Below are positions 1 to 64,000 of a stretch of 64,000 nt of DNA, in pieces. The notes under the pieces are model-generated. The model saw only the letters and a list, made by a program, of their open reading frames with translations, had not been told where the DNA came from and did not search any database. The stretch is from contig JASANH010001283.1 of assembly GCA_030248295.1 (NCBI GenBank), positions 1 through 64,000 on the forward strand. Direction: 5' to 3'. The position numbers and the translations under genes are program-made. The stretch comes from Mesodorylaimus sp. YZB2_4 (taxonomy: Eukaryota > Nematoda > Enoplea > Dorylaimida > Dorylaimidae). Position 1 is the stretch's first letter, and every line of letters starts with the position of its first letter.

Positions 1-25
1 TGTGACCAGCACGCCTGGCGGTCGG

Positions 26-190
26 TAGTAATCGATACGCTCCCCTGGCTGGGACGTCAACCTGTTCGGTTGATGTTTCTAGAGCAGGTATAGTCGCGAG
101 ACTTGCCTACCTCCAGTCGGAGTTTTTTGCTTAGAGACTTCGGTCACGACTATCTCCCGCCGCCTGGGTGCGCTGGTTACACTGGCGTCA
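26..190 (+). repeat. Dispersed repeat family A, copy 1
   Basis: The segment runs from AGTAATCGATACGCTCCCCT through a short palindrome (GTCAACC..GGTTGATGTTTC) to TGGGTGCGCTGGTTACAC. The same order of blocks recurs about 477 bp downstream, and on the opposite strand at 45428-45595 and 46015-46085, with roughly 70 percent identity by eye. No coding capacity was recognised. It is probably a non-autonomous mobile element; its true ends are not defined. Confidence 0.6.
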
Positions 191-502
191 CGAACCAAGG
201 GGCCTTCTTCGGATGTAAGCCCCTTATGGACTAATTGGCTGACCGGGTGGCTGTGGTGAATGCCGGACTGGCGCGCCTGCGCTTGCTGTGGCCCGGGGTT
301 CCCTGCAGGTGTACTCCTACCAGACTTCGGTTTGGGTTGCCTCCACTGACGCACCAGGAGCCAGCGGGCGAAACCTACTCCGCTATTACCTACACGGGAG
401 GAGAAGGTTCGGCGAGCGTTTGGTGCGCCTTAGCAATTTGCGTGACGGTGGGTGGAACACCTAGCGCTGATAAGGCACCACCACTGGGGTGTTGGTTCTC
501 GA

Positions 503-652
503 GTAATCGATACGGTCCCCTGTGTGGGACGACCTTTTCGGTCCACGTTTCTAGAGCAGGCATAGTCGCTAGACTTGCCTACCTCCAGTCGGAGTTTTTT
601 GCTTAGAGCTTTGTCTCGACTATCTCCCGCCGCTTGGGTGTGCCTGGGCCTA
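503..652 (+). repeat. Dispersed repeat family A, copy 2
   Basis: This is a second copy of the unit at 26-190, same orientation. Shared blocks include ATCGATACGGTCCCCTG, GTTTCTAGAGCAGGCATAGT and CTCCAGTCGGAGTTTTTTGC. The pair could be a tandem duplication with a unit of about 477 bp or two insertions. Confidence 0.6.
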
Positions 653-2142
653 TGCATATGAGGGGTGCTCCGAGCGCAAGGACGAAAGCGAAACGATGGA
701 ACAGCGGGGGAACGGTTTTTCCTAGAAACACTGACAGGGGTTACAGCCCACATGCCATTGTGTGTGTGTGTGTGCTAGTGTGTGCTGCTCCCGCAAATGC
801 GGGGGTGTCCATGGGACCCGCGAGAGTTTTGCAGTACGGGAGTCTTCTTTTCGTCGGGTGGGTAGGACTGGGGGGGGGGGGGGGGGGGTGAGGGGGCAGA
901 CTCCAAACATGGCGGGTGGGAGCGGGAAGTCTCTGTCTCTTACCTCTAGAGTGCGCATTCGCATTTAGGTACAGTAAAGTATGAGGATGAGTATGAGTAT
1001 GAGCAAATAGGTGCAAGAGCGGCGTGTATTTCCCCGCCAAAAAACTTATACCCCCGCCACATTTGTGCTTTGCCTAGCTTTGCTGTTTGACAATGCGCTG
1101 CAGTCTCAAGTAAATTCTAAAAAATGTTGATGATCTTCAATTTTGAGTAATGCCGATTGCTTTGAAATGTATTCCGTGGCAGGTTTGTTTTTATGCCTTG
1201 CATCTCTTGTGAGTTTCATCTACTTGGCTGGTATCACGCATGAAGAGAGAGAACCTGTAATTTTGACAGCTTTTGCTCTGCAGACGGGCGTGAAGGGGAG
1301 TGACTTTTCGTCTCATGAGCGGAAGTGGGCGTGTTTTTCTCAAGTGCGGGTGGGCATGGGCGGGAGCGGAACCAAAAACCCACTCCCGCCACGCCCGTGT
1401 GCTGCTAAAATTAGGACCTGACTGACCTGATCTCTGACTGCGAATCGACATGAGATCAGTCAGAGCTCGATATCATCTGCTGACAGACAATTTCTCAGTT
1501 ACATTACAATCAGACTGAAATGTCGGATAAGACTAGCTGGGGGCACTGGGTATGATTTTGAAGCACCAGGATCTGTCGCCTCGAAACCAACGGATATCAT
1601 GCAGCAGTGGCTTCAGTGCGCTGTGGGGCCATCCACATGGTAATGCTGAACCAAACGGAAAAGTGGTTTTTTTGAGTTGAGTTTGAAGAATGGTCAACCT
1701 CCACAACCCAAAACCACCCTTTCCAAAAACCCGACCCAACCCAACCCAAAAACCATAAAAAAAAAATGGGTTGGGTTTTAAGAGCAAATGTTGGACCTGG
1801 TTGTGGTGGATCAAAAAAACCAAGATCTGCCTAATGTACATACGGTGGCTGTGCAACATGTGCCTGGAGCCGGCAGTGTGCCCATCAATTGGCACAAATA
1901 GAACGTAGTCGACCTCTCAATTTGATGTTTCACCAGTCTTACACTACTGGTAGAAAATGGCTGCCATGAGTTATATACGGAGTGTGCAAAGCCACCCGCG
2001 GCAACCTACGCGCCCCGAAGATTAGTACGATTTGAGTCAGGAGTCTAGACTCAGCAGGCGACACCAGGTAAAAGGCGCGGGTTACAGCTGGACTGCGGTG
2101 GCGCAAGAACACAAAATTTTGCTAGTGTCGATACCGTGAATC
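653..2142. other. No gene seen; simple repeats
   Basis: No credible coding exon was found. The stretch holds a (TG)n run at 759-774, a G homopolymer of about 19 bases at 870-888, and a short inverted repeat made of CCCAACCC and GGGTTGGG units around 1725-1785. Reading frames over the G-run are low-complexity artefacts. Confidence 0.5.
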
Positions 2143-2480
2143 TTGGCTAGATAAAGGTTATAGCTCTTTCCTGGGGAGGTAGGCGTAGACTGGCAGCTGA
2201 TATGCGCGAGTTTCTTCATAAGTTTAAGTTGTACTGTATGGTAGAATCAGTCCGAAGTTGTTCATTCTAGCTGGATGGGGTTACAGCTTTTTCTTGGGGA
2301 AGTAGGCATGAACTGGAAGCCATGTGTTTGAGTTCATCTATATGATTCGGTTGTAGGTTAGAATCAATCCGAAGCTGTTACTAGAGCTAGATGATAGATA
2401 GATAGAAGCTAGATGAGGTTACAGTTTTTTTCCGGGGGAGGTTAATATAGACCAATATGATTCAGTTATATGTTAAAATT
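2143..2480 (+). repeat. Tandem repeat, three units of about 120 bp
   Basis: Three diverged units follow each other from about 2143, 2270 and 2393. Each has a TAGCT/TAGAT start, GGTTACAG or GGTTATAG, a T-rich then GGGGA block, and (units 1 and 2) TAGAATCAnTCCGAAG near the end. The third unit also carries a short (GATA)n run. It is a minisatellite-like array with no coding potential. Confidence 0.6.
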
Positions 2481-3060
2481 TCCCAGTTATATGCTAATTT
2501 TTTAAAAATTAGCTCCTCGCAGACACAATTTTTCACGATTCTTTAAATAAATTTGCGGGAAATAACTTAGTGCATGAAATCATTTTCTTCAACCCCGGAA
2601 AAAACTCAAGCCGCCTTCCTGTCAAAAAGCTGAAGGCTTTTGCGTGGCTTCTGACCTTCCAAAATTTGCGCACAATACTCTTCTGATCGTGCAAGAAGCA
2701 ATGAGTGCCATCTTTGTCCATACCGTACTCACCATATACAAGAAAAACCTTTAATGTTATCCAATAGGTGCCCGCTCTGGCCATTTCTCTCGGCTTCCCA
2801 AGGGGACCGTCTGCCGCATTGCCACCCGCTTTGCTCGCCATTAGGTTTATCTCCGCCCCGCCGGAGGCGAAAAAATTTTCAATATTGCACTGCGAAAACA
2901 CGAAAATGTATAAGTCTACATGCAACCAACCATTGCTGGGATTGCACGAAGTTTGTAAAGCCTTTACCTCACTTTTCAGGTTCGTAGGGGGCCCGAGCCC
3001 CCAAGCACCCCCCCCCGGCGTACGCGCCGGGTTTAATGGCATTTAATTAGAAAATTTACG
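2481..3060. other. No gene seen
   Basis: An open frame of 169 codons lies on the minus strand here, but it starts in GC-rich repeat-like DNA (the CCGGCGTACGCGCCGG palindrome near 3013-3028) and shows no recognisable domain. I treat it as chance. Confidence 0.35.
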
Positions 3061-3066
3061 ATTTCT

Positions 3067-3165
3067 TGCAGGTCAACGGTCACGTCAGAAAGTTTTTTAG
3101 TGGCCAGTCAGAGTCAAGGTCAAGTTAGAAAATTTTTAAAGGGTCGGCCAAAGTCGGATTCAAGC
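3067..3165 (+). repeat. AGGTCA-rich mobile repeat, partial copy
   Basis: It contains GGTCAACGGTCACGTCAG and AGTCAAGGTCAAG, then a T/A tract and GGGTCGGCCAAAGTC. The same order (half-sites, AAATTTTT tract, GGGTCGG) recurs at 5632-5765 and 37879-38037. The latter copy has a target-site duplication and shows the family to be mobile. Confidence 0.5.
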
Positions 3166-3496
3166 TCTTCCATCCCACCTGCTCGCAGAGGGCGCTGAAG
3201 GTCCATAGGTAACAAAATCATGTAAGCATCTGATATGACAAAATGGTGCCCCAGTGTACCTGCATCTGATTTGACAAAAGTGAAATACAAAAAATGTTCC
3301 TTGATGCATACAAAACTGTAGAATCTCGCTTTTGGAATCATCATTTACTAGTTTTCCGCAGACCATACTTCCATATATCGTCACCATGCAGCATCATTGT
3401 GTGCTGCTAAGAGCGCTGCCCATGCTTTTTGCACCCGCGATTGATTGTTTCAAGCAGTAGGGTCCGTCCATGGATGAGAGACACATGTGCCCAACT

Positions 3497-3782
3497 GGAC
3501 CTTGACCTCAAAGTAACACGAAAGAATTCTAATCGAGACTTCCAGTTTATCCAGGGGATGTAATTAGTAGCTTGTGAATATGCATTCTATTTCAAACTTC
3601 CTAATCGTGTGATTCGAATCTGCAGATCATGTGTCATCGTCAGTGTTGGGTGCCCCTATCATCGTCGTGTACGCGCTAGGTGCTTGTCTAATAGTCAGGC
3701 CAACTGTTGCTCAGTGCTGAGCAGCACCTGTAATTTTTTACCTATTGTAGCAAAATTCTTTGATGTGATGACGTCATTTACA
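3497..3782 (+). repeat. Dispersed repeat family B, copy 1
   Basis: It includes GGACCTTGACCTC, CAGTGTTGGGTGC, GTTGCTCAGTGCTGAGCAGC and GACGTCATTTACA in this order. The same blocks recur at 12948-13199 (GTTGCTTAGTGCTGAGCAGC, GACGTCATTTACA). It is a non-coding interspersed repeat that overlaps in theme with the AGGTCA-rich family. Confidence 0.55.
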
Positions 3783-3789
3783 AAAGGGT

Positions 3790-4715
3790 AGTGCTGCCTT
3801 GTGTTGAAATTACGTTTAAATTGGCGGTTATTTGCGTCATCGCTTCCTTGGCCCTTTTTGAATTTATCGGCTTCTCTAGAGTATGTTTGTGGCTGCTTGT
3901 GAGTGTGAATCCTCCACTATATAATAAAAAGTACCCCCACCTCGCACTTCGACTCAAAGCAATCAATTGTGAGTGGCATAGGGTGATGTCGCAGTCACCA
4001 GTTGAGTTCCTAAAGGCTTTTCCGCAATCGTCGGTGGATTGTTGGCTAGTTTTTTTAACATTGCCACCACACAGCTCCTTTCAGTTTTCAATTATCCCTT
4101 AATTACAGTAATTTACCAGATATATGCGTATGACTGTATTTTGGCTGATTCTTGTTCAATGTCGCATTGTACATGGTCTGGTTTGTTAGGGCGGCTATTC
4201 AGGGATTGTGTTAGATGTTCGAGCATTTGGGAAAAACGCACATATCACTTTTGAATAACACTAACAGTTGTACCCGTACATGGCCAGTCCCCAATCGCAT
4301 CTGGCTAACAGATCAATACTTAACTGATGAAAGAACTTCTTCGCTTTTGCAGCTCAAGGTCAGAAATGTATCTTCTACCAAGCGCCTTCATCGACCACTG
4401 TGAAACCCGCTTCAATGGTGTGGTTGCTTTTATTTGGCCAGAGTGCGAAACCAAACAGCGAAGGTCCTGAACGGCAAGAAATACACTGTGGCGAGATGAA
4501 GAGACAGCTTCGACATATGCAGGCAAACTGGAGGTACATTTGCGCATATCCATACTTATTGCGAAGCCAAGTCTGTTATCAACAACTTGTTGAGGGTTGG
4601 ATTCTTCTATATAGCTAGCGATAGCATTATTATAAGAGAATATCATTGTAGGGGACGCCGGATATAACTGAAACACTCGAGGCTTGGGTATAGGCCAGGA
4701 GTAATTTTAAAGTGC
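3790..4715. other. No gene seen
   Basis: Only short frames without recognisable domains occur on either strand. No repeat copy was recognised. Confidence 0.4.
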
Positions 4716-4718
4716 TTG

Positions 4719-5212
4719 CGGCCGCGGTGGTGCAGCGGCTCAGCATTCGTCTTCCCGTAGTGCTTGGGAGCGAGTGGCTAGACTAGTCCCGGGTTCGATC
4801 CCCGGTGATGGAGGTCGGTTTGCGAATCATAAACCAACGCTGACTCTGCACGCCAGGCCGTGGGTGACTCATCCGGTACCGCCGAGGTGCTCCGAGTCGA
4901 GTCGTTTAGCTTCCGTCTCGCCTCGGCGAGACGGAAGCCTAACGATTAGGCAGTCTCGGCTGTCGAACACCGACAAAGTTCAAACCCCTTCCGCCATCGT
5001 TCGAGGAAGTCTTTGGCCAGTCCAGGATGCCCTCGCGTGGAGATGCTCCTAGTGGAGACGCGCAGAGGGACGCTGCCGTGAGAGCTGGTCACCTCAAGGC
5101 CTCGCTTATCATATCATGACTGCTGGCCGGCTATGGCAAAACGGGCTGGAAGTCCCGTGGGGAACTGGGGCTGCGCGGGACCCAACCCACAAGAATTTTA
5201 AAAAATGCGTTT
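4719..5212 (+). mobile_element. tRNA-derived SINE, full-length-looking
   Basis: The head has pol III promoter-like boxes: A box TGGTGCAGCGG near 4729 and B box GGTTCGATCCC near 4792. A hairpin follows at 4906-4942 (GCTTCCGTCTCGCC and its complement). The body carries GATGCCCTCGCG and GAGAGCTGGTCACCTC, and ends with CAAGAATTTTAAAAAAT. The 3' body recurs at 26764-27727 (interrupted) and, inverted and partial, at 48318-48402. No target duplication could be fixed. Confidence 0.75.
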
Positions 5213-5631
5213 ATACGAAGGTTTAATACCTAAGATTCCAGAGGGAGCTCTTTTGGACGACTGCATAAAAGATATTTTACAAATTGGCGAGCTTCTGTTG
5301 AGTCATCAGGCGCATATATGGCACGCAAAAATGCTGCCGTTCCTATCCGGAAATCCGTACCAATATTGAAATCGCAAAGGATACACATCGATTAATGTGG
5401 CATGTGATCACAGCTTTTCTTCTCAAAAAACCCAAAGACCCATCCAGGTCTGACGTCGGGTTAGGAAGATGTACCCAACCCGACCTAAAATATTCACTGC
5501 TTCATGCTGATGATATACCCATGTATTTCCATGTTAATCTCATCCAAATTATGCGCGAAAGAGCAATTTATAAGCAGGTTGAGAAGCTAATCCAGTTTGC
5601 ATTCCAGTTTTCACCCAGTTGGGTAGACTAG
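5213..5631. other. No gene seen
   Basis: Short frames only. A CGGGTTAGG..CCCAACCCG inverted motif lies at about 5457-5485, like others dispersed in the window (16590, 17735). Confidence 0.35.
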
Positions 5632-5765
5632 TGTTTCAATGACCTGGTTCTTTACTCTCTGACCTGACCTCGACCTTGACCGACCCTTCGAAAAATTTTC
5701 TGACCTGACCGTTGACCTGCTTCGAATTGTAAATTTTCTGGCTCTGACTTTGACATTGATCGGAC
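5632..5765 (-). repeat. AGGTCA-rich mobile repeat, copy
   Basis: The block reads ATGACCTGGTTCTTTAC, TGACCTGACCTCGACCTTGA, CGACCCTTCGAAAAATTTTC, TGACCTGACC and so on. It aligns with the reverse complement of the element at 37879-38037, including the CTTTTTCACTGTCTGACCTGACC-like start. It is non-coding. Confidence 0.6.
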
Positions 5766-6331
5766 AAATTTTGCCTGTAATCGGCACCAGCAACAAAGCT
5801 TCTCTGTGTTTGCAATTTTATCAAGAAATTTCACTACAGCTGACAATTTCCTGGCATTATGTGAAATTTCACGGGCAGTCCAAGAAACTAAACTTTTATC
5901 AAGCCCGAAAAGGTATGCAAAGCTGTTTTTGATGGCTTTGAGGAAACTAGAGAAGCTGACACGCATTGAAAATTAAAGATCTCATTCGTTATACGTCAAT
6001 TCCCCTGCTGCCTGCTGCATGATCGAGTTCTTTTCGCCGTAATCGGAGAAAAGGCGCCTTTCCAGGCTGGAATCGGCTGGTACAGCCAGAAGATTGTGCG
6101 TCAGGAGGGCCCGCGCATCGTTTAGAAAAAGTGGGTCAGATAATTACTCGCTCGCTGTCAAGAGGGTCCGCGTGATTTTTTCTCAGCTGTTTGAGTGCAA
6201 TGCAAAGCTCATGGTGGCGCCATATATGGTAGGTCTTCATCAGGCAAGCACTAAGCAAGGAAGCAAAAACAGAAACTGAAACAAGATGAAGTCATAAAAC
6301 TAAAAATGTAAGCTTTTCCACAACGATCTGC
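5766..6331. other. No gene seen
   Basis: No exon or repeat copy was recognised. It may include the 3' flank of the MULE relic. Confidence 0.35.
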
Positions 6332-7606
6332 CTAATGAATTGAATTAGTATCGCCGATTCGCCTACGTTGTACGCGAAGATAATGACGAATGCAAGCTAT
6401 CAAATGTTCATGCCAATTTCTGTCGAACTGGAGCAATATTTGAGGATCGACATTTCGATCCCAGAATTGAGCAACTGCATGTAGGAATAGAGCCTTTTCA
6501 TTAGTGATCTGATCATGCAAGTGGGCATAAACTGGATTTATCGGTTTAGGATTTTCTCGATTGGCGAAAAGCTTCCAAACGCGTTGCTGAACTCGGTTGT
6601 GCTCTTGCTGCAACGCGTGTAAAAAATTACGTAGTGCCATGTGCATTTCGGGCACCGTATCCTTGTTGAGCAAAGAATTGTATCCTTCTGCGTGATTCGT
6701 CGTTCTGGGACCACCATTGTCGAAGTGATACCACCGTGATATTAGAATCTGGTTTCCGTTGATCCAAGTACTAGAGAAGTGAGCCGAAAAATTTTGCAGG
6801 GCTACGAAATCCTCTGGATCTCGCAGTGTATGGCGTACGTGGTCGCGCAAATCGTTTTGTAAAACGTCCCAAGCTGTTGGAACCAGTTGGACAGGCAACA
6901 AAGATAATGCTTTCACATATCCGAACCAACGTCTCACATCATGTTCTTCTTCGCCCTCCTGAGGTTTGATGAGATACTTCGCTTGTAAACCTTCCGCGTG
7001 CATTTTTCGGATCAAGCATTGAGCAAAATGAAATATGCACCCAACAATTTGGACATTCGGGAAAACGCGATTGATAGCGTTGTGGGCAGCAACTTCGTAA
7101 TCAACAGTGATCTTTTAAACATTGCCAATGCTGCCATTTCGATTAAACAAGGCTTGACGGATCTGCATAAGCAGCGTTTGATACTGTAGTTCCGTTTCAC
7201 TCGACAGTAGTGCACTGACGCATGGCACCGCCTCGTTTTCAAATCGACCATAAGCGTGAATGGTGTATAATTGAAAGAAGTCTGGTTTGGGACACGCTTG
7301 GAAGGTGCCGTTCATAATCCATGTATGGCTTTCGCTCAATGTACGCAGATCCAAATCACTAGAAAAGATCAGAAGTGGAGGAGAATCAACTGGACTACTG
7401 TTACCTTTCGATCCGGGTTGCGGGTCTGAAGATGCGACCAAATATTGCATAGCGTCTACCGTCGAAGACAGCTTTCCCTGGATCACCGTGTTCCAGTCTT
7501 CCAGACTCTGGATCACCCAGACTTCCACTCGACTTAACCAGCGGCGTCTGAATTTGAGGGATCTTCGGCTTGCTCTCTTCATGGCAGGAGACTTTGGACG
7601 ACCCAC
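6332..7606 (-). pseudogene. MULE transposase relic (DDE family)
   Basis: The minus-strand frame from 7606 to 6332 encodes about 424 residues of a Mutator-like (MULE) transposase, with one in-frame TAA at 7115-7117. Family landmarks are visible in order: GTFQACPKPDFFQLYTIHAY, then VDYEVAAHNAIN and GCIFHFAQC just after the stop, then TNHAEGYNSLLN near the end. In the family the motif before GTF is DGTF with the first catalytic Asp; here the codon at 7310-7312 is AAC, giving NGTF. A Cys-containing stretch at about 7660-7740 may be a remnant of the usual N-terminal FLYWCH-type zinc finger, in another frame. The nonsense codon plus the loss of a catalytic residue argue that it is dead. The terminal inverted repeats were not found. 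Confidence 0.85.
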
Positions 7607-8568
7607 AGTCGATAATTGTTCCTTGCCATCATGTTTAAGAAAATAAATTTATTGCGTAGGTGACACAACACGGCACCACAGCTACCACACGTCGTCACGT
7701 ATCCAGCTGCTGTAAAGGGACAGTGGCTGCTCGTGTTTTCCTGTCTGTTCCTCGTTCTGTAATGTAATGTAGAGAAGTGTAAAGAAGCATATTTTGCAGA
7801 ATGGTAGAAGCCCCTCCCAACAGTCATTCCCAAAAGTAATGTTCATCTTCTTATGCGACCTGCCTGTTTCTGGCGCTGCTCGAAATGCGATCGCGAAGAG
7901 ACTCGAAGCAGTCCACAGAATAATCTAATGTGACTGCGGGCCCTAGATAACGCCCATCCTGCGATTCTCAAGCGATTTATCCAACAACTACATTCTGCAT
8001 TTTTCAGTTCAGGTGCATTCTACATATGGCAACCACAAAAACAGCAATCTTCAAAAAAGCCGCTAGTGGCTCCAAGGTTGCCAATCACAGCTTTCACCAG
8101 CCAGCCATCTGGCGTTCTTGCTAGCGCTACGTTTCAATACTCTGCATTCGCTTTCAATAGTGTGCGTCTGACTTGCCGCGCCGAATTTTGAATTAGCATG
8201 TGGCTGGTGGTGAATTCGTTTTGCTGATTTTGCCTTACCCTTTTGTCGCTGCTGGGTCGTATATAATATGTGGCGGTGTCGCGTGGTGCATGGTGTCCTG
8301 GTGTTGTGATGAGGCTGGGACTCAAAATGGTCTCGGAAACTTTTTCACAACAAAACATGATTGAGTTATCACTACATTTAATAACTTGCTTCGACAGGCA
8401 AAAAGCTCAAGTCGGCCTAATCCGCGGCAACCAGCAATGTCTAGATCGCTAATTAACTTATTACTGAGCTCCTGACTTCGTTCGGGTCAGGCGTTTGCCT
8501 CTCGCTCTAGGCGCGCACGTTATATGTAGGTGCGCTCGACTTGCGGCCTGGGGACCGTTGCATAAGTG
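7607..8568. other. No gene seen
   Basis: It holds the possible decayed N-terminal part of the MULE up to about 7830. Beyond that only short frames occur. Confidence 0.35.
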
Positions 8569-8802
8569 AAGGCTCCTTCATACTTCGTCTGGGGTCTGGG
8601 GCTGGGGCGCCCCAGCCTGGTGTGCCCCAGATGGGGTGCCCCAGAAGTTACTTTATACTTCCACTCCCGGGGACCCCAGCTGGGTTATCCCAGCCTGGGG
8701 TACAGTAATCCAATGAGCCTGAACATCAACCTCAAACTGGAATGGTCTTTTCTGTGCCCCACACCCCAGCCCCAGACCCCAGATGAAGTATGTAGGAGCC
8801 TT
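8569..8802. mobile_element. Short inverted-repeat element (234 bp)
   Basis: The ends are near-perfect inverted repeats of about 38 bp. The left arm begins AAGGCTCCTTCATACTTC and ends CTGGGGTCTGGGGCTGGGG; the right arm at 8765-8802 is its complement with two or three mismatches. The interior repeats TGGGGT/CCCCAG motifs. It has no coding capacity, so it is MITE-like. No clear target duplication was seen. Confidence 0.7.
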
Positions 8803-8997
8803 GAGCCAACTCCAACTCGTTTACGCCAACTATATACCCATGTGTATAAGAGTAAGACAACTCCAGCTCATTACGCCGACTCGCCAAATGCGTATTGATT
8901 TGTTGTGGTGTCTGCAAGAACTCCCGAAAATGACGTGGCAAAAGTATCAGTCGACGTTCTTGACGCCGTCTGAGAGGGTCGTTTGTGAGTTTTGAGC

Positions 8998-10027
8998 ATG
9001 AGCCCAGCAAAACACGATATGAATATCCAAAAGAATAAAACGAATACTACGAGAAACGTCCAAAAAAAGAAAGCGGACACCGTGGAGAAGGACAGGCCAA
9101 CCCAGCATCGATTGTCGGAGACGGAAAAGATTGTCATCGCTCAGTTGGTCAAGGAACGGAAAGTTGCACTGTTCAGCAGGTTTTCCAAGGTCGAAGGAAT
9201 CACCGTCAAAAGCAAGAGGAATGCGCGGAAGAGATCATCAACATTTGCAAAGACAAATATAAATTTGATCCTGGTGAGTTTCACTTTCGCGTGGAATTTT
9301 TATATTTTTTGTGGTTTGCAAAGGGTTTGTGACAAGGCTTGAGGGAAGAGCGTGAAGTGAATGAGAGGTGTGTGAATTATGTGTGAGAACACTAAGGGAC
9401 ATAGTGTGAAGTAAAACAGCAGTGCGCAGAAAGATCACGATTAGCATATTTTACAGAGTAGAGATGCGGCAGTGCTTGATGGTAACTTGCATAATGATTT
9501 TTTTCATTGTAGTTGGACCTGGAAAAAGGTTTGAACATATGCGGAAAGTTGTGTGGGGTGACATGAAGGCAGAAGTGACCAAGTTGCGTGATCAGTGCCA
9601 CCTAACGGGTTCACAAGGCCACAGTTTCACGCCGTTGAAACAAATCGTCTAGGACATTCTGGGTCCAGATTCTGCCATGGTAAAAAGGCTTTCAGTGGTC
9701 GAGCAGTGGGACGGCGATGGAGAACGTGATCCTGCTTCACAAATGTAAGACGTGTCCCAAGCGCATTCTGTCAACAGATAATGTGCAATCGAGAGCATGT
9801 TTTCAGGAGAGCAACGTCGTCGCGCTCATTATTGACCGACAGTAGTACTGCACCATCACGGCATAGCCAACAATCATCTCCGGCTGCCCAGTTTTCGCTC
9901 GCGTCTTCGAGCACTTCTCGATTCCGATCTCGCAGTCGATCCTCGTCAACACGCTCGATCTCTCCATGCCACTTCACCTCCTCTTCATGCCGATCCCCAG
10001 TTCCTCGTGTCCATGCTGCAAACTCGG
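8998..10027 (+). pseudogene. Myb/SANT-like DNA-binding gene, probably decayed
   Basis: Exon 1 starts at 8998 and encodes a Lys-rich N-terminus followed by LSETEKIVIAQLVKERKVAL, typical of Myb/SANT-like (Zeste-type, Myb_DNA-bind_5) domains found in transposon-related and regulatory proteins. The continuation EEIINICKDKYKFDP lies in another frame (about 9220-9270), so there is a frameshift. After a GTGAGT donor at about 9271, the next exon begins after TTTCATTGTAG at about 9513 with VGPGKRFEHMRKVVWGDMKAEV, carrying on the domain in the right phase, but a TAG interrupts it at about 9650. A Ser-rich frame at 9781-10027 ends in a GGTAAGAG donor and could be a third exon. This could be a young pseudogene or an assembly error in a live gene. 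Confidence 0.4.
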
Positions 10028-10591
10028 GTAAGAGATATCGTGTTAAGGTAGATTTTTTCCTTCAGGTAGTTGGTCGAACTTTTGTATCTTATAAACCAAG
10101 GCGAAATGGTTTTATCTGCATATCTCGATAACCGGCCATTAATATGCAAAATGGTTTTGTGGGATCATAGTTGATAGGTAGTACATGACAGGAATCAGTA
10201 GTCGTTAATGACGGACACGTGCCTTGTTTGCGGCGTATGCGTAACGAAACTAGGATATGGCACATCGTCAGTCGGAGTGCATGACGACTGTATCAATGCA
10301 CAACAACTACTGAGTTCGGTCGATTAGCGACCGCCACTGCAGCCACGGCAAGCATGTTGTGTCTGAGAAGTGTGTTTTCGAATTGGCCCCGCCGGGTTTT
10401 TCATTAAATTAGCTTTTCGAGCTTACAGAAATTTATTTGAAATAAATACTGTATCTATTCATCTAGCTATCTTCAAAAGCTGTATTTTCATATTAACTAT
10501 ATCAGCGACTGTGATTATGAAATGGGTGAGAATAAAAAATTATAGTCAGTTAGCAATAGTCGCAAGGTACTTCGAGATTCGACTCGACAAA
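10028..10591. other. No gene seen
   Basis: AT-rich flank of the lectin pseudogene. Nothing recognised. Confidence 0.35.
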
Positions 10592-11887
10592 ATGTGTTAT
10601 TTTTCTGCTATCTTCATTTTACTGAAGGTAAGCACGGAGAGTCAGGTGTGCGAATGTACCGTAGTTTAAAATTTTTTTGAAATGGCGACCAGTGCGATGA
10701 TTTGTACAGCATTTTTCGTATTATTATTTTATTATCCAAATGCATGTGGAGCAGTTTTCTTTTCGAACATACAACACTATAAATTATGTCGTGTCCAATC
10801 AAGCAGTTTCTCGCTCTGAAGCTGAACATTTACCGAGTGCCGGTACGCAGATGGGCCAGGACTCTTGCAAGGAGCTGTTTGTTTTAGAAATCCCGAAAAT
10901 GAGTGCAAGAAGTGTCAAAATATTTAAATTTGAAAAAGACTCGCAGAAATTGGCTGAATATTTACATTTCATGCATTGAAGATCAAGTGCATCTAGATTT
11001 TAGAGGTTCCTTATTTTTAGCTCAAAAATGTTACGCCAACCAAAGTGATTTTATTACAGACTTTACCAAGACATACAAGGGCCTGGTCAACGGTGGTCGT
11101 TGCTTCTATCTGGCCTACGTACCAGGAGAACCAAGAAAGCCCATGAATGGAAAGTCGTATTCCTTGACCTTTTGGGCCAATGCCTTCAAATTGTGCAATC
11201 GCACCGGAGGCACACTTGCCTAAGTCCACACTTTTAGTGAAGCAACGTCCATCCTCAATGCATTTGGGGTAGGTTATTGTTTTCCAGACAAAGACGACAA
11301 GTTTGCAGCGCATGACGCCTAAGTAACATCCATGTTTCATACTGCCCCGATTTGGACAAGCCATGGGAAACAGCAATGGACTGTCAGACTTGCCAAATGT
11401 GTGTTGGAACAACGGCGATGGGTACCAGATCAGAATTTGACTGGAGCCACAACATTGATAAGGAATGGATCAAACACTGAAGAGTATACACCGAACAAAG
11501 CGTGCATTTCTCTAAAAAGATCGAGTCCAGAAATATATGAGGACATCTTTTGCGACAGTCTGCCTTTCGCACTATGCAGTATGCACTCCCTCCAGTAACT
11601 CATTTCAACCGTGTCTCAATCCAAAAAACTAAATTTTTGAATAGTTTTCAGACCAAAACCAAGACTTCACTGCAATCCGATCAAAATGCATGAGCGAATC
11701 CGTCGTGGTTTCTCTGATTGGCATTCCACTCTAATCTTGCACCAATCAATGCGCTGGTTACATCTGCTGTCGAAGTTTCAATTTGTATCAATCAACTAGA
11801 AACTGCGAATTATTTTTTTGGTATAGTCCTGAATCAGGCCAATTCAAATTAGATTCGTCTCGCGGGCATTACACTCACGAACCTTGA
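10592..11887 (+). pseudogene. C-type lectin/PAN gene copy, inactivated
   Basis: This is a diverged copy of the intact gene at 13970-15006, on the other strand. A possible signal-peptide exon (MCYFSAIFILLK) ends in a GTAAGC donor at 10628. The exon at about 11021-11271 matches the lectin exon (QKCYANQSDFITD, GGRCFYLAYVPGEP, LCNRTGGTLA), but the codon after GGTLA is TAA where the intact copy has CAG. The second lectin exon is recognisable from about 11400 (PDQNLTGATTLIRNGS, ACISLKRSS, CDSLPFALCS), its 5' part scrambled. The PAN exon follows TTTTCAG at about 11656 (KCMSESVVVSL, CCRSFNLYQSTRNCELFFWY) with another TAA. Two in-frame stops and a damaged exon make it a pseudogene. Its first-intron sequence is shared with the copy at 20040. 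Confidence 0.8.
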
Positions 11888-12947
11888 TGCTGCGCACACA
11901 CCAGGGTTGCGAAGCAGGATGATTAATAGTCAAGGAAAACCAAGTGATATCTTGAAAAACTCGCAGCAAACGGACACTGTTCATGTATATATTTTCTGGA
12001 AAACCCTGCTCATTTTGAATGTGCCACTTGCAACCGATCAATCGTGTTTACCAAAAGTCCCTTTTGACATAATCAGACAGCAAGGACAACAAGTAACTTA
12101 CGTTCTCTGCCGAATACAGTGTAAATGGCAGAATTTGCAAAACATGCTATTGAGGCAGACCAGACTTATCTGTACGTACGAGGCAAATGGTACGCGCCAG
12201 AGAAACGACCAGTAGGATCTTACACACGACTAATTATCAACGATATCCAATGCGTTCTTCATTGGATATGGTCAGTCAACCCGCTCACGGTCTTTGTCGA
12301 AAAACGAGTTCGCGACATGCAGAAGAACCTGGTCCAGCTGGATTTTGCATGAGACTAATTATCGGCCATAAATTAGCTCATGCTTAAAAATGCTACAAAA
12401 AAAAGGGAGAAGTAACCTCGAATAAATAATGGGATTTGCATCGATGCGCTCTTCCTGCAAGTGCATAGATGAGTTTTGCAGAGTGGGAGTCGTTACGCTA
12501 TATGTGCACTTAGAGGGAAGGGTTCGACTCTCGCCACGGTGAACAATGATTGTTCAAAATGTGTTTTTTAGTTCTCGAGTGCGCTCTACGTATAGTGCAT
12601 GGCCATGGAGGCATGACATAACGTTTTAGTCACAGCGAGGTTATGCGCTCCTACAAAATTTAGGATCCTGCAAACTTCTTTATTTCTTATTCCATAGCCC
12701 TGTCCACCATGCTGCTGTTCGTTTAGCCATCTCTTCCAGCCCCATGTCCCCACATGTCCGCACCAGGTCCGCACCAGGTCACGCTGAGAGAACGTGATTT
12801 TCCGATCCAGCCCAAGTAACGTCCTTGACTTCGTCAATGTACCCCACGTGCCGCGAGGAGGTGGCATTGAGTTTCACTTAAAAACAGATCACAATTTTTT
12901 GTTATATCAAATTTCCTGTTTCTTTTTGAACACTTCTTAAAACTTTG
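11888..12947. other. No gene; possible tRNA-like SINE head at 12485-12545
   Basis: A B-box-like motif (GGGTTCGACTCTCGCC) lies at about 12522-12537, similar to those in the repeat at 57361-57690. No second promoter box or tail could be fixed. The rest holds short frames only. Confidence 0.35.
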
Positions 12948-13199
12948 TCTGACCCTCTCGACGACCTTGACCTTAAGGTCAATTCTAGCAAAACTGAAGA
13001 TCTTCAGTTCGTCCAAAAAGAATACTCGTGAACGTGAGTTGTCCAAAAAACATGTCTCAGTGTTGGGTGCATTCATTCTCGTCCCGTCCTGCGGCTGCTA
13101 AGAGCCTTGGTCGAAGGCCAGCTGTTGCTTAGTGCTGAGCAGCAACTGGAATTTCGGTACCTGTTATGGCAAAATTCCCTAATTGACGTCATTTACAGA
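12948..13199 (+). repeat. Dispersed repeat family B, copy 2, with AGGTCA-like motifs
   Basis: It starts with GACCTTGACCTTAAGGTC and carries CAGTGTTGGGTGC, GTTGCTTAGTGCTGAGCAGC and GACGTCATTTACAG in the same order as 3497-3782. Non-coding. Confidence 0.55.
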
Positions 13200-13969
13200 T
13201 CGGGTCGAGTCAAAGTTTTTGGCAAAAAATCCTGGAGGACAAATCGCACACCTGCTTAACAATAATAGTGTTTCAGAAAGTTAAAAAACTCGAAGAATTC
13301 GGGAATTTACAAATTTTTTTTGGTAACCGTGAATGAAGTGAAAGAGACTCGACAAACCTGCGTCGGGCTGGTGCGAAACAAAGAGTTATAATAATGAGGA
13401 TATCTTTCCAGGTTTTGTCATGTTCCAAAACACTACATCGTAGCAGCAAGACAGACTTTAGAAAGACGCTAAAAGGTTTGCTTTTTCAGAATAAATAAAT
13501 GCTTTGGAGGTGGTCCGCTAAAGTAAACGTATATTTTTAGGGAAGGGGGTTCGAGGCGAGATGGACGGAATGTGGATAGAGGAAGGCGGGGAGTCAAAAA
13601 AGCGGGTCTCTTTGTGGACGTCGCGACGGAGCGCGACTATAGCATGCCTGCCCCTGACAAGTGAGACATTGACTGAATTGGTTAATGTCTTTGCCGAGAA
13701 AGAGCAAATAATTAACTCTTGATTGTGAACTCATCTAACCGATATATACTTCTCCCGAGTTGGCTTATTGTTAGTTTTAAAAACAAACTTGTAGTCAGAT
13801 TTAAACAATCCCAGATTCATCTCTTACTTTCGCCCTATATCCGATGATACTGGAAAAAAAACAAATGTGAATTGCATATGTGAGCCGTTTTATTATTCAA
13901 GTTCGTTCACATCGTGCTAGCGACTTTATCTGCGGTACTGCATACTTCAGCCGCCGCGGTACTTATTTA
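13200..13969. other. 3' flank of the lectin gene; no other gene seen
   Basis: A G-rich block with TTTGTGGACGTCGCG at about 13540-13640 resembles the blocks at 17570-17690 and 16620-16660, a low-complexity dispersed family. The rest is unassigned; it should contain the 3' UTR of the minus-strand lectin gene. Confidence 0.35.
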
Positions 13970-15006
13970 TCATGGGTCGTATGTTGCATGCAAGCAAAAA
14001 GTATCCTCCTTGAATTGTCGAGCTTCAGGGCTATACCAGGAAAACAGCTCGCAATTTGCCGTCAGTTCGTACCAATTGAAACTACGACACCAGATGTAGC
14101 TGGCGCATGCAACAGCGCAGCCTTGCGCTACTGTTGTACTCAGTGATACAACGACTGTTTCGTCCATGCATTTTTGAGGGACTTCAGTAAAAGTTTGCAC
14201 TTCGCCTAAAAACCAACAAGCAAAATCTTTTTGTCTGGATAAATTTTTTCAAGATAAACTTACTGTAGAAAGAGCAAAGCACAAAAATCTGTTCCATACA
14301 ATCGAGATCCCCAAAAAACTTATTCGACGGCGGTCTTAGAAAAATGCACGAATCATTCCCATTTTGGTCCATTGAATGAGCTGTGTCTCTTATCAGAGTA
14401 TTTTCTCCATTCAAGTTTCGATCTTGAACCATGTATCCACTGAACCATCGAATGTACGTTAGGTTCGACCGCTCAGTCATGTTGCCCTCTGCTGCTACCC
14501 AAGCAATGGATCTGCTTGGTATTTTAAAACTTCCCTCGAAAAAAAAACAACTAAAAATGGTATTTTTTGGAATTTAAAGCTTACCCCAAACGAGCTGTGA
14601 ATAGACGATGCTTCGCTGTACGTGTGGATCTGCGCGAATGTGCCTCCAGTGCGCTGACACAGATCGAAGCTTCTTTTCCAGTTAGCCACAGTAAACTCGG
14701 TCCCGTCCAGGCTCTTAGTTAGTTCGCCCTGTACATTGGCTAAATAGAAGCAGCGACCCCCGTTGACCGCGCCTTTGTAGTTGTTTTCACAGTCGTCGAT
14801 GAAGGATTTCTGATTGTTAAAACACTTCTGGCCTAAAAAGAAAAACCCAGTTATCTGTGTATTCTAAGATTCAATTGGCTATTTTGCTTATTAGTCGGAA
14901 CTGGATCACAACACAGTATGGACAAGCTAAGAACTTTATCACCTGCATTAAAGCGATGCAGAAAGAATAAAATTAACAGTGTGAGAAACCGATCGTTTCT
15001 TGCCAT
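13970..15006 (-). CDS. Secreted C-type lectin-like protein with C-terminal PAN/apple domain
   Basis: There are four exons on the minus strand: 14943-15006, 14585-14832, 14264-14534 and 13970-14205. All introns are GT-AG, the phases join cleanly, and the product is 272 residues. Residues 1-21 form a signal peptide (MARNDRFLTLLILFFLHRF). Residues 25-193 are a C-type lectin-like domain: GGRCFYLANVQGE, VANWKRSFDLCQRTGGTFAQ, a WVAAEGN core, and the paired C-terminal cysteines DLDC..FVLC. The usual EPN or QPD sugar motif and WND are not seen, so calcium-dependent sugar binding is doubtful. Residues 195-272 are a PAN/apple domain (PQKCMDETVVVSL, CASYIWCRSFNWY, NCELFSWYSPEA). The likely role is an extracellular recognition or adhesion protein. 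The exon 3 acceptor was chosen by phase; a closer AG at about 14511 would break the frame. Two dead paralogues lie nearby. Confidence 0.8.
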
Positions 15007-15382
15007 CCTTAAAAAGAACCCACAGTACGATGGACTGCCATAGAGCACTCGAGAAATATTCTAGCGAACGAGCGTACAGTATAAACTGTGCTGACTGACC
15101 AATGCACGTTTCGTCAGCGTTCATTTCGTGTTTTTCAAGATGATTGTTGCTGAGTGACAAATTTGTTCCCTGAAATTTCTAAATTGTGCTTATTGTAACC
15201 AAAGTCTGGAGTCAATCAAACGTTATCACCCGATTTGAGCCACCGGTGGTTGGCATAGAGTCGAGTTTCTGTGCCATTTGGTGCTTAAAAAAATTTATTC
15301 TGTCCTTTTTAATCTGAATCGAGCGTGCGTGTGGTAAATTCGATTATTATAATTATGTTCGAAAAAAGTTGTGAGCACCAAT
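15007..15382. other. 5' flank of the lectin gene
   Basis: Presumed promoter and upstream region of the minus-strand lectin gene. No clear core promoter motif could be assigned. Confidence 0.3.
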
Positions 15383-15694
15383 CTATCGTGCTTTACTAAT
15401 GGCTTCTGTTCGCCATTTCATATCATCTATTTTCTTGATTAATAATAACTCCCATCCTCCATGTTGCAAGCCAAGCTGGCAGCACATTTGGATCGCTGGC
15501 CCCTGATCCGAACCACTAATCGCACAGCAGTAACAACTGTCTGCCGCAGCATGGGTCAGATTTTTCGCCAAATCGAAGCAGCCCATGACTGCGGCTTGTA
15601 AACAGGTTTTTAAGCGAAATGCAGCACAGCAGCCTTCTTCGTACCTGTCCCAGTCGTTAGAATTTGAACTATTGTTTTTTTTGATGAAAAGCAT
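15383..15694 (-). CDS. Small Cys-rich protein or terminal exon, unidentified
   Basis: The frame runs from an ATG at 15694 to a stop at 15383 (103 codons). It holds eight cysteines in a tight pattern: GCCAAFRLKTC, VMGCFDL, DSCYCCAI and IQMCCQLG. A possible splice acceptor (GGGACAG) at about 15644 would make the Cys-rich part a terminal exon whose first exons lie upstream. No signal peptide is seen from the ATG. I do not recognise the family. The cysteine pattern and lack of stops make it better than chance, but it is unproven. Confidence 0.35.
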   Translation of the reverse strand: MLFIKKNNSSNSNDWDRYEEGCCAAFRLKTCLQAAVMGCFDLAKNLTHAAADSCYCCAISGSDQGPAIQMCCQLGLQHGGWELLLIKKIDDMKWRTEAISKAR

Positions 15695-15699
15695 CGCCA

Positions 15700-17934
15700 C
15701 GGTTTACACGAGATGATAATCTTGATCGTCTTTGATATAATTTCGCTGTGAAAAAAAACGGGTACGCAAAACAGTCTGCGTAATTGACTGCGAAATAAAA
15801 AACAGCCACGAATTCCTAAGACCTCCGGGTTTTTTTTTGCACTATTGTATTGTATTTATTAAAATCTTATATCCAAATATCAATACTTTCCATTTTTTTC
15901 TGCTTTTTGGCAGGCACAGAAAAGAACAGGTTTTTTCGCGTGCGCACGTACGCACCTTTTTTACATTGGGTAAATCAATAATAATCGTAAGCGCACTCTA
16001 CAACGTTGAAAAAGCGATGAAAACCAGGGAGGCAATCCGCTGGGGGTACAGAGTCGGGCTTTGAAACGGCACTGACCCTAATTGGATCTTTTCAGACGCG
16101 GTTTTATTTTTTACACGCTTCCCTGAGATTGATGCTATATTTCAAGGTTGTTTCCGACTTTCCGACAAAAAGCATTCTTTACTGCAGATGTCAAGTTGGC
16201 AATCTATGATATTTGCCAGGTCTGATGTCAAACCTGTTTTCACTTTCAGGCTTGGGAGTTTTTGCGCGAGTTGTCGGGGCAGAACCTTTGAAAATCAGTC
16301 AGAAGAAGAAAAGTCAGTTAGAAAAAACGAAGAAGACAAATTGGCGGTCGTCCATTCGTTTTTTTTTAATGATCCGAGCGTAATTTGTAGAAAATTACAA
16401 ACGCATGCTGTTTTGCAAGTATCACGGAGAGATAAATAAAAGTGACTATGAGCTGCTCAAAATAAGGTTCCTCTATCAGAATATTTCCATGCAGTCACTT
16501 TTTTAGCAAAGTGGCTACATCTTGGGAGAAATTGTGCATGGAATTGTGTGTATTTATCTCGTGGAATTCCAGCTGCTATAACAAAGTCGGGTTAACCCGA
16601 TCTGAAATTTCGGGTCAGGGGTCATTCATGAAGGACGTCCATCCTAGGGGAAAAGGGGGGGGGGGGTGGGGCGAGCGAAAAGTGGAAGGAAGTGTATGTG
16701 TGTGTGTGTGTGTGGTGGGGGGGGAGGGGGGCTGCTGCGAAGTGGCCGTCCATTTTACAAAATCGGCGGCTTCCTTCGAAAAGAATCGCAATTATCACAA
16801 GTATGAATGCTAGGTATACAAGTAAAATCACCAATATTTAAAGCATCAAACGAGTATATAAGGACTCATCTTTGGGTTACTTGAGTCGATTATATTCTAG
16901 TTTTCCCGAACAATTCTGATCCTTCTGGCTTTTCTTTTTCTGAGGCCGTGAAAACTATTTTAGTAGTGATGCCGGTGGCTTTGCCGCTAAATCAGGTGCC
17001 TTGGTAACCACTGGCCTGACCTGCAGACGTGGTTTGCAGGGCAAGAACAAGCGGATGTTAGAGCGAGGCGAGGTTATATCTGTGGCTGAAACATGAACCC
17101 GATGAGCTGACCACCCCATCATGACCGATGAATTCCACGCGCCAGGGGGCCATTGGGATGTCAGAGATGTTGGACAATTATAGCATCAATAACCCTCGAT
17201 CTGGCTTATTCCTTCAAGAAGTAAGACATATTCATGGAATGACATTTTTTGGGGAGCCTGCCGTATATCTCCTTGCCTCGCCGTCGCTGTTCATCAATCC
17301 ACTTCAAAAACTTCGGAGAACTTCTCTGCACCTGAAGCGGGATTCAAATTTGATTTTTGAGGAAAATCGGATTGAATTTTGCAGGAGTTTTTAATTGGAT
17401 GTGGCATGACACATTTTTATCAGAGAGCGCGTAATTCTAGTTCCCAGTTTGGCTGATGCAGCAATGGAATCAAACTGAGGACTTATCGGCCTATTATTTC
17501 GGCGAATCAGTCGATGCTGGGAGCAATGCTTTTTCGGAATGCAAATTTTTTTCTTTGAGGGGGGAGGGTCCACTCATGTAGGCGTCCTTTTTTTGTGGAC
17601 GTCCTCATGTGCATGAAAGGTGGCTAGGGGAAACAGAGGAGTCAAAAAATCGCATTTTTTGGCGGACGTCTTTTATGGATGTCTCCTCAGAGACTTTCAG
17701 GTCGGGCTGGGTCGAAACGGACTGTGCCTAAGCCGTCGGGTTGAACCCGACCTGATCAGGTGTCTACAGTCCAGTGAGGCCTTGGCTTGAATAGAAGGAA
17801 CGAAAGGAAAAACAGATCTGAAGAACAATCTGTGACAAAGATATCTCGGTATCCTCGCTACAAGAAGGAAGGGCGCCGTATGCTGCTCACCAAACGAAGC
17901 GGAATCATGCGCAAATGTGCAGTATGCAGCAAAT
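15700..17934. other. No gene; simple repeats and G-rich blocks
   Basis: It contains GGACGTCC-bearing blocks with G-runs (16620-16735), a (TG)n tract at about 16696-16715, and a similar block at 17560-17695 with GTGGACGTCC and TTTTATGGATGTC, resembling decayed ends of the ATCCATAAA element family at 26485 and 28005. No exon was recognised. Confidence 0.4.
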
Positions 17935-19626
17935 GTGCTCGTATACTGATGACAGCATATATTATCTGTTTTCTTTAAGGTTTGTGCGCGACCGTTTGGT
18001 GCAAGTGGCTCTGCCAGCCGCGCACACTTGGATCGCTAGTCCAAGCCGGACGCAGGTATCCAAACACCCTATGACTACGGTGGGATTTAAAAAGGAGGCC
18101 AACGCGAAAATCGATAAAAAGGACAATGTTCTGCAATAAAAAACAGCTTCTTATGCTGGGCAACTTACAGAGACCACGCAGCTTCAAAAGTGAGACTGGA
18201 CAATGAGCGACGGAAAAGGCAAATTCGGGATATTTGCCAATAAAAACACCAAGTGTCTTTATTGGCCTGAGACCAAAACCTGAGAGGATTTCGAGTGATG
18301 CACAATTGATGCTTTTGTTCTCTCATTTATTACACTTGAGTGCAGCAGAGTATCTCGGTGCTGCCTGAACTACGAGTTCATTATTTGCGGCCATATTGCT
18401 ATGGGTGAAATAAGCGTTTGGACAACTAGCGGAACATAAATACCAGAAGAAGCAGCAATGAAACAGAAACTGCATGCCACACGGTCAGATCGGCGATTAC
18501 AAACTATAACTTTTACTCCAACATGTATCCCAAGGCATAGCTACAACGCACTGCCCCAATCATATCTGCGCGAACCGCTTTTCAATAAACCTTGCATAAG
18601 TAAAACAAAACGTTGACAAAAACTATTATGCGGACCCGTCGCTCACACAGTTGTCGATGTGCCAGACCACCATTCTCTCTAAATTTCCGAAGTCAATTCC
18701 GTAACTTGGTTTCATCAGCCACCGCAAACCCGAGCTATGTTTGACTCTTGCAGATACAACAGCAATAAGACGGCACAGCCTTGATGACGACGATGACTTT
18801 GGTGACGATGTACGAGCGCAAAATCACTTAAACCAAACGACGAGGCTCATTATTATGACTAGTGTCTAACATACACAATATAAACCATCTCACCAAAGTC
18901 TGGTGCTCCATACCAAGGAAGGCTATGCGGCAGCTGCATGGGTCATGTCAACGGCGAGTAAGGATGTGACGGCATAGACTTTTAAATTAAAGTGACGCTC
19001 TCGAAATCAATTTCTGGCATGATAACCTGCAAAAGAAAAAATGACAATGTATGTCGAGCAAAACTACGCTGGCAAGAGGTTCTTGGTAGGGACGTTTAAA
19101 ATGAGAGTTTTTGGGGATCTGAGCACGTTGGGCATAAAATAACAGTAAAGACGTGTCAAGACCTTTGGAGACAATATTGCTAGCATGGTTTCATTCACAT
19201 TTTATAAGAAACGCTTGACTTCTAGACAAAAGTTTTGAAAGAACTGCTTTAAAGCATCCTACCTTCGAAAACAAACAATAAAAACCAAGAAAAATACTTT
19301 AAAATTAGCGAAATATTTGCGGGAACAACAATAACTCGCCAAGATCTGTCACACACACGGGAGAAACTTACCATGATGAAGATTCTGGGATTTTCTTTTT
19401 CTTTCCCGCGTTGTCCAGCAGACGAAGCATGTTTTCACTGCAAAACATCCTCCTTTTCATCGATTTTCGCGTTGGCCTCCTTTTGAACTGTAGTCATAGG
19501 GTGTGTGGATACCTGCGTCCGTCTTGGACTAGCGATCCAAGTGTGCGCGGCTGGCAGAGCCACTTGCACCAAACGGCCGCGCACAAACACAAAGAAAACA
19601 GATAATAAAATGTGAGGGACAGCATG
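17935..19626. mobile_element. Fold-back inverted repeat, arms of about 200 bp
   Basis: The arm at 17935-18137 (plus) and the arm at 19431-19626 (minus) are about 85-90 percent identical inverted copies around a 1.3-kb spacer. Both arms keep the same open frame (LVQVALPAAHTWIAS, then THPMTT or KHPMTT, then KEANAKID), although the nucleotides differ, which hints that the arm derives from coding or exonic sequence. Next to the right arm on the minus strand an ATG (MLRLLDNAGKKKKIPESSS) runs into a GTAAGT donor at about 19371, with a TTTTGCAG acceptor at about 19028. This might be an inverted duplication of a gene's 5' end rather than a transposon. Confidence 0.65.
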
Positions 19627-20039
19627 CATCTCTGCCACTCTCTTCTCTCTACCCTCGAGTAGCGAGTCTGTCAATCAACTTATCACTTTACCAATTTTTG
19701 TTATTTTCATTAGTATTTCTGTTTTCGTGGTCTTAAAAAACCATGAGAAGCCGTAAGTCGAAAAAACACTTGCACCAGACTGGGAAGGCCATTTTCTCCT
19801 GTTTGATCTCACCGCCTATGCTTTAGATAACTCTATCTCAACTTGTCGGATAAATCAGTGAGTTAGTTGTTTACGATATTAAAAAAACCATCCGCACATT
19901 GACCCCACCGCAATGCACCACTCCCATCACAGAGGCATGCATATGGGTAAGTGGGATAACGATGGTAACAGATATCGCGAAGATTTGCAAAACTAACAAT
20001 GTAATCTGCTCAACGCGGAAATCGTATTTTCCTATTGAA
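19627..20039. other. No gene seen
   Basis: Short frames only. Confidence 0.3.
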
Positions 20040-20820
20040 ATTTTATTTTCTTAATGCACGTGAGGCAATTTTACTCCTGTACATACAGCACTGTAATTAG
20101 CCCGACCAATCAGTTTCCCACTCTAAACCTAAACATTTTCTGAATGCCAGCAAGCAGATGGGCCGAGAATTTTGCAAAGGGCTTTTTTTAAAAAGAAATC
20201 TTGGGCATAAGTTCAAGAAGTATCGAGACCTTTGCGTTTCCTGTACATTTTCTGAATTGTGTAATCGCCCTGGTGGCACATTCGCCAATCGACTTTTTTG
20301 TGAAGCAGCGTCCATCCACGATGCATTTGGGATGTTTTTGTTTTCCAGACAAAGACGACATATTGGCAGCGCATGACGCTGAAGTAACATTTTTTATGTT
20401 TTTGAGACCGCCCCGATTTGGACAGCGGCCACGGGAAACAGGAATGGACAGTCATACTTGCCAAATGTGCGTTGGTACAAGGGCGATATGGTAGCAGATC
20501 AGAACTTCACTGAAGCTAATACATTGATAAGGAATGGATCAAGTAAGGTGATCCCTGTGAGAGCAGATCTCCTTACGGTCTAGCTTATTATTTCACAAAA
20601 TTGAGCCGCGGCGTTTAAGAAAATGAAATCTTGAATGTTTGACTAATCCCAGAAATGACACACGATCTGAACTGTGAATTTCAGTGTTCCAAAGTCACAC
20701 TTTGACTGAAGAAAAAGAGCACTCAGAAAACTACTGCATTGCAGGAATCTTGAGTGCTGCAGAATTTGTGTCCTAGACCGAGGCTCTACCTTTGCAGTAA
20801 GGAAGTCGCTGATGTCTGAA
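20040..20820 (+). pseudogene. C-type lectin gene copy, heavily decayed
   Basis: A third lectin copy. Its first-intron-like part (20050-20165, with CAGATGGGCC) matches 10740-10860 of the other dead copy. The lectin exon survives only as SELCNRPGGTFANR and EAASIHDAFG at about 20250-20335, with the first half deleted. The next exon is represented by CVGT and a TTGATAAGGAATGGATCAA block at about 20460-20541. A region at 20690-20800 (HSENYCIAGIL, then an in-frame stop) may be the rest of that exon after an intron or insertion. Frames do not connect. Confidence 0.7.
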
Positions 20821-20838
20821 TCGTGCGCATATTTTTAG

Positions 20839-22071
20839 CGCGCCGGCGTGGTCATCGGTGTTTATTGCGTGGCCGAGGAGGGGCCAGTGGCAGCGGAGCA
20901 TTTGGCGATATGTGAACAAGAGATCAACAATGCGACAAACAGGGCTCTATTGCGCTTATTGAATGAGTAAGTGTGGTGGGCTCTTAATAGTGTTAAGCCG
21001 AGGGTGACTCTTGTCAGAGTCGAGGTTTCTGCTAACAGTCTCTACATTTATTTTGTGATGTGTTCCGCATGTTGAAGTACGAGTATTTTCGAGAGACAAA
21101 TCACCCACAGTTATCGTAGCGAGAGCGGCGTTGTGGAAGCCTGAAGTTGAAGAGAGAATGAGAGGACCGACCACTCAGGTCCGCCGACGATAAGAGACTG
21201 AGCACAGGACAGACTTTGTTACACAGCCTTTATGGACATAGATAAGCAGGGACCACTCTGGTCAGCGACAGGAACGAAGACTGTGTCACAGGGAAGCCAA
21301 CTAAGCGTAGAGGGGGAAAGAATCATATCGTGAAGTCTCAGATCGGCAATGCCTTTCCTGGGCTGTGATGCGGCGTTGAAATCCATCGCGCTCTGACGCG
21401 ACAGGACTAAAAAGGCAAGCAACATGGGCGAAGCAGCCCTACACAGTGATTTGATTGATCTAGCAGAAAACTTGCGTATTGATTTGTTGCAGGTGCAGGC
21501 ACACTTGTTGGTCTTGTCTTCAAAGTGAGAAACACCTTCTTGATTGCATCTTGCTTGTGAGCCTCGACCCAAGGTCGTTTTTCCAAGATAATAGTTAAGT
21601 CGAACTTTGGAAGAAGAAAAATTGTAATGTGTTCCTTGGTTCAAAAGAAAGCTCTGCGAAATATTGGAGGCGTTCAGAGCTTCGAACACCTGGGGTTGAG
21701 TTTTTCGTTCTGTGATGGAGGCAGACGCCTCTGATATTTTGCACCGAGCTTTCTTTTGCACCCAGGAACATATTACAACTTCTCGTTGTTCAAAGTTTGA
21801 CTTAACAGTTGGCCATGTTCCCTTGTTAGCAGAGCAACCACTGGCGAGACTAAAATCGTTCTATCTGCCCCATAAAAGGGATAGCCGCGCAGTGAGATAG
21901 GTTTTCTATTGGACGCATGCTTCAAAGCTTGCAATTGATTCTAACCGGAGCCCCATGCTTCATTCAAAGTTGTCAATCCAGTCTCGAGCACGCGTTACTA
22001 CTGTGTTTTTTTTCAGGCTACGACCCCTGCTGGCGAGAGAGCACCATCTACTTAACGATTTCAAGCATCAA
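20839..22071 (+). CDS. Unidentified spliced gene, internal exons a and b
   Basis: Exon a at 20839-20966 follows TATTTTTAG and ends before GTAAGT. It reads AGVVIGVYCVAEEGPVAAEH then CEQEINNATNRALLRLLN. Exon b at 22017-22071 follows TTTTTTTTCAG, joins in phase as ELRPLLAREHHLLNDFKHQ, and ends before GTAGGT. The composition looks like a soluble, helical protein. No family was recognised. Upstream exons were not found. It may be the same gene as the exons at 22548-22888, but the phase of exon b (0) and of the next exon (1) disagree, so an exon would be missing between them. Confidence 0.4.
21594..21807. repeat. Large hairpin, about 80-bp arms
   Basis: The left arm (21594-21673) starts GTTAAGTCGAACTTTGG and contains AAAGAAAGCTC. 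The right arm (21725-21807) is its inverted copy, ending CAAAGTTTGACTTAAC, with a 51-bp loop. It lies in the intron between exons a and b and explains most of a 180-codon minus-strand frame seen at 21219-21761. Confidence 0.65.
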
Positions 22072-22547
22072 GTAGGTGTCGTTGACTGACTGTCGCTGTC
22101 GAGTGACGTTTTAATTTTCAATCAGCCGCTTCTGGGGCTGATTGATCACAAGATCAACTGAGTTGAAATTGGTTTTTTCATGATTTCAGAGTGTGAAAAT
22201 ATTATGAACAATCTAATCGTATTTTCTGTCTGCTGGACCTGGCAAGATCAGTGAGAATCATTTCCCCCGCCTTTTATGAATCTTTGTGCGGGTCCAAGCA
22301 ATCGGACGAGCACATGTGCATGGAATTATGAGCAGCGGGGGTCCTGCTTTGGCATCGCACTCTGCCTGCACTGTTTTTTATGGAACTTTCCATAAATGGA
22401 GTGCTTTCTAGAGAAGGAGGTGCGCAGTAATTTGTATCCTGAAGGGCGCAGGTTCGGGTGACTACTGGCTGAGTGAGGGATACAGTGAGAAGTGGGCGAG
22501 CGTCCATGCGTCTGGTGCGGTTTTGTGTTTTAGCTGGCACAGCAGCA

Positions 22548-22888
22548 ATGCGAGACTTTCGGGTTGAGTTGGTCGGAGTATATCCGTGCTGCCATCCTGA
22601 TGGTGAGTCGCGTCTCCTAACGCGAGTTTGATCTGCCTCACGTCTTTGCTGTTTGTTATACTGTAGCTGCCGCCGAGGGTGCCACGTTGGTGTTGTTCAA
22701 AAAGAATGATCTGGAAGAACTGGAAATCGATTTGGAAGTATTACGGGGACGAGAGGAGTGAGTGCTTGTTAAGTTTGGTGTAACCCCAGGGTGGATGGCT
22801 GGCTTGTTTCAGTGTCGACGGTCTGGAGCGGCTGTGGAGGCGCACTACGGTACTTGGCGAAACTCAAAATTCCATGCGTGCACTGTAA
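22548..22888 (+). CDS. Unidentified spliced gene, 3' exons c to e
   Basis: The exon with ATG at 22548 (acceptor TTTTAG at 22528-22533) ends at 22602 before GTGAGT. Then come 22677-10=22667 to 22757 (acceptor ACTGTAG, donor GTGAGT) and 22813-22888 (acceptor TTTCAG, stop TAA). Joined in phase they give 73 residues from that ATG: MRDFRVELVGVYPCCHPD, AEGATLVLFKKNDLEELEID, LERLWRRTTVLGETQNSMRA and a stop. The frame is also open upstream of the ATG to the acceptor, so the ATG need not be the start. No family was recognised. The assembly gap lies 325 bp downstream. Confidence 0.45.
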
Positions 22889-25789
22889 CAAACGCCAGCT
22901 GTTAACCCTCTCAGGCCAGCTAGTTTCGGGCGGACTCGATCACTGTTTTGATTAAGTGCCTTTTCTAATGATAGGTCTAGACTGATATCTGGGCCTATCG
23001 TTGATCTCTTCATGCAGACTCGTTCGATTTGCCTCCCTCGTTTCAGCAGTGCTATTCCGTCTAACCCGTGTGAGGATGTTGACGAGGCGAGATCGGATTT
23101 GGGGGGGGGGGGGGGGTGCAGCGTGCGTGTTATCGGCTATTTTCGCTTTGTGCCGCCTGGGAATCGAGCTGCCACTCGATATCATCGGCATTAAAAAGCA
23201 TTTCGCATCTAGNNNNNNNNNNNNNNNNNNNNNNNTCGCCCTGTCGGCGCAACATTCTTGTCGTTGTGCGAAGATGTCTGCAATGAGCGCCAATTCACGG
23301 CTAACAGGAAAGATTAAAAAAAGGCGTGAAGGGAGTAACGGAAACTAGACATGTTTACTTGGGTATGGATAAAGTTTGACGTGTGATAATGACATGGTGA
23401 CATCGTCGTTACTTCCGTCGCGTGCCATTGTTTGAATCAAAAGCGCCCAAAGGAAGAGACATTGCAACAGCATTATCACAGCTCCCCGTTTTAATGCCGA
23501 ATCGTTCGAGAGTTAGGGTGATATGAAAAGAAAAATGGACCTCTAAAACACTGGGATGCACTAAAATTTTGCGAGCCCTCTCCTGATGGCAAGTTATACG
23601 AGCCCTCTCGCGAGCCCCTTCCTGATGGCATATGCATCACTCACTTAGCAGTAGCCCTATTCTGTCCTGGGCTCACAATCACAAAAAAGAAACAGACATA
23701 CGAAATACATACCCTGATCGTAGAGAAAGAAGTAAAATAAAAGATCCCACAGTCCAACAGACTAGGGCCCCAAGTGATACAGATTGCTGGTTTCGTTGGA
23801 TTTTGAAGGAGTCAATAACAAACAGGCCATGTCTCAAGTTCCTGAGTTTGTTTTCCTTGGCATATTAGCGTGATACGAACCCGATTTTTTGGCACAGCCT
23901 TTTTTTCGGGGTTTATGGAAATGCAGAATTGAGTTGCACATATTCGCACTACCATGCCTGAAATCCGGTTAGAACGGCCTGCAGGCCCGTAAACGCTTGG
24001 TATGTGGTATGTATGCTCGGGCAATCATAACAACAAACAATAACGCAACAATCGAATGCCGAGCTTCAGCCGTTAGACGCAGTGCCGGATTTCAGGCATT
24101 CAGGCAGGTACGGAAATTTCGAACGATTCACGAGTTCTTCCAACTTTGTCGCTCATTCCTGTTTGGTATTTGCTAGTGATTGAACAATGGATCTTTTACT
24201 TCTACTTATCTTTTACTCGTATATTTTTTATCTTCATCTTTTACTTTCAGGCGTGCCCAGCAAAAATAAAACATGCAAGCTGATACTGCTCGAGAGCATC
24301 TACGTCGGCCCATGTCAGAAAGGGGCGGGTCGGAATCTCGTCCAATGACCAGTAAGCAGTGTCCGGGTGTGTCGAAGATGCTGCATTTGTTGTTCTGTCA
24401 GCGAACTACTGTAAGCACTGCACTGTAGATGCAGCTATGGGAGGAACCTCAAACTGCAAAATCTAGGAAATGATACGGTTTTTGGTTTGTTTTGGTCTTC
24501 AAAGTCTCAAATAATTTAAAGCAAAACCGATTTTGAAAATCTTGGATTATCAATTGGTGTCTTGGATGTCTATCCTGCTTCTTCCCCGCTTTAGGTTGTG
24601 TTATGAAGGACCTCCGAATCGTTCTTCCCTCTTAAGGATTCCTTAGAGCGAAGCACTCCAGCGGGAGGCCTGTTCAGTTCGACCTATCGCCGCACTCGAG
24701 GACACCCCTATCCCCGTGGCCGCAGAGAAAGTAATGTCCGAATTTCATCCAATGGACAACTTTATTTCGTTCGGTTTTTTTGCATTCGTTTTTATTTGTA
24801 GCTTTTCTGAAAGGCATACGTTAGTGGGCTCACACAGCACAAAATCTAGTGGAAGTAAAAGAGCCAACAGCGAAATCTCAAGGAGTGTGTATTGTATGGT
24901 AGTCACTGAAGCCATGTAAGATGCAGTAGGGGTATAGGCCAATTGCGCCTTTCCCAAATGCGCTTTTCCCTAAGCGCCATTTCCCGACTGCGCCATCATC
25001 CATTTCCGCCGTTCTCGCTCGCCCTGTGCCTCAGTTGCGCCGTTTGCACGAGCGTAATAGATAACCTGTGACTGCGGAAGTTATGGTTGGTTAAAAATTA
25101 GGCTTCAACTCCCCCCCCCCCCCCCCTATCAATAAACCGCTGTTGCACCATTTCATTTGTTGTCTTTTTCGGTAATTTTTGGTATTGTGCCCTTGTTTTC
25201 TGGAAAGTGAACATTAAAGTGTAACAGCTGCTCAAGACCGCTTTCAGTCGTCGACGTCACGGACCAATAAATTTGCTGATAATGAATTGAGAATATGTGA
25301 ACGAATATTAATGATGTGGAAAGAGTTTCCATGGTGAGGACATGTTCTAATAGGTGCGGAGGTGATATTGCTAAGGAAAATTAGAGCTAATAACAACCTT
25401 ATAAAACTTGCGGATCCCAAGTGTTCAGTTTCAGCTTCTGATGAAATGCTCCGAGGATATAGTAGAAGTTGAGACCACCCGAGCATATGCTTGTTCTCCT
25501 TACGAATTAGGAATCCGTACGAATGAGCTTTTGTTGTTTTTCCTGTGGCCTGTATATCTTAGTACATATATTTTTAAAAAATGCGCATTTCATGAGCAGG
25601 CACGGTAGTGCGGGTAAGAGTTTCTGACTATGGAATGGTCGATCTGTAGGCGGTCTTTACGAGTAATTTCAACTTTCCGTTTTATGTTTCTCTTTTTAAG
25701 AGGTTTGGAAAAAAGTGTATAGTCACTGAATTCTCTCAGTTGTAGGAACAAGTGTTCCCGGCCAAACTAGTTTTTAGCGAAAAACGGTT
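22889..25789. other. No gene seen; gap and homopolymers
   Basis: It includes a G-run at 23101-23116, the gap at 23213-23235, a short inverted repeat (GCCTGAAATCCGG near 23956 and its complement near 24085), repeated GCGCCNTTTCCC-like words at 24945-25035, and a C-run at 25111-25126. No coding exon was recognised. Confidence 0.4.
23213..23235. other. Assembly gap, 23 N
   Basis: Twenty-three undetermined bases. Frames spanning it are not meaningful. Confidence 0.99.
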
Positions 25790-26484
25790 TTATTATTTCC
25801 AAAAAATTTTTTTATCGCAGACTCGAAACTTTTAGACCAACCAATGCACACAGTGGAACCAGGGCTTAGGATGGCTGGTCTACTCGGCCACAAGAAAAAG
25901 GGGTAGTGCCCCAACGTTAGGCGCTGCGCACAGCGTGTAATTGCACGCACACATATACTGTATGTATGCATTGAGATGTCAGCATCCAAGCCTCAAAGCT
26001 TGTGTTCTGTGTATGTACTGCTGCTGTTCAGACAGGGTCCCCAAAGGCAGCTGTGCTGTTCCACACAAGCAACCTGCATACTGCATACTAAAGCTGTAGC
26101 GCTATGAGCAAAGTGATATTGCTTTTCGTTACATGCCTAAGCCTCGATGAACACTGAGAAATCATTCCCTTTCTTCCAACTTTATGTTCATACCCATGGT
26201 CTATCATATCAGTAATGACACACTCAAGGATGAAAGGGCACATGACAAAAAATGGTTTACCTGGCCGCGAGTCGAATACTCTCTATTAAAAATAAGAGCA
26301 AGCGCTACTACGTATAACCCGAGAGTTAGACACCCCTAGCCCACTATGTGGACCACAAGCACAGGATTGCATGATCCTCCGCTAGCCACGATCAGTCGTC
26401 CTGTTGAAATTCATGCAGAAAAAAGCAGCTTCTTCTCAGACATTTTTCCTTAATCGTGGTGGCGCTTAGCAGCGGCCGAGTATA

Positions 26485-26600
26485 GGGGCCATCCATAAAG
26501 GTCGACCGCAGCCTAGAGGGGGGGGTGGCAAAAAGTGGTCAGCTGCGGTCGGGGGAGGGGTAGCGGCCAATTGTCGACCGCCGCAAATTTTCAGACTTTT
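26485..26600 (+). mobile_element. ATCCATAAA-type short element, left end
   Basis: It starts with GGGGCCATCCATAAAGGTCG and contains CGACCGC, G-runs and AAAAAGTGGTC. The matching opposite end (GCGGTCGACCTTTATGGATG, GCCCC) is at 28005 in another copy. The right end of this copy is degraded. Confidence 0.5.
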
Positions 26601-27093
26601 GATGACAAAAAAACACCTTTTATCTTCACCAGTAGTGCGCGTTCAAACCTTCAAAACTATTTGTCTTCTCTTCTCCTTGGTCGTTCATTCTCGATAATGC
26701 AATTTCGGGTTCATCAGGACTCTTATTCCCAACTGGAATGGCATCTGATCTGAAAGGGAAAAATTGAGAGGCGAGGCCTCGGCTGATTTAGGCGTTGATC
26801 CGCCTTGCTGGCCCGCAACCCTGACTGGGAGGCCGAGGTTCTATTCCGACGAAGGACGGCAGTTTAGTAGCTTGTCGTTGGCTTTGAACACCTGGCTTCG
26901 GCCGACACGTTACTGTCAAACGGCGGACGCCCACCCGAGGGGCAGAGAATTGGGAAACTGTCTTCAAACACTAGTCAAAATGGTCCCTAATCTAACGATA
27001 AGCCCAAGCCCCTTCTCACCCAGTATGCCCTCGTGTTGAGGTGCTCCCAGTGAAGACAGAGCTAACCTGCCATGAGAGCTGGTCACCTCTAGG

Positions 27094-27618
27094 GATAGGT
27101 CGGTATCACCTTTTCCACGATCGAGATCAGGGCAAGCCCGATCGGGATCGGGATCGGGATTTTTTGCTTGAGGTTGAACAGTTTGCACGCACGAAGGAGG
27201 TGAGTCTATTTCCCAGACCAAAGCACGCTTTAGTCATGCAGGTTTTTTATCAGGTCGAGTTTCAGTCATTATAAATAAGCTGAAATTGATGAGTACCGTA
27301 TTTCCTCGAAATTCTCCCCGCGGGAGAAATTTTTTCAACATGGGTCCCAGACGGGGGGGAATAACAGAGGGGGGAGGATTTCGAGGAAATACGGTACATT
27401 CGCAGTTTCGATACTCGTCCAGCAAGGTCAGCCGAGGCTAAGTAAAATCAGCGTTGCTATCATTGTCGATTTGAGCCGATGTTGCTGTTGCCTCTTCATC
27501 GCTACTGCTTCATGGCAGATATGATGGATCAGAGTGTACCTGCCATGCTTATGCATATCATAATTACTAGCAGAATCCCGATGCCTCAATGTCAGGATCA
27601 GGATTGGGATCCCAACCT
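27094..27618. mobile_element. Inverted-repeat insertion inside the SINE
   Basis: The insert breaks the SINE exactly where copy 1 is continuous. Its ends are short inverted repeats (AGGGATAGG at the left, CCTATCCCT at the right), with GGGATCGGGATCGGGAT-like motifs inside. It contains another element at 27294-27396. No certain target duplication. Confidence 0.55.
27294..27396. mobile_element. 103-bp MITE with 26-bp terminal inverted repeats
   Basis: The left end TACCGTATTTCCTCGAAAT.. and the right end ..ATTTCGAGGAAATACGGTA match over 26 bp with one mismatch. The flanking or terminal TA could be a TA target site, as for Tc1/mariner-type elements. It is the inner level of a three-level nest (SINE, insertion, MITE). 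Confidence 0.8.
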
Positions 27619-27879
27619 ATCCCTCACAGCCGCGCTTATCATCTCATGACTGCTTGCCAGCTAATACGATTGCAAGTCCCGTAGAGAACTGAGCCGGCGC
27701 GGCCCAACCCGCAAAACTTTTAAAAAATATGGGGAAAAGTCGTGGGAAAAGTTTGTGGAGGCTTTTACAAAATAGAAATCCGCTTCATAAATCAAAAACG
27801 ATTTGTCTTCGAAGGAGATGGCATCTTGTCGAGCTCAAGAAAGCATAAGACGAAACATTTCACAAAACTGCGTTTGGAA

Positions 27880-28005
27880 AGGGGGGTATGGCGGAATGGT
27901 CGACCATTTTTGAGGGGGGTTCGCGATAAGTGGTCGGCATGCGGTCAGGGGGGAGCCGGATCAAAAAATCGAGATTTTGTGCGGTCGACCTTTATGGATG
28001 GCCCC
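27880..28005 (-). mobile_element. ATCCATAAA-type short element, second copy
   Basis: It ends with GCGGTCGACCTTTATGGATG plus GCCCC, the complement of the start of the copy at 26485, and contains G-runs and AAGTGGTCGGC. The other end is less clear (near GGTATGGCGGAATGGTCGACC). Confidence 0.5.
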
Positions 28006-28099
28006 ATACCAGCCATCCTAAGCCCTGGTTCCACTCTGTGCATTGGCTGGTCTAAAAGCTTTGAGTCTGTGATAACAGACTTTTTTGGAAATAATGTAC

Positions 28100-29321
28100 G
28101 TAGAGCTGAACCACCTCATTCCCCCTTAGCCTCACAGCAGCTACATACGTTCGTTCACTCCTATGTCTTGTTGCAAAGTTTTTTCAACTGAAGGTGCTGT
28201 GGTTAGTGTATCTTCCGGGGGAATATCCTGGTTACATGCAGTTTTTTTAAGCATCGCTCAAGAGAAAGTCAGTCAGTCTGTCGTGTGACTATAACGATCG
28301 CAGTCTAAACCAGAGGAATCAATATCTTTGGCTTTTCGTTATTAGTTATTGTGCGATATGATATTTTGAAGTTGTGCTTACGTAGAGTAGACTGTTGCGT
28401 GCTTACGTCTTCATAAAATACTAGCACTTATATCTTGTCTTTCGCATTTTTCCGCCATCCGACCTCGAAGAAACTTTGGTGGTATTCTTAGCATTCTCTG
28501 GATTACGCAGTCATGATATGAGATATAACACTTTAGAAAAAAAGAGCGACAGACAAAGTTCATGAAAGCGATGGACCGAAAGTTGACATCTTACAATTTA
28601 ACATCAAAAAAATAGCAATTTCACTCGAATGTCTTCTCTGAGAGAGAAGTTTGGAGGTTAGTGGGAACCCCTTCAGGGCTCCGGTGAGCACATTTTTAAA
28701 CTTCACATAACTCTGAAAGTTGACCCTACGATGTACACATTTGTGGGCAGTTGTGAGTCATGAGTGAGTGATTCGTGCCCTAGTCGCATCCTCATCTACC
28801 TCCAAAACGATCTGCAAAGATACTAGAAGAAACTTATCTCGCAGGTAATAAACTGGTGGGAGCATCTGACTGCACCTCCGAGTTCGGTATTTGGACTTCT
28901 CCAGAACCTGAGACTTGAGAAGAATCCTGCTCAAATCTCAAGGACATTGCTTTTTCGAGCCGCAAGTTTCAAATAACATGAACCCAGCTGAAGGTGCATT
29001 TTCAACATGGGACATCCTAATAGCCCTGTGCAATGTTATTTCCTTCCACCACGTCACTGAATATTTGTTTGGTATCAAAGTCCAATCAGGATAGAGTATG
29101 GCAGAACCAGATCAAGAGAGTCGAGGGCATTTTGCATGTGTTAGGACCTGACTTTTGGCGTGCCACAAACCTGTTATTCGTGAGTCAAGGAGATCCAGCC
29201 CCCCCCCCCCCCTATGGTTAGTGTGTAGTGTGATTTGCATATCGCCTGATTTGCTGGTCGACCTAGGCATGTCTATTGTGTGTAAGATTTGTTCTGCGCC
29301 AGGTCAGGGAAAAACGGTTAC
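28100..29321. other. No gene seen
   Basis: Only short frames. A C-run of 14 bases lies at 29201-29214. Nothing recognised. Confidence 0.35.
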
Positions 29322-29418
29322 GGTCGGCGGTAGCTCCTTTGTCGGCGCCAGGGGCACCCACGTGGATGGACATATTGATGACGCTTAGCATTAGATTCTC
29401 CATTTTTTCGTCGGATTA
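29322..29418 (-). pseudogene. Fragment of the vWA-like membrane protein gene
   Basis: About 97 bp, roughly 90 percent identical to 30440-30535 of the downstream gene and in the same orientation. It encodes SDEKMENLMLSVINMS then GAPGADKG of the cytoplasmic tail. Similarity stops abruptly at both ends, so it is a partial duplicate, not a gene. Confidence 0.75.
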
Positions 29419-29439
29419 TACATATATTGATCTTATGGC

Positions 29440-29535
29440 CGTTGTCGCTCACCCATGGTGTCGCTCACTTAAGCCACATTGACCTGGGTAATCCCTTATA
29501 CACTGCCGCTCACCCATGTTGTCGCTCACTCATGG
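29440..29535 (+). repeat. Short CGCTCACCCATG-type minisatellite
   Basis: Four imperfect copies of GTCGCTCACCCATG-like words occur in about 95 bp. No function is apparent. Confidence 0.45.
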
Positions 29536-29604
29536 AAACGCAAAAAATTATGCGGCAAGAAACTCAGAATCAGTCTGAAAAACCTACAAAACCACACTAG
29601 ATGT

Positions 29605-30184
29605 AGCGTTCGTTCGGGATCCCGATCCCGATAAAAAGTGGTCAGGATTCAGGAGAATGTTGTGGAGATAAAATGCTTTTATTGCAGCAGGGAACGGGAT
29701 TGGTGTATGGGGGAGAATGTCATGATCGAATAAAATTACTCCCAAAAAATGCAGAAGTCCTGCTTTTTTTGAAATACAATCTGCGCGCAGTTGGATCAGC
29801 CAGCATTTCAATTGCCTGTTCAGACACGATGGTGGACCACCATCTGCTGCTGCGTAAGCTGACAACATTCCGATCGACATTGACTTACATGGTCATGGCG
29901 ATCAGAATGTTTCAGAGGAGGATATATTGAGACTTTGGCAAATGATTGAATCGAAGAGAGCGATTTGCTTGCTAATTTTTAACGGATGTTCCACTGTTTT
30001 TGCTTGCCTGGTTTTAAATTCAAATATAAATACTGCACTGAAATTATCACAGGGGAAAGAATCTTTGGCTTTTTATTTGCCGGCTACTTGGGGTAGGCCG
30101 CAAGCACTGCTATGAAAAACGCGACATATCTTAAAATCTCGATCCTGATCTCAATCCCGGAAAGAGTGATCCCGAACGAACGCT
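29605..30184. mobile_element. 580-bp element with perfect 17-bp terminal inverted repeats
   Basis: The left end AGCGTTCGTTCGGGATC and the right end GATCCCGAACGAACGCT are exact inverted copies, with further imperfect pairing (CCCGATCCCGAT inside the left, CGATCCTGATC inside the right). The interior has no transposase, so it is a MITE-type element. It resembles the GGGATCGGGAT motif content of the insert at 27094-27618. It sits just downstream of the gene at 30305-31756. Confidence 0.75.
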
Positions 30185-30304
30185 GATAAGATTACAGTTA
30201 TTTTGTTAGAAGCGCGTGCCTGCCATACGAAAAGGGCGAAGAAGTTAGCGGAATAAGTAAATGTCGTAAAATTTTCTTTCGTCACTAATCCCCCTTCGAT
30301 AATT

Positions 30305-31756
30305 TTATTTCTTTTTTCCAGGGACATCAGCTGAGCCTTCCTTCTTCGAGCCACCAGACTTGATCGAATCGCTCGTTTTCTTCAGGGGCGATCCTTTGGT
30401 CGTCTTTTTCATTTGCTCTTTTTCAGACAGGTCGGCGGCAGTTCCTTTGTCGGCGCCAGGGGCACCCACGTGGATGGACATGTTGATGACGCTTTGCATT
30501 AGTTTCTCCAGTTTTTCGTCGGATTCTTTTTTCTCAGCTTTTCGCTTCTTGATGATCAAGTACACGACTACGCCAGCGATGGCTATGACCAGCAGGACGA
30601 CGAGAATCAGCCCGACGATCAGCCATATCATTGTGTCGATGGTCCCCTGCACTTGTTTCACTTTTTCTACAGCGTCCCGCTCTTCAGGCTTAGGGGATAG
30701 TGGCCGCTCAGTCTGACACGGATCACAAACGAAGGTTTTCAAACAGTTTCCAAGTTCGTGAGCATCTTCTTTGGGCTGAGCACCTTCGCGCTTGACCATG
30801 GTAGACGGCCCGCAAGACTCGTTGCAGTCCGGTTTTGGGTTTGCCCATGGCCATTTCTCATCGCACGTTTGTTCGCAGTCTTCAACAACGCAGCTCCCAG
30901 TCGGCTTAATCTTTTTGCACGTTTCATCTGAAATGTACATGAGCAAATTCTTTTGCCAAACGTCGTAATCGCATTTCGTCCGTTTTTCATCGACAAATCG
31001 GCACATGCTCTTCCATCCGCACAGGTCTTTCACCACAGCTTTGATTAATTGATCGAGGCCCCGGCTGATTTCGATAGTTTCTTTGGACTTGGCGTAAAAG
31101 ATACGGTCTTTTTTACCAGTGTAGGCTAGCGTTTCTTCCATAGCAGCAATGTGCTGAACTTTGGGAGGATTTTCCAATGTTATGCCATAGAAGAAGACGC
31201 CTTTCGAACGCATGGTTTCCGCGATCTTAGCAGCACTCTCCGAATTGTGACTTTGGAAAGTAAGAGTAAAAATGACCACTTTGGCCCGCCCATTCTGGTA
31301 GTCAAAAATCGTGTCATCGATTTTCGTGAAACCAACGTCGAAGTGATAGGTGGCCATCATAGAGAGACGATTTGGGTTATCTGGATCAGTAGCATTGTCG
31401 TAGCTCATAGTCCAAGCATTCAGAGCGGTGGTGAACACACTAGCGTCACCCGTCAAATTCAGTATGACTTTTTCAGGGAGTCCTTTGACGCCCTTCTCCG
31501 CCAAAACTTTTCGATTTTGATCATTAAATACTGGATCCACGATAGCCATGCGCACCTTGTCGTTACCCCAGTCAAATCGGTTTGGTAGAGCTTGCTTGTA
31601 GGCGTCCCTCACAGATTGAAGATTATCATTTACTCCAGGAAGCATCATGACCACAATGTCGATAGCGCCGGCGATTTTTCCGTTGCCGGAAATAGATGTC
31701 GAAGCCAGAACGATCATAAATGGGATAATGAAAAAACGGATGTTACATTCGACCAT
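30305..31756 (-). CDS. Type I membrane protein with vWA-like ectodomain, paralogue 1
   Basis: A single-exon gene of 483 residues. The ATG at 31756 was chosen because MVECNIRF aligns with MVKCNISS of the paralogue at 41931 and starts a signal peptide; the frame is open 51 codons further upstream. Residues 28-245 look like a von Willebrand factor A-like fold (AGAIDIVVMMLPG, NDKVRMAIVDPVF, AKVVIFTLTF, MRSKGVFFYGITLE), but the metal-binding DxSxS motif is absent. Residues 246-347 form a 12-cysteine stalk (GSCVVEDCEQTCDEKWPW, PDCNESCGPSTMVKR, FVCDPC). A TM helix spans about 376-402 (MIWLIVGLILVVLLVIAIAG), followed by a basic tail with a conserved LEKLMQSVINMSIHVGAP patch and a Lys/Ser-rich end. 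A polyadenylation-like AATAAA overlaps the stop at 30304-30309. The function is unknown; it is probably a cell-surface receptor or adhesion protein. Confidence 0.85.
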   Translation of the reverse strand: MVECNIRFFIIPFMIVLASTSISGNGKIAGAIDIVVMMLPGVNDNLQSVRDAYKQALPNRFDWGNDKVRMAIVDPVFNDQNRKVLAEKGVKGLPEKVILNLTGDASVFTTALNAWTMSYDNATDPDNPNRLSMMATYHFDVGFTKIDDTIFDYQNGRAKVVIFTLTFQSHNSESAAKIAETMRSKGVFFYGITLENPPKVQHIAAMEETLAYTGKKDRIFYAKSKETIEISRGLDQLIKAVVKDLCGWKSMCRFVDEKRTKCDYDVWQKNLLMYISDETCKKIKPTGSCVVEDCEQTCDEKWPWANPKPDCNESCGPSTMVKREGAQPKEDAHELGNCLKTFVCDPCQTERPLSPKPEERDAVEKVKQVQGTIDTMIWLIVGLILVVLLVIAIAGVVVYLIIKKRKAEKKESDEKLEKLMQSVINMSIHVGAPGADKGTAADLSEKEQMKKTTKGSPLKKTSDSIKSGGSKKEGSADVPGKKK

Positions 31757-33012
31757 TTCTTTGCTTTGGCGAGTTGATTTCTTGGAACGAATGTTTTCTT
31801 TTCTTTGAACGAATGTTTTCGTTGAGGTCTGCTTTGCGCTTTCACGATAAGCACAGTTGCTACAGGATGATGCAAGAGAAACAATGAGAAGGTTTTCCAT
31901 TGGCGTCACTGACCTGCGGCTACGACTTTACAGTGCTTGTGGACATCGAATAAACTCGTGCACTTTTTGGTGTGGACATATTTTTTCGGTTGTCAATCGC
32001 TCACCTGAGCCGTTAGATGGTGTGATGAATTTCTTAACTCGAATATTCCAAATTAATAAAAAATGTGTTGAATATTGTTCAACGAATACACAGTGTCACC
32101 CTGAATATTTGCTCGCTGTATGCGTACGTATTTACAACAGCAGTAAACCCAAGCGCCCAATCGATGGTGAAGGTGCACGTCGCACACCAAAATGTTCGCT
32201 GTTTGCGAGTTGAACGCTTGGTGATGACTGCGCATGTTTGCTTTGACAGGGAAACACGTAATCCACCAGACCATGAAACTCTCCGAAATCATTTTGTTGC
32301 AGCTCCGAAGTTCTAGAACAGAAGATTTCTCGCACAATTGAAAGCTTCTGGTGACAAAATGGGATCTGACGGTGGGGAGCTTACCTTATCAATGAGCAGC
32401 GGGGGACCTTACCAAGGTTTTTACCAAGCAAAGGAAGTGATCGAATGTTAGTCGCGTCAGGATGAATATGATCCGAGGTAGGTAATCTAAGTCAGTTGAA
32501 CTACAGCAGGTTTTTCTGAGGAAACGTCTTTTGGAACTACTGAAGTACCGCAAGAAATTTGTCAAGCACGCATTGATCAGAATCAGGTTGGTGTTGATGC
32601 AAATGTTGCACGATCATTTAGCAGCAGCTAAATTTGTGAACAGTTTCTAAACAATGCCACGGATTCAATACAAAATTTGTTTGACGTAGGATAAAGATTT
32701 TTGTTCCCTGATCTCACCGAGAAACATACATTACGAGCGGTCACACAGTGAGCCACACAAAAGGCGGGTTGCAGACTGGCTACTATAGTTTAGTTTGCAA
32801 AGTACGCGGTACTCTTGAAAATTTTCATAATAAGCAACTTTATCTCCTGCTCATCTCACTAATCTTGTATCAATGTATTTATTAAATGTACAGTATTAAG
32901 CAAATTCGAACAGAAAAAAATAGCAAACGTTTTTTATCGCGTCTGCTAAAATGATTAATCATAGCTGACAATTTTTAAAATCAGGAAAAATCATTGTAGA
33001 TCGATGGTTTAG
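31757..33012. other. 5' flank of the vWA-like gene; no other gene seen
   Basis: This includes the presumed 5' UTR and promoter of the minus-strand gene. Only short frames occur. Confidence 0.35.
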
Positions 33013-36000
33013 TTATTTCTGGATCTTGTGTTTCATGACTTCATACAAGCCTGCAGCAATTGTGACAATTGTGGTGAATACGACGTGAACAATGTCACTG
33101 TTGGTCGACACACCATTGTTGCACATGTCGGCGTTGCAATAGCAGGCGAAGCAACCGACGTTCAACTCCTCGCATGTACTATCATTCATTTGTGTTGCTG
33201 CACAACCGTATTGTTTCGCTAAATTACGAAGAATATTTCTATTTGCTGACATTTCTCTGATTTGAAAAGTGTGTTTAGAAAATTAATGGAAGGAGTGTGA
33301 TAATTAGATTCACCACTCGCGTAACAGAGGGAAGCAAAAATTTTGGAGCTCAAGCAGCTACGTAACAAAGTCGAAATTCATGATTGCAACGAAGAACCAT
33401 TGACAAATGAAAATTTTGATTTCGATTTCGAGCCAAAGGCCAGAAATTTTTGCAACTTTTCTAAAACGCGGGTGCCAAACCTGCATATTAAAATCTCTTT
33501 TCCTAATATTTCGACATCGATTGCACAAATTAGAGTATCTTAATGCTATCAGGATGGTGATTTCAATCGCTGCCAATGAAAATTTTGTGAAGGTTGAGCG
33601 AAACGTATTTTAGGCAGCCACAAAACAGCGTAATAGCCTCAAAAACTGTCCTAAATAAGATGTCAGATGAAAAAAATTGAAATGGGTACTTGGAGGGCGT
33701 TTTTAAAAGCACACCGTGAAAACTGAAAAAATTCCAGGGCAACCTCTAATGCAATGAGTCTGAGGAGTAAACCCTGGATCGGGGAGGTATGTATTTTGGG
33801 TCGCGTCGGGTCACCTTTCTAAAAGATTGGATCAAACGGGTCAAAAGTACTGCAGTTATGGAGGTGGTAGGCAGTTCCAGACACCTTTTCTTATCTGATC
33901 GGCTCCAGGATTTGCAGAATTTGCTCCCAGCATGCAAGCATCAAGCAAATTCAGCAGAAATAAACATGGGCAAGACAATCAATGCATTAAGCTTTGCATT
34001 TTGACGCTTTAATTCTGCCTGTGTGTCAAAGTCTGCCTAACTATTTTTTGAACCATAATTTCATCATCTCGTCACACTTTTTGAAATGCAGATACTATTA
34101 TGATATGTTCAGTAAATCAGTTGTTGGAATTCAAAAGGAGGAGGAGTTATTCGAGGAGAAGGTGAAATTCGCAGCAAACTTGGGCTTGCCAGCTCTATCA
34201 GGTCCAGAAGGCTCAAGATGCAAATTTTTGTTTAAAGCTATACTAGCAGGGAGGGGGGGGGGTAATCGTAAAGAATATAAGAGTGCTGTGATATGCAGTC
34301 CCTATGTAAAATAAGGTTGGCATTCTTTATTTTTCTCAGATCCATATCAGGATTTTAAAAAATGCGGAAATCGAATCATGGGAGAAACTTAAATTGCACG
34401 CACTTCGCGCGCTTTTGACTGTGATGCGCAGGATGGAGAAAGCTGTGATTTTCAGTGACATTCAGTTAAAAATTCAGTGATAGCGATTTATTCAATAGTT
34501 TCTTCGAGATTTAACAACGTGCTCAATCAATGATTTTTGAAAGAAAGTAGAGCTTTGGCCGAAAATCCAGCCCATAGTGCAATGTAATTCAGATGCAGTG
34601 AAAGTACAGGAGTACACTTGGGGTGCTGCATACCAAGGATACCAGGAGTCACAGTGGATTGCTACCTCCTTCCTAGGGGGACCCATTTGGTAAATTATTA
34701 AACAAAATGGATCATGGGGTAGTTGAAGGCGAAGTACACACTAGACTAGATGTCGGAATAATAAAAATAACACGATAGATTCAGCACCCACATACTATCT
34801 GGTTTCTTTGGGAGTGTACACGCGGCCTATGCGGTAACGTGGAGGGCGTGTATATTCTTAAAGAAAACAGGGTATACATGGGGTACAAAGGGTACAGCCC
34901 CTGTCTATTAGGGGTAGCCAAAAATCTCGACCTCTAGCACCTCTGTGAAAATACGGAAATTCTTGATTGCGAAGGTGGCTATTGGAAAATAAAGGTTTGT
35001 ACTTCTTGCATGATTGAGATGGCGGTAAGTCATTTTGGCAGCCCCCCCCCCCCCCCCCCCCTATAATACAGCATGTGAGGATGCTCAATCCGAGTATTTT
35101 GACATCGATTTTACATAGAATGAATGTCGTCTTTAAGGAATATTTATGAAGCAGTATTACAAAGACCCACCCCACCTGAAAAATGCTATTTCTAGCTCAT
35201 CAGCGAGTCACTCTTATGTAGGCACAAAAGTTTTCCAAACTCATTACTCACTGCAGTTCCACCATGCACAACTTCCGCTGCCCCCTGATGGAGAGCAGGT
35301 GCCGTCATTGTTGCAGCCCACGGCTCCAGCCGAACAGCGGCATTTCAACGCGCTACCTGCAAAACGTGAAAGGAAAAGTATGTTCATCTGTAAGTAGCGG
35401 GTAGCGTGCGAAAATCATGTCCTCTAGGGGGAGCTAGTATGTGCTACACTGTATAGTGATGTGAGGGCGAGAAGGTCACACAAATAGATACGCCAGAGCA
35501 GAATAGGTAAGAAGATCGCGGGCATAGATCACAGGAAATGTTGGGCGTCGGGAATAGTTTTTGTGAAGAGTTGTAGAGTGTGGAAACGCATGTGCGTTGC
35601 AACAACTTATATTTTTGCAGCATAAACATGCGGAACATCCGGGGGGGCGCAAATATTGGCTCCAGGCTTGGATACTTGGTACCTAACCAGATTTCGAAAC
35701 CCTCGCATTCGATGATACCCACGAAGAGTGTACTGAGGGCTGGTGATAAGCCTGATTTCGCACCTCACGAACCCTAACTTCTGCTTTCTAGAAATTTAAG
35801 CAGCGATGTGTATAAATTGGCGCCTTCATCAGCGGTTTTCAGGATTTCATTGCTTGTTTCTTGTAAAAAAAGCTGTCCGATGTCAAAACCCATGAGCGTG
35901 TACAGAGGCCGACATCGCTGTGAGTTATCGTTCGCGCAGTGCAATACCAGTCCTAACGTTACACCAAGCCTTAGCGAACTCGCAATTAGTATACCCGGGA

Positions 36001-36516
36001 TGATACCCGGTTATAGTGGTGTCCTCAAACTTGTGGCTAAGGCTTCCTTGAAATTAGTGCCTAAGCTTAGCCGCGAGTTCGTTTAGCGCGGCTGAAATCA
36101 ATCTCCGTAGAATTTTGTGGATATACAAATTGACAATACTAATTTGTGATTTTATCAATAGGAAACTAGTCAAAAAACATGAGACAATCACATACATCTC
36201 AAATATTCCATCCGCAACTTGAAACAAGCATCCAAAGCTGTGGAAGGAGGACGCTATCCTGGCCAGCCTAACGGCAAAAATTTTGTTAGTGTTTGACCTA
36301 ACTTTTTCTGACGGCCAGCGTAAGAATCGACCTGACGTGATTCCAAGACCCCAGTCACGTCGCGAACCAAGTTCGAGACACTCACGATCAATCAGAGAAA
36401 TGGGTTCCGGATGCTTCTTACTGCACGTTTCCAAGTATATATAGATGATTAAACTCACTTTTCGACAGAAGCGCAGCAAAAATGCAAAGAAAAAGTAGCT
36501 GGGATCGTTGTTTCAT
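33013..36516 (-). CDS. Ly6/three-finger surface protein
   Basis: Three exons on the minus strand: 36459-36516, 35252-35356 and 33013-33254. Both introns are phase 1, the usual arrangement for Ly6-type exons, and the join gives 134 residues. Residues 1-20 are a signal peptide (MKQRSQLLFLCIFAALLSK). The mature part has 12 cysteines in a three-finger pattern: LKCRCSAGAVGCNNDGTC, SCAWWNC, then YGCAATQ, CEELNVGCFACYCNADMCNN, with the family's closing CN. The C-terminus is hydrophobic (VVFTTIVTIAAGLY) followed by a short basic tail, suggesting a membrane or GPI anchor. It is therefore probably a membrane-tethered Ly6/activin-receptor-ectodomain-like protein; the ligand is unknown. The introns are long (about 2.0 and 1.1 kb), and an additional small exon cannot be excluded. 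Confidence 0.65.
33255..35251. other. Ly6 intron 2; no other gene seen
   Basis: It contains short frames and a C-run of about 20 bases at 35042-35061 (as read on the plus strand). No repeat copy was recognised. Confidence 0.4.
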
Positions 36517-36916
36517 CGTATTTTTTCAGGTCACACCTGCAAAGAAATATTTGCATTCATCGACCTATTTAAAGGAATACATCGTGCAGTACTGATTCGT
36601 TCAATACTTTGAGATAAGTTCAGGTTATGAACACGTGCAGATCACTGAACTGTACTGCCGTCGAAGAGCTGGAAACTTGAAAATGTTAGATTTATTTGCC
36701 CGACGCATATAAACCTATAATATACCGAATCGTAGTAAGGAGGCGCTTATAGTCGCTGTTGCCAGCTTGTACCCTGGGCTGGCTTCAACGCCACGATCTA
36801 AAGTTCGAGCAATGGCGGCCACACAGCAATCGATTAGACATAGTCATATTTTACTAACCGCCCTAGCAAATTAGTGCACTCTAGGAGCAGAGACACAGGA
36901 TAAAAAAATACGAAGG
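36517..36916. other. 5' flank of the Ly6 gene
   Basis: Presumed promoter region of the Ly6 gene, lying between it and the 3' end of the LINE relic. No motif was assigned. Confidence 0.3.
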
Positions 36917-38740
36917 TTAAAAATGCATAGCAGAAATGCCATTATAGAAACGTGAAAAACCTCCAAAAACCGTCTCAGTGGGCACAGCATTCCATAAAAG
37001 CGTAGACGAATATATAAAGCTGTGTTTATAAGACTCAGTAAAATGCCTGGGGACAACCAGGTGATGGGTTTCGCAGGTACGAGCACTAGCACGAAAATCA
37101 GATTTGTGAGCAAGCCGGGCATTTCCAAAATCGTGAATACCATGGTAAAATTCATAAAACTGAGTCAATTTCAAATGTTTCCTCCTATCATAAAGCGTAG
37201 ACCAACAAGCTTCACCCAAGGCATCAGAATAAGAACTGGTAAAATCGTTCAATGCTAGCCTAAGCGCGTACCTTTTAGCACGTTCCACTTGATCAATATC
37301 AGTCTTTAAAACAGGATCCCATGCTACGCAACCGTATTCTAAAATTGATCTTATACATGAATCGTAAACTTTCATAAAAACAGGAGGCGGTGCATGTTTC
37401 CCCCACCAATCATAGAATTCCCCCTAAGTTCACCAATCATAGAATTGCATCGACGCACTATGTTACATATATGTTCACTGAATTTTATATCCGACGCGAA
37501 CAAAACACCCAAATATTTTACCTCGTGGTACCAGGTACCAGGTCGACACAATTGCAAATTTGGCAGCAGATCGATTTTCGAATGACCATATCGAAATAAA
37601 ATCACTTGCGATTTGGCACTGTTAAATGTAAGCCCGGCAGATCCAACCCAATCCGAGATAAAGTTAATGGCAGGTTGCACTTGACGCTCAGCTTCCGTAA
37701 TCGACTTCGCTGGCAAGAATAGACCAGTATCATCCGCATATTACGCCTGGAGCAGGAAATTGGGGGAACAGTCCGAAAACTGAGGCAATAACGAGTCCAT
37801 GCACAACACTAAAAGTGTGGGGCCCAGCACACTCCCCTGTGGAACGCCACTCGGAATTGGTGCAATTCGATGAGCAGTAGTGTTAAAAATGACCTCAAGG
37901 TCAAGGTCAGAATTCTGTCAAAACCCCGATTGACCGACCCTTGGTCAAAGTCAGGGTCAAGGTCAGGAAATTTTTTGGGATTTGGTCAAGGTCAGGGTCA
38001 GGTCAGACAGTGAAAAAGCCAGGTCTTTGGAACAATAATGAGCAGTCACCGATAACAACTCGCTGAGACCGTCCCGATAAATATGATTGCAGCCAACAAA
38101 TGATCTTCCCAAGAAGGTGTGACTGACAACGACGTTTCAGAAGATGGGCATGCGGGAACCTCATTAAAGGCCTTCTGAACGTCTAAAAATACTCCTACCA
38201 CAAATTTACTAGCTTTGGAATTCAGTGCGTCGTGAACGAATTGCGATTCATTTATGAGGGCAGAGTTCGTCCCTCTTCTCTTGCAGAATCCATGCTGATT
38301 GCTCGACTGACTCGTAGTTGAGCGAATCAGACGGTCAATATGCTTCTCCAATAACTTTGACAAAATAGAAAGCGAAGATTTTGGCCGATACGACTTGATA
38401 CTATTCTTGTCTGCAGGTTTAGGGTTCGGGATAACTTTAGCTGATTTCCACGAATCAGGAACCTGCCCTTCGGGAATCGATCGATTTAACAAATAGTCAA
38501 TGGCGGCGAGATCGAAGAGGCAATATTTTTGAGAACTCGAGGTGTAAGCTCGTCATCGCCTGGTGCACTGTTAGAGAGTAGATTCTGAATTTCACGTCGA
38601 ACAAAAGTTTCTGTGACGGAATAATCTATGAAGTCGTCGAGATCAGGCGTGGGAGAAGTGAAATTGCCAAAGTCAGTATGGTTAAAATTAGTAGAAAATT
38701 GTCGATTCAATACTTTGGCTTTTTCCGCATTACTAAGCAA
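36917..38740 (-). pseudogene. Non-LTR retrotransposon (LINE) reverse transcriptase relic
   Basis: The minus strand encodes, in several frames, the reverse transcriptase region of a Jockey/CR1-like LINE. In order: LLSNSAPGDDELTPRVLKN at about 38560, IPEGQVPDSWKSAKVIPNPK and SYRPKSSLSILSKLLEKHID at about 38450-38340, GVPQGSVLGP at about 37830, the catalytic YADD at 37729-37740 preceded by an in-frame TAA, and the C-terminal SILEYGCVAWDP region at about 37340-36917. There are frameshifts near 38490 and elsewhere, and the domain is split by an AGGTCA-rich insertion at 37879-38037. The endonuclease part is missing. Dead copy. Confidence 0.85.
37879..38037 (+). mobile_element. AGGTCA-rich mobile element with 9-bp target duplication
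   Basis: A 159-bp insert in the LINE reverse transcriptase, flanked by direct repeats ATGAGCAGT at 37870-37878 and 38038-38046. The interior has at least five copies of GGTCA-type half-sites (CTCAAGGTCAAGGTCAG, GGGTCAAGGTCAGG, TTGGTCAAGGTCAGGGTCAG) and a TTTTTT tract. The ends are only weakly inverted (TGTTAAAAATGACCT against TTGTTCCAAAGACCT). It is non-coding and non-autonomous. Related copies lie at 3067-3165 and 5632-5765; similar motifs occur at 12948. Confidence 0.8.
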
Positions 38741-41638
38741 ATGGTCGATGAAATTCGTCGACTAAAACTGGAATCGATCGATCGTTCGGAGACAAGCCAC
38801 GGATTGCCGACCAAAAAGCATGCGGAGTGTCGCAGTTCGATAAAGTCTCCTCAATAAATTCAGATTCCGCTTTAAACCTGATGGATCGATTTAATCGATT
38901 TAAACCTGATGGAGTACGTGCTCTTCAGCCGAGTATAGTGTTGGATTAAAGAACTGTAAACGGCTCCACCATGCCTGTATCAACCAAAAATTCCATTTTC
39001 ACAGAATTAAAAACATGGAAAAATTTTTTTCGAAAAGGTTTTTGGATTGAACGAAGACTCATGGTGTCATGGTTTTACTTTGTTCACAAGCATTTGCTCT
39101 GAACTTCAACCCAAATCAGTTTCCATAAACGTTTAAATCCACCTCATAAAAGAATGCGGACACGAGTCACATTGTCATCGTACGTGATGCACCAACCAGT
39201 ATCTTGAACAGCACTAAAAGTACCAGTCTTGCCTCAACCAAGAATAAATCATAAAGTTCTGACCGGAAGCTATTAAACGTGCGGCTGTGGTGGTGCAGCG
39301 GCAATGGCGTAGCCAGGATTTTTTTGGGGGCTGCCAGAGGGCAAGAGAAAGTCAATGGCCGTGGTCAGTGAGGGAGCCTATTGCGAGCGCCCGAGAGGGG
39401 GTGAGGTTCGGGGCGGGGGATATACCATTGCCCCGCCGGAGCCGAAAATTTTAAAATGTCTGGCCACAGTAGCTATTTCTGGCATCATTTCAGATCATTT
39501 TCTGGTGTGTTGGAGGTTTTTCAGTTTGGGCTCCGCTGACTCGTACAGTTTATTCAAACCTAAATAAAAAATACAGACCAAAGGACAAACTGCTGTATCA
39601 TTTCAACTTGAGCCTCTGATTATATTTCGCGAAATTTATAATCACGGTATCATCAACAGCGTTGCTCACTTAAAGCAATTTAGAAATCATCAGAAACCAT
39701 CTTTATCCATTTTTTAAGTAAGCGGACGAAGCCTCAGACACATTGTTAGGTGGACCTTTTGCTGGTTTCCTGACATACTTGTCTTCGCATCGGCGGAATT
39801 CATGCAAGAACGATTGATCAGTGATATCGAATTCACCAGTCTCCACATGAACCCAAAACCCCCTCGAGGACAAGACGCGTTGAAATTCAAATCAAAAACA
39901 AACTGAGTGCTGTTAAACAAAACCAGCCAACTGAAAACCACGGGGGACAAATCTGCACAGAAGTGCCAAGGATCGTGATCAACATTTTTACTTCTCCCCC
40001 CGTTTTCCCCTCTGTTGGTCAACAAATAAGAAAGCCAACAGACCAGCCGCGCGACACCGTACAGTACCCGGCTACTGTTCAATCAGGACCCATTGTGCTT
40101 GATGACTATAAGCAGCACTGGGGGACTCTTGAAATTCTTCCAATTCTTTGTTGGAGGTTAGTGCTGAAGAGAGAACCAAAAAGTGCCAAGGTACACGAAC
40201 CTGTAAAATGTGACCTGTACACGAAAATTCTTGCCAGGGGCTGCCTGGCAGCTACAGTTGGTTACGTACAAAATACGCATACGCAAAGTTTGTGTATTAC
40301 GCATTGAAATTTAGATGCGCATACGCCCCTTACAGTGTGGTAGTTTCACATGAAGTAGATGAAAATTTCCTGCGTTGAATTGCAAGGTTTACGCACAATA
40401 CGACGGCTGTCGCTCTGGCCTGCAGTCCAAGCCTGGCGTTGCGACGCATGTCAACCCCGCAGACACACTTGACGCCTGTCTGTCTGGCCCTGGCCAAATA
40501 GGCAATACATTGCTATGACGATCAGCGCCCCTAGCCGATTCACTGCATCACCGACCATGCACACAGGATGCGTTTGTTCCTTATTTGGAACCATTAATCG
40601 ACAAATGATAGCAGAGGAGCATTCATGCTGCTCAAACATCTAGCCACAACATGAGTGGATACAAACCAGGCCTCCTTGAATTTTCACTCGAGCTTCATCA
40701 GGTTATTATTTCACAATCTGAGTCCTATTTGTGCCAGCCGATACCTTTGTGCTCATCGCAGTGCATCAAGTGCGAAAAGTTTTGTTTCAGCAGCATGCCG
40801 CTGTGAGAAATTGTTTCACTCCATTTTTTCCTAGTTTCTGACTTGAATCCGTCATTTTTCTATATAATTAACCTTTTTCAAATTGTTAACGTGTTATTGT
40901 ACAAGCGTTCTCGCGCACGCTTTAAGTTTGAAATGAGGGACTTACTGTGTATGCAGCCAGCCGGCGATTTTGAGTGCCATTTTAGTCTTTTAGACTACTA
41001 AAACTGGGGAATCTTCGGATTAGATATCACCCAATTCCATTGAATTTCCCCAGGCCCCATAAAAGGACACCAATTCACCTCGGTTGTTTGTCCGCTACTC
41101 ACAGATGTCTGACTGCGTGCCATGGGCTCGGTTCACGTAGGAGACCTGGGCGCACTACTTGCGCAGATTCAGTTGCATTCTTACGTCATAACCACCATGA
41201 TTCGCACACAAAATTCGAAAATTTCTTTTTCAGATAACGGGGCGCAACATCGAAAATGCTTTATTACAAAAGGACATCGTAAAAATGGGCTGGGTTGAGT
41301 TGAGGAAATCACGATTCGTTTTCACCCCATCTCTGGTTGTTCCAGATGTTTGGTAGATTTATTTGTCGCATTACCACGAGATTTCCCCGTCCTAACGCGT
41401 TTTCTCGATATTAGGCCCCTAACTTTAAAAAATCCTCGCAATTAAACACCGTAGAGTCTTTAAGGAGTGTTAAGTTTACATTCATTCAGTGATTTTCGGG
41501 TCATTTCAGTCTCCCGCTAATTAAAACAATACACACTTTCTTTTAAAATCTTTGAATTTTCTCGCTAAGATTCTCAGGTTCCTTATTGTGGCAGAGTTAC
41601 CTGGCCGAAAGAGCGGACATCCGCATAGCTCTATGCCA
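38741..41638. other. No confident gene
   Basis: A GTGGTGGTGCAGCGGC motif at 39286-39301 matches the SINE head at 4719 but no body follows. The next part (39302-39460) is GC-rich and repeat-like. Overlapping frames of 122 (minus, 39714-40082) and 114 codons (plus, 39963-40307) have no recognisable domain. The rest is unassigned. Confidence 0.35.
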
Positions 41639-41746
41639 TAAGACGCAATTATAGTCGACAAAATTCCGACTCCTACCCTAGCGCACGCTGGAGGATATGG
41701 CCATTACTCCTACCCTAGAAATTTTGTCGACTATAAATGCGCCTTA
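41639..41746. mobile_element. 108-bp MITE-like inverted repeat
   Basis: The left arm TAAGACGCAATTATAGTCGA and the right arm TCGACTATAAATGCGCCTTA are inverted copies over about 28 bp with a few mismatches. CTCCTACCCTAG is repeated twice in the middle. It lies 185 bp upstream of the start codon of the next gene and could affect its promoter. Confidence 0.65.
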
Positions 41747-41930
41747 AAGCGCCAGTGTAGCATGAAGATAATGTAAAGTCGATCCGCACCAGTTCAGCGA
41801 GACTGCAATCACTCCGAATCTTGTCTTTTACGCATGCGGCTGTGCCGAAATTTTTCTCGTTCACCGTGTGTTCAAAGTGTAAAGTTCGACGACATTCTCG
41901 CTCAGAAACAATTCAATCTTCGAATCAAAA

Positions 41931-43415
41931 ATGAAAATGGTTAAATGCAACATCTCCTCGATGATCGCTACCCTGCTGATCGCTGTGGTTGGAAAATCAA
42001 TTGTCGAATGCCAAAACAAAATTAAAGCCAAGGCTCACATCATCAGTATTCTCTCTCCGCTATACGATAATTTGAATAACCCAAAGGAAGGTTCTGGAGA
42101 AGCCTTGGCTGAAGTGCTGCCATCAAGCTTCGAAATTAGCGACAGCTGGGTACGCTTGGGTTTGGTGGACCCATCTCTCAGCAAGGAAGAGTATGCAGAC
42201 GTGTATCAGCTGGATAAGCATCCTGACAAGCCTAAAGTGCTCGTGAATAAGACTGGAGATCCCGCTATATTCATTCAAGCGATCCAGGACTACACTGTTT
42301 CTGGTTCTTTCGTCACCTACGCGGAAGGCGGCGGTCGATTTTTCTTGTTCGTCGACACGAACTACGGCGTGCAGTTGTCCAACCAGACATTTAACTATAC
42401 GGACAAGACACACGCGAAAGTGCTGATTGTATTTCATGCAAATGCAATCGGCGATGTCGACTTGGCGACCTCCCTGCTCCGTGAAATTCGTGCCAAAGGT
42501 GTTCTGGTCTATGTGGTGACTTGGAAAAATACCGCCCAGATAAGCGACAAGCAAGCCGCCGCCCTGTCAGAAGCGACTAAAATAGTGGGTGATCGCAAAG
42601 ACAGGTTATTCTTTTTCGAAACGTACAAAAAAGCTGGCGTGGTCCCAACGCTCAAGCAAGTGAAAGACGCCATCGTGCGAGATCTGGCAGGATGGAAGAC
42701 CGTCTGCCTCTACGGAGACGAAAGTCGCGCAAAATGCGAGTTCTATGCCTGGAATAACAAATTTATAAACCTGTACCTCGACAAGGAGTTGAACAACGTG
42801 GAAGAGCCGAAGGGCAGCTGCACTGTGGAAGACTGCGAACAAGAATGCGACGACAAATGGCCGTGGGAAGGACCGAAACCCGATTGCAGCAAAGTTTGCG
42901 GCCCAGTCTCAATGGTGAAACGCCGAGGCGCTGAACCAAGGGAAAATGCTGAGCTATTGGCCAACTGCCCGAGCTTCTTCATGTGCGATCCGTGTCCAAC
43001 TGTGGCGCCCGGCACCGAAGGACAGGGTGGAGGGGAAGAAGTCAAGAACGTGAAGGGCACGGTCAACACGATGATCTGGCTCATCGTCGGCCTGATCATC
43101 GTCATCGTGATCGTCGTCGTCTGCTCCGCTGTCGTTGTGCACATGATCGTGAAGAAACGCAGGGCCGAAGCCAAGGCTGCCAATGACAAAATGGAGAAGC
43201 TGATGGAAAGCGTCATCTCCATGTCCATGTACATGGGAGCCCCCGCTGCCCACAAAGGAACTTCGGCCGATCTGTCGGAGAAAGAGTCCACCAAGGAGCC
43301 GCCGCGAAAGAAAGCCAACAAGGCGGCCGGTAAGCCCGCCAGCCCAACGGGCGCTTCGATCAAATCGGGGGGCTCCAAGAAGGAAACCCCGACTGCCACT
43401 CCAAAGAAGAAGTGA
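41931..43415 (+). CDS. Type I membrane protein with vWA-like ectodomain, paralogue 2
   Basis: A single-exon gene of 494 residues with good start context (CAAAAATG). Residues 1-27 form a signal peptide. Residues 33-252 are the vWA-like region (AKAHIISILSPL, SWVRLGLVDPSL, AKVLIVFHA, IRAKGVLVYVVTWKN), again lacking DxSxS. The stalk (253-355) has ten cysteines (GSCTVEDCEQECDDKWPW, PDCSKVCGPVSMVKRRGAEP, FMCDPC). The TM helix is at about 381-407 (MIWLIVGLIIVIVIVVVCSA), and the basic tail has MEKLMESVISMSMYMGAPAA and a Lys/Ser-rich end. It shares the order of all parts with the gene at 30305-31756, which faces it on the other strand 10 kb away. The codon use is GC-richer than in paralogue 1. A 285-codon frame on the opposite strand is a shadow. 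Confidence 0.85.
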   Translation: MKMVKCNISSMIATLLIAVVGKSIVECQNKIKAKAHIISILSPLYDNLNNPKEGSGEALAEVLPSSFEISDSWVRLGLVDPSLSKEEYADVYQLDKHPDKPKVLVNKTGDPAIFIQAIQDYTVSGSFVTYAEGGGRFFLFVDTNYGVQLSNQTFNYTDKTHAKVLIVFHANAIGDVDLATSLLREIRAKGVLVYVVTWKNTAQISDKQAAALSEATKIVGDRKDRLFFFETYKKAGVVPTLKQVKDAIVRDLAGWKTVCLYGDESRAKCEFYAWNNKFINLYLDKELNNVEEPKGSCTVEDCEQECDDKWPWEGPKPDCSKVCGPVSMVKRRGAEPRENAELLANCPSFFMCDPCPTVAPGTEGQGGGEEVKNVKGTVNTMIWLIVGLIIVIVIVVVCSAVVVHMIVKKRRAEAKAANDKMEKLMESVISMSMYMGAPAAHKGTSADLSEKESTKEPPRKKANKAAGKPASPTGASIKSGGSKKETPTATPKKK

Positions 43416-43418
43416 TAA

Positions 43419-45427
43419 TGGAAGCGATCAGAAGAAATCGAAAGAAAATGATCTAATGATCTTTTTTTTAGTATTCTCGTGTGTTCTTTTTTACTGTACC
43501 TACTCGATCTCGCTCGTTTTCGTATTTCATTCGCTACTAGCTGTGTTCTGGCGAAGCAATGCCATACCGTCAACACTCGTCCCTGTATTGAGTGTCGCAA
43601 AGAAAAAACGAATTACGTTACGATGTAGGAAACAAAACGCGGAAACACTATGGAGATTTCGCAATTTCAATCATGTTTTCGACGACTGGTTGTTTCTTCT
43701 GAAAATTCACCAAAACGAAAGCCTGAAAAACGGAAATTCGCGATGTTGACAAACACGAAATTCCGTTCTTAATAAGGGGGTAACTAATATCTCTGCGGAC
43801 ACAGTATTCCGTGCACCTTATCGAGTGTATTTATATCTGCCTGGAAGAAATGATTGGATAGCTTCAGTTAGTTGGCAGGTCGATTCAGGAAGGGTCGACT
43901 CAGATGTTTATCAGTTAGATGACATGCGCTCATCCTCAGTCAGCCAGGGCCGACTATGCAGACTTTTTTGACCGTACCTGAAACCTGAGGCCGCATTCCA
44001 GAAGCGTTTTCCAGCGAGATTTTGCAGTCAGGTGACTAAATTCTAGTGAGACGGCTGCGTTTGCTATCACAGAAACAATTACAGTCACATAGTTCCAGTC
44101 ACTGAGCCCGATAACACAGTCACTGCGCAAAATATACCTGAAAGCTATTCCATAAAACTTTGTCGCTTGGAAAGTCCAGTGAACTATCGAAGGTGGCTGG
44201 GAAAAATCTTCAGGTGCTCTCGATCGCCTGAAACTGTTTTCCAGCAAGCTTTAACCCTATATACTGTAAACAGTAGAGTTTTGCTGTGAGTTGTCCCAAT
44301 AGCAGGGCAGGAATATGAGGGTCAATGCGAGGGAGGATTTTTTCAGGTTTCCAATGAAAGTAAGGAGGTGCGGAAATTTTAGGACCACAGATAAACACTT
44401 CAGACAATTTCAAAAGTGTAAAATTCCCCAATTGATTGAGCACATGCTATCGATGTAGCAAGTGCGTCTTTAGCACCAGTTCGGATCTGACTGTAGAATA
44501 AAAGGAAGACTGATCGTTTTACATCCACATACTGTAGTGTAATGTTTGTTTCGCATGATTTTCTGCCCGGCCACAGTGGTATTCAGCTTGGTTTTGACAT
44601 CGATCGGGCGATCCAAGTAGTGGGTGGTCAACAGTCAAGGCAGTAGACAGATTCTCTGCACTTCAAAAAGAGGAAGAGCTTCCACCTTCGATGACAATTT
44701 ACACCTGATAAGCACAGGTTCAATCTCCCACCCAGCTCCACAAGCATAGCATCCCGTAGATTCCCTTCTACCTCACAGGAGAAGTTTCGAGGGGCTGGCT
44801 ACACTCCTTTGCATATACTCTTGAGATGGAACATTCGTACTTTTGTTTGGCACTTGGAGCTCTCCTAGAAGTGTCATCAAAAAGGAGAGAAAGTCATGCA
44901 AGAAGGTGCAAAAATTCAGAAAAATGAATGTACGCCTAAGAAGTGCAGGAGTAGGAAGGAATAAACGTGAGAAGGGGGGGGGGGAAGATGGAAGAAATCA
45001 TGACCTGCAATTTATTTTCTCTACTTTTACAAGACATTCACACCCATCTCTCTACAGCCGCTTCGAACACCCCTAAAATCACTATTGCGGGGAATCACTC
45101 AGCGTGGGTATCTATGTAGAAACCGTAGGTGACAGCAAATGCACGCGGAAGTCGCTGGAATATGCGACCCTGGCACAGGCCGTTCACGTATCGACCCAAA
45201 AATTGTCTAGGCAGATTTTCGAATAAAAATTTTTGTCGATATTAGGCGAGGGCATTCGCTCTTTATCCCTCTTGTATCCAGCTGCGCTTTGATTTGATTT
45301 TTGACCTCTCTCATATAAATGCGTCCAACATGAAAGTCGATACACTGTGCTAGCCTGCGCCGTAGCGCACCACACTCATGTGCGGTACGGCGCAGCAGGC
45401 CACGATTAGCGCCGTACCGCACCATAC
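43419..45427. other. 3' flank of paralogue 2; no other gene seen
   Basis: Short frames only. A G-run lies at about 44977-44986. Confidence 0.35.
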
Positions 45428-45595
45428 CCATGTGTAACCAGCGCACCCAGGCGCAAGACAGTAGAGACAGAAGTCTCCTGGGTGAAAAACTCCGACAGGA
45501 GGAAGGCGAGTCTTAAAAGAAGCCGCCGCTGAAACATCAACTGTAGTGGTTGAAGTCTCCCAGCCAGGTAAGAGTATCGATCTCCTGACCCCCAG
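45428..45595 (-). repeat. Dispersed repeat family A, copy 3 (inverted)
   Basis: The reverse complement follows 26-190 block by block: ATCGATACTCTTACCTGGCT, GTTGATGTTTC, TGTCGGAGTTTTTC and TGGGTGCGCTGGTTACAC. Confidence 0.6.
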
Positions 45596-45660
45596 GGTCC
45601 CATGCCGCCCCAGCTTACGAGGCTTTCAACCTGTTCTGCCTATAGCTGGCCAGCAGCCAT

Positions 45661-46508
45661 GGTATGATTTCTAAAAAAATCTGTTATCAGACACCCACAA
45701 AGTTAGCCCAGCCACTGTACACTGACTAATTGCAAGGCGAGACTAGGCTGGCTGGGCTCCCTCGGCGACGCATGCTTGAGTGTAGTATACTTTTCTACAA
45801 TCGATTCGTAAAGTCGTGGGGTCGACTCCCTGTCGGATTCTATCCTTTCTGTTTTACACCGAATGCAAGTACCAACATGAACATCCTACTTTGGAGGAAT
45901 GCAACGCGACCCTCTGTTGCATTGAAAACTTGGAAACAGTTGTAACCAAGCCTGGTATGCGTAGGAGGGAGGCAGCCGTCCGAAGTCGGCGGGACAAGCC
46001 TAGCGGATATACCTACGGCTGAAACATCAACCCGAGGGGTTGACGTTTCCCAGCCAGGGGAGAGTATCGATTACTCTCTCCCACTCGCCACGGCCTACTA
46101 GGCGGGGGGGGGGGGGTTACACTGAGAGGACTTTTTGCAGTAAGGTCGCAGCTGTCACAGGAGGGTAACGTTATGAGTTCTTTATGTTTAGCCTGGGCAG
46201 CGACACTAGAACAGAAAATATAGCTCCTGTGGAGCCAGCTTGCTAATGGCTTCGTTTTAGGCGACCAACCTCCTGCAATTGAACTCATGACTGTCAGCCT
46301 CTGGTTGCCATCTCTTCATTGCCTGAATGAAGTAGCTGAGGCAGGGGATGCCCTATTACACTTATAATTGGGGATTCTCTTTGATCACAATTTATTTACA
46401 AACGCCGCCGAGGGAGCCCAGCCAACCTAGTCTCGCCCTGCATTTAGTCAGAGTACAGTGGCTGGGCTAACTTTGTTGTTGTCTAAGAAAAGATTTTTTA
46501 GAAATACC
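45661..46508. mobile_element. 848-bp element with about 108-bp terminal inverted repeats
   Basis: The arm at 45661-45770 and the arm at 46402-46508 are inverted copies of about 85-90 percent identity (AAAGTTAGCCCAGCCACTGT, GCGAGACTAGG, GGCTGGGCTCCCTCGGCG in both). The 630-bp interior has no transposase, but it contains a family A fragment (46015-46085) and a G-run (46103-46115). It is probably a fold-back or long-TIR non-autonomous element. Confidence 0.75.
46015..46085 (-). repeat. Dispersed repeat family A, copy 4 (partial)
   Basis: The reverse complement gives AGTAATCGATACTCTCCCCT, GGCTGGGAAACGTCAACCCC and GTTGATGTTTC, the start of family A. It lies inside the long-TIR element. Confidence 0.6.
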
Positions 46509-48317
46509 AACACTTTTTCGCACTTATTTTTGGTTGAGAATTCAAAATACATACGAGAAATTTGCCGCCTAGTCCCTCTTTAGCTGACGCAATTGTCTTG
46601 CGAAAAAGGTTCCCACTATACTCTTCATAGTCTATTGCTTATGACTTCTATTAGGTAGGCAGTTTTCACATTGGTAACGCATTCTGGTGCCGCGCTTATC
46701 CCGACAATGGCTCCACTTCTAGAGCGTCAAGCAAGGACGCACTCGTCAAATATATTGATGCGCAACCACAGCTTAGCAGCCTCAGTAGCCACCAAATCGG
46801 AGGGAGTTCACGCAGTCTTAAGGTCCACAAAGAACCGCTCACGATCAGCCCCACTTCAGCTTCACACCGAACAAGTTGGCCGACGTCGGTACAGCACTCC
46901 TAATCCAATCCAATCCGTCCCGATCCGACCCTTTGAAAATCTCAACACACAAAAGATTTCAGCAAACGGGTTGCCCCAATGCATATCGATACTCTCCCGC
47001 TCAGCTTATACTCGCACTTGGATCCTGATGGTAGTGTTACTGAGAAAATCAGGAAAACTGTGCCGCTCGCGAAAGAGAAAGGTCGATTAGGTGGCTCTGA
47101 TTGTGTATGCGTGTTACATCTTTCGGCACATGAACTTTTTTTCTCTTATCGCATAACATAGAACACGCGTATTGTCTTTTTGGCCATGTAACTACGGCTA
47201 AACCAGCACTTTCGCACCGCACGGCTAACAAAAATATTCCACCTTCTTGTGGTATTTGTGCTAAAATCCAGTTCTAAGAGCAAAAAAATTGATTAGCGCG
47301 AATCTCAAAATCACACCCTTAAAAGAATAACCCCTGATACGAGAGCTTTCAGAAAAACCAAGCTTTTGATCTGTAGCTTCAGTGAATATTGCTGTGTACT
47401 TCGTCGTCGTAGTCGTCGTCATCTATGGAACAGCAAAACGTGCGTTTTGGATCTCGACAACGGCTTAGGATGAGCCATTTCCAACAAAATTGTGCACGAT
47501 CATTACTCATGGCAAACATAGCTCACCCTCAAAATTTTGTGCATTTTGGTTGATTCGTTGTCGAGTTATGAATGATCAAAATTGCCCGCTTAACAATGCG
47601 CGTCTGCGGGGCTCCCACGGACTTCCAAAAATTAAAAATAAGGGTTTTTTTTAGTTCCAAAAAAAAATTCAAAAATTCTAGCGGGAAAAAGAAAAAATTG
47701 ACAGTCAAGTCAATATATTCAGACGCAGATTGTGCTGTGCAGTTTTAGAATAAGTCGTCACTGCCGAACGCCCCATGGAACTTGGCGAGAAATTCGTCTA
47801 GCAAAGAAGACAAGCAGCCTCTGTCTTTGTCTTTCCTCGCGCCAACTAAGTTGTGAAGTGAGGCCACCTTTCCAAATTATTTTGATTTTTAGGATCCAAC
47901 CATTTATCTTCGAAGGAACATGCACCCCTCCACTTGCCCATAACGAAGATAAATATTTGACGCGGACGACTTACGACTTTACGTACCTTTCAAGTTCGAA
48001 ATTCGAACTCGAACTAGCTAAAAAAGAAGGTCGCTGGTTGCGATAGCGCACACACACATGCCAAAATGTCATAAGTGGCTGCCATTGCATTATACCCGCG
48101 CGAATTCAAAATTGGAAAAGCAAGGCAAAAATTATGGCAGCGCAAATTGAGGGCTTTTTGGGGAGAGAATCCAGAATTTACGGGGATTTTCAGGGTGTTC
48201 AGGGTGAGAACTGAAAATAAGGGTTTTGAAGGGTTTTCAGGGTATTAAGGGCTCGTGGTAACCCTGCGTCAGTGTGGCTGGGCTAAACAGGCAGCTACCG
48301 TGCCTGTTGATAAACTA
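46509..48317. other. No gene seen
   Basis: A 139-codon plus-strand frame (46671-47090) is low in recognisable features. A GTCGTCGTAGTCGTCGTC simple repeat lies at 47402-47419. Confidence 0.35.
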
Positions 48318-48402
48318 GGCCGTGAGGTGACCAGCACATACAGAAGGTTCTCTCTGCGTGTCCTAGGACTAGTAGCACCTCCCTGAGGACATCCTGGACT
48401 CG
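48318..48402 (-). mobile_element. SINE 3' fragment (inverted)
   Basis: The reverse complement carries GTCCAGGATGTCCTC, GAGGTGCTACTAGT, ACACGCAGAG and GTGCTGGTCACCTCACGGCC, matching 5019-5105 of the SINE at 4719. The head is missing. Confidence 0.65.
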
Positions 48403-48868
48403 ACACTGACTTCTCAGACGACAGCTCCCAAAACTATTTCTCACATCATTTAAGCATAAAATTTCGTTTTATTGTGTGATTTGCTCGATAAAACCCGAAA
48501 CCCATCGCTCAGTACCTCTTGCTAATATAATTCAGCAGTTCTGCTTTAAAGGCACGATATCGCAGTTACTGATCAATCCTGACTGTATCTCGAGTTGCAT
48601 ATAGTTACGAAGACACTAAAGCTGCGCTAATTGTTAGTGTTCCTCCTAAGATTTACCGTAGGGCAGGAGTGTTGCCAGCTGGTGCCCTGCCCATCCTGGC
48701 ACTTGTCCCGCTTACTTATTGAATGAAATATGAATAAATTAATCACGCCATCTTCTGTCGCAGAATCAACCAACAAGTCAAAACCAATGCAATTATTTTT
48801 CCTAAGCAGCGTTTACTAACCAACCAAACAGTGGAAGAAACTTAATAACACCTTAACCTACATGACAT

Positions 48869-51800
48869 TCATATCAAAAAATCGTCCTCTATTTTCTTAC
48901 TCATCATCATCCGTTCTATTCCATATCGTCGCAAATTCACTTCTACATAGGCACCATCATAAAACTTTTCCATTGCCGCACGACCAGCGCCGATAGCCAG
49001 CTGCAGTCCATTGCCTCCGAAACCGCACAAGTTGTAGAATCGTCTATTGGCAACATGAGTACCAATTATGGGTGCATCGTCGTACCAGTTCTGATCATAA
49101 TATCCAGCCCAAGCGTTCTTTACCTAAAAAGTTCTTCACCTAACCAACCTACCCAGTCTTGAAATATATAGATAAATTCCTAATTCAATCTGATCCAGCT
49201 GCGAGATCAGGCAGATAAAGACTTACAAATATAAATCCCCCTATGCCGCAGAAGCACTGATATTCTCCTTGGGCCAACTACATGATCACTGCCAGCATCC
49301 TAAACACTCAGCTGGAAAAAAGGAGTTCTATCACGGGACCGACTTCCAGTGCTAAACTGCCAGACTAACTTCTGCCCCTGCTATAACCCCTGTGAGGCCT
49401 CCTTTGGACGATGTCCATAATATTGCTGCCACCTAGCCGTGTGCACAACCGATTGCATGTGTACGATCGCAAGGCTAAGGCTAAAAACAGCTGATTCGAG
49501 TTCGAAAAAGTTGAAAAGCGAGAAAATCCGAGAAATATCAATCGATACAAAAACTTGCTTTTTTGCTTCCTCGACCCATCCCCTTTAAACGCCCAAAAAA
49601 TTTTGGATTTCCATGGCGAGGAGCTAGGTTACTGATGCTGACTGCACAGTACCATTACGACACATATGTACGTGCTGCAGAGCATCAGCTCTCAGACAGA
49701 ATCGAGCCCACCACTTTCGTATGAACCTGATTGCCCCAAATTATTTGGTGTGATGCATAAAATGTGTTAATCACCAGTAACACAGACCGCCGCCCCCGCA
49801 AATCGTGTATTCTCCATCGAGTGTTCATACCAACTCTGACCATGAAGGATGTGATAAAACCCAGCATCAAGATCTGTGGTTAATAGTAGAAGTTACAAAA
49901 TGTAAAAGAATCAGAGCTGAGTTTTTTTGCTCAATGAATAAAGAACATAGATTGTGCAGGATTCTGTACACAGTTTCTGGTTTGAATTTGATCGGATAGG
50001 GATCCAGGCTAAGGGTCGGATGGGTCGATGCTGGGATAACATCTGAACTATTTATTGAAAAAATGCATAAAGGCTCTTGTCTGATCGACCCTGGACAAAG
50101 CTGGAATAGCAGAACAGGGCATCACCCGTTAAGATGATTTTTCATCCATAAACCTGGTCCCGCACTGAATCATAATCCCCTTGTTAACAACAGTATCACC
50201 GCATCGGGCACCAGTCAATCAGTCAGGCAGTCATCACTTACCTTCATACATTCGAAAGCTGGTATCCGTTTCGCTAAAACGGGCCATATACGTTCATCGA
50301 AGAAGTTATAATCCACATCCAAATTTGAATGATCAATAACATGTTCATCTTCTTCTTCCGTTGGTCTTTTTCCACATAAATATAAACTGCCATTTACAGT
50401 ATCACGTCGACACCAGACACCCGACGGATCGATCATGAATGGCATATCGAGACCAGGGCCATCAGGACAATGCACAACGAACACAAACCGTTTACGTCTT
50501 TCCACTGGGACTGGGATGGACATAAAGCTTCGTTTATGACCCAATCCAAGGCCAGCAGATCTGGCAATATCACTGGCCCATGGACCAGCGCAATTAAACA
50601 CGACAGTGGATCGAACTGGACGAGGAGCCGCGTCGCACATTTCTGGCACGACCTGCAACGAAAAGTAACACAAATCCATTGATTAAAACAGGATTTCTGT
50701 TAGGATAGGGTCGACCTAGGAATGGTCAAGTTTCACTTTGTAACACTCTTTTTTGTGTGTGAATTTGATGCACCGATAAGTGGTGGTGATGACGCTACAG
50801 TGCTATTCTGTACTCGATTTTTATAGGATTATCCAAAAAAACCTTTTGCTGGAAGTGCTTGGGCGATATCAGCCATAACTCACCCATCTTTCCTTCTTTC
50901 TCGATTAACGACACATCAGCAAGTTCGCAAATAGACGGGGAATAAAAAGCTTTACACAAAAAGGTATTATCTTCTACCTATCTCGAGATATCAGGCGCCA
51001 CAGTTGAAGGTGCTCTTTAAGTTGACGACTTTCAAACCTTCTGCTCCTTTATGCTAACTGGAAGACGGGGTTTGACCAGGCAAAAATCGCCCAATCCATC
51101 TGGCCTTCAGCATGACCCCCATCGTCTATACTATAGCGTTACATTTGATATCTATATATGCAAAAAGTGCACCCAACTTCAAGGAATTTTTCAGAAAAAT
51201 CCATCATTGAAAATCTTGCAAGACATATCATAGAACCAGACATTTATTATCGGATGGCGCTTAAAAAATGGCATTGATTGGTTTTTCCTAATTTGAATTC
51301 GACTTTTAATTGTGAAAATAGATAGGAGGAAAGTAGAGGTCACCAAGTGCCAAAAGTACGCATCATTTGAATTTCCCGCCTGCTCGCCACTTATGACATG
51401 AGAGCGGTTTGGGCTGCTCACTCTGGGAGTCGTGGGTAAATTTAAAACTTTTTTTTTCACGAAAGACTGATATTCTCGTTTAAAGTTAGATAGGTTCGTA
51501 AGGAGAAAGCGAAAAATTATGTATTTCCAAGTGATTCCCGGAGTAAACAGCCGAAACCGCTCTCATGTCATAAGCTGCACGCAGGCGGGAAATTCAAAAG
51601 GTGCGTTCTTCAGGCACTTGGTAGGCCCTGCTTTCTCTCCTTCTATTTTCACAATTAAAAGTCGAATTGCAACCTGGAAACAACCTATGCATGCATTTTT
51701 TAAAGCTCTATCCGAAAATAACTATTTGGTCACATGATGTGTCTTGCAAGTTTTTCAAAAATACATTTTTTTTGAAAACTCCCTGTAGTTGGCATATTTT

Positions 51801-53876
51801 TAGCGTATTTGGGCATCAAATTTAAAGCTAAAGTATAGACGACGGGAGTCATATTGAAAACTGGACTGGGCATAATTTAGGCTGGTCAAACCCCGTCTCC
51901 TAGTTAGCATAGAGGAACAGGATGTCTGAAAGTCGTCAACTCAAAGTGCACTTTCGTCGACTATTATCTCGAGATAGGTGAAGGATAGACGCTTTTAGCG
52001 GCAAGCATCCGATTTCTCATTCATTTTCGAGCGCAGCTGATGTGTCGTTGTTAAGAAAAAACTGAACGAAAGGCGACTTACGACCGGATGCCCCAAACAT
52101 ATTTTTAAAAAATGTTTTTTGGGGATAATATCATGAAAATCGAGCCTGCACAAAAAGAGCTGTTGCGTCACTACCATCTCTCATGGGTGCATCGAATTCA
52201 CACATAAAAAGGGGTTCAAAATTTGAAACTAGGTTTTCCATGGGCCAAACTTTATAGAAAGCCTGTCTTAGAACCAAGTATGGACAAGGTCGGCTACGTA
52301 AGCGGGATGGAGGGTTTGGGGGGAGGGGAAGGGGAGGGGGTAGAGATCAGATCAGATCGCCTAAGCCTGATCTGATTGCGTGTGAGACAGGTCAGGTTCG
52401 GGTTGAGTCGAGCGATTGAGTTGTATGACTATTTTCATACTGTACTGTTCAATTGGCCTGTATTTGGAGGCCAGGGCTGGATGTCCTGGCCGGGCCAACA
52501 CTCCACCCCGCCTTGCCCATACTTGCTTAGAACCCCAATTTCGAGAAAAAACAATCAAGATTTGGTAAAACATGGCCGATAATAGCTGCCTCAGAACCGT
52601 TTTTTTGGGGATCTGCAACTTTTGCCCACCGAGACCTATTTTTAAAAGCAGATCAGAAATCCATGACGCCTCATAGAAGACTTCAAAATCTTTTTAGGTT
52701 TTTTGCTCTTTTAGTCCCACGAACTTTCTGGATCATGCAAGACCCTCCCCCAAATTGCCAACCTCTGCCCTAGGATTTGTTGCTTACAACAGCATTTGAC
52801 AGCTTGCAGAATTTCCATTGATCCTCGTCTTTAAAAATAGTCTTGGCTTCTAGATCGCCGATTTGCTCATATTCGAAATTGACCACTTTGCCTTTAACGT
52901 ATTGAACGCCCAAGGTTAAATTCTTTTCACGAAAAGCTGATAGGATTTGCCACGGATCGACGATGCCTTCGTTTTCTAAACCCATAGTTCCAAGTAGAAT
53001 ATTATCGAAATTCATAAATGGAAATCGTTGCTTTAATTCATCATGATTCAAAACGGTGACTTTTGCTCCGCATTCACTACAAAATTGGAATAGGAAAAAA
53101 TTGTTAGACAGTTTATTTTTTTTAAACTCACATTTGCATTTTTACAGCTGCTTCCATTCGTTTTGCTTTTTCTTCGTTATCAGTTAAAAATAAATGACCC
53201 ATCGGTGTAAAATCGATTTTTGGCGGTTCGCTATCAAGAATTCGTAAATGTTCGCCAGCATTTCGAAGAAATTCTGTCCCGAATAAGGCTAATTCGACTA
53301 ATTCCGGTTGACTAAATTGTACTTTCACTGCACCTTGACAAAGCGAAGTGGCATTTTTACCGAACTAAACAAATATAAAAGGCTCGAAATGAAAACAAAC
53401 GGCTGAAACACAAATTTTCTTACCGTTTCATCCGATTCTACAACCACGACTCGGCAATCTTCGTCTCTGGATCTTTGTTTTAGCCACCATGCCGCCACAC
53501 TTCCCATCATTCCGCCTCCAACAATAAAAAAATCGGCTTCTACAGGAAATAATTCGTATTGCATAACAGCTCGGATCGGATATTTCATATCTTTTCGATC
53601 ATAATAATCATATTTTCTTTCGTAATGTCGTCTTTTTATTCGTCTCCAGTCGTGTTCTAAAATGTCCCAAAGTCGTGCCGTTTGTCCTTTTACCGAAAAC
53701 CGTGGATTATTATATTCTTCGTACAATATTATGGGCGAAGTATGAATTGATGCACCATTTTGAAAATTTCTGATTCTGCAATATGATGATCGTAAAATCG
53801 ATAAATTTTTTGAACATATTCGGGATCGAAGATGGAAAATGCCAAAGAAAAATGATGTCGATGGCGATAGAAGCAT
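48869..53876 (-). CDS. FOXRED1: FOXRED1-like mitochondrial FAD-dependent oxidoreductase
   Basis: Five exons on the minus strand: 53424-53876, 53132-53364, 52788-53076, 50242-50652 and 48869-49123. All joins keep phase and give 546 residues. FOXRED1 is a FAD protein needed for assembly of respiratory complex I in the mitochondrial matrix. The first 45 residues are Arg/Ser-rich and fit a mitochondrial presequence. The dinucleotide fold follows at about residue 115 (FFIVGGGMMGSVAAWWLKQR). Later family blocks are KNATSLCQGAVKVQFSQP, GLENEGIVDPWQI, VVFNCAGPWASDIARSAGLG, PVERRKRFVFVVHCPDGPG, KRPTEEEDEH and WAGYYDQNWYDDAPIIGTH, then FGGNGLQLAIGAGRA near the end. The length is a little above the human protein (486). 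Intron 3 holds a giant inverted repeat. It shares a start region with PIN1. Confidence 0.9.
49124..50241. other. FOXRED1 intron 4
   Basis: A 1.1-kb intron with a GTAAGT donor and a TTTTTAG acceptor. No repeat or nested gene was recognised. Confidence 0.6.
50729..52232. mobile_element. Giant fold-back inverted repeat in FOXRED1 intron 3
   Basis: The arm at about 50729-51430 and the arm at about 51545-52232 are inverted copies over some 700 bp, with a loop of about 115 bp. Matching blocks include TGTGTGAATTTGATGCACC against GGTGCATCGAATTCACACA, CTATCTCGAGATA in both, GACGGGGTTTGACCAG against CTGGTCAAACCCCGTC, and ATGACATGAGAGCGGTTT against AAACCGCTCTCATGTCAT. No transposase was found. It resembles a fold-back transposon or a long-TIR non-autonomous element, inserted in intron 3. 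Confidence 0.8.
52233..52787. other. Rest of FOXRED1 intron 3
   Basis: It holds a G-rich block (52310-52345) and repeated GATCAGATCAGATCGCC words near 52350. Nothing coding. Confidence 0.4.
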
Positions 53877-54171
53877 TTTTCGTAGGCTACGATGACCGAT
53901 AGTTTTCTAATTCCTGTTCTCTCGAATTTCTTGTCAAGATTTCTTTGAAATTTTTTTTGGAGGTTACTGTAGCCGCGCACAATAAGCACATTATCGGCTC
54001 CTGCTCAACCAAAATTGTCTGCTAAAAGCGCGGAACTGTCTGAAAGTGTGCAAAAAGGTGTCAGTGCATGCAGCTTTGAAATTTGGTTTGTTTGACAAAA
54101 AACCTTTTTTTGTATCTAGATATTAAAAAGGCTGCTACTATTTAAACACTTCCAAGAATTTTTCTGGTGAT
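53877..54171. promoter_or_regulatory. Shared FOXRED1-PIN1 start region
   Basis: Only 295 bp separate the two divergent start codons, so this must hold both 5' UTRs and probably a bidirectional promoter. A TATTAAAAAGG stretch lies about 50 bp before the PIN1 ATG. Other core motifs were not assigned. Confidence 0.55.
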
Positions 54172-56861
54172 ATGGCGTCATCTACGGAAGAGCCGGATAG
54201 AAAACGAAGGAAATCGGAAGAAGAACAAGGAGACTTGCCGAAAGGTTGGGAAAAACGAATGAGTCGATCATCTGGTAAGTTGTTTGTTGGATGGAAGCAT
54301 GTGTCCTTGTTTGACTGTTCATGCCAATTTGTCTTCATGATCATGGTACAAGGCTAGAAAAAATCAGTGTATCTGTATTCTGAAACATGTCTTTCAAAAT
54401 TAGGGAAAATGGAAATCTTGAGCCAAAATCAGAGAGAGCTGTGGGAGTCTGGATTGTGTAGTTCCAATTTTTGAATCACCAGCCTTTTTATATGTGCCTT
54501 CTAATCATACTGAGAATCAGTGAATCAATTTAAATTGGTTTAGTAGCACTGGTACAATTCAAAACTTTGCTGGCAAAAATTTAAGCATCAGCGAAAATCA
54601 TTTTTTGGTCGCTGCGCGAACTATATCGCTAAAAAATGTTTGCATTCGCATAATACTAAAATAGAATTTTCGCCGAATCAGTAAATTAAACAAATCGACC
54701 TCCATTTCGTTTATGTTTTAGGAGAAGCTTATTATTTCAATTTGTACACTGGAAAAAGTCAATGGCAACGTCCGACAAAACCAGCATTTCCAGATAATCC
54801 ACCAGGATCGGGCGATTCTGAACCTGATCAGGTACAGAGGTTTTGCTCATGCATTCTTTATCCATGATCAAATGCATAAGTGCATGGAAGTATCATGCAC
54901 TGGGCGCGCTGCTCAGAGGTTTGGTTGGATCACAGTCGGGTTAGGCTTTATGTTTCGCAGGCTCTTGTTTCTGGGCCTCTTCACCGTGCTGTGATCGGAA
55001 GGACGTAGGTCCATTATCTACCGGTCATTTCAATATATTTCACGTCGTTTTAGACTAGGGCTGGGAAGATGTGGCCAATATCGCCCAAACACTGGTTTTT
55101 ATGTTTAATTACGTAGGGGATGAGGTAAAAAATATTTGTGACTTCTGCGGCGCCATATACTCTTGGGGTAATTACTAACATGCACAAAAAATCGCGGCGT
55201 CAAAATTTTCATCAGGCAAGGTCTTGTCTGACCCTCACAGAAACCTTATCTTAATTACTGCTTATTTTCTTTCCGCTTCCTGATCATGTCTCTGCTGTGT
55301 TCCAGGTAAAAGCGTCGCATATTCTGGTGAAACACAAGGAGAGTCGCCGTCCTTCGTCGTGGCGTCAAGACAAAATAACTCGGTCGAAAGATGAAGCCAT
55401 AGAAATCATTAAAGGTGGGTATGGGATGCTGTGCTGCTTGGTTGCACGCTTACATCCATAAGGGGCTCTCCAGTGTATTTTGAATTTTTACCCCTCCTTT
55501 CCTTGTATCCGCTATTTGTCTATCTCGTTTTGCGAAAGTACAGCCCCTCCGAATAGCAGTTCTGCGGGGGAAGTTCTTGGAAAATACTGTTCCAGTCCTT
55601 CAAGCCGGGATCTTGAGAAGAGCCATTCCACAGGAGAAATTCCTGGAAAAAACTTTGAATATTTTTTATCAGAAAAGCAACTGCATAAAACGAAGTCGTG
55701 GCGCTATGATGGCTCAGCTGGCTGGTAGGCGGCATTCTGGCATAGCTAGGCCAGCAACTGTGACCACCAGCCTGCACTTCAGTCCGAGCTTACGATTAGA
55801 ATGCCAAGTTTAGTATGCCTATTCTCAGAAATTAAATCCAGTTTTTTATTGCGATTCTGTAAGCCTGTCGCTGGCATTGCATCTGTCGCTTAGTGGGCGC
55901 CGTGAAGTTGTGGATGCCAAACGATTGCCAGAAAACTGGTTCTTAAACACCAGTCTGGAAAGTCCTTCTGGACCAGTTCCAGAAGGACCCTCCCTTCACG
56001 CTGTGTGCCTGCACACAGCCTGCCTGCCTGCAGGCCTGCAGCGGAGGTGCTTTTAGTGGGAGTTGGAGCCTCACGGCCTCCCTTATAGCAAGACTGCTGG
56101 CCGACTAGGCTTGAACTGGTTGAAAGTGATGTGGAAAACTGAGGCGACACAGGCTTATCTGTAAGAAAATTAGTGGCGATCACACTCACATTCCCAAAAT
56201 ATGAGTTCAAAAAATTGCATACGCCTTCAAGCATCAAGCCAGCAAGTACTTTGTAAGCAGAGAGTCAGAAGTGGTCTTTTTCATCTTTGTCCGAACGCCC
56301 TCAGCCCCTCAACCCTTTTCTGACTGGTCGTCCCTTATTGGGGTCCTAAATGTCTTTCACACTGTAGAGAAGAAGGTATCTAACCCTGGCATTTGTGACT
56401 TTGAGCTGTTTGCCAGCCAGGGGATATCAAGAATTCTCCTTCACTCTCAATAACCCACCGAATGCCAGGATGACAATAACTTATGTGAAAATAAGTGCGG
56501 AAGTTCGTGTAATCATCAAATTAAAGCAATTTAGTCGTGAGCACTCATGCTGTTTCTTCGAAGATTTATTGCGATGCCATGAAAAATTAACCACCAGCGC
56601 TTTTTGATTCTGTATCGATCATTCTCTGCAATAATTTCAGGATATCGCGAAGATATTGTTAAAGGCAAACGTAAATTTGAAGATATCGCGCGCGAATTCA
56701 GCGATTGCTCATCAGCCAAAGCGGATGGTGACTTAGGATATTTTGGGCGTGGAAAAATGCAAAAGCCATTCGAAGAAGCCACATTTGCACTCAAAGTTAA
56801 TGAAATGAGCGATGTCGTACAAACTGACAGTGGCATACATTTGATTTTGCGCACTGCATAA
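54172..56861 (+). CDS. PIN1: Pin1-type phospho-dependent prolyl cis-trans isomerase
   Basis: Four exons: 54172-54274, 54722-54831, 55306-55414 and 56641-56861, with GT-AG introns and matching phases, giving 180 residues (human PIN1 has 163). The enzyme isomerises pSer/pThr-Pro bonds in nuclear and cytoplasmic targets. The first 22 residues are charged ([12 protein letters not shown]) and extra to the usual protein; they may aid nuclear entry. The WW domain follows at about 23-53 ([30 protein letters not shown]), split by intron 1. The parvulin domain runs from about 72: [15 protein letters not shown] with the phosphate-binding Lys and Arg-Arg pair, [19 protein letters not shown] with the active-site Cys, [15 protein letters not shown], and [10 protein letters not shown] at the end. 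All key residues are kept, so it should be active. Confidence 0.95.
55415..56640. other. PIN1 intron 3
   Basis: A 1.2-kb intron. It contains a hairpin (AGTCCTTCTGGACC..GGTTCCAGAAGGACC type, 55957-55987) and a CTGCAGGCCTGCAG-type palindrome cluster near 56025-56042. Small frames in it have no features. Confidence 0.45.
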
Positions 56862-57360
56862 AAGGCATACTCACTTGCAGAAAACCATTGGCTTGAGGTC
56901 GGGTTTAAAGTTTTCAGTCAATGTTTCGAAGTAATTGCATTTATTAATTATGAAATTAAATGCGCAATTGTGCTAGCTTTCGTGTTTCTTTTGTGTCCAA
57001 ATAAGGCAACGTTTTTTAGATTTCTGTGGACAACAAAAGAATATTTGTGGAAATTGATGGTTTTGCTCCAGATTTGTCAGTTTCTGATTTTGTGTGGCTG
57101 GGAGTAGAGTTTTGCTGCTAATAGAACTGATGTTTTGTTGTTCATGGATGAGACTAGGCGTCCTTGCTTTTTTGTATGGTATGACATGGGCGATACTGTT
57201 TGTAATGGACCTGTTTCGGTTTTCTAACCTTTAGGCAGTTTTCTTTAGTTTTTGCGTATTTGGGAATGAGGTAATCCAATCCTAGGCCTGGATCCGATCT
57301 CGTTCAGGGTCTGGATAAGTTTGATCCACTGCAAAAAATAAAATATGGAGGGTGAAGTTG
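56862..57360. other. 3' flank of PIN1; no gene seen
   Basis: Presumed 3' UTR and spacer. Confidence 0.35.
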
Positions 57361-57690
57361 GGTTAAATCATGAATCCTGAGCTGGAATCGAACCTTCATG
57401 AGGGTTCGACTCCCACACAGGGCGAGGACTTTGTGATATAATGCCCTCGCCAACCTGCTCTGTTTCCTCGCTGTTGTTCTCTATCACACATAAAAACATG
57501 ATCTGTGACTAAATCGGGCCAGGCAGGAATCGAACTTCACAATGGAAGCTCCATGAGGGTTCGATTCCCACTCGGGGTTCATATTTTGACTTTTGTGCTA
57601 GACAGTAACAGCGAGGAAACAGAGTAGGTTGGCGAGGGCATTGTGCCGCAAAATGATGGCCCTGAGCGAGAATCGAACCCTTACATAGTA
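57361..57690. repeat. tRNA-like repeats in inverted arrangement
   Basis: Three B-box-like motifs occur (GGGTTCGACTCCCAC near 57403, GGGTTCGATTCCCAC near 57557, and the inverted GAGAATCGAACCC near 57668). Two of them flank an inverted repeat with near-identical arms at 57442-57478 and 57608-57640 (TGCCCTCGCCAACCT and its complement). It looks like two tRNA-derived SINE copies head to head. Not functional tRNAs: no acceptor-stem or anticodon-arm pairing was found. Confidence 0.55.
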
Positions 57691-58366
57691 GTGAAACCCC
57701 AATAGGTGTGGGTAACTTCGTACTCACAGCAGTGTATACCAGCCATTGTAAAGTTTGCGATGTGACGAAGTGATGTGTTGGACGTTCCAGCTGAGAATTC
57801 AAGTCGTGTATGATCTGAGCAGTAGGCGTCCTGTCAGCTGGTGGGTCTGTGGATCGAACCACGGACCAAGACAAATTTTACAATCATCAATTATGTCAGC
57901 AGTAAGTCTCAGGACGTCCTAGGTCCTACATGATAGTGATATGTGATCGTGTGACTGTCTCAGCTGATTGTGGAGTTAAAGAAGCATTTGTTTCTGAATA
58001 GGGCACACGGCGAATGCAGAATAGGTCAGCTTTCCTGAGAAACTTTTTTTGTCGCCCTGACATCAAACACTGTAAAAAATTGATATTTCTATAATATTAT
58101 TTTGCTGTTCTACCGAGTACACTATTACAAAAATGGAATGTAGCACGAGAACACTTTCACTCTATGCATGAACAGATTCAAAATCGTGCATTACCAATTC
58201 AGGGCCGCTGACTGATCGTGAGCTGGATGGAATTGAGCGACAGAATTTTGGAAAACAGCACCAGTTTTGCTCCAAATGTTCTCAAGTACATATTCACCGG
58301 ATCTGCTTTCATTTTCCCAGAATCAATAGCAAGAATATGAAATATGCGTGTAGCATGGACTGCAAT
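57691..58366. other. No gene; 3' flank of the GPCR gene
   Basis: Short frames only. Likely to include the 3' UTR of the minus-strand receptor. Confidence 0.35.
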
Positions 58367-60763
58367 CTAGAGCATACTCGTTTGACTATAAGACGACCCG
58401 TCCTCTTTGAACCGTCGTCCTCCATTCTTCTCCCATTCGCAGGCCATTCTGACCAATAATCTTCTCTGCATCAAAGGCGACGCGCTGACGATCATTTGTT
58501 GTCCAGTCTTGCACACTGACAATCCGCCAGTGGCTGGTCGTCTAATCAATGCCATTGAGACCAAGTCATTTGTGTCTTGATTACTGTTATTTTCCTGCAC
58601 TGTCCTTTTCCTATTTATAAATCGATCTCTTAAACGAATTCTACTTCTCCACCAAGAAAAATAAAAAAAAGCGTTGGTTGCTCCGTCGACAACAATTAAT
58701 AAATTGCTTAAATCGACCAGTACAGCCAGCGTTTTTGCCCAAGCGCTTTGTTCAGATTCATATTTTCGATGATCGCTTGTCAATTCCAAGATATTGATTG
58801 CAACTGGTAGGCTATAGCAGAGAAGGAATTTGGCTGCTATCAGTGTCAGGATGACGTGAGCATGACGCCACGATGAGGCGGACGTCGTCGACGTAACGCT
58901 CGGAGAGCCTGATCGCGTAGTCGCGATCGATGGACTAATCGATGCACGATCAAAAGTAGCTGATCGATCGAATTGTGGTCGAGTGGCTGTCGGTCTGTCC
59001 ACATTACCAATTCGATCAATGGTTGCTGATCGATTCAAATTAGGTCGATCAGCGTTATTTGATCTGTCTCCATTACGTCGATCACCTGGTCGATCAGTCA
59101 CTGTCCTATCGATCGATAATCGATCAGAATTATGACTTTTCACAGATAATAATCGAAAATTTTGACGTCTTCGATCTGATTCACGCACCAGACAAACGAT
59201 TTTAAAAGTCAGCAGAAGGACGACCAGGAATGGTAGTGTAGACACGAACAGCATGTTGGCTAGGACGCGATAGACGAACTGATAATAGACGTTGTCTCGC
59301 ATGCTGGACATGCGCACTTCATAGACTGGCTCGGTGGAATCCATGTGAGAGTATGAAGATTTTGTTTCCGAGTCGATATCAGTATCATTCGGCCTAATCA
59401 CTGTCGATGAAAACGACTGATCCAACCAAACCTCGTTCTCTAATGCATTGATAGCCCTTATCAGCGGCTTATCATCGGGGTCGCTGGGGTCGAGTGTGGA
59501 TAAAGTTCTTATCAATCGTATCAGTTCAAATTTGCTATAATTTCTTGCACTGATATTAGTAGGCGTCTTATCATTATTCGAATTAACGTTCGGTTGATCG
59601 GCACTTTTCGTTTCAATGCTTTCCCTCAACTTCCTTACCAAGTTCTTATCACCAAGCTCCTTATCGAGTATTGATAGGATGGTGGTCTCATTCAACGCCC
59701 CTCTCGTCCCCTGCTGTGCTCCAAGCTGATGCTTAGACGCGAATAGATAATTAGTGCTATTTCCGTCCATGTCGCGATAATGATAATCATTCGGGTCTGG
59801 AATCATGTCGGTCCGTTGATTCAGGCTGAGCTCGAATAATAATGGTAAATTATATAAAATGGCTCCCAGACTGAGAATAATGGAAACTGTCTTGGCTCGT
59901 CGTCTTGGTGATGTTAGTCGAGTGCTGTGGAATGGCAAGCTAACGGCCAAGTACCTGAAACCGAACTCGTGAATTAGGTATTCACCAAACAAGGACTTGT
60001 GCACTGAGTATCTAAATGGCCACCATGTCACATGAATGCTTGCCATTAGCTGAGAGTGCAGCATAAAATGTCCGCTTTCACTTTTTACGAACTCTTTGAA
60101 AGACACTTTTGATTGACAGATTAACTAGTGAGCTCAGAAAACAATTGAGGCGTTTAAAATCTTTAATATGCCTACATTAAAAACGTTTGGCCCGACACGG
60201 GATCGAACCGTGGACCTTAGCGTTATTAGCACCACGCTCTAACCAACTGAGCTACCGGGCCCGCTTGCAAGACGATTTCCGCAAAATGGCTCGCGCAGTC
60301 CGTTTTCGCGCAAAATGAAGGTTGAAACACAAAATGCTGCTCACCTTTCGATAGTCACAACCACAACCAACCAGACGTTGGCAGTTAAACAACAATTTCC
60401 AAGCGGATATCCAACCAAAAATGAAATATCAGCAACAGCCCTAAAGTTCGGATGCCACCTGGTCAAGACAGGTACGCAGTTAAATAAAACAGTAGCAATT
60501 AGTAAGCCCGTATTCCAAAAAGCGAACGTCATAAGATAAAAATAAAAAGCTTGTCTTCGTCTTTTAGGTTGAGTTTTCACATTTCTACAACAATGTAATG
60601 AAGAAACCACAGCACCATTGCCCAATGTGCCGATCACAACCAATATCAAACTGAGCACCCCGTTGATCCAAAATGATAAATGGTCATAAAATGGGGGATG
60701 CTCAATATCAGCATGATAATCCATAAAATCGTATTCTTCGATTGGTGTAAAATTTGAATCCAT
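58367..60763 (-). CDS. Peptide GPCR, FMRFamide-receptor-like
   Basis: Two exons on the minus strand, 60345-60763 and 58367-59954, joined in phase 2 to give 668 residues. Class A receptor features: TM1 with GNGAVVSSL (about 32-57), TM2 (about 72-95), TM3 ending in the DRY-equivalent TIERYLAV at 138-144, exactly at the splice junction, TM4 with ILYNLPLLFEL, TM5 (about 367-395), TM6 with KFLLCYSLPVAINILEL, and TM7 with DGATNAFFYF in place of NPxxY. The ILYNLPLLFEL block and the TM3/TM4 layout resemble invertebrate FMRFamide-type receptors; the ligand is inferred only. Unusual are a second extracellular loop of about 180 residues and a third intracellular loop of about 105 residues made largely of Asp-Arg repeats. 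The single intron (59955-60344) hosts a tRNA-Ile on the same strand. Confidence 0.85.
60188..60261 (-). tRNA. tRNA-Ile (anticodon AAT)
   Basis: The minus-strand sequence starts GGCCCGGTAGCTCAGTTGGT and ends TTCGATCCCGTGTCGGGCCA, with a 7-bp acceptor stem (one G-U pair), A box TAGCTCAGTTGG, B box GGTTCGATCCC and the anticodon loop CTAATAA. There is no intron and no encoded CCA, as usual for nuclear tRNA genes. It lies inside the intron of the receptor gene, in the same orientation. Confidence 0.97.
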
Positions 60764-62270
60764 GTTTTCCCGCCTAAAAAAATAGGAAAATTTGTGTCGT
60801 ATTACTACTATGAATTAATTGGTTGGAGTGACTGTTATGATGACTTATATACTGGAGGGAGAAATCTCAAAGAGATCACGGGTTTTGTGGAGTATTCGAG
60901 ATAACTAGTTCGCTCGACTGATCATCCACAATTCGACACGGCCTGGACCTAATTACGAAAGTCAAGTTCATTCAAAATTTTCGCACCCACCCACTCGTCA
61001 CAAGGATTGCACGGAGGAAAGACCACATAGGGTCTTTTATCAAACTGCTGTTTGATCAAAGTGAGGAAGCTAAAAATTGTTCCATTTGTCACGCTCGAGC
61101 ACAAGGGCAAGCAGAAGCCTTTTCTCACTCGACTCAACTCACAGAATCTCCTCGCCCTTCTCTCGCCGTCCCTCGACACACCCCCAGGGCCTTCTTTTAC
61201 ACATATTGAAAAACTATACTCTTGATCAACCTGAGCTCATGCGTCATCATCGACCGTGGCACGCATCCACACTGTACCGGAGGGGGCATAGGTGAGGGGA
61301 TGGAGGGGAAAAGTAAATCTATTTGGGCTTGTTTTTACGAGCACCTTCCACGAGACCCGTGAATAGGTAAGGTTGATTAGGTTAGCCATGTATAGACCGC
61401 CCTGCCTGGCTTATTCTCGTCGGCCATCTGTCAATCTTCGCTTCATATCATAGCCTAATCTCAGGCAGGCACTGGCTACTACATCACCTTTATCTCGCCT
61501 TCGCATTGCTGAGAAATTATTTTCTGCAATGAAACGCAGTAGCATTGAAGGAAACAAGAAAGAAGGAATTATTTTTCTTTCATTTCTTTGATTCTTACAA
61601 AAATTGATTGACACGCAAAAACTAACTAATTCCAAAGCGCCCACTTTTCTTCGCCTAATTTACCATAATATGAGCTGCATGTTCATTCTTTTTGGTCCGT
61701 CATAACTCCAACATTGACGTACGCACAAACTCGAGGGTGTGCATGCTAAAATTATATCTTCACCCACGACCAAGTCCCGACTCTCACACCACACCCTTTC
61801 CCAAGGTCATAACAAAAGGACAATCCTGATACAGTTTTACTATGATTTTCAAAATGTATGTACTCATACCGCCTGCCTTCACGATTATAAAAGTCGAAGA
61901 AAAATCAAAACTAGCAACAATTACTAATATGGACGTCAATAGAGTTGGCAACATGGAAAATGCTAATCAGTGCCTCATCAGAGAGCCCGCTTAAAGTGAA
62001 GGAATTCTATTAAAACTGATTGATGTGCGTCAGAGGAAACGGACAGGGCAAAAAACCTAGGCATTGTTTTAAAGGTAAGTGGTGTGTCAAACAGTTCCAT
62101 GAAACGCAAAGGTTCTTTCCAAGAACCTCATCACTGTACCTTCAACATGGAGGTCTGGTGATGAGGGACAATACAAACTTTCATGCGACTAGGTCGGGAA
62201 CTGATGAACAACTTGGATGGATACCAATCCCTGACCTAGTGAATCAAACACACATGTACTTCTCATAGGA
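60764..62270. other. No gene; 5' flank of the GPCR gene
   Basis: It includes the presumed receptor promoter near 60780-60960. Frames of up to 82 codons have no recognisable features. Confidence 0.35.
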
Positions 62271-62353
62271 AAGTCGCTCAGGTGACACCATAATTTCTGC
62301 ACAGTTCCTGGTTTGAGGCATGTCTTCAAAAAGCAATGTCACCTGAGCGACTT
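62271..62353. repeat. 83-bp inverted repeat with perfect 17-bp arms
   Basis: AAGTCGCTCAGGTGACA at 62271-62287 and TGTCACCTGAGCGACTT at 62337-62353 are exact complements. It could be a MITE remnant or a structured element; it lies 135 bp past the stop codon of the EndoG gene, perhaps in its 3' UTR. Confidence 0.6.
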
Positions 62354-62487
62354 CTTCTACTTTATTAGCACATTTACTAGAAAAATTGTAACAAAACCAA
62401 AACTGATAATTCTATAAAACATGTGCATCATCAAAACTCATTCCATCTAGACCAAACATTCTAATCCCAAAACTCCCGACATTACCA

Positions 62488-63615
62488 TCATCTCTTCATT
62501 CCATTAACGACCTTCAATTTATTTCCCACAACTGCATTCAGTTTTTCAAAAATCAAAAAGCCAGCTGCCCGCTCAATGCTTTCTATGGGCGCAAAAAACG
62601 ATCGCAATGGCGTTTGATCGCCGATGGGTTGATTGGGCATTACATAGGATTCCAATTCATAATTTCCATCCATTCTTTCCGCTAATGCTACTTTGAAAAA
62701 GTGCGTAGGCACAGCGACATTATTTCGTCCGATTACTTGATAGCTTACGTACATTTTTCCATCCGGGCCTTGCCTAAAGACGCAGTATATTAGGCATAAG
62801 TTTTTTCTTCTCCCTTTGATTATGCTTCAGTGTCAGCAAATAATAAGTCCCCTTCTGCTTCAGCTTTCAACATCAGTCCAGGGGGTAACACCTAGAGAAC
62901 AATCAATATAGGTTTTCGCATAGAAGTGCATTCTTGAATGCTTCTGTGAATCTAAATCGTATTCGCTCAGCTGCTAACTCGAAAAGACAAAAAACTAAAT
63001 ACACCTAAAAACGATGGTAGGTACTTACTTGGGCAAATACAAGGGACCCGTACAAACGTAAACGTTATTGCTTTTTCGCGCCAGTTTCCGAATATGCTTT
63101 TCTAAATCATTCCACTTGTCACGATTAAATCCCTTTCCCACCTAAAAGAAAACACTTGAGATGAAAGTTGCAAAATTCTGCGCTCTTCCCAAAATTTGTG
63201 GCCTGGTTGCTTCTCTCGTTTGACACTGGATCCTTGCAAGAAACATATACAAGTCAAGAGTCATAAGCCCCCATTTCATACTTTATGTAGGGTCTTTTGC
63301 GAGAAAAACAATATAACAATTATAAAATGGCAGTGATTCATGGATGCAACTTTCAGAGGAAAAATTTGAAAATTACACACAGGCAGGCACGGAAAGAGGC
63401 ACAGCATTCTGGGTGGATTTTGGCATTCTGGGGGGATCAAATTGTCAGCAAAGTTTAGTGAGTCATGCAACCAACACATTTTAGGCAACTAAAAAATTAA
63501 AACTTGAACTTACTTGAGGCGACATATTGCTAAGCAAAAACGTTTGATCAACACTATTCTGCGTTTTCCTATGATTTCCTGCTGCTGCCAAATGACCTCT
63601 ATCGTAACCACTAGC
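62488..63615 (-). CDS. EndoG: Endonuclease G, 3' exons (5' part outside the window)
   Basis: Three exons on the minus strand, 63514-63615, 63029-63141 and 62488-62773, joined in phase with GT-AG introns, encode the C-terminal 167 residues of a DNA/RNA non-specific endonuclease. EndoG is a nuclear-encoded mitochondrial intermembrane-space nuclease involved in mtDNA turnover and apoptotic DNA breakdown. The catalytic DRGH motif is in the first visible exon (ASGYDRGHLAAAGNHRKTQN), followed by FLLSNMSPQ, FNRDKWNDLEKHIRKL, NVYVCTGPLYLP, YQVIGRNNVAVPTHFFKV and FAPIESIERAAGFLIFEKL. These match EndoG rather than EXOG. The N-terminal exons with the mitochondrial presequence must lie beyond 64000. Confidence 0.93.
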
Positions 63616-64000
63616 CTGAAATAAAAAAAAATTTTATACAAAATGCAGTCAATATGTGTGAAAACAAATCAATCAACCAATCAAGTTATGTTTGTAACAA
63701 ATGCTGACACATGACTTCTAACATGCGTCATGTGCTGACGATGAGTGAAGAAAATCAGACGTTTAGACCTAAGCACCAATACCTGACAAAATGGTGGCTG
63801 AAAAACAGATGTCAACATTTGAGTGTGACTAATAAGTATTCATACTGTACATACTGTAACTGCCGTATAAGACCATATTTCAAGCATATACTGTAACTAC
63901 AATATTTCAGTACATCGTTTCACTACGTGAAATTTTTAGCTTTGGTGATTACACCTAACGGCAAGTAGTGAGAATAACGTAAAACATGAACATGGATGTC
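63616..64000. other. EndoG intron, incomplete
   Basis: No further EndoG exon was found before the window ends. Confidence 0.5.

Follow-up and report, generated by a model that had tools for sequence, protein, structure and literature searches.

The two genes that we describe here lie in the window, a stretch of 64,000 nucleotides of Mesodorylaimus sp. YZB2_4 DNA with a GC content of 44%, and they belong to a very large single-exon family of predicted cell-surface proteins with a vWA face, a WPW stalk and a transmembrane or GPI-like anchor. Adhesion or recognition is the most likely role of these proteins, a reading in which we have roughly even confidence. Members that lack the vWA metal site vary most in the head where that site used to be, a pattern that suggests a set of diversified adhesion or recognition receptors.

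Gene A (30305..31756, minus strand) encodes 483 residues in an intact open reading frame with a signal-like start, a stop and a full-length match to gene B; its ATG is at 31756, and the frame stays open as far as the GTG at 31909. Gene B (41931..43415, plus strand) is likewise intact, encodes 494 residues and matches gene A with 38% identity over 500 aligned positions (E 2e-105). Both had been described in an earlier note as intact single-exon type I membrane proteins with a common layout, which open reading frames, hydropathy and alignment confirm: a signal peptide is followed by a vWA head without DxSxS, a Cys-rich stalk, a transmembrane helix and a basic tail. On the minus strand, the hydrophobic N-terminus of gene A points to a signal peptide that would span residues 1-24 (31685..31756); then come the metal-less head (residues 27-245, 31022..31678), identified through the match of the family head profile to vWA structures, the Cys-rich WPW module (residues 246-347, 30716..31021), delimited in our alignment of 12-Cys modules (A2), and a transmembrane helix seen in hydropathy (30551..30631). 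On the plus strand, the same lines of evidence place the corresponding parts of gene B at 41931..42014 (hydrophobic N-terminus, signal peptide of putative extent, residues 1-28), 42018..42686 (metal-less head, residues 30-252), 42687..42995 (module, residues 253-355, without two of the usual 12 Cys, at positions 253 and 288) and 43071..43151 (transmembrane helix). Comparison of the two genes and a count of tail motifs define a tail patch with an ADLS core at 30422..30508 in gene A and at 43194..43280 in gene B. A stray 96-bp copy of the gene A patch, 94% identical by sequence match, lies on the minus strand at 29322..29417, 1.1 kb from gene A and beyond its 3' end, with no further family match around it. 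By part, identities between the two proteins are 9/24 in the signal region, 50/214 in the head, 56/107 in the module, 4/11 in the spacer, 25/44 in the transmembrane helix with its flanks and 40/71 in the tail.

That the window holds two intact paralogues stands, but as a count of the family the number is far too low. The search of the assembly for further copies that the earlier note had proposed returned, from four queries, about 179 loci on 80 contigs of the 145 Mb genome searched, a count in which matches up to 700 bp apart were merged and a broken copy may appear twice; the two-gene view had overlooked both this size and a metal-bearing sister branch. Matches were accepted at E up to 1 in the gene B search and up to 0.01 in two further searches, such that some weak matches may be other vWA genes, and 36 of the 78 rows of the fourth search entered the count, the rest being judged already counted, plain vWA or short. 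As sole query, gene B gave 90 matches in the genome and no relatives in viral and prokaryote contigs. An open frame of at least 350 residues is present in 107 of the roughly 179 loci; many copies are decaying, since 51 of the 179 carry an in-frame stop inside a match.

For comparisons within the family we used 44 members, namely the open reading frames of at least 380 residues among the loci of the early searches, minus a second frame in L047; this set was drawn from the gene B search and therefore under-samples distant members. Alignment A1 and the trees omit L044, which has two tandem ectodomains, and in A1 the window copy stands for L001; alignments A2 and A3 also omit L011, L018, L024 and L026, whose modules are damaged or duplicate, leaving 39 of the 44. 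Some members have a Thr/Ser-rich mucin-like stretch that lengthens the stalk, and a minority end in a short GPI-like sequence in place of the transmembrane helix with its basic, Ser/Lys-rich tail. As side observations on the same genome, the cuticle-collagen profile Col_cuticle_N has 133 matches, which mark it as that of a nematode, and there are eight lipocalin matches, of which three were read as open reading frames and judged by eye to be two ApoD-like, one FABP-like and none the SAHS type of tardigrades, an origin that was considered and rejected. Chitin_bind_4 had no match, a negative to which we attach no weight. The SL1 spliced leader was not found in the genome with up to one mismatch allowed, which presumably sets the species apart from groups with canonical SL1.

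Profile comparisons support the identification of the head as a true vWA domain. Against the PDB, the head profile built from A3 matches collagen VI alpha-3 best (E 2.5e-41 over the whole chain, a sum across several vWA copies; the best single copy among the scores listed has 4.3e-7), and it matches the integrin alpha-1 I domain with E 1.1e-7. Pfam VWA (PF00092) is found at E up to 0.1 in 13 of 43 metal-less members (best 1.2e-7); the gene A and gene B proteins taken singly have no VWA match and no Pfam match past its cut-off. The vWA-like head that had been proposed is thus borne out by profiles from Pfam and the PDB, not by structure. The MIDAS metal site DxSxS is common in vWA domains and not universal, and its reported absence holds in 44 of 44 long open reading frames of the window's branch. 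All four sister-branch frames that we read share the layout, carry DxSxS and TDG, and match Pfam VWA at E 8.6e-19 to 7.3e-29; in the tree this branch is split from 43 metal-less members with support 100/99. Because a sister branch with the same layout keeps the metal site, a single loss at the root of the window's branch is probable, and the genome thereby provides a built-in comparison.

A WPW core and 12 Cys characterise the stalk module; eight of these Cys are present in 44/44 members and the other four in 41-43. The module profile matches nothing in the PDB (best E 1.3), and the module may represent a new Cys-rich domain. Several other matches were set aside: the gene B protein matches a membrane cofactor protein chain over residues 305-419 (E 8.5e-5; 0.16 for gene A), and in the spacer, transmembrane helix and tail the full family profile has matches to sodium channels (3.2e-4) and to beta-dystroglycan (0.0044). 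As the module profile alone matches none of them, we take these, without proof, to reflect spacer and transmembrane composition. Among the Pfam matches listed (25 of 80 families) are TMEM154 in 17/43 members (best 1.2e-5) and a plant Cys-rich domain in 3/43 (best 0.0015).

The suggestion that tail and stalk are better conserved than the head fits the window pair, but among the 44 members it survives for the module only: mean pairwise identity is 0.374 in the module, 0.223 in the tail and 0.222 in the head. Similarly, the proposed dN/dS analysis by domain, pooled over 12 pairs, favours a constrained stalk beneath a diverging head (0.32 in the module, the lowest, against 0.50), and not a constrained tail, whose 0.47 is near the value of the head. 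Pooled values lie below 1 in every part (0.32-0.71), and head windows range from 0.20 to 0.93; no positive selection appears in these pooled estimates, although single pairs exceed 1 in places over few sites (the head of L046/L058 has 1.40, and several regions of signal and stalk are also above 1). The full tail patch characterises the relatives of the window genes, and its core, [ASMV][ADV]DL[ST], is present in 12 of 32 tails where shuffling expects 0.01; these 12 share ancestry. Gene conversion as a general feature of the C-terminal half was considered and rejected, as it would explain single pairs and not the pattern: the head is the more diverged part in 33 of 54 pairs, and only L049/L050 survives correction in a conversion test of the 54 (p 7e-5). 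In that pair, synonymous sites of the C-terminal half are less diverged as well, which makes its apparent conservation look like the trace of a recent conversion event.

Within the head, divergence is concentrated on one side. Across the 12 pairs of metal-less heads, 172 of 346 positions (50%) differ in the loops that align with the three metal loops of integrin and 58 of 321 (18%) in loops of the opposite side (p 1.2e-8 in a one-sided rank test; circular shift, 2/192 with the unshifted one included). Loop borders follow the integrin alignment and the general topology of vWA domains, and they were set when the variability profile was already known. Metal-bearing heads of similar divergence have no such bias (34/72 vs 40/84), a control of three sequences with gaps in some compared columns. 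The main rival to recognition is relaxed constraint, in which the loops bind nothing and drift after loss of the metal and the head serves as a structural spacer, for instance in attachment of epidermis or cuticle. We regard this as possible but doubtful. In its favour, the most variable loop has a pooled dN/dS of 0.93, near the neutral value that drift would produce, none of the pooled windows reaches 1, and 47 of the 152 loci from metal-less queries contain an in-frame stop in a match; yet 84 of the 152 remain open over at least 350 residues, the remaining head is under selection in pooled windows (down to 0.20), and a spacer role offers no reason for many divergent heads. Variable surface antigens, whose heads would vary through exposure to a host immune system and not through differing ligands, are improbable: large size, a presumably exposed head, local clusters, pseudogenes and a mosaic pair (L049/L050) do resemble antigen families of other organisms, but our data do not indicate a parasitic life, the loci are scattered over the contigs, and pooled dN/dS stays below 1. 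We give equally little credence to a role in gamete or mating recognition, between sperm and egg or between male and female, with sexual conflict as the cause of the expansion, which fast-evolving heads on a fixed stalk would fit in general, because the family is bigger than any gamete-recognition family known to us.

On the adhesion or recognition reading, the vWA head would present a ligand-binding face, and the WPW module, as a disulfide-locked stalk that the mucin-like stretch may extend, would keep it off the membrane, to which either type of C-terminal end could anchor it. The former metal face may bind ligands without metal, with different ligands for different members, while the tail motif may bind a shared partner. 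More tentatively, and with less confidence than in the receptor role itself, we can imagine a germline repertoire of some hundred receptors on one scaffold, in which the metal was lost once and the former ligand face diversified upon a fixed disulfide stalk, sensing microbes, hosts, mates or kin. Large diversifying families of surface receptors are a means by which many organisms distinguish partners or pathogens. Whether a metal-free vWA domain can become a variable recognition module is directly testable through the sister branch.

This large nematode family of intron-free, metal-less vWA membrane proteins is apparently undescribed. Pfam contains no named family that matches either window protein over its full length past the cut-off, and none was found in the open-licence literature among the matches listed; together with the module profile's comparison with the PDB, this agrees with the earlier statement that no named family has this layout. 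Several known systems nevertheless share parts of it. vWA domains occur in nematode extracellular proteins, including C-type lectins, according to one report (PMC9085898). Unlike those lectins, the window genes are single-exon and encode a WPW module, and neither the two window proteins nor the four sister-branch frames have a Pfam match to a C-type lectin domain. Integrin alpha chains are, like the family, type I surface proteins that carry a vWA domain for ligands, and the head profile matches the alpha-1 and alpha-2 I domains over most of their length (E about 1e-7); in contrast, the window's branch lacks the metal site, has the WPW module instead, and is represented here by proteins of 483 and 494 residues with no Pfam match to beta-propeller or leg domains (E up to 1). 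The anthrax toxin receptors ANTXR1/2 are small type I membrane proteins with a vWA domain, a short membrane-near domain, a transmembrane helix and a tail, and resemble the family in layout and through a weak head-profile match (E 0.005-0.009); their membrane-near part differs from the 12-Cys module, and Anth_Ig is absent from the Pfam matches of both window proteins (E up to 1) and of the four sister-branch frames (E up to 0.01). Collagen VI alpha-3, the best PDB match of the head profile, includes some vWA domains without a full metal site, but it is a secreted collagen chain with no transmembrane helix, unlike the window proteins. Finally, the A1 domain of VWF, also of the vWA type, has no metal site and nevertheless binds protein, and the head profile weakly matches a von Willebrand factor chain (E 0.007); VWF itself is a secreted multimeric protein, whereas the window proteins would carry their heads on the membrane.

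Across the members read, the part of the protein that is conserved is the Cys-rich module rather than the tail. This module spans about 105 residues C-terminal to the head, with 12 Cys, a WPW core and one Arg; in an alignment of 44 metal-less members (a 39-row version was also made), every member has eight of the Cys, the first Trp and the Arg, and the remaining four Cys occur in 41 to 43. Its standing as the conserved part follows from a pooled dN/dS of 0.32 and a mean pairwise identity of 0.374, against 0.47 and 0.223 for the tail. Thus, the earlier note's proposal that stalk and tail are better conserved than the head holds for the stalk, but across members tail identity is level with that of the head (0.222). 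dN/dS by domain was pooled over 12 pairs with no branch in common between their paths, as judged by eye on two trees that do not include the pair L044/L049, and it lies below 1 in every part, as expected of genes in use (head 0.50, signal 0.71, spacer with transmembrane (TM) helix 0.53). Taken pair by pair, the 40 least diverged pairs listed include some individual parts with values above 1, based on few sites; among them are several regions of signal and stalk and, at 1.40, the L046/L058 head. A synonymous-site mosaic is clear in one of 54 pairs tested (L049/L050, 19/43 vs 4/50, p 7e-5), with weaker hints in further pairs.

The window's own two members, gene A (30305-31756, minus strand) and gene B (41931-43415, plus strand), are, as first described, intact paralogues on opposite strands: each is a single-exon open reading frame (ORF) that begins with a signal-like segment and carries a TM helix and a basic tail, and they align almost end to end at 38% identity. 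They agree at 56/107 positions in the module, where gene B lacks two of the usual 12 Cys, and at 9/24 in the signal, 50/214 in the head, 4/11 in the spacer, 25/44 in the TM helix and flanks and 40/71 in the tail. The segment of gene A that encodes the tail patch recurs 1.1 kb away as a 96-bp copy with 94% identity (29322-29417), with no further family match around it. Elsewhere in the window, a FAD-dependent oxidoreductase gene (50215-53876, minus), presumably FOXRED1-like, looks split; its pieces, with DAO and NAD-binding Pfam matches, lie in separate ORFs (50215-50679 and 53325-53876), and therefore intron-bearing genes exist in the window. Also on the minus strand are two ORFs at 6332-7606, of which one weakly matches a MULE transposase (E 0.036), an ORF at 36917-37375 with no Pfam match, which we take to resemble the C-terminal part of a LINE-type element, and a Rhodopsin-type GPCR ORF at 58367-60106 (7tm_1, E 2.7e-7).

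Further copies are abundant in the window's own assembly (145 Mb, 1067 contigs). Gene B returned 90 matches and two other metal-less loci, L058 and L056, 121 and 122; merged, these queries gave 152 loci spread over 67 contigs. Of these loci, 84 stay open for at least 350 amino acids without a stop in a match and 47 have an in-frame stop, and 59/85 neighbouring pairs lie within 50 kb. A metal-bearing query, L068, had 78 matches, and adding 36 of these rows brought the count to 179 loci (107 open, 51 with a stop) distributed over 80 contigs. These totals are approximate because fragments may be counted twice and weak matches may represent other vWA genes; they may also be too low because scoring was limited to the best candidates. 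Two copies about 10 kb apart on one contig (L023 and L024, G000 C55) are almost identical in DNA, reflecting either a very recent duplication or an assembly duplicate. Two loci, L061 and L063, are ApoD-like lipocalin ORFs without introns, and two further lipocalin matches lie on the window's contig (G000 C63:301978 and C63:313556). Because the N-domain of nematode cuticle collagen has 133 matches in the genome and no SL1 leader was found in it at up to one mismatch, we take the source to be a nematode outside the groups with canonical SL1.

Members differ in how they end. The tail is at least 40 residues long in 32/44; the other 12 proteins stop no more than nine residues past their most hydrophobic C-terminal stretch, and these ends look, from their sequence, like GPI signals, the stretch in L043 being weak. 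Some members have Thr/Ser-rich stretches ahead of the membrane, and L044 (G000 C242) carries two head-plus-module ectodomains in tandem in a single ORF. A tail core, [ASMV][ADV]DL[ST], occurs in 12/32 tails against 0.01 by shuffling, a figure that is not a probability, since the tails share descent.

The DxSxS motif is absent from 44/44 members, in keeping with the earlier note's account of a head without this metal site. A VWA search of the genome gave 108 matches, including ORFs of about 500 residues with strong VWA domains. The four read, L067-L070 (E 8.6e-19 to 7.3e-29), all have DxSxS and TDG, a hydrophobic TM-like stretch and a module of the same kind, with a WPW core in two and WEW and WRW in the others; L068 and L069 extend past the stretch read. 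In a tree whose root we set on the metal-bearing side, they separate from all 43 metal-less members used with support of 100/99. If the metal site is ancestral in vWA domains, as is generally assumed, a single loss at the base of the window's branch is probable.

Variation in the heads is concentrated in loops aligned with the former metal face. In the 12 pairs, 172/346 positions differ in loops aligned to the three integrin I domain metal loops, and differences number 306/673 in all loops assigned to the metal face, 58/321 in opposite-face loops and 287/1253 in the core, with loop borders drawn after variability was seen and guided by the integrin alignment and general vWA topology. The observed value was reached in 2/192 circular shifts, the unshifted one included, and the second metal-aligned loop has the highest pooled dN/dS (0.93). 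The bias is present in 37 overlapping metal-less pairs of 0.45-0.65 identity (821/1080 vs 245/969) and absent from three metal-bearing members of 0.52-0.56 head identity (34/72 vs 40/84; 80/144 vs 99/168 with a fourth added), a small control with some gapped columns. The likeliest account is that these proteins are adhesion or recognition receptors in which the ligand face lost its dependence on metal and later diversified. Alternatively, simple relaxation of loops that no longer bind anything would give very similar numbers. Antigenic variation as the cause of head variation, and gamete recognition as the family's role, are less likely explanations.

The family's layout appears to be new, as the earlier note had supposed: no paper on such a family is among the literature matches listed (for example, the best 15 of 1,524 and 15 of 95), although print may still hold one, the module profile found no match in the PDB (best E 1.3), and we know of no named domain of the module's kind. 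The head has recognizable relatives. Taken singly, 13/43 members match Pfam VWA at E <=0.1, gene A and gene B not among them; the vWA-like head is supported at the level of profiles, from which we infer a vWA fold by homology. A head profile built from 39/44 members matches the PDB chains of collagen VI alpha-3 (2.5e-41 over a whole chain with several vWA copies; 4.3e-7 for the best single copy among the matches listed), proximal thread matrix protein 1 (2.2e-10) and the I domains of integrins alpha-1 and alpha-2 (about 1e-7); its matches to anthrax toxin receptors and to von Willebrand factor are weak (0.005 to 0.009).
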